From the IMG/VR virus record IMGVR_UViG_3300009705_002608, positions 1 to 23,620 of that record: a stretch of DNA of 23,620 nt, one strand, 5' to 3'. Origin of the DNA: a virus. The position numbers and the translations under genes are program-made. Shown piece by piece: positions 1 to 23,620 of this stretch. Under the pieces are notes generated by a model. It had not been told where the DNA came from. It searched no databases and was given only the letters and a program-made list of their open reading frames with translations. The stretch's first letter is position 1. Each line of letters opens with the position of its first letter.

Positions 1-486
1 GCAAATATACGTTGGGTAGTTGATGGATTAGGCATTGCTAACGATGGAGCCCATGCAACACAACCAGATTTAGACGGCACTGGAGCCAGGATTGCTATTG
101 ATAAAGCATTAAAGCAAGCCGGTGCAAGTGCTGACGAATATACAGTTTTAAATGCACATGCCACAAGTACGCCATTTGGTGATCCTGTAGAGTATAACGT
201 GTTGAAAGATTACTTTCCAGAAGGAAGTCACTTGTACGGCAACAAAGGACAAGTGGGCCATATGATGGGTGCTAGTGGACTTGCAGAAATTGTATTAGGT
301 GCAGAAGCAATGGTCGAAGGATTCATACCAGCTAATGCAAATTTAACAAATCCGTTTACAGACGACGGACACTTTAACTTACCAACAGAAGTAAAAGAAG
401 CAAAGTACAACAGGATGTTTAAAACATCATTTGGGTTTGGTGGAAGAAGTGCGGCAGTTAGTATAACAACCGAGTATAACAAGTGA
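1..486 (+). CDS. fabF: Beta-ketoacyl-ACP synthase (FabF/FabB-like), 3' part
   Basis: This gene is open from the first base, so its N-terminal part, including the nucleophilic cysteine, lies outside the window; 161 C-terminal residues are visible. KAS enzymes condense malonyl-ACP with acyl-ACP in fatty-acid elongation. In window numbering, H53 sits in HATSTPFGDPVE (family HGTGTPLGD) and K82/H87 sit in NKGQVGHMMGASG (family K..TGHLLGAAG). The C-terminal glycine loop FGFGG is also present. So the two catalytic histidines and the lysine are conserved and the visible part looks intact. The stop overlaps the GTG start of the dCMP deaminase (GTGA), placing it in the same operon. Family membership is clear. 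Whether the substrate is a fatty-acid or a polyketide-like chain cannot be told. Confidence 0.85.
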   Translation, partial: ANIRWVVDGLGIANDGAHATQPDLDGTGARIAIDKALKQAGASADEYTVLNAHATSTPFGDPVEYNVLKDYFPEGSHLYGNKGQVGHMMGASGLAEIVLGAEAMVEGFIPANANLTNPFTDDGHFNLPTEVKEAKYNRMFKTSFGFGGRSAAVSITTEYNK

Positions 487-989
487 AGGATAAATTTAAA
501 GAAGTCTATATAAAAGTAGCAGAACAGTTTGCAGAACTTAGTACTGCCAAACGTGCCCAAGTAGGTGCTATTATTGTTAAAGACAACAGAATTATTAGTA
601 TAGGTTACAATGGTATGCCTAGCGGATGGACTAATGAATGCGAAACTACTGATACATGGAATGATATTCCTCACATGAGAGACAAGTTTATTGGTGATGG
701 TGCTGTTATGCATAGTTCACCACATGGTAATACTTGGAGCAAATTAAAAACAAAACCAGAAGTGCTACATGCAGAAACAAATGCAATAGCCAAAGTAGCA
801 CAAAGCAGTGAAAGTTGTAAGGATGCTGTACTATTTTGTACACACGAGCCTTGTATAGAATGTGCTAAATTAATATTTCAATCAGGCATATCAGAAGTAT
901 ATTTTAAAAATACATATGATGCCGCCAAAGGATCAGGCAGAGACTTTTTAGAAAAGAGTGGATGCGTAGTCGAACATTTAAGTGAGTAA
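483..989 (+). CDS. Deoxycytidylate (dCMP) deaminase
   Basis: Predicted zinc-dependent dCMP deaminase (168 aa) converting dCMP to dUMP, the precursor for thymidylate. This is the reaction of T4 gene cd and suits an AT-rich phage. The zinc and catalytic motifs are visible: H96-A-E98 (zinc ligand and proton shuttle) and P123-C124-x-x-C127 (two zinc ligands). An N-terminal GAIIVKDNRIISIGYNG strand-loop is typical of the family, and length is normal. The GTG start overlaps the preceding stop by 4 nt, suggesting translational coupling. The lineage also has allosteric dCTP/dTTP control, but I cannot judge that here. MazG-like and guaC genes downstream support a nucleotide-metabolism role. Confidence 0.93.
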   Translation: MKDKFKEVYIKVAEQFAELSTAKRAQVGAIIVKDNRIISIGYNGMPSGWTNECETTDTWNDIPHMRDKFIGDGAVMHSSPHGNTWSKLKTKPEVLHAETNAIAKVAQSSESCKDAVLFCTHEPCIECAKLIFQSGISEVYFKNTYDAAKGSGRDFLEKSGCVVEHLSE

Positions 990-990
990 A

Positions 991-1923
991 ATGAAAGTAA
1001 TACCATTAGTAAATGCAGGAGTTCTAATAGACTGCAACATATCAAAACTTACAGAACAAGACTATCAAGACATTAATGAGATATACTTAGACAACTTGTT
1101 AATTGCTTTTGTCAAACAACCATTTGAAACAGTACCATTTGCAAAGTTATGTCACAAGATGGGTGGCTTTGCTAATTGGAAACAAATGCTATGGAAACAA
1201 GATGGTGCTAACATAGGCAATCTTGAATATGTAGATCCATTTACATTTGAAGGTGAGGACAATGACTTCCCACTACAACGAGTAACAGGCAAGAAAACAG
1301 AAAAAGGTTTACCAACTGGTATCTTTGGCAACGGAGAACTAGATTGGCACAGTAATATGAATGGTGATATGGATAGAGCCAGAGGTGTTGCTTTACAAGG
1401 TGCTTGGCACAGTGAAGGAACACATACAGCATTTATGGATACTGTAAAAGCATACGATGATATGCCAGATGAATTAAAAGCACGTTGCGAAGGTGTTATA
1501 GGCAACTATGAATATGCTCCTGAAAATTGGGCAAAAGGTGTAGCAACTCCACAACTACAAATGATGAAAGGTTTTGGATTAGTTGACCACAAGTACACAA
1601 TGCCTTTGGTACACGAAGGCTTTAATGGTAAGAAAGGTTTATACTTCCATTATCATAACAACTGTACTTTCGAAGATAAAGAACTTAAAAAATTATTAAT
1701 GGAACATTGTTTCCAACACAAATACATATATGAACATGAATGGCATCCTGGCGATATTGTTATATCAGACCAAGTACTAACACTACATAAAAGAGTAGAA
1801 TGGGAACCTGAAGTAATTGCAAATAGAGTACTACATAGGATTACATTCCATTATGACAACATGGTAGATGACTATTTTGACAAGTACACTAAGTTAAAAG
1901 ACACAGACAAATTGGAATACTAA
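991..1923 (+). CDS. TauD/TfdA-like Fe(II)/2-oxoglutarate dioxygenase
   Basis: A 310-aa protein with the TauD/TfdA layout. The first iron motif region is GELDWHSN (H120-S-N122). The usual GTHTAF-type segment and 'AYDDMPDELKARCEG' follow at about 144-168. The C-terminal motif is WHPGDIVISDQ..TLHKR (H266) followed by RVLHR (R279/R283), the expected second histidine and 2-oxoglutarate-binding arginine. The family hydroxylates or desaturates small molecules. The canonical HxD appears as HSN, so the carboxylate iron ligand is an asparagine here; activity may be altered. A GTG at 982 would add three residues and overlap the preceding gene. I prefer ATG 991, though neither has a strong ribosome binding site. 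It abuts the sulfotransferase-like gene. Substrate unknown. Confidence 0.75.
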   Translation: MKVIPLVNAGVLIDCNISKLTEQDYQDINEIYLDNLLIAFVKQPFETVPFAKLCHKMGGFANWKQMLWKQDGANIGNLEYVDPFTFEGEDNDFPLQRVTGKKTEKGLPTGIFGNGELDWHSNMNGDMDRARGVALQGAWHSEGTHTAFMDTVKAYDDMPDELKARCEGVIGNYEYAPENWAKGVATPQLQMMKGFGLVDHKYTMPLVHEGFNGKKGLYFHYHNNCTFEDKELKKLLMEHCFQHKYIYEHEWHPGDIVISDQVLTLHKRVEWEPEVIANRVLHRITFHYDNMVDDYFDKYTKLKDTDKLEY

Positions 1924-2556
1924 ATGATTTTTTTAAACGAGAAGGAAAACAAAGTTATAATTTCCGCTCGTAAATGCGGATTAATGTCTTTGTCTAATCT
2001 ATTTAATGATTACGATGATTGGAAAAATTACTCTAGTAGCACAATATACCAGCATGGTAATCCAGACCCACTAAGTCCTAAAGTACCTCCACGTGGAAAC
2101 AGTAACTACCTTATAGACAGAACTGTGTACCCAAATGAATTACCAAGTCAAGATAACATACCTTTCGATAATGCATTTTGGAAAGATACTGACGTTGTTT
2201 TAATAATTAGAGATCCATGGCAAAGATATGTTAGTGCATTTTGTCAATTAACAAGAACAAATACAAACAGCATTGACAATGGATTCACAATTGGTAATTA
2301 TAGTTATGATGATGGACATACAGCAAATTGGTTGTATATCACAGAACACATGCTGTATAAATCTTTAACTGTAGTAAAAACAGACAACCTCACAGAATGG
2401 TTTAACAAACAAGGTATGAATATACTCAAAGTAAACCAAACTGTAGATGAACACAAACAGCAAATAGCACAAGAACTAACGCCACATAAAGATGCAATTA
2501 TGGAATACTTGGCACCAGAGTATAAAATATATAATAATTTACTTGACAATAACTAA
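1924..2556 (+). CDS. Sulfotransferase-like protein
   Basis: A 210-aa protein starting directly after the stop of the dioxygenase gene. Residues 11-20 (VIISARKCGL) resemble the 5'-phosphosulfate-binding loop of PAPS-dependent sulfotransferases, although the usual GT/S residues are replaced. Residues 92-106 (VLIIRDPWQRYVSAF) closely match the 3'-phosphate-binding motif RDPxxRxxSxF, with R96 and S104 as expected ligands. Together they suggest transfer of sulfate from PAPS to a sugar or other hydroxyl, as in carbohydrate sulfotransferases. The short length leaves little room for an acceptor domain. The dioxygenase neighbour and the downstream UDP-sugar dehydrogenase fit a glycan or small-molecule modification role, which is inference. 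Confidence 0.62.
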   Translation: MIFLNEKENKVIISARKCGLMSLSNLFNDYDDWKNYSSSTIYQHGNPDPLSPKVPPRGNSNYLIDRTVYPNELPSQDNIPFDNAFWKDTDVVLIIRDPWQRYVSAFCQLTRTNTNSIDNGFTIGNYSYDDGHTANWLYITEHMLYKSLTVVKTDNLTEWFNKQGMNILKVNQTVDEHKQQIAQELTPHKDAIMEYLAPEYKIYNNLLDNN

Positions 2557-2571
2557 GGAATGCAGTATAAT
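2543..2571 (+). promoter_or_regulatory. Consensus sigma70 promoter (TTGACA-17-TATAAT)
   Basis: TTGACA at 2543-2548 and TATAAT at 2566-2571 are separated by 17 nt, a perfect match to the housekeeping bacterial promoter. The -35 lies inside the end of the sulfotransferase-like gene. Transcription would start near 2578, which is the A of the next gene's ATG. Confidence 0.8.
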
Positions 2572-2577
2572 TAACCT

Positions 2578-2817
2578 ATGAGCAAAAAATCTAAAACACA
2601 AATGACTAAAGCAGAACTAATAACATTGTGTTCTGACTTAGAAAAGACCGTTAAAGAGCAACAAACAGAAATTGAAAATCTACAAAATGACAGGATTGCG
2701 TTAGATTCAACCATTGTAGACCAGGATACAAGTATTATTATCTCTGGGATGAATGCTAGAATTAAAGCACTAGAAACAAAGATTATTGATTTAGACAGTA
2801 GGAAAGAATATGAATAA
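2578..2817 (+). CDS. Small predicted coiled-coil protein
   Basis: A 79-aa, Lys/Glu-rich protein, unrecognised. Residues 12-75 read as continuous amphipathic helix with heptad-like Leu/Ile spacing (LITLCSDLEKTV, IENLQND, IKALETKIIDLDS), so a coiled-coil oligomer is likely. There is no signal peptide or membrane segment. A consensus sigma70 promoter lies directly upstream and its predicted start coincides with the ATG, so the message may be leaderless; no Shine-Dalgarno is seen between the -10 box and the ATG. The 3' end overlaps the next gene by 8 nt. Function unknown; the strong host-type promoter suggests early expression. Confidence 0.7.
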   Translation: MSKKSKTQMTKAELITLCSDLEKTVKEQQTEIENLQNDRIALDSTIVDQDTSIIISGMNARIKALETKIIDLDSRKEYE

Positions 2818-3199
2818 CAAGGTATTTGTTTACGGCACACTTAAAAGTGGCGGAGAAATTAGAGGTCTTAATGGCTTTGGACCAGACAAGGTAGAGATTG
2901 TGGGTATGGCTACAACTGTATATCCAGATTATGATATGATGGACTTGGGTGCATTTCCAGGTGTAGTTATGGGCGGATCAAAAAAGATTAAAGGCGAAGT
3001 TTGGTTAGTAAACGATGAAGTAATGGATCAGTTAGATGCTATAGAAGGTTATCCAGACTTTTACAATAAGATACCAACAGAAACAACTGAGGGTAAAGCA
3101 GTTATGTATTTCTTAGGACCCGACTATAAAGAAAAGTATGGTGAAATGGAATCAGCACATATTGAAGAATTTGGAGATACACTCGAATGGAAGAACTAG
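2810..3199 (+). CDS. Gamma-glutamylcyclotransferase-like (GGCT/AIG2-like) protein
   Basis: A 129-aa protein with the GGCT-like fold signature. The N-terminal VFVYGTLKSGG (YGTL, residues 8-11) forms the substrate loop, 'GAFPGVV' lies near 47-53, and the conserved glutamate E79 sits in LDAIEGYPDFYNK. The family releases 5-oxoproline from gamma-glutamyl amines or peptides; E79 would be the acid/base. Length is typical of bacterial AIG2-like proteins. An AGGAAAG-type ribosome binding site precedes ATG 2810 inside the upstream gene. The end overlaps the MazG-like gene by 13 nt. The true substrate in a phage (glutathione derivative, protein crosslink or other) is not evident. Confidence 0.8.
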   Translation: MNNKVFVYGTLKSGGEIRGLNGFGPDKVEIVGMATTVYPDYDMMDLGAFPGVVMGGSKKIKGEVWLVNDEVMDQLDAIEGYPDFYNKIPTETTEGKAVMYFLGPDYKEKYGEMESAHIEEFGDTLEWKN

Positions 3200-3513
3200 T
3201 TAGACTAATTACTAAATGGCATTACGATAGAAACCTTATAGAAGGATCGGATGACAAAACACAATTTGCTAAACTTATACAAGAAGCAGGTGAGTTGTCA
3301 GACAACATTTGCAAAGAAAGAGACATCAGTGATGACATAGGTGACATGATGGTTGTGTTAATTAACATAGCTGAACGTAATGAATTAACACTTACTCAAT
3401 GTTTACAAAAAGCATACGATGATATCAAGGATCGTAAAGGCATGATGATTGATGGAGTGTTTGTAAAAGAAGATGACGTTATTAGACAAGGCTTAGGAAT
3501 TCCAACAAAATGA
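3187..3513 (+). CDS. MazG-like nucleotide pyrophosphohydrolase
   Basis: A 108-aa all-helical protein with the MazG metal-binding pattern: E33-x-x-E36 in KLIQEAGELSD and D50-x-x-D53 in DDIGDMMVVLIN, followed by a helix ending KAYDDIKDRKGMM, typical of single-domain phage MazG proteins. The family hydrolyses (d)NTPs to monophosphates. Marine phage homologues have been proposed to affect ppGpp or recycle host nucleotides, a role that remains debated. Its stop overlaps the ATG of guaC by 4 nt (ATGA), so the two are probably translated together, which supports purine-nucleotide recycling. Confidence 0.85.
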   Translation: MEELVRLITKWHYDRNLIEGSDDKTQFAKLIQEAGELSDNICKERDISDDIGDMMVVLINIAERNELTLTQCLQKAYDDIKDRKGMMIDGVFVKEDDVIRQGLGIPTK

Positions 3514-4559
3514 GAATAGAAGCAGACGTAAAATTAGATTACAATGACGTTTTACTTAGACCCAAACGAAGTACTGTGGGCAGTCGTAAAGACGTTGACT
3601 TAAAACGTAGATACAAATTTAGGAACAGCGGTAAAGAATGGGAAGGTATTCCTATTATGGCGGCTAACATGCAAGGCGTTGGCACATTTGCAATGGCAGA
3701 AGAACTTGTTAGAAAGCCGATGTTTACATGTTTAGATAAAAACTACCAGCCAGCAGACATTTGGAATTGGTTAGGCAATCATGTACACAAACCAGACCTA
3801 TGCAGAAACATAGCAATAAGCACAGGCATTACAGATATAGACAAAGAACGAATAGACGCAACTATCAAACTATCACGCAGTATAAAATATGTGTGTATTG
3901 ATGTTGCAAATGGGTACAGCGAACGATTTTTAGACTTTGTAGCAAGGTTTAGAGACCAGTATCCAGAACTTACAATTATTGCTGGTAACGTAGTTACAGC
4001 AGACTTAACTGAGGAGTTATTATTACGTGGAGCAGATATCGTTAAAGTTGGCATTGGGCCTGGTAGTGTTTGTACTACTCGTATTAAGACAGGTGTTGGG
4101 TATCCGCAATTATCAGCCGTTATTGAGTGTGCCGATGCCGCTCATGGTCTTGGCGGACACATCATTGCTGATGGCGGCTGTAGTAGTCCTGGAGATGTAG
4201 TTAAGGCATTTGGTGCCGGAGCAGACTTTGTTATGCTAGGTGGCATGATGGCAGGTTGTGACGAAGGCGGCAAGATAGACGGTGAATCAAATACAATAGA
4301 ATTTTACGGTAGTAGCACTACTCAAGCACAGGAGAATACAGGTGGAGTACAGGATCATAGAACAAGTGAAGGCAGAATTGTACGAATACCTCGTAAAGGT
4401 CCAGTTACCAATGTTGTCACAGACTTACTTGGAGGTTTGCGTAGTGGTTGCACTTACGTTGGTGCCGACAAATTAAAGAATTTATCTAAGTGTACAACTT
4501 TTGTACAATGTAAGTCAACACATAATACAGTTTTTGAAAACTTACAGGTAGGTGAATAA
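3510..4559 (+). CDS. guaC: GMP reductase
   Basis: A 349-aa protein very close to bacterial GuaC in length and sequence: [22 protein letters not shown] at the start, [11 protein letters not shown] at 50-60, [10 protein letters not shown] at 129-138, and the catalytic loop [11 protein letters not shown] with C188 as nucleophile. [45 protein letters not shown] and the C-terminal [11 protein letters not shown] also match. It lacks the CBS insert of IMP dehydrogenases, which supports GMP reductase: NADPH-dependent conversion of GMP to IMP plus ammonia. In a phage this would redirect host guanine nucleotides toward IMP and adenine nucleotides, consistent with an AT-rich genome. The neighbours (MazG, dCMP deaminase) fit. 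IMPDH activity is the less likely alternative. Confidence 0.95.
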
Positions 4560-4824
4560 AAACAATGCTCACAATGAGCGAATATATTATAACAGAGAAG
4601 GAATGATTATCCCTAACAGCGACGAAGCCCTACATATTATATGGGAACTAGAACATGAAATGAAGAACCCACGTAATGATGGCTGGACCGGCAGTGACAT
4701 GAAACGTCGACTATGGGATATTAAAATGAGAGTGGATAAGGCATTAGTTAATGCACCAGAGTATGTTGGCGATGAGCCATACGAAGACCGCTATATAATA
4801 GAACGGATTAAAGGCAACGTATAA
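4552..4824 (+). CDS. Hypothetical protein, 90 aa
   Basis: Unrecognised. It is a soluble, charged protein with an acidic/basic mix, rich in Trp and Arg in the middle (GWTGSDMKRRLWDIKMRVDKAL), probably helical, with no signal peptide, Cys cluster or membrane segment. The GTG start lies 8 nt inside the end of guaC. The stop overlaps the next gene's ATG by one base (TAATG). Both overlaps indicate a genuine co-translated gene rather than a chance frame. Confidence 0.65.
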   Translation: MNKNNAHNERIYYNREGMIIPNSDEALHIIWELEHEMKNPRNDGWTGSDMKRRLWDIKMRVDKALVNAPEYVGDEPYEDRYIIERIKGNV

Positions 4825-5609
4825 TGTTAAAGTTAGGAATCATAGGTAAAGGATTTGTAGGCTCAGCAGTAGCAAACGGATTCGATAAAGACTGTGAGCA
4901 AGTTATTGTAGACCCTAAGTACACAGATAACACTATAAATGACTTGCATGATTGCAAACTAATATTTGTTTGTGTCCCTACACCAGTTGCAGAAGATGGT
5001 AGTTGTGATACAACCATAGCAAATGATGTACTCTCAGAGCTTAATAGACTTCAGTACAAGGGTGTTGTAGTAATTAAGAGTACAGTTATACCAGACTATT
5101 TACAGGAATTTAAAAAAGAATACGAACTAAAAATAGTTTATAATCCAGAGTTCCTCACAGAAGCAAATGCAAACGAAGATTTTAAAAATCCTAATATGCA
5201 AGTGTTAGGTGGTAAATGGAGAGACTGTGAAGTAGTAGAAAAAGCATATCTTAGACACAGTTCAGTTAAGATTGTTCCTACATTTAAAACAGATTTAACA
5301 ACAGCGAGTCTACTCAAATATACTATTAACAGTTACTTAGCAACTAAAGTAATGTTCTTTAATGACTTACATAAGTTACATAACAGTGGCAGTAGTATGG
5401 TTAGTTGGGAACAGTTTACAGACATGCTAACAAGAGATCCACGTATAGGCGGTAGCCATATGCAGGTACCAGGTCCAGACGGAGAACTTGGCTTTGGAGG
5501 ACATTGTTTCCCCAAAGATACAGAAGCACTTTTAAAGTATGCACATGATAAGAATATTAAACTTAATATGCTTAAAAAGGCAGTCGAAACAAATAAAAAA
5601 ATCCGTTAG
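4824..5609 (+). CDS. UDP-glucose/GDP-mannose dehydrogenase-like, short form
   Basis: A 261-aa nucleotide-sugar dehydrogenase-like protein. Visible elements are the Rossmann glycine motif GIIGKGFVGSAV (6-16), FVCVPTPV (48-55), YNPEFLTEANA (106-116), the catalytic lysine/asparagine helix LLKYTINSYLATKV (K165, N169), and GPDGELGFGGHCFPKD with catalytic C228. These are the residues for two-step NAD-dependent oxidation of a UDP- or GDP-hexose to the uronic acid. Typical enzymes have about 400-450 residues; this one stops soon after the catalytic cysteine, so the C-terminal UDP-binding domain is missing. Either it is a naturally minimal phage version or it works with altered substrate binding. It may serve glycan or surface modification. 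Confidence 0.85.
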   Translation: MLKLGIIGKGFVGSAVANGFDKDCEQVIVDPKYTDNTINDLHDCKLIFVCVPTPVAEDGSCDTTIANDVLSELNRLQYKGVVVIKSTVIPDYLQEFKKEYELKIVYNPEFLTEANANEDFKNPNMQVLGGKWRDCEVVEKAYLRHSSVKIVPTFKTDLTTASLLKYTINSYLATKVMFFNDLHKLHNSGSSMVSWEQFTDMLTRDPRIGGSHMQVPGPDGELGFGGHCFPKDTEALLKYAHDKNIKLNMLKKAVETNKKIR

Positions 5610-5614
5610 TTTTT

Positions 5615-5622
5615 AATAAATA
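5615..5622 (+). promoter_or_regulatory. T4-type late promoter motif (AATAAATA)
   Basis: Matches the NATAAATA form of the T4 late promoter (TATAAATA) used by marine T4-like phages. It lies 78 nt upstream of the cytochrome/copper-enzyme gene, just after the sugar dehydrogenase stop. Confidence 0.5.
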
Positions 5623-5629
5623 TACACAT

Positions 5630-5678
5630 AATAGTAAAAAACTATTGAAGTATCAGAGTATTCACTCGTAGTTGATAC
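5630..5678 (+). promoter_or_regulatory. Structured 5' leader with two hairpins
   Basis: Two inverted repeats lie between the late-type promoter and the ribosome binding site (AAAGGA near 5688). The first is AATAGT-AAAAA-ACTATT (5630-5646), a perfect 6-bp stem. The second is GTATCAGAGT-ATTC-ACTC-gtagt-TGATAC (5650-5678), a 10-bp stem with a 5-nt bulge. They could control translation or stability of the message, or serve as a protein site. No known riboswitch is recognised. Confidence 0.45.
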
Positions 5679-5699
5679 GCAATCTAAAAGGAAAATAAA

Positions 5700-6986
5700 A
5701 TGTACAAGCACATAGCCGTGGCTCTAACAGCCATATGGTCTACTTCAGTGTGGGCTACAGATTATGTTACGGAAGTAGCAGATATTATTAATGATAATTG
5801 TGTAGTATGTCACCGTCAAGGAGGTATAGGTCCTATGAGTTTTGAAAGTTATGAGCAAGTCAGACCGTGGGCACCACTAATACAATTAAAGGTATTAACA
5901 AGAGAAATGCCACCGTATGCTTATGACCATGGAATTGGTATACAGGACTTACAAGGAGATTGGAGACTGTCCACTAAAGACATAGACACAATAGATAATT
6001 GGGTAGAACAAGGAGCACAATACGGAGACCAGGATGTCTTTAGAATTCCCCCTAGGCTTAGAGACACAGAAGCATGGAATTTTGAACCCGACTTTGGTCT
6101 ACCAGATGTAATCATTCCAAGTGTACCAATTGACATACCAGCAACCGGTAACGACTTATGGCACAAACACAATGTTCCAACAGGGCTAACTAGTGATAGA
6201 TGTATTAAGGCAGTACAAGTTAAGCCACGTGGTAATGCAAAGTCAGTAGTACACCATGCTAACAGCAGTATTATAACTGAGGGAGGCAGACAAGGAATGC
6301 TAACTGAGTATGCTATGGGAAAGTGGGGAGAGATAGTTCCTGCAGGAGTATGCAGAACTATACCAGCCAACGCAGAAGTGGCATGGGATATTCATATGTT
6401 CCCAGGTGGACTTGGAGCAATGGCACCAGGATCAGTTATCAAAAACAACGTGGTAGAGATTGGGCTGTGGTTATACAGCGAAGAGGAAAGCCAAGAATTG
6501 AAATACAAACAAGATTTGAGTTTGTATCGCCTAGGCGACCAGGACGATATAACTATTCCACCCAACGGCTATTACATGACACAAGGCTTCCACAGTTTTG
6601 ACCATCCTGTTAGACTAGATAGTTTTCAGCCACACGGACATTTAAGAATGAATGCCGCTAGCCTAGAGATATTCTATCCCGAGTCAGGACGCACAGAACA
6701 AATTAGTCAAGTGAGTAATTGGAGTGCAACATGGCATCACAGTCATTTGTATGCTCCAGATGTAGCACCACTCTTGCCAGCAGGAGCAGTTATTGTTCTG
6801 AAGCAATGGTATGACAATACGGCTAACAATCCAAACAATCCAGATCCTGATATGTGGGTAATGGGTGGCAGTAGAACAGGCGATGAAATGACACATGCTT
6901 GGTTGGCCATTACACATCTAGATGATGAAGGATACAATAAACTAAAAGAGGAACGAGATGAAAAATTTAATATTGCTAGTAAGTAG
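5700..6986 (+). CDS. Exported cytochrome c / type II copper monooxygenase-like fusion
   Basis: A 428-aa exported protein. Residues 1-19 form a signal peptide (cleavage likely after VWA). A c-type heme motif follows, C34-V-V-C37-H38, with M70 (REMPPY) as a candidate distal ligand. Residues about 155-405 resemble the two-domain PHM/dopamine beta-hydroxylase copper fold: H185-H186 (VVHHANSS) and H232 (DIHMF) match the CuH ligands; H312-G-H314 (QPHGHLRMN) and M397 (GDEMTHAW) match the CuM HxH and Met ligands. The known family hydroxylates C-H bonds using O2 and electrons from ascorbate; the fused heme suggests an electron relay. Location would be periplasm. The ribosome binding site is AAAGGA. 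It heads a three-gene cassette with a lipoprotein and a membrane microprotein. Substrate unknown. Confidence 0.8.
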   Translation: MYKHIAVALTAIWSTSVWATDYVTEVADIINDNCVVCHRQGGIGPMSFESYEQVRPWAPLIQLKVLTREMPPYAYDHGIGIQDLQGDWRLSTKDIDTIDNWVEQGAQYGDQDVFRIPPRLRDTEAWNFEPDFGLPDVIIPSVPIDIPATGNDLWHKHNVPTGLTSDRCIKAVQVKPRGNAKSVVHHANSSIITEGGRQGMLTEYAMGKWGEIVPAGVCRTIPANAEVAWDIHMFPGGLGAMAPGSVIKNNVVEIGLWLYSEEESQELKYKQDLSLYRLGDQDDITIPPNGYYMTQGFHSFDHPVRLDSFQPHGHLRMNAASLEIFYPESGRTEQISQVSNWSATWHHSHLYAPDVAPLLPAGAVIVLKQWYDNTANNPNNPDPDMWVMGGSRTGDEMTHAWLAITHLDDEGYNKLKEERDEKFNIASK

Positions 6987-7134
6987 TATTATTATTATAA
7001 CAGGATGTTCTAGTGCAGGCTACAATGGACCGCATGAGTTTGATTGGATGCCTCACCCGGTGATATGGGAGAACAATATTAGAACTTGCAGGAGTGCGGA
7101 TGTTTGTAGAGCAGAAACACTTTTTAGAAGATGA
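6958..7134 (+). CDS. Small lipoprotein, 58 aa
   Basis: Starts with MKNLILLVSSIIIITGC: a charged start, a hydrophobic stretch and a lipobox (ITGC, C17), so a lipoprotein of about 42 residues after signal peptidase II cleavage. The mature part is CSSAGYNGPHEFDW..., with two further cysteines (C44, C50) that could form a disulfide, plus several Trp and His. It overlaps the end of the cytochrome/copper gene by 29 nt in another frame. Its stop overlaps the next ATG as ATGA. A periplasmic-facing partner of the copper enzyme is plausible. A spanin-type lysis lipoprotein is an alternative, but no lysis genes adjoin. Confidence 0.65.
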   Translation: MKNLILLVSSIIIITGCSSAGYNGPHEFDWMPHPVIWENNIRTCRSADVCRAETLFRR

Positions 7135-7235
7135 TTATGCAAGGGTACATAATGTATGGAATTCTTATCTTTGTTAATGTAGCAGTGTATGTAATGATAC
7201 AGATGTTTTTCGAAGGACACGAAGCTTTTAACTAA
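7131..7235 (+). CDS. Single-span membrane microprotein, 34 aa
   Basis: A 34-residue ORF starting with an ATGA overlap on the lipoprotein stop. Residues 5-26 (GYIMYGILIFVNVAVYVMIQMF) form one strongly hydrophobic segment, followed by a short acidic/His tail EGHEAFN. It is rich in Met. Such peptides often act as small subunits or anchors of membrane redox complexes; together with the upstream heme/copper protein and lipoprotein it could complete an envelope complex. This is inference from context. It ends 4 nt before the convergent minus-strand gene. Confidence 0.5.
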   Translation: MIMQGYIMYGILIFVNVAVYVMIQMFFEGHEAFN

Positions 7236-7239
7236 GATT

Positions 7240-7776
7240 TTAAAGTAGTATAGTATTTAAATATGATACAGTATCAAAATAGTTCTTTCGCAAATTAATT
7301 GAAAACATTTTAGAACTTACATTAATATCTCTATGATCACATCCATGTGACAATTGCACATTTAATGCCATTACTTGACCTGGCATAATATATTTTGATT
7401 CATCTTCTTTTCCATGTGTTATGTAGATAGGATGATCTTCTAGATTGAATAACACATTACATTTTCGAACAAATGGATTAGTTGCCCAACCTAATAGGAA
7501 GTCTTCATGGTTTTTCAAATGTACGTTTGCAGGAACAGTTTCAAATCCAATACTATGTTCTGCTAATACTTCTATAGGACTTAACAGTTCTTTAACTCTT
7601 TCTAAACAAGATAAGTCTGACAACATTAGTATGTCTTGTTTTACTGGAGCATCTTCATACCTATCTGTGTGCATGTAGTATGGACTATCCGGAGTTGTGT
7701 TCGCTATCTCATGCTCCAAATCTAGTATTGCAGGTATGTCTAAATTAAAATCGTATACGGTACTAAACTTACTCAT
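7240..7776 (-). CDS. Hypothetical protein, 178 aa
   Basis: Unrecognised soluble protein with no signal peptide. It contains several His/Asp groups (YYMHTDRYED near 34-43; THGKEDES; QLSHGCDHRDIN) and a beta-rich centre (CNVLFNLEDHPIYITHG...YIMPGQVMALN). The 'MHTD' pair with a later 'SHG' and a C-terminal arginine (NLRK) is reminiscent of small 2-oxoglutarate/Fe(II) oxygenases or cupin-like folds, but the match is too weak to assign a function. It overlaps the upstream DUF1289 gene by 8 nt and is co-transcribed with it. Confidence 0.6.
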   Translation of the reverse strand: MSKFSTVYDFNLDIPAILDLEHEIANTTPDSPYYMHTDRYEDAPVKQDILMLSDLSCLERVKELLSPIEVLAEHSIGFETVPANVHLKNHEDFLLGWATNPFVRKCNVLFNLEDHPIYITHGKEDESKYIMPGQVMALNVQLSHGCDHRDINVSSKMFSINLRKNYFDTVSYLNTILL

Positions 7777-7963
7777 TCGCTATTCTCTCTAATACTTTAT
7801 TCTTCTCATCGTCGGTCATTATATACCAGTCTCGCATCTCAGTAGCAGTTCTAAAACAACCGATACAATACTCTCCGCTCTCATCAAAAGTACAAACTTT
7901 GATACACGGACTTATTACTGTTGATGGAGGCCTAGCCTTTCCCCTTCTCAAATCTTCTTTCAA
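7769..7963 (-). CDS. DUF1289 small cysteine-motif protein
   Basis: A 64-aa protein matching the DUF1289 pattern: SPCIKVC....YCIGCFRTATEMRDWYIMTDDEKNKVLERI. The cysteines C20, C24, C33 and C36 form a probable zinc or Fe-S site, and the Trp-x-x-Met-x-x-x-E/K segment is typical. DUF1289 proteins are common in Proteobacteria and have no firm function. No ATG exists in this frame after the upstream stop, so initiation is at a TTG (7961-7963, or 12 nt further in); a purine-rich GAAGAGGA lies immediately upstream, closer than ideal. Likely acquired from a proteobacterial host. Confidence 0.75.
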   Translation of the reverse strand: MKEDLRRGKARPPSTVISPCIKVCTFDESGEYCIGCFRTATEMRDWYIMTDDEKNKVLERIANE

Positions 7964-7997
7964 TCCTCTTCTTTTGCGGTTCTGTGTATATTAACTG

Positions 7998-8005
7998 TAT
8001 TTATA
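7998..8005 (-). promoter_or_regulatory. T4-type late promoter motif, minus strand (TATAAATA)
   Basis: An exact TATAAATA on the minus strand, 35 nt upstream of the DUF1289 gene start. This is the T4 late consensus, suggesting that the DUF1289/178-aa pair is expressed late. Confidence 0.55.
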
Positions 8006-8020
8006 TGCACATAGACTGGC

Positions 8021-8065
8021 TATTACCAATTTTTTAGTAAAAGTTACCAGAAAAACTGGTAATAA
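8021..8065. promoter_or_regulatory. Operator-like inverted repeat cluster
   Basis: A perfect 7-bp inverted repeat TTACCAG-AAAAA-CTGGTAA occupies 8045-8063. A further half-site TATTACCA at 8021-8028 is the exact reverse complement of TGGTAATA at 8058-8065. The cluster ends 3-6 nt before the -35 box of a consensus promoter, a position suited to an activator or repressor. As RNA on either strand it would be a hairpin with an A5 or T5 loop, but no U-run follows on the plus strand. Confidence 0.5.
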
Positions 8066-8068
8066 ACT

Positions 8069-8097
8069 TGACATAGACGCAGTTTCCTAGTATAATA
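8069..8097 (+). promoter_or_regulatory. Consensus sigma70 promoter (TTGACA-17-TATAAT)
   Basis: TTGACA at 8069-8074 and TATAAT at 8092-8097 with a 17-nt spacer, a perfect consensus. Transcription would start near 8104, giving a leader of about 24 nt with an AAGGA ribosome binding site before ATG 8128. Confidence 0.85.
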
Positions 8098-8127
8098 TAC
8101 ACTTAGTTTAGCAAAAAGGATAACACT

Positions 8128-8442
8128 ATGATAGAGATATTAAAAGAAGTAACTGACTGGGGCAAGTACTCAGTTAACAATGGGATTTACCACGTTAATG
8201 GTGCTGGGCAATTAGTTGCATACAAGAAATCTGAAACAGCTGAACTTAAAACATTTAAGAATCCGTTAAAGCAGTTTAGCAAAAGCAGACGTAAGTTTGT
8301 TAAGTTAGACGAAGTAGAAGAGCAATTAGCAGATGATGTTATTGTTGTTCAGGGCAGTAACGGTAAAACTTACACAATACAGGACGGCAAATGTAGTTGT
8401 CCTGGGTATACATATAGGGGAAATTGTAAACATGTCAAATAA
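8128..8442 (+). CDS. SWIM zinc-finger protein
   Basis: A 104-aa protein whose C-terminus carries a SWIM-type zinc motif CxC...CxH: C89-S-C91-P-G-Y-T-Y-R-G-N-C100-K-H102. SWIM domains bind nucleic acid or protein; stand-alone versions occur in phages without a settled role. The N-terminal half is basic (KNPLKQFSKSRRKFVK), consistent with nucleic-acid binding. An AAGGA ribosome binding site precedes the ATG. Its 3' end overlaps the ATG of the lipoprotein gene by 11 nt, so both belong to one transcript from the consensus promoter. It might regulate that transcript, which is speculation. Confidence 0.75.
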   Translation: MIEILKEVTDWGKYSVNNGIYHVNGAGQLVAYKKSETAELKTFKNPLKQFSKSRRKFVKLDEVEEQLADDVIVVQGSNGKTYTIQDGKCSCPGYTYRGNCKHVK

Positions 8443-10792
8443 ACATACTAAACTTTTTACTGCAATTGCAACAGCATCGCTGATGACTGCATGTGCTAGT
8501 GGAGGCGGCTCAACTACCGCACCAGTGCAAACAATTATTACACCGCCAACAACCACAGTTACTACTGACCCTGACAAGCGAATCCAGTTTGAAACATTTC
8601 AAGACAACTATGAAACTACAACTAGTGCGTTAGGTTACAACAGAGTAACATACAGTGTAGGTGATTACAACGATACTGCTTGGGTTAATGGCAAATACAC
8701 CGTAGAAGACTTTGCATTTTTGCAAGTTACTATCGACGGAGACCATCGTGGTAAAAACCCAAACAATCCAGATTCCGAGGAGCACTCGGGAGCCGGTGCT
8801 TGGATGACAAATGCAAGTTATGTTATAGAAAATGATATCAACCAAGACGGTCATAATGATTTTATTGTTTGGATGAGAACATTTGGAGACTTCAACACTA
8901 TACCTGGCACACGAGCATTGCAATTTGTTAATGACGGTGAAGGACATTTTGCACTAGACTGTAGTGTTTTCGATGACGGAGTATGCCCCTTAGTGTTCGG
9001 TGAAGGATCATTACTAACAAACATGGGGTGGTTTAATAACGAAGATGCTCCAGTAAAAGCTGAGAATACTGGTGCCATACAGCAATATGATTTAAACGGT
9101 GACGGCAACAAAGACTTATTTGATACAGGATTGTTGTGGTTAACTGAGAACGGGAAGTTTGTAGAATCACGTAATAACTTGCCTGACTTTATGCTTGAAA
9201 ACTTAAATGCTGACGGTGTCGATGTTGGCATATTTGTACATGACCATGCTGTAGGTGATTTAAACGGTGACGGGTTCAACGACATATTCATGCCCAACAC
9301 AACACCTGTTAGTTCGCAAAATAATATGTACAAGTTTTTTATGTTAAATGACGGCAACGGCAACTTCACTAATACCAGTTTCAAAGTAGGACACTCGGCA
9401 CATTTTGCAACAGCAACTACTATTGCAGATTTTGACGGAGACGGCTTTGGTGACATTGCATTAGGTTGGAGTGGCGGCGCTTATGTTAACCTAGGCGGAG
9501 ATAGTGTAGGTGGCATTTATTGGGGCAACGCTGAAACAGATTATACTACAGAATACACCGCATTACCTCCTGGATATTATGCAACTAATATTGCATTTGA
9601 TATGCAGGCAACTGATATTAATGCAGATGGCTTACTAGACTTAGTTATAGCAAACACAGACCGTGATAATTATTATGTAGGGCATGTGTTACAGTTCTTA
9701 ACGAACAACGGCGACAGGACATTTGACCATGCGGCATTTAGAGCAGAAGAGTTAATAGACGGAATTAACAACGGTGTAAGTTACATCTATATACTAGACT
9801 TCAATCATGACGGTGTTGATGATATTTTAGTTACGTCACAGGATCGTGCGTATGCTATGATTAACAACGGCGATGGAACATATACAGAAACAAGCCAGTT
9901 TGCAGTCCCGGATAATAATGCTATATTTAACATGCTATTTCCTGTCGAAGTAGACGGCAAATATGACTACGACTTTATTGGAGCGAATATCATATCACCG
10001 TCAGACACACAAACAATTACCAGTTTCTTTATTAGTTTAGACCCGCCCTCGCAGTTAGAAGAGATGAGAGCAGAGCTACTTAACAAGCCATTACAGTATG
10101 CACAAACTATTGCTGACAATAAAACATTGTTTCACAATATTAAAAATGCAACACTTAGCGACAATGTTTTCTTTGCGAGAAATGGCGTTACAAGTATCCA
10201 AGGATACTCACACAATTTTGATAACATAGGTGTTACAGTGGGTAACACATCTAACGGAGCATTGGTATACTTAGACAAGCAAACAGGACAATTCCATTAC
10301 GGTTTAGGTTACATGACAGACAAGATAGGTACTAACAGTAACGGCAAATGGTATGGCAACGGTACTGCTGAATTGGATATTTCCACACTAAATGCATTCG
10401 CGGAATATACTACTCCTATACTAGCTAACCTACATGTTACAACGGGCCTAGCAATGTATAAGACGTCAGTACAAGGCTTTACAGAAGAAAGCAGTCAGTA
10501 CAACATCACTGTGGAAGACTTTACTTTAAACGATGCAGAATTATATGTAGATGTAACAGGTATGCACACATCAGTGTACGGAAATACATACTTAACATTG
10601 GGTACTAGTATGCATCAGAGCTTGAGTAATACAAGCATTGTGTGGGACGGTGGTTTAGTATCTGAATTTAGTAACGATGATGTTGCATTTAGAACTACTG
10701 TAATGCACACATATAAAATGTTCTATGCCAAAGCAACTACTAGTTCAGTTGACGGCGAAACATTTGAAATAGGATTTAACTTACAGTTTTAA
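8432..10792 (+). CDS. FG-GAP/VCBS-repeat surface lipoprotein
   Basis: A 786-aa protein. I chose ATG 8432 over an in-frame ATG 33 codons upstream because it begins a clear lipoprotein signal (MSNKHTKLFT..LMTAC, lipobox cysteine C21) with AGGGGA upstream. Calcium-loop motifs of FG-GAP/VCBS repeats recur at about residues 135 (DINQDGHND), 220 (DLNGDGNKD), 276 (DLNGDGFND), 333 (DFDGDGFGD), 395 (DINADGLLD) and 456 (DFNHDGVDD), implying a beta-propeller. Residues about 590-786 alternate polar and hydrophobic residues and end in F (GFNLQF), as in outer-membrane beta-barrels. Such proteins mediate adhesion or binding in bacteria. In a phage, altering the host surface or superinfection exclusion is possible. 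Its stop overlaps the convergent minus-strand ORF in a shared TTAA. Confidence 0.78.
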   Translation: MSNKHTKLFTAIATASLMTACASGGGSTTAPVQTIITPPTTTVTTDPDKRIQFETFQDNYETTTSALGYNRVTYSVGDYNDTAWVNGKYTVEDFAFLQVTIDGDHRGKNPNNPDSEEHSGAGAWMTNASYVIENDINQDGHNDFIVWMRTFGDFNTIPGTRALQFVNDGEGHFALDCSVFDDGVCPLVFGEGSLLTNMGWFNNEDAPVKAENTGAIQQYDLNGDGNKDLFDTGLLWLTENGKFVESRNNLPDFMLENLNADGVDVGIFVHDHAVGDLNGDGFNDIFMPNTTPVSSQNNMYKFFMLNDGNGNFTNTSFKVGHSAHFATATTIADFDGDGFGDIALGWSGGAYVNLGGDSVGGIYWGNAETDYTTEYTALPPGYYATNIAFDMQATDINADGLLDLVIANTDRDNYYVGHVLQFLTNNGDRTFDHAAFRAEELIDGINNGVSYIYILDFNHDGVDDILVTSQDRAYAMINNGDGTYTETSQFAVPDNNAIFNMLFPVEVDGKYDYDFIGANIISPSDTQTITSFFISLDPPSQLEEMRAELLNKPLQYAQTIADNKTLFHNIKNATLSDNVFFARNGVTSIQGYSHNFDNIGVTVGNTSNGALVYLDKQTGQFHYGLGYMTDKIGTNSNGKWYGNGTAELDISTLNAFAEYTTPILANLHVTTGLAMYKTSVQGFTEESSQYNITVEDFTLNDAELYVDVTGMHTSVYGNTYLTLGTSMHQSLSNTSIVWDGGLVSEFSNDDVAFRTTVMHTYKMFYAKATTSSVDGETFEIGFNLQF

Positions 10793-11040
10793 TCCATCCA
10801 GTCTTGACTCTTATCGCCATTCTTCATTTTGTTGTAGCGGTTTAAGGTCTTTATAAGGTCTTCACGCTCAGTTGGACTTAGGTGCCAACCTTCAGTATAT
10901 GAAACGGCACCCTCACTAAAAATAGCCAGCTCGGCTACTTGTTTAGAAATTGCTTGACCTTCTTTCTCGAGTTTACCTAAGTAGGCTGAAATTTCTTCAG
11001 GCTCGGCTGACCCTAGGAACCCGTGAAAAAATTTACAGGA
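10789..11040 (-). CDS. gp51: gp51-like tail assembly chaperone segment, reached by -1 frameshift
   Basis: An 83-codon open frame with no ATG, GTG or TTG start, lying in the -1 frame relative to the gp26-like gene and overlapping its last codons. It encodes ...GSAEPEEISAYLGKLEKEGQ..., then EGAVSYTEGWHLSPTERED, a pattern I recognise from the small gp51/tail-chaperone proteins of marine T4-like phages. Slippage at A AAT TTT (minus strand, 11034-11028) would join 288 residues of the gp26-like protein to 79 residues of this frame, a 367-aa fusion. A weak downstream stem (CTGAAG-aaa-TTTCAG) could stimulate it. The TAA shares a palindromic TTAA with the convergent lipoprotein gene. A homopolymer sequencing error is the main alternative. 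Confidence 0.7.
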   Translation of the reverse strand, partial: SCKFFHGFLGSAEPEEISAYLGKLEKEGQAISKQVAELAIFSEGAVSYTEGWHLSPTEREDLIKTLNRYNKMKNGDKSQDWMD

Positions 11041-11891
11041 TCAAAGTTAATAGTAGAATTGAATGTGTTATCACATTCTTCATTACTACATTCAACTTGC
11101 ACCTCGTTATCAACACCCTTAGCATTAATACTATTAATGAATGCTTCAATTTCCTTTCCAACGTTGTTATCAGTATTTTCTAAAAACTCCCTAATAACTG
11201 CCTTGTCTTTAATAACAGCATCTTCACCTTTCTCGTCTTGGAAACTAATACTATAAATAGCATCAATTAATAACTCGAAGTTTAAGTCTGCTAGTTTAAC
11301 AAAACTAGTATTAAATGCTTTTAGCCTTTCCATGTCGTCGTCTAATGCAGAAATACTTTGCATACTTCTTGTACTTTGGAAACTAGCAACACCTGCCTTA
11401 ATAGTGTTCTTATAACTAAACGGCATACCTGAAATAACAAGTCCGTTTGCAAGTACAACTTCGTACACATCGTCTAACTCTTCCATTGACTGCAAACTTT
11501 GTGCAACACTTACGGTTACATCAGTAGTAGTTTCGCATTTTGGACATTTAGCGGCAACATCAACATCATCGCCACCACTTGCACCTCTAATTGCAATCAG
11601 TAATGCATCTACGTCAGCACTATACAAATCTCTTGCATTTTTAATTTCTGGTACACATGAATGGATCAATGAAGCAACAGCTTCACCGTTTAATAAAGCA
11701 TCCGGGTTTTTTAATAATAACTCGTCTTTAGTAGTCATCGGATAAATTGCTAATTCTTGAGTACTATCATCATTGAACTCGATAATACCTTGTTCATAAA
11801 ATTTACCACCACTAGGGATTTTTGTGAATATCTTTGGTGCTCTGAAGTAGGCACTTAACGGATTCTGCGTTTTGTTCATATTTTTGCTCAT
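11013..11891 (-). CDS. gp26: T4 gp26-like baseplate hub / tail assembly protein
   Basis: A 292-aa protein resembling the gp26 family of T4-like phages (T4_baseplate family), with N-terminal KIFTKIPSGGKFYEQGIIEF and ELAIYPMTTKDELLLKNPDALLNGEAV, a characteristic stretch in marine T4-like gp26 proteins. Two cysteine pairs, C116-x-x-C119 (CPKC) and C268-x4-C273 (CSNEEC), probably bind zinc. T4 gp26 is shorter (about 208 aa). It acts in baseplate hub assembly and, with gp51, is likely a tail-assembly chaperone. It lies on the minus strand, divergent from the tape-measure-like gene, with its own late promoter motif (11964-11971). The gene ends just after an A AAT TTT TTC slippery site that opens the gp51-like frame. 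Confidence 0.8.
   Translation of the reverse strand: MSKNMNKTQNPLSAYFRAPKIFTKIPSGGKFYEQGIIEFNDDSTQELAIYPMTTKDELLLKNPDALLNGEAVASLIHSCVPEIKNARDLYSADVDALLIAIRGASGGDDVDVAAKCPKCETTTDVTVSVAQSLQSMEELDDVYEVVLANGLVISGMPFSYKNTIKAGVASFQSTRSMQSISALDDDMERLKAFNTSFVKLADLNFELLIDAIYSISFQDEKGEDAVIKDKAVIREFLENTDNNVGKEIEAFINSINAKGVDNEVQVECSNEECDNTFNSTINFDPVNFFTGS
11028..11034 (-). promoter_or_regulatory. Putative -1 ribosomal slippery heptamer (A AAT TTT)
   Basis: On the minus strand the gp26 frame reads GTA AAT TTT TTC ACG GGT TCC TAG. A AAT TTT fits the X XXY YYZ rule in the correct frame, 14 nt before the stop codon. The -1 frame opened here runs 79 codons and encodes the gp51-like segment, which has no start codon of its own. 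Confidence 0.65.
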
Positions 11892-11914
11892 TAAAACTCC
11901 TGTTAATTCTATAA

Positions 11915-11922
11915 GATAAATA
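11915..11922 (+). promoter_or_regulatory. Late promoter motif (GATAAATA) for the tape-measure gene
   Basis: GATAAATA on the plus strand, 81 nt upstream of the GTG start at 12004. The same GATAAATA form precedes the portal and tail-fibre genes, so the phage's preferred late motif appears to be GATAAATA. Confidence 0.6.
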
Positions 11923-11963
11923 CGTTTGTAGTTAAATTTATATCTAATGAATAACTTAGTACT

Positions 11964-11971
11964 TATTTATC
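11964..11971 (-). promoter_or_regulatory. Late promoter motif (GATAAATA), minus strand, for gp26-like gene
   Basis: GATAAATA on the minus strand, 72 nt upstream of the gp26-like ATG at 11891. It lies downstream of the plus-strand motif, so the two divergent transcripts would overlap at their 5' ends. Confidence 0.6.
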
Positions 11972-11976
11972 TACAT

Positions 11977-11990
11977 TAAAACTAGTTTTA
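11977..11990. repeat. 14-bp perfect palindrome before tape-measure RBS
   Basis: TAAAACTAGTTTTA is a perfect palindrome lying directly before the AAGGA ribosome binding site (11991) of the tape-measure-like gene. It could be a protein-binding site or a weak RNA structure affecting initiation at the GTG start. Confidence 0.4.
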
Positions 11991-12003
11991 AAGGAAATAC
12001 TGA

Positions 12004-15000
12004 GTGGCAGTTGAATTTAATATAGAAGGTCAAAATTATCGTTTTCCAGATTGGGCAACAGAATCCACTATGGAGGAAGTATCTAAAGTACTTCAAGAGA
12101 TTGCAAAAAATAATGGTGCGTCTGACAAAGACCTTAAGGATCTGGTAGCCAACAATAAGAAAATGCATTTAGAAATGTCTAAAAATGCAAAGAGTGGCGA
12201 AAAGTCCGACAAAGACAGAAAGGAAGAGGCCAAAGAACACGCAGGATTCTTTAGCGAAATGATTAGAGGCATCAAAGGTAACGAAGATGCTATCAGGGAC
12301 GGAAATAAAATAGACAAAAAGGAATACAAATCCTTTGCTACTAAAGTTATAGACGATTTTGAAAACACCGGTGAACAACTTGTCGGAGCAGTAGGCTATG
12401 TAGGCGGAGGCATATTTAAAGCAGGTATGCTACTTGGCGGCGTGGCTGTTACAGGCGCCGGCTTAATTAGTAGAGCAATGCTAGGAGCAGGTAAGTCAAT
12501 TAACGACCTTACAGAAGTTGGTCTTGGGTTTAGCAGTACATACAACGATATGGGTAAAACTACTACCCAGGCAATTGGACAACTGGGTGCATTGGGCGAT
12601 GGGTTTGCAGGTGCGGCACAGAGAATGGCAAATTCTTCTAGTGTGATAGCAACGCAAGGCTTTGGCAGATTTACTGACACCATGCAATTTGCGGCAGACA
12701 CCTCCGAAGAATTAGGCTTGAGTTTCGAAGCTAGTATGGATCGTTTTGGACAGGCACTAGATAGACGACAAGCAATGTTAAACTTGGGTAATGTTGACCA
12801 AGGAAGACTAAACAAGCAAGTAGCAAGAACAACAAGATTACAACAAGCATACTCAACAGCAATTGGTGTGAGTACAACAGAACTACAAAACTTTGTAAGT
12901 ACACTATTAGACGAAGGTCAATTAACAGCAACACTTATACAATTTAACGATGCCGTACGAAGTGATGTTATTGGCGGCATAGAAGTATTTGCTTCTGGCA
13001 TGGCGGCAATGGGTGGAAAAGCAGGAGCCGATCTAGCAACAGCATTCCAAGAAGCGGCGAATACAAGTGCTATTGGAATGAGTCAAGCGGCTATTGGAAT
13101 GGTAACAGCATTACCAAATCTCCAAGGGCCAATGAACGAATATATAGAAGCAGTACAAAACGGAACATTAAGCCAAGACCAAGCTCAAGGAATGGTAGAA
13201 AATTTAACGTCGACACTGGGCAATCTTAGCCACAGTGAAAAACAACGTATCAGAGCAATGGCTAACATTGGCGACGAATCAGCAAAAACTATGGCAAACG
13301 CTATAGCACAGTTTGAACAGTCTGAAAGCAAAATGAAAGATATTAATAAAGCATTAGGCACAGGCTTTAAAATGGACTTAGTACAAAAGGGTACTAACCA
13401 ATTTAATAAAGTAATGGCACAGATATCAGGCGGAGCCCAGAATGCATTCTACAGTTTATTCTCAGATCCAGAAGTAACAGGAGCAATATCAGATGGCTTC
13501 AAGGAAATACTAGACATCTTTGGCTTTGGCGTAGACGACATGAGTGGAGCCGCAATGAGTATGGGCGACAGAGTTGGCGGCATGGCAAAAACTTTAGCTA
13601 AATGGATAAAAGTAGCGGCAGACCAACTGGCAGAATTTGCAAACTATCTCAAGGATGCGTTCGACGAAGGCGGATTTGGCGGAATGGTCAAGACGCTGTT
13701 TGGCGATATGGCATCAGCAATAGGTAAAGCAATAACGAAATTTGTTGTGACCACGATGATAAGCATAGCGGCGGCGTCGGTTGCAAAAGCGGCGGCAATG
13801 CAGATGTTTACAGGAAAAGCCCAATCCGGAGCCGCAGGCGCAATTGCAGACACAATAAAGAATAAGGTATCAGGTAGCGGTGCCAAAGCAGTAGCAGGAG
13901 GCATGGAAGCGGCAGGCGAAAAAGCCACTGGTGCAATGGAAGGAGCGTTAACCAAAGGCGGAAAAACAGGCGGCTTCCTACAAAGAATAGCAAATGGCGT
14001 TAAGAAATTTGGCGATACCAAAGTACTTAAAGGTGCGGCGGCAATAGCACTATTAGGCGCATCAGTCGGATTAGCGGCAGTAGGATTAAGAACATTTAAT
14101 GAAGTAAACTTTTCATCATTAGTAAAAGGCACAGTTGCACTAGGCGGATTAGCCTTATTGGCAAAAACATTAGGCAAAGGCTCTCTTGGAATGGTGATGG
14201 GTGCGGCGGCAATAGCACTGTTAGGCGCGGCAGTAGTACCATTAGCGTTCGGACTTAGTTTAATGAAAGATGTTGGGTTCAAAACAATTGGTGTGTTGGC
14301 GGCAGGACTGGTAGTATTAGGTTTAGCGGCGGCAGGACTAAGTTTTATATCTCCATTTATTATAGCAGGTTCAATAGCAATCGGGGCATTAGGTCTAGCA
14401 CTTGTACCATTGGGTATTGCTATGCAGTTAATTAACGAGCCTCTTAAAAACTTTGGTCCTAGTTTATCAGCATTAGCAGACGTCGACGGCGGCGCACTAA
14501 TGAATACAGCAGGCGGATTATTAGCAATAGGCGGAGCAATGGCGCTAATGGCACCGATGCTACCATTTATGCTTATTGGAGCTTTGGCAGGACCTGCTAT
14601 GGAGAGACTAGCAGATTCGCTATATGCATTTAATCGTGTAGATATGAAAAACTTGAGTTTGGCTGGCGGAGCTATGAAGTCACTAGGTGCAGGCATGAGT
14701 GCTATAAGCGGTGGCTCACTGATGAGCAGTGTGAAAGATGGCATCGGTGGATTATTTGGCGCTGACAGTCCAATTGAAAAGATACAGAAATTTATACAAG
14801 GATTTAAAGGCCTCGACCTAGGCGGCATATACATGGCTGGGTTCGCAATGGAAAAACTAACAGACGCTACAGCACAAATACCGTCGGCAACACAGAACTT
14901 GGGACCATTTGCTAGTTCAATGGAAGACTTAGGTCTAGCTCTTAGGTCAATGGGAGACGAGCCGTTTAAAGGCTTCGAAGGCATGGAACCATACGCAACA

Positions 15001-16095
15001 AGCATGGGCATGTTTGCTACATCAACAGAACAACTATCAAATGCATTATACGACATGGATCTTAGCTCGGCGAGTGATGGCTTCTTTGAATTAGCAACAT
15101 CGATACATTCGATGGCACTAGCAATGGATGAACTTTCCGTCGGCGACATATTAAAACTAGGTGCGTTAAAAATGATTGGGCCTAGTAAGCAAGACATTGC
15201 TAAAGAACATGCACCTGTTGAGAAACCTAAACCTAAATCAAGTGCAGAAAAAATATATGATAAAGCGATGGCCGATGGTTCAAATATAGTTAAATATGAT
15301 TTGGCGGCAGAAGCGGCTGATAGAGAAACTGAAATGGCTAATGCTATAGCAGAAATAAAAGCAGAAAATAAAGAACTAACTGCTATGGTAATGGTAAAAG
15401 GTGAAGGAGTTAAAAAACTTACTTCAGCTGAAATTAAAGAAGGTATGGATTCAGGCAAGATTTCAAGATCGATGGGAAGAAGTGCTCAAGACACCATAAA
15501 AATGAGAGAGAAGGCGGCTCAACTAACCGACGATGGCACTGGTAAGAAATCCGGCACATTCAAGAACGGTGTATTAGTACCAACGCCAACATCACAAGAA
15601 GCATTAAATGTTCCAACGCCGAAAACACCATATGTACCAGACGAATTTGAACGTGAGATGTATGGCGATGACTACGATCCTGCCAAAGCAGAATCAGGCA
15701 TAGTCGATGTGTTCGAAGCATACGAGAAGAAATTTGGTGAATCTAAATCCGTATTCAGTACCAAACAAGAAGATGGCACTAGATTCCAAATTGGAAACCA
15801 GCCTGGTAACACCGTAGACAACTCCACTTTATTACAGCCTAAAGGATTAGGCACAGGCACAAACGTAGACAAAGAACCATTTACTAGCAAGGTAACTCCA
15901 GTTGAAGGCGGAAGAAAAACTAACGATGATCTTAAAAACGAATTTGCTAATGGCATGTCATCTACAACGCCAGCATCAGATCCGGCAACAATGGGCATGA
16001 CCGAAGCTACTGGGCAACAATTGGTTGCAGTACAACAAGAACAAAACGCACTACTCAAGAGCCAACTCCGTGCTACTAAAGAGCTAAACGCTTAA
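12004..16095 (+). CDS. Tape-measure-like large virion protein
   Basis: A 1363-aa protein, the largest in the window. Residues 1-125 are charged and helical; 126-165 are Gly/Ala-rich hydrophobic; 170-560 are long helical stretches; about 565-900 hold repeated hydrophobic Ala/Gly/Leu segments (for example AAIALLGA at 679 and again about 56 residues later); the C-terminal 250 residues are hydrophilic and end in helix (VQQEQNALLKSQLRATKELNA). Long helices with repeated hydrophobic spans are typical of tail tape-measure proteins, which set tail length and help DNA entry. At about 1.5 angstrom per residue it would span about 200 nm at most. GTG start with AAGGA 8 nt upstream. It sits beside the gp26/gp51 pair, matching the chaperone-tape measure adjacency. 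An internal injected virion protein is the alternative. Confidence 0.7.
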   Translation: MAVEFNIEGQNYRFPDWATESTMEEVSKVLQEIAKNNGASDKDLKDLVANNKKMHLEMSKNAKSGEKSDKDRKEEAKEHAGFFSEMIRGIKGNEDAIRDGNKIDKKEYKSFATKVIDDFENTGEQLVGAVGYVGGGIFKAGMLLGGVAVTGAGLISRAMLGAGKSINDLTEVGLGFSSTYNDMGKTTTQAIGQLGALGDGFAGAAQRMANSSSVIATQGFGRFTDTMQFAADTSEELGLSFEASMDRFGQALDRRQAMLNLGNVDQGRLNKQVARTTRLQQAYSTAIGVSTTELQNFVSTLLDEGQLTATLIQFNDAVRSDVIGGIEVFASGMAAMGGKAGADLATAFQEAANTSAIGMSQAAIGMVTALPNLQGPMNEYIEAVQNGTLSQDQAQGMVENLTSTLGNLSHSEKQRIRAMANIGDESAKTMANAIAQFEQSESKMKDINKALGTGFKMDLVQKGTNQFNKVMAQISGGAQNAFYSLFSDPEVTGAISDGFKEILDIFGFGVDDMSGAAMSMGDRVGGMAKTLAKWIKVAADQLAEFANYLKDAFDEGGFGGMVKTLFGDMASAIGKAITKFVVTTMISIAAASVAKAAAMQMFTGKAQSGAAGAIADTIKNKVSGSGAKAVAGGMEAAGEKATGAMEGALTKGGKTGGFLQRIANGVKKFGDTKVLKGAAAIALLGASVGLAAVGLRTFNEVNFSSLVKGTVALGGLALLAKTLGKGSLGMVMGAAAIALLGAAVVPLAFGLSLMKDVGFKTIGVLAAGLVVLGLAAAGLSFISPFIIAGSIAIGALGLALVPLGIAMQLINEPLKNFGPSLSALADVDGGALMNTAGGLLAIGGAMALMAPMLPFMLIGALAGPAMERLADSLYAFNRVDMKNLSLAGGAMKSLGAGMSAISGGSLMSSVKDGIGGLFGADSPIEKIQKFIQGFKGLDLGGIYMAGFAMEKLTDATAQIPSATQNLGPFASSMEDLGLALRSMGDEPFKGFEGMEPYATSMGMFATSTEQLSNALYDMDLSSASDGFFELATSIHSMALAMDELSVGDILKLGALKMIGPSKQDIAKEHAPVEKPKPKSSAEKIYDKAMADGSNIVKYDLAAEAADRETEMANAIAEIKAENKELTAMVMVKGEGVKKLTSAEIKEGMDSGKISRSMGRSAQDTIKMREKAAQLTDDGTGKKSGTFKNGVLVPTPTSQEALNVPTPKTPYVPDEFEREMYGDDYDPAKAESGIVDVFEAYEKKFGESKSVFSTKQEDGTRFQIGNQPGNTVDNSTLLQPKGLGTGTNVDKEPFTSKVTPVEGGRKTNDDLKNEFANGMSSTTPASDPATMGMTEATGQQLVAVQQEQNALLKSQLRATKELNA
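14032..14228 (+). repeat. Internal direct repeat in the tape-measure hydrophobic region
   Basis: A 29-nt sequence starting GGTGCGGCGGCAATAGCAC occurs at 14032-14060 and, with one mismatch, at 14200-14228, exactly 56 codons apart. A third, more diverged protein copy (IAIGALGLALVPLG) follows one period later. This indicates duplication of a 56-residue hydrophobic unit. Confidence 0.6.
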
Positions 16096-16128
16096 TTTCA
16101 TAAAGACTTGACATTATTTCCTTTAAGT

Positions 16129-16136
16129 GATAAATA
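16129..16136 (+). promoter_or_regulatory. Late promoter motif (GATAAATA) for the portal gene
   Basis: GATAAATA, 21 nt upstream of the portal ATG. A TTGACA at 16108-16113 lies 17 nt before its TAAATA, so a weak sigma70-like arrangement overlaps it. The AAAGGA ribosome binding site is at 16146. Confidence 0.6.
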
Positions 16137-16157
16137 TACGCATATAAAGGAACTTTT

Positions 16158-17849
16158 ATGGCAACTTGGCGAAAATATTTTAATGCAACATCAAACGGTG
16201 GAATGCCTACTAATGTAGAAGGGCAGTCAGCTGGACAATTTGGTGCGGCTCGGTTTAGCAGTTGGTTACCTGAGGTATATGCAGGAAGTCCTAACAGACT
16301 TATGCGTTATATTCAGTATGACCAAATGGACAACGACTTGGAGATTAATGCGGCACTAGATATTATTGCAGAATTTTGCTCACAAGACGACGAGTACACT
16401 AAACTACCATTCATATTCGAGTTTACAGAAGATCCTAGCGAAACAGAAATGAAAATTCTTAGCAAAACACTGGACCAATGGTGTAACAACAACGAGCTAA
16501 GAAGACGAGCTTTTAAAATGGTACGGAACACTCTTAAATACGGAGACCAGTTCTTTATTAGAGATCCAGAAACTTATAAACTATTTTGGGTTGACCCAGC
16601 AAACATTGAAAAGGTTGTTGTTAACGAAAGTGAAGGTAAGAAGATTGAAACTTACTTTATTAAAAACTTAGACGTTAACTTTGAACAAATGTCAGCAACA
16701 AGTGCCGCGGCATTACATGCCAGACCATATGGTGCAGGTGGCGGTATGATGGCAGGTGGTAATGTTGGAACTAGTGTTAGTAACTATTCGCCTATGGGCG
16801 GAGATCAAGGCGCTACAACTGGTAGCCCAGTTGATGCACAGCATGTAGTACATATTAGTTTAACAGAAGGCATGGATCATTCATGGCCCTTTGGCATTAG
16901 TGTATTAGAGCCAGTATTTAAAGTTTTTAAACAAAAAGAATTATTAGAAGACAGTATTATTATTTACAGAGTTCACAGAGCACCAGAAAGAAGAGTGTTT
17001 ATGATTGATGTTGGTAATATGCCTCCTCATAAAGCACAACAGTACTTAGAACGTGTTAAGTATGAAGTACAACAAAAACGTGTACCTAACAAAAACAAAG
17101 ACGGCAACAATGTTGCAGATGCGGCTTACAATCCAATGAGTATGTTAGAAGATTACTTCTTTGCTCAAACGGCAGACGGTCGTGGTAGTAAAGTCGATAC
17201 ATTACCTGGCGGTGAGAACTTAGGTCAAATTGACGACTTAAAATACTTTAACAACAAACTGCTAAGAGGGTTGAGAGTACCAAGTTCATATTTGCCTACT
17301 GGACCAGATGATGGAACAGCGGCAGTTAGTGACGGCAAAGTAGGCGTTGCATATATACAAGAATTCCAATTTGCTAAGTTCTGTCAAAGACTACAAAAGC
17401 AAATTATAAGAACATTAGACAGAGAGTTTAAAATGTTCTTAAACTATAAAGGCATTGAGATTGATTCAAGTACATTTAAACTAGAATTAACAGTACCTCA
17501 AAACTTCAGTTCATACAGAGACTTGGACATGGACCTTCAAAGAGCACAGCTATTTGGCAGTTTAGAAGCAGTACCTTATTTAAGTCAGCAATTTAAACTT
17601 AAGAAGTACTTAGGCTTAACGCAAGAAGAGATGAAGGATAACGAGCATTATTGGAAGATGGAGAATAAATACAATACAGACGGCACAGAAGATGTAGGCT
17701 TACGAAATGTAGGCGTTAGACCTGGCCCAAGTGCTCCGTTAGACATAGAGGCGCCGGTAGAAGATATACCAGCACCAATGGACGATGTAATGAATCCAGA
17801 TGTTAGCGGAATGGAACCTGGTGCTGAAATACCAGATGGAAACTTATAA
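16158..17849 (+). CDS. gp20: Portal vertex protein (T4 gp20-like)
   Basis: A 563-aa portal protein forming the dodecameric ring at one capsid vertex for DNA entry and tail attachment. The N-terminus carries the segment MATWRKYFNATSNGG and YIQYDQMDNDLEINAALDIIAEFC, a pattern characteristic of T4-like gp20. Further conserved gp20 stretches are HSWPFGISVLEPVFKVFKQKELLEDSIIIYRVHRAPERRVFMIDVGNMPPHKAQQYL and LRVPSSYLPTGPDDG. Length is close to T4 gp20 (524 aa). A Gly/Ala/Met-rich insert (about residues 180-225) is unusual. It is first in the head cluster, behind a late promoter motif. The stop overlaps the next ATG by one base. Confidence 0.95.
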   Translation: MATWRKYFNATSNGGMPTNVEGQSAGQFGAARFSSWLPEVYAGSPNRLMRYIQYDQMDNDLEINAALDIIAEFCSQDDEYTKLPFIFEFTEDPSETEMKILSKTLDQWCNNNELRRRAFKMVRNTLKYGDQFFIRDPETYKLFWVDPANIEKVVVNESEGKKIETYFIKNLDVNFEQMSATSAAALHARPYGAGGGMMAGGNVGTSVSNYSPMGGDQGATTGSPVDAQHVVHISLTEGMDHSWPFGISVLEPVFKVFKQKELLEDSIIIYRVHRAPERRVFMIDVGNMPPHKAQQYLERVKYEVQQKRVPNKNKDGNNVADAAYNPMSMLEDYFFAQTADGRGSKVDTLPGGENLGQIDDLKYFNNKLLRGLRVPSSYLPTGPDDGTAAVSDGKVGVAYIQEFQFAKFCQRLQKQIIRTLDREFKMFLNYKGIEIDSSTFKLELTVPQNFSSYRDLDMDLQRAQLFGSLEAVPYLSQQFKLKKYLGLTQEEMKDNEHYWKMENKYNTDGTEDVGLRNVGVRPGPSAPLDIEAPVEDIPAPMDDVMNPDVSGMEPGAEIPDGNL

Positions 17850-18052
17850 TGAGATTAACAGAATTTTACAATCCAGAAAATGATAGGTCAGTTGGCAGAT
17901 CTCTAGACGATACTAGAAAAACTAAACTTACTTTAAAAACATTAAACAAGTTAAGAAAGTACAGAGAAATTAAAAAGTCAGAGAATATAGAACAGCGTGA
18001 ATTTGCATCACTTATGTATGCCAAAGCCGCTGAAGCAACTCCGGAATTTTAA
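17849..18052 (+). CDS. Small basic protein between gp20 and gp21 modules
   Basis: A 67-aa basic, helical protein (MRLTEFYNPENDRSVGRSLDDTRKTKLTLKTLNKLRKYREIKKSEN...). A similar 'RLTEFY...DDTRKTKLTLKxLNKLRKxREIKK' protein follows gp20 in other marine T4-like phages as I recall; its role is unknown. Its place, where T4 keeps prohead core genes 67 and 68, suggests a minor prohead component. It overlaps gp20 by one base, and its stop is followed immediately by the SGNH-like gene's ATG. Confidence 0.7.
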   Translation: MRLTEFYNPENDRSVGRSLDDTRKTKLTLKTLNKLRKYREIKKSENIEQREFASLMYAKAAEATPEF

Positions 18053-18880
18053 ATGAAGCTAGCCGTTTGCGGTTGCTCGTGGTCCTCAGTAGATCCACAT
18101 CATAAAGGAATCGAATTCGGTTCTTTAATATCCTCACATATAAATGCAGAATATTACAACCTAGCTAAACCTGGTTGTAGTAATTTCGGCATCGCACTAC
18201 AAGTAGATTATGCATTAAAACACTATGATCCAGATGTGTTTGTTATAAATGCTACCACAGTTACTAGAGAAGAAATTAAACTTAAAGATTCGCCACGTTA
18301 CGATCCTGAAAAAGGCTGGGATAACGTAGACTTTAACCATGTTTTGATAGAGAAGTACAGAGACGAACATGCTCCTGGTTATGGTAAAGGATATGCTCCT
18401 ACTATAATGATAGACAGTTACGGCAGTATGTTTAATGAAGATATCGACAGGGCTTTAGCAGACAACAACATAGTGCAACGATACGAAAGAGCATTTACTA
18501 ACAACAGTTTTGAAGCACTAAAAAAGCATTTTTTGTACATATATGATGCTGATGTACAGAGACACAAACAGCAAATGATATTAACCTATGCCTTACAAAA
18601 ATTGCAATTAAACGGCAAAAAAGTTATATTCTCACCCAATACATTTGACTGGGCAGAAGGGTATGATATGGTGTCTAGGGATCCTTACGCAAAGGAATGT
18701 ACTAAATGGGAAATACCAAACGACATGCTACAGCAGAAAGGTATTGCAGATTACTTGTCGGTGTGCGACGAGTTATGGGGCGGATGGGAAAATAGTCCTG
18801 GCACACAATATGACCATCACTTGCCACTAGAAGCACATCAAGCCTATGTCGAGACACTAAAACCGTATTTAACAACGTAG
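18053..18880 (+). CDS. SGNH/GDSL hydrolase-like protein
   Basis: A 275-aa cytosolic-type protein. The N-terminal strand-loop LAVCGCSWSS (residues 3-12) matches block I of the SGNH family as seen in phages (GCSWS, with S9 or S11 as candidate nucleophile). AKPGCSNFGIALQV (38-51) fits the block with the oxyanion Gly/Asn (N44). A C-terminal YDHHLPLEAHQAY (D254, H255/H256, H262) fits the DxxH block. SGNH enzymes cleave esters, often O-acetyl groups on glycans. It sits, unusually, in the middle of the capsid operon between portal and core genes, so it may be a virion-associated or capsid-linked enzyme. Catalytic assignment is tentative. Confidence 0.6.
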   Translation: MKLAVCGCSWSSVDPHHKGIEFGSLISSHINAEYYNLAKPGCSNFGIALQVDYALKHYDPDVFVINATTVTREEIKLKDSPRYDPEKGWDNVDFNHVLIEKYRDEHAPGYGKGYAPTIMIDSYGSMFNEDIDRALADNNIVQRYERAFTNNSFEALKKHFLYIYDADVQRHKQQMILTYALQKLQLNGKKVIFSPNTFDWAEGYDMVSRDPYAKECTKWEIPNDMLQQKGIADYLSVCDELWGGWENSPGTQYDHHLPLEAHQAYVETLKPYLTT

Positions 18881-18900
18881 TTTTCTTAAACGTAGCAAAG

Positions 18901-18908
18901 TATAAATA
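18901..18908 (+). promoter_or_regulatory. Exact T4 late promoter (TATAAATA)
   Basis: Exact consensus TATAAATA in the gap before the acidic core-protein gene. It would give the core-protease-scaffold-capsid genes a transcript separate from the portal. Confidence 0.75.
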
Positions 18909-19025
18909 TTCTTTACATAGACACTGTATTCACACATTTCTCACCAAATGGGCTTGTTTTAGCCTATAACTATCCAAAATCCCCACCACCGTATAAGTAT
19001 TACACATATTAAGATGTAAATACAA

Positions 19026-19048
19026 TTTTTGCTGTATTACAGTAAAAA
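19026..19048 (+). promoter_or_regulatory. Leader hairpin upstream of acidic core gene
   Basis: TTTTTGCTG-TATTA-CAGTAAAAA can form a 9-bp stem (one G-U pair) with a 5-nt loop, about 40 nt before the ATG. A leader element or processing site is possible; the A-run on the 3' side argues against a plus-strand terminator. Confidence 0.35.
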
Positions 19049-19086
19049 ACATTCATCTTAGTCTTACAATTATAGGAGCTCACATA

Positions 19087-19842
19087 ATGTCAGAACGCAA
19101 TAAATTAGAACAAGTTCTCGAACTACTACTTGCAGAAGATAACGAGCGTGCCGAAGAGCTACTTCACGAATATGTCGTTGAAACTGCTCGAGCCGAGTAC
19201 GAGCGTATCTTAGACGAAGATGAAGTAGTCGAAACTGAAGAGACTGAAGAAGAAGCAGTTGAAGAGTCTGAGGAATCAGAAGAAGAAGCAGTTGAAGAAG
19301 CTATTGATGATAGCGATCCAGAAGCAGATTTTGTTAGCGATGTAGAAGATACAGACGCTGGAATTGATGACGATGAGATTGGTGGATTCGGCAGTGAAGA
19401 AGAAGCTGGTGAAGAAGAAGATTTAGAAGACAAAGTCGACAGTTTAGAAGACGAACTTGAAGATTTAAGAGCTGAATTTGAAAAATTACTTTCAGGCGAA
19501 GAAGAAGGCGAAGGCGAAGAAGAATTGCCAGTAGACATGGACATGGAAATGGACATGGAACAGCCAGAAGAAGAGTCAATTGAATATGATTTGGACGAGG
19601 AAGTTGAAGAAGATGAAGAAGTAGTTGAAGAAGCTACTAAATTCTCTGATACCCCGGCGGCACCAAAAGGTGGCGAAGCGGACAACAAAGAATCCCCTTT
19701 AACTAAAAAGCCAAAAGCAACAGTAGTTAGCGGAGCAGGAACACCTGTTAAAGCTAAAGACGGTGGCGAAGGCAAAAAAGGCGAATCAGCTAAAGACCAT
19801 ACACCAACTGATAACATCAAGGTTGAGCCTAAAAAGGCTTAA
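19087..19842 (+). CDS. Acidic prohead core protein (T4 gp67-like)
   Basis: A 251-aa, extremely acidic protein. Residues 1-45 form a helix (MSERNKLEQVLELLLAEDNERAEELLHEYVVE) similar in style to the start of T4 gp67. Residues 45-185 are dominated by Glu/Asp runs (EEAVEESEESEEEAVEEA, EEGEGEEELP) with a short Asp-Met repeat (DMDMEMDME). Residues 195-251 switch to a Lys-rich tail (KKPKATVV, EGKKGESAK). T4 gp67 is a small acidic core protein encoded between genes 20 and 21 and cut to peptides by gp21; position and composition fit, but this one is about three times longer. Assignment rests on context and composition. Confidence 0.65.
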   Translation: MSERNKLEQVLELLLAEDNERAEELLHEYVVETARAEYERILDEDEVVETEETEEEAVEESEESEEEAVEEAIDDSDPEADFVSDVEDTDAGIDDDEIGGFGSEEEAGEEEDLEDKVDSLEDELEDLRAEFEKLLSGEEEGEGEEELPVDMDMEMDMEQPEEESIEYDLDEEVEEDEEVVEEATKFSDTPAAPKGGEADNKESPLTKKPKATVVSGAGTPVKAKDGGEGKKGESAKDHTPTDNIKVEPKKA

Positions 19843-19864
19843 TTAACTTTAAGGTATATTAATA

Positions 19865-20491
19865 GTGCGTAAGTTATACGAATATATGAGCCCGGAACAA
19901 AGTAAGATTCAATTACTTGAATCAAACAATGGAAAGGACTTATTTATGGCTGGTTTATTCATCCAAGGCGATGTTAAAAATCAGAATGGCAGGGTTTATC
20001 CAAAAGATGAAATCCAACGTGCTGTTGAGAACGTTACAGCAAGATTATCAACTGGTGAAACTGTTATGGGTGAGTTAGATCACCCAGAAGAGTTACAAAT
20101 TAACCTAGACCGAGTTAGTCATATCATTACAGAAATGCAATGCGATGGCAGTGATGGGATGGGTAAATTGAAAATTATCGATACACCGATGGGAAACATT
20201 GCAAGAGCTTTATTAAAAGCTGGCGCAAAGTTAGGAGTAAGTAGTAGAGGAAGTGGTAATGTTAATGAATCAGGTCGTGTGTCTGATTTTGATATCATTA
20301 CTGTAGATATTGTTGCTCAACCTTCGGCGCCCGATGCTTATCCAAAGACAATTTATGAGTCTTTGTTTAATATGGAAGGCGGTAGCATGTTACATGAGAT
20401 CGCTAAAGACTATACACACGGAAACATTGGTGCTGAGAAGCACCTAACTAAACAAATCATTAATTTTATTAATGAATTAAAATTGAGGTAG
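19865..20491 (+). CDS. gp21: Prohead core protease (T4 gp21-like)
   Basis: A 208-aa serine protease of the T4 gp21 (herpesvirus assemblin-like) type that degrades the scaffold and trims the capsid protein during head maturation. The histidine motif MGELDHPEE (H73) and the serine motif LGVSSRGSGN (S126/S127) are in the expected order and spacing, followed by FDIITVDIVAQPSAPDA, typical of the family. Length matches T4 gp21 (212 aa). It starts at GTG 19865, 22 nt after the core-protein stop. Its substrates should be the adjacent acidic core protein, gp22 and gp23. Confidence 0.93.
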   Translation: MRKLYEYMSPEQSKIQLLESNNGKDLFMAGLFIQGDVKNQNGRVYPKDEIQRAVENVTARLSTGETVMGELDHPEELQINLDRVSHIITEMQCDGSDGMGKLKIIDTPMGNIARALLKAGAKLGVSSRGSGNVNESGRVSDFDIITVDIVAQPSAPDAYPKTIYESLFNMEGGSMLHEIAKDYTHGNIGAEKHLTKQIINFINELKLR

Positions 20492-20500
20492 GAGACTACT

Positions 20501-21610
20501 ATGGCAGTAAATTTTGAGGACCTGATCGAGTCTAGTGATATTAACGAAGAAGTTCGTACAAGTATCGTTGAGGCATGGGAAAGTCGTCTTGCCGAAGCCA
20601 AAGAACAACTTACAGCAGAATTAAGAGAAGAGTTTGCTCAGAGATATGAGCATGACAAAGGCTTAATTGTTGAAGCAGTTGACGGTTTTATTCATCAGCG
20701 TATCGAAGCAGAAGTTGCCGAGATTGCCGAAGATAAAAAAGCTGTTGCTGGTGAAAGAGTTGCTTATAAAAAGGCTATCAGTGAACATAGCACAAAGCTA
20801 AACAAGTTTGTGTCTGAACAATTAGCAAAAGAGATTAAAGAGTTAAGAGCTGAACGCTCTAACGTTGCAGAACATGTAACTAAACTTGACAATTTTGTTG
20901 TTGAACAGCTGGCTGGAGAACTTAAAGAATTCCATTCAGACAAGCAGGAACTAGTAGAGCAGAAAGTGAAAATGATGAGAGAAGGCAAAAAACAACTTGC
21001 AGAATCAAAGTCAGATTTCATTAAACGTGCCGCTGATACAGTTGAAAAAACAGTAAACGCTATTGTAAAAGAGAACGTTTCCAGTTTTAAAGACGATATT
21101 ACCGCCGCAAGAGAGAACGATTTCGGTCGTAGAATATTTGAATCATTTGCAAATGAGTACCGTTCAAGTTATTTGAATGAGACCTCTGATGTAAGAGATT
21201 TACAGAAAGAAATCGCAGATGTTAAGAAAACATTAGAAGAAACTAAAGCCCAAGCGGTAGCCACTGCTGAAGCAAAATCACTAGTTGAATCTAAGTTGAA
21301 CGTAGCTAATGATTTAATGAATCGTAAAGATGCATTAAGTGAGTTACTTAAACCTCTTAGCAAAAGCAAAAAAGAATTAATGGTAGATTTACTTGAAAGT
21401 GTAAAGACTGAGAACTTAGAGAAGCAATTCAATAAGTATCTCCCATCTGTTTTAGATGGAGAAGTTTCAGCAGTAGAGAGTAGGAAAGCAATTAATGAAT
21501 CAGTTGTGTCAACACACACTGGTAATAAAAACGTTCAGCCTTCATCGGAAGATGAACAGGACGTGGTTGAAATTAACCAAATCCGTAAATTAGCCGGACT
21601 TTCAAATTAG
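20501..21610 (+). CDS. gp22: Prohead scaffold protein (T4 gp22-like)
   Basis: A 369-aa, almost entirely helical, Glu/Lys-rich protein: the main internal scaffold around which gp23 assembles and which gp21 later degrades. Heptad-like coiled coil runs over about residues 30-280 (for example KFVSEQLAKEIKELRAERSNVAEHVTKLDNFVVEQLAGELKEF, an internal duplication of the KLxxFVxEQLAxExKE unit). The end, EDEQDVVEINQIRKLAGLSN, is typical of marine gp22 proteins. It is longer than T4 gp22 (269 aa). An AGGAG ribosome binding site precedes the ATG. It lies between gp21 and gp23 as in T4. Confidence 0.9.
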   Translation: MAVNFEDLIESSDINEEVRTSIVEAWESRLAEAKEQLTAELREEFAQRYEHDKGLIVEAVDGFIHQRIEAEVAEIAEDKKAVAGERVAYKKAISEHSTKLNKFVSEQLAKEIKELRAERSNVAEHVTKLDNFVVEQLAGELKEFHSDKQELVEQKVKMMREGKKQLAESKSDFIKRAADTVEKTVNAIVKENVSSFKDDITAARENDFGRRIFESFANEYRSSYLNETSDVRDLQKEIADVKKTLEETKAQAVATAEAKSLVESKLNVANDLMNRKDALSELLKPLSKSKKELMVDLLESVKTENLEKQFNKYLPSVLDGEVSAVESRKAINESVVSTHTGNKNVQPSSEDEQDVVEINQIRKLAGLSN

Positions 21611-21620
21611 GAGATAAGAA

Positions 21621-22760
21621 ATGGCAGAATTATTTGAGAGCAATTGGTCAGCTACCAAAGACGCACTTTTAGAAGGACTTAACGGTTCTAGAAAGAGTAC
21701 TTTGGACGTAGTCCTGGAAAACACTAAAAGATATATTCAGGAATCAGCATCAAGTGGTGCTACACAGGCTGGCAACGTTGCTACATTAAACAAAGTAATG
21801 TTACCTCTAATCAGAAGGGTTATGCCTTCAGTTATAGCTAACGAACTTGTGGGCGTACAGCCTATGAGTGGCCCAGTTGGGCAAATCCACACACTAAGAA
21901 CACGTTATGCCGAAGCGGCAACTGGCGTGAACCCAGGTGATGAGGCTCTTAGCCCATTTAAGATTGCTAACGCTTACTCAGGAAATCCAGACGCTACTGC
22001 AAGTAGTGAAGGAACTGCTGGTAAGAAACTAAGCATCCAAATCTTAAAACAAACAGTTGAAGCAAAAACAAGACGTCTATCTGCAAGATGGACATTTGAA
22101 GCGGCACAAGATGCTGAATCAATGCATGGTCTTGATGTTGAAGCTGAAATTATGCAGGCATTGGCACAAGAAATCGTAGTAGAAATTGACCAAGAAATTA
22201 TTGGTTCACTAAGATCTCTAGCTGGCGCAGGTACTACCCTAGACTTTAACGCAGTAACTGGCACACAGACTTACGTCGGTGACAGACATGCGGTATTGGC
22301 TATTGAGATCAATAGAGCGGCGAATAGAATCGCGGCTAGAACTAGACGTGGCGCTGGTAACTATATTGTTGTTTCACCTGAAGCACTTACAATATTACAA
22401 TCAGCATCTACTTCAACGTTCGCAAGAACTACTGAAGGTTCATTCGAAGCACCTACTAACACTAAACTAGCTGGAATCCTAAACGGTTCTATCAAAGTTT
22501 TTGTTGATAGTTATGCGGCTGATGGAACTAAAGTACTTGTTGGATACAAAGGTTCATCAGAAACTGATGCTCCTGCGTTCTATTGTCCTTATATCCCATT
22601 AATGTCAACAGGTCCAGTAATGGATCCAAGTACATTTGAACCAGTAGTTTCGTTCATGACCAGATATGGTTACATTGAACTTACTAACACTGCTTCATCT
22701 TTGGGTAACGCGGCAGACTACGTTGACGCAATTACATTGTCAAACGTTGCATTCCAATAA
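21621..22760 (+). CDS. gp23: Major capsid protein (T4 gp23-like)
   Basis: A 379-aa major capsid protein. The N-terminus (NWSATKDALLEGLNGSRKSTLDVVLENTKRYIQE) is the scaffold-interacting delta region. TLNKVMLPLIRRVMPSVIANELVGVQPMSGPVGQIHTLRTRYA (about 56-98) is the hallmark of T4-type gp23 and begins the HK97-fold core. EAKTRRLSARWTFEAAQDAESMHGLDVEAE and RRGAGNYIVVSPEALTIL also match. gp21 prefers I/L-x-E sites, so IQE41 followed by S42 is a likely maturation cut. It is shorter than T4 gp23 (521 aa), lacking much of the insertion region. AGGAG ribosome binding site; a strong terminator follows. Confidence 0.96.
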   Translation: MAELFESNWSATKDALLEGLNGSRKSTLDVVLENTKRYIQESASSGATQAGNVATLNKVMLPLIRRVMPSVIANELVGVQPMSGPVGQIHTLRTRYAEAATGVNPGDEALSPFKIANAYSGNPDATASSEGTAGKKLSIQILKQTVEAKTRRLSARWTFEAAQDAESMHGLDVEAEIMQALAQEIVVEIDQEIIGSLRSLAGAGTTLDFNAVTGTQTYVGDRHAVLAIEINRAANRIAARTRRGAGNYIVVSPEALTILQSASTSTFARTTEGSFEAPTNTKLAGILNGSIKVFVDSYAADGTKVLVGYKGSSETDAPAFYCPYIPLMSTGPVMDPSTFEPVVSFMTRYGYIELTNTASSLGNAADYVDAITLSNVAFQ

Positions 22761-22791
22761 GATTTATCTTAAAGGTCTAAAGAAACAAATT

Positions 22792-22819
22792 AAAAGCACA
22801 CTTAGGTGTGCTTTTTTTT
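22792..22819 (+). terminator. Rho-independent terminator after gp23
   Basis: AAAAGCACAC-TTAG-GTGTGCTTTT forms a perfect 10-bp stem with a 4-nt loop and runs into a T8 tract. It lies 31 nt after the capsid stop codon and insulates the tail-fibre gene, which has its own promoter. Confidence 0.93.
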
Positions 22820-22844
22820 GACTTGAATAAAAACCTACAAGAAA

Positions 22845-22852
22845 GATAAATA
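22845..22852 (+). promoter_or_regulatory. Late promoter motif (GATAAATA) for the fibre-like gene
   Basis: GATAAATA just after the gp23 terminator and 40 nt upstream of the next ATG. Confidence 0.6.
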
Positions 22853-22892
22853 CAACTAAAGCAATAATTAAATTTGTAGGATTTAGAAACTA

Positions 22893-23620
22893 ATGACAAA
22901 ACAATCGAATTTTAACCCAGAGTCAGATCTTAAAGTAAAAGGTAGTTTATCTGTTGATGAAATTTTAACGGTCTCGGGCAATACTGTAATAACTGGCGAT
23001 ACTACAATAGCAGGTGATACTACGATAGCAGGAACATTGCAAGTTACAGGCGATACAACTTTCCTTTCTGACACAGTAACACTTAACAATGCAAACGGCT
23101 ATGTAATTGATGCAGATAAGGACGCAACTAGTAGCTATTTGGAAATGCGTACAAGCACAACAGACGCTTATGTGAAACTTGAATACACGGGCTCAACTAA
23201 TACCTTACAAATTTCAAAAGCTAACGGCACAGCGACTACATTGGGTGTAACAGGTGACGTTACAGTAAGTGGTGACATTACAACAAGTACTGGCACTATT
23301 ACCGGCAATACATTTACAGACGGCACAGCGACTATTACGGGCGGCGTAGGCACCAGTTTTGGAAGTATTACTTCGACTGAGTTCGTTGGACACTTAACAG
23401 GCCCTGTAACTGGTACAGCCACAATTGCAGACAAATTTACAAATGAAAGAACGTTAACACTCACAGGTGATGTAAATGGTAGTGTTGCATTAGGACTTAA
23501 TACTACAAGTTCAGCACCAAGCATGGCGGTAACAATACAACCAAATTCTGTTGCATTAGGAACAGATACTACTGGCAACTATGTTGCAACAGTAACAGGT
23601 GGAACAGGATTAACTTCAAC
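22893..23620 (+). CDS. Tail-fibre/virion structural protein with beta-repeats, 5' part
   Basis: Opens at ATG 22893 and is still open at the window end (242 complete codons visible). The sequence is rich in Thr, Gly, Ser, Val and Asp with short repeats of the type xVxGDTTI (VKGSLSVDE, VITGDTTIAGDTTIAGTLQVTGDTTF) and later SGDITTSTGTITG and FVGHLTGPVTG, as in the beta-helical fibre-like proteins common in marine T4-like phages. Such proteins form trimeric fibres or virion decorations that contact the host. An 18-nt tandem repeat (22995-23030) encodes two GDTTIA units, a substrate for length variation. Exact role (long fibre, short fibre or other virion protein) cannot be judged from this part. 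Confidence 0.8.
   Translation, partial: MTKQSNFNPESDLKVKGSLSVDEILTVSGNTVITGDTTIAGDTTIAGTLQVTGDTTFLSDTVTLNNANGYVIDADKDATSSYLEMRTSTTDAYVKLEYTGSTNTLQISKANGTATTLGVTGDVTVSGDITTSTGTITGNTFTDGTATITGGVGTSFGSITSTEFVGHLTGPVTGTATIADKFTNERTLTLTGDVNGSVALGLNTTSSAPSMAVTIQPNSVALGTDTTGNYVATVTGGTGLTS
22995..23030 (+). repeat. 18-nt tandem repeat in fibre-like gene
   Basis: GGCGATACTACAATAGCA (22995-23012) is followed directly by GGTGATACTACGATAGCA (23013-23030), two changes in 18, both silent, encoding GDTTIA twice. Confidence 0.75.

Follow-up and report, generated by a model that had tools for sequence, protein, structure and literature searches.

A predicted heme-fused, PHM/DBH-like copper monooxygenase encoded by some T4-like giant phages

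A gene in the 23,620-nucleotide stretch of viral DNA analysed here (the window) is predicted to encode an exported protein in which a cytochrome c-like domain is followed by a domain resembling PHM and DBH, the copper monooxygenases that serve as hormone and neurotransmitter enzymes in animals. With a probability that we put at roughly 0.6, this gene, which we call type A, is a phage auxiliary metabolic gene whose product would act in the periplasm as a heme-fed, PHM/DBH-like copper monooxygenase supporting host oxidation of small organic compounds. The features of the gene are listed here, with row counts referring to an alignment of 76 viral and bacterial relatives and with the PHM ligands numbered H107/H108/H172 and H242/H244/M314.

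5700-6986, + strand: type A gene, predicted exported cytochrome c-PHM/DBH-like protein (open reading frame, relatives and model)
5700-5756, + strand: signal peptide, residues 1-19, by inspection, with the cleavage point read by eye
5763-6014, + strand: cytochrome c-like domain, about residues 22-105 (modelled helices 22-33, 51-67 and 92-103; Cytochrome_CBB3 in relatives)
5799-5813, + strand: CxxCH heme-attachment motif, residues 34-38 (76/76 rows)
5907-5909, + strand: M70 in an MPP motif, candidate sixth heme ligand (76/76 rows)
6066-6935, + strand: PHM/DBH-like double jelly-roll, about residues 123-412 (Foldseek and VIA-align)
6252-6257, + strand: H185/H186, putative counterparts of the PHM CuH ligands H107/H108 (76/76 rows; profile register)
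6393-6395, + strand: H232, putative counterpart of PHM H172 at CuH (76/76 rows; profile register)
6633-6641, + strand: H312xH314, putative counterparts of PHM H242/H244 at CuM (58/76 rows; 82/82 spanning viral copies)
6888-6890, + strand: M397 in (G/A)DEM(T/S), putative counterpart of PHM M314 at CuM (76/76 rows; 82/82 viral)

The open reading frame begins with ATG and encodes 428 amino acids with no internal stop. Its translation places the CxxCH motif at 34-38, the histidine pair at 185/186, and H232, H312/H314 and M397 exactly where the first-pass annotation had put them, and the N-terminus (MYKHIAVALTAIWSTSVWA/TD) resembles a Sec signal peptide by inspection, in agreement with the export signal that had been proposed.

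The A protein is predicted to have the two-jelly-roll fold of PHM. An AlphaFold2 model with 76 diverse sequences as input reached a pLDDT of 87.8 and a pTM of 0.85; a model from 30 close viral sequences had a pLDDT of 62, and it was the addition of bacterial relatives and of relatives of a second gene, type B (see below), that raised it to 87.8. PHM and DBH account for each of the first 31 matches in a Foldseek search of the PDB (E 2.8e-11 to 5.6e-9), and the row that follows has an E of 3.5e-5 and a TM of 0.10; VIA-align gives the model Z scores of 20.4 to DBH and 15.9-19.9 to PHM, the next fold being PNGase F at 7.9. Structure prediction, suggested beforehand as a check on the proposed resemblance, therefore returns PHM and DBH as best matches and not a different fold. 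A profile search of the PDB with the 76-row alignment finds human DBH at E=4.1e-5 (next match 0.011) and sets HH185/186 on VHHM, H232 on LEVHY, H312/H314 on LHTHL and M397 on LEEMC, residues that are the copper ligands of DBH, so that the order HH, H, HxH, M that had been read from the A protein alone proves to be in register with the animal enzyme. Judged from this register, both the CuH set (HH and H) and the CuM set (HxH and Met) are complete in the A protein. Among PDB entry titles, PHM mutants of H107 and H172 are described as lacking CuH, and mutants of H108 and M314 are also named.

Sequence searches with the A protein itself are far less informative. With Pfam, NCBIfam, PHROGs and a single-sequence search of the PDB, all that emerged was a weak, sub-threshold cytochrome match (Cytochrome_CBB3, E=0.023, 15.4 bits against a Pfam cut-off of 27). 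The Cu2_monooxygen models PF01082 and PF03712 are unmatched by the A protein in the Pfam search; of the 76 alignment members seven match PF03712 at E<=0.1, with 5e-4 as the lowest value, and PF01082 is absent from the list. Because neither model is matched above its curated cut-off, we describe the A protein as PHM/DBH-like and not as a member of these two Pfam families. The cytochrome profiles do better, with Cytochrome_CBB3 matching 70 of the 76 members at E<=0.1 (best 1.9e-5) and Cytochrom_C matching 53 at the same threshold, and C34, C37 and H38 are retained in every row together with M70, which may be the distal heme ligand. The fused cytochrome c-like domain recognised in the first-pass annotation is thus upheld, and of the profile searches that it had proposed the cytochrome part succeeded in most relatives (E<=0.1) while the Cu2_monooxygen part found no match in the A protein itself. 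MazG_C also matches 14 alignment members at E<=0.1 (best E 0.0076) and Haem_bd matches nine; these, and one acetyltransferase match, we attribute to chance or to the heme motif.

A scan of IMG/VR identified 156 relatives of the A protein, 80 of which were kept (L001-L080), with 73-98% identity in their best segment, and none were found in 50,697 phage records and 72,556 plasmid records. The A reading frames of these 80 loci contain no internal stops, and three lose their start at a contig end. The 76-row alignment has a mean column identity of 42% and 20 invariant columns, among them C34, C37, H38, M70, H185, H186, H232 and M397; seven of the nine residues singled out in the first-pass annotation are thus invariant (hypergeometric p=5e-9 over all residues, 6e-5 when restricted to His, Cys and Met). 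H312 and H314 are kept in 58 rows, and the 18 exceptions form one bacterial subgroup of B-type proteins encoded opposite A genes. There are 98 distinct viral A sequences, and when 16 partial ones are excluded neither the heme motif nor any copper ligand is lost in the remaining 82, which span the sites; variants of the methionine motif are GDEMS in eight A proteins and EQEMF in one B protein. With dN/dS values of 0.05-0.35 in eight pairs, the A gene is intact and under purifying selection.

The window belongs to a T4-like phage, as judged from four genes to the right of the A gene:

11013-11891, - strand: T4-type baseplate hub protein (phrog_150, E=2.3e-23)
16158-17849, + strand: T4-type portal, gp20 (phrog_213, E=3.5e-112)
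19865-20491, + strand: T4-type head maturation protease, gp21 (phrog_207, E=3.4e-60)
21621-22760, + strand: T4-type major head protein, gp23 (phrog_138, E=7.3e-99)

The gp23 protein is 70% identical to those of PA5oct-like giant Pseudomonas phages. The notion that a bacterial gene was fused to a phage contig during assembly might draw on the 119 kb contig L001, whose synteny with the window stops at position 7139, but we regard it as scarcely credible and reject it, since each flank of the A gene is backed by independent contigs: L001 matches window positions 1-7139 at 99.2% before diverging, and L254 (81 kb) and L255 (101 kb) have an 83%-identical A gene in the corresponding position and are collinear with the window in its gp20-gp23 region. 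The 156 relatives in IMG/VR likewise argue against a chimera. Carriage by a phage, the presence of the same gene near gp20-gp23 in other viral contigs and the absence of a bacterial chimera, all raised in the first-pass annotation, are thereby resolved, to all practical intents, in favor of phage sequence. Along window positions 5649-21944 DNA identity to L254/L255 is 76% in the A gene, 80% in the next gene, 87% up to 14795 and 96% from 16072, with 14796-16071 unmatched, and we read this rise as a sign of patchy exchange.

A T4-type gp23 is present in three of 36 A-carrying viral records, L014 (230 kb), L016 (about 340 kb) and L064 (77 kb), and was not found in the other 33, which are mostly fragments. 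In contigs of the L058 group the DNA polymerase and a large virion protein fall in families unlike those of the T4-like contigs, the virion protein being weakly similar (24% over 26%) to proteins of Pseudomonas phages with podovirus names. These differing families suggest that A is probably spread over two or more phage lineages: some T4-like giants, and probably a second lineage. Two loci with bacterial labels, L082 ('Neomarinimicrobiota', 335 kb, PBPT01000016.1) and L095 ('Flavobacteriales'), have neighbour families common to the viral loci and fall within the viral group of the tree described below, from which they are probably mis-binned phage contigs, L082 probably being a giant phage; gp23 also occurs in the assembly holding L082, not necessarily on the same contig.

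The surroundings of the A gene are diverse. Window positions 1-5609 are rich in metabolic genes (a ketoacyl synthase C-terminal part, dCMP deaminase, a TauD-like dioxygenase, GGACT, MazG, an IMPDH/GMP reductase-like protein and a UDPG/GDP-mannose dehydrogenase), and at 8333-10792 (+) there is an 819-residue protein with FG-GAP repeats (E=1e-17), which by eye resembles a lipoprotein at its start and a barrel at its C-terminus. Upstream of A in L016 (4959-9364) lie genes for CsgF (E=8e-13), CsgG (E=1e-45), a curlin-repeat protein (E=3e-5) and a FecR-domain protein, and curli machinery encoded by a giant phage would be a surprise. NifU/IscU-like and Fe-S_biosyn (IscA-like) genes are found near A in L014 (11253-11624) and L012 (13045-13413), and 22 viral loci include a member of the Fe-S_biosyn cluster. 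The window contains three copies of the T4 late-promoter consensus, TATAAATA, where 2.6 would be expected, and an exact copy is absent upstream of A, which lends nothing to the late-infection timing proposed in the first-pass annotation; sigma-70-like matches number 25 against 14.3 expected and so are no guide to expression. A perfect sigma-70 consensus (12/12) is located at 8068-8096, near the FG-GAP gene.

Relatives of A are also common in bacteria. Scanning one genome per bacterial or archaeal species yielded 210 relatives, and of the 76 loci kept (65-81% identity) 74 are labelled Proteobacteria, mostly Gammaproteobacteria such as Pseudohongiella, OM182 and 'SAR86'. The nearest, L083-L086, are 79-81% identical to A and share its architecture and ligands. 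In a tree of 69 rows, a quick one with a single long outgroup branch, 15 viral rows cluster with L082 and L095 (SH-aLRT 94), and the resulting group joins the bacterial L083/L086 at 100, within the bacterial family. These relationships suggest that viral A derives from a cellular gene, the likely source being the gammaproteobacterial family with Pseudohongiella and OM182 labels. In that family, to which the L083 genome belongs, 117 of 137 genomes have matches and 113 have at least nine, in a survey scoring at most about 12 candidates per genome; a first look at one member, G152, gave up to 63 candidates. The labels of the bacteria with related genes suggest the probable host and, taken with the first-pass annotation, a probably marine habitat.

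Bacterial A genes occur in chromosomal clusters, with one to five copies per fetched stretch, often in tandem. Their neighbours, in clusters named from one annotated member each, include an MFS transporter in 32 of the 76 loci, a cupin in 30, a GMC oxidoreductase in 18 and Gluconate_2-dh3 in 17; apart from the alcohol-dehydrogenase-like genes, the neighbours in these 76 loci form no coherent pathway, and a substrate cannot be deduced from them. A secreted protein of 317 residues is encoded near A in 50 of the 76 (for example L089:7069-8019), just upstream in the loci mapped; it has no Pfam or NCBIfam match, and no reading frame of its cluster is present in the fetched stretches of 81 viral loci.

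Many of the phages carry a second gene, type B, whose product is about 26% identical to the A protein. A scan with B gave 117 relatives and 80 loci were kept, 75 of them new and five already known as A loci. An open reading frame of type B lies 3' of A on the same strand in 33 of 80 viral loci, with gaps of -19 to 523 bp, and conversely 69 of the 75 new B loci also have A on the fetched stretch. In the six that do not, B starts no more than 665 bp from a contig end, and there is therefore no clear case of B without A among the loci examined; A without B does occur, as the window phage has no B within 23.6 kb. B has no relatives in the 50,697 phage records. All 54 distinct viral B proteins that span the sites keep the heme motif and the full set of copper ligands (one of the 54 contains an in-frame stop), and four B pairs have dN/dS values of 0.06-0.11.

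The pairing of the two genes does not appear to have been copied from the bacterial A cluster. We rejected such a derivation because the B-like gene encoded there opposite A has lost H312 and H314, and because better relatives of B lie elsewhere than the best A. The proteins concerned, L083:6501-8177 (-) and 17 others, keep the heme motif, the CuH ligands and the methionine while both CuM histidines are lost (18/18 rows), and it is possible that they are electron-transfer partners or inactive enzymes. A search with B of 14 genomes picked from the A hits, with a fifth close genome (G122) left out, gave as its best four the genomes of L083-L086, which are also nearest for A; 12 gammaproteobacterial genomes have 13-36 cytochrome-PHM-like matches each, split matches included (for example in G038). 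The better bacterial relatives of B are 52-53% identical to viral B, and in all four of the L083-L086 genomes the top matches for A and B are on separate contigs. This suggests that phages may have assembled the pair themselves, the alternative being that a host with the pair is unsampled. Viral B proteins are about 400 residues long and the open frames of their bacterial relatives about 520-610; the two bacterial relatives that were read by eye have a redoxin-like N-terminal part and viral B does not. Tentatively, and somewhat short of an even chance, we suggest that several phage lineages share a purpose-built two-enzyme cassette for periplasmic oxidation. Its two different heme-fed copper monooxygenases would have come from distinct loci within a single bacterial family rich in oxygenases, B would have been trimmed of its redoxin-like part, and, with the two genes placed head to tail, infection would drive the copper-dependent oxidation of dissolved organic matter that is typical of the host.

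Animal PHM and DBH use ascorbate as their reductant. In the phage protein, once the host had exported it and attached the heme, the built-in heme would take the place of ascorbate, with electrons passing from the periplasmic c-type chain of the host through the heme to CuH and on to CuM, where O2 would be split and one of its atoms would enter a small organic substrate at a C-H bond. Host dehydrogenases could then oxidise the resulting alcohol further, and the phage copy would sustain or increase an oxidation typical of the host, yielding electrons and carbon during infection; where both genes are present, A and B would probably act on different substrates or successive steps. For this metabolic reading we count the predicted fold, the conservation of the ligands, the dN/dS values, the nesting of viral A within a bacterial family and the abundance of matches in the genomes of the family with the nearest bacterium (117 of 137). 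Against it we count that alcohol-dehydrogenase-like genes are near A in under a quarter of the bacterial loci, that the A protein passes no Pfam cut-off, and that the window phage lacks B. Our preference for the periplasmic oxidation of small compounds derives from the bacterial gene neighbours and from a report on metagenome-assembled genomes of North Sea Gammaproteobacteria in which HTCC2089, a sister family of Pseudohongiellaceae, has unusually many oxygenase genes, with algal metabolites or hydrocarbons suggested as their substrates; the word 'copper' is absent from the main text of that study (PMC8371827).

The chief rival to the metabolic reading is an effect on the cell envelope, in which the A protein would oxidise a peptide, lipid or glycan of the host surface or periplasm and so shut out competing phages or make lysis and release easier. 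Such a role would be consistent with the peptide and small-amine substrates of PHM and DBH, with the export signal seen by inspection, with the location of A near structural genes in T4-like phages, and with the neighbours in some of the viral loci, where A directly follows a gene for a large virion protein matching an endolysin family (cluster 46; 8/81) or a peptidase M15 cluster gene (8/81). We consider it unlikely, however, as bacterial relatives of up to 81% identity are in chromosomal clusters with MFS transporter, cupin and alcohol-dehydrogenase-like genes, which fit catabolism better.

It is less probable again that A has ceased to be an enzyme and acts as a store or buffer of copper and heme, or as an electron shuttle. 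The bacterial subgroup that has lost H312/H314 (18/18 rows in alignment A2) while keeping the CuH ligands and heme motif does suggest that non-hydroxylating members of the family may exist, but the full CuM ligand set is present in 82/82 viral A and 54/54 viral B proteins. We give very little credence to a structural role, in which the double jelly-roll would be reused for a virion or decoration protein. PHM has been grouped with double-jelly-roll folds (PMC8812541), and capsid proteins of that type do appear lower in the list of folds for the A model (VIA-align Z 6.6-7.6), but the match to PHM and DBH is far stronger, and a structural role leaves the heme motif, the copper ligands and the identical architecture in bacteria unexplained.

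Metabolic genes in phages, enzymes of the PHM/DBH type and fusions to cytochromes are all familiar taken singly. Here a heme-fused PHM/DBH-like form is a common phage gene, and in little-studied bacteria its family reaches between a dozen and a few dozen matches in a genome. If active, these proteins would provide an uncharted route of C-H bond breaking in dissolved organic matter for the bacteria and their phages, and a PHM with its own electron supply would bear on how CuH and CuM are reduced. In the titles and abstract openings searched in the open-access literature, neither a phage nor a bacterial protein of this cytochrome-PHM make-up was described. One study calls PHM widespread in eukaryotes and places PNGase F, its partner in the clan, in bacteria (PMC8812541), and the body of a review table, its column heads not being visible, sets PHM and DBM in a separate column from the prokaryotic copper enzymes (PMC7435645).

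Among known systems, DBH (PDB 4zel) is the best structural match by Z and the best match in the PDB profile search; it is an animal enzyme for dopamine with a DOMON domain at its N-terminus, where the A protein has a putative c-type heme. PHM (PDB 1phm and 1sdw) shares with the A model the double jelly-roll, at Z 19.2 to 1sdw, and the order of the six ligands, but it is only 10-12% identical in sequence, and A differs in being bacterial and phage-borne and in having the fused cytochrome c-like domain; nor is there support for a peptide substrate of A. The products of amoC and nirK, and plastocyanin, have folds and reactions other than those of PHM and DBH. Genes for these three are carried by marine viruses, and in that respect they are copper proteins comparable to A, no protein of the PHM/DBH type being named in the parts of the two reports available to us (PMC8115048, PMC9402790). 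The gammaproteobacterial cytochrome c-PHM-like proteins, of L083-L086 and others, have the architecture and ligands of A, and differ from the viral form in being encoded on chromosomes, often in tandem and often beside the 317-residue secreted protein.
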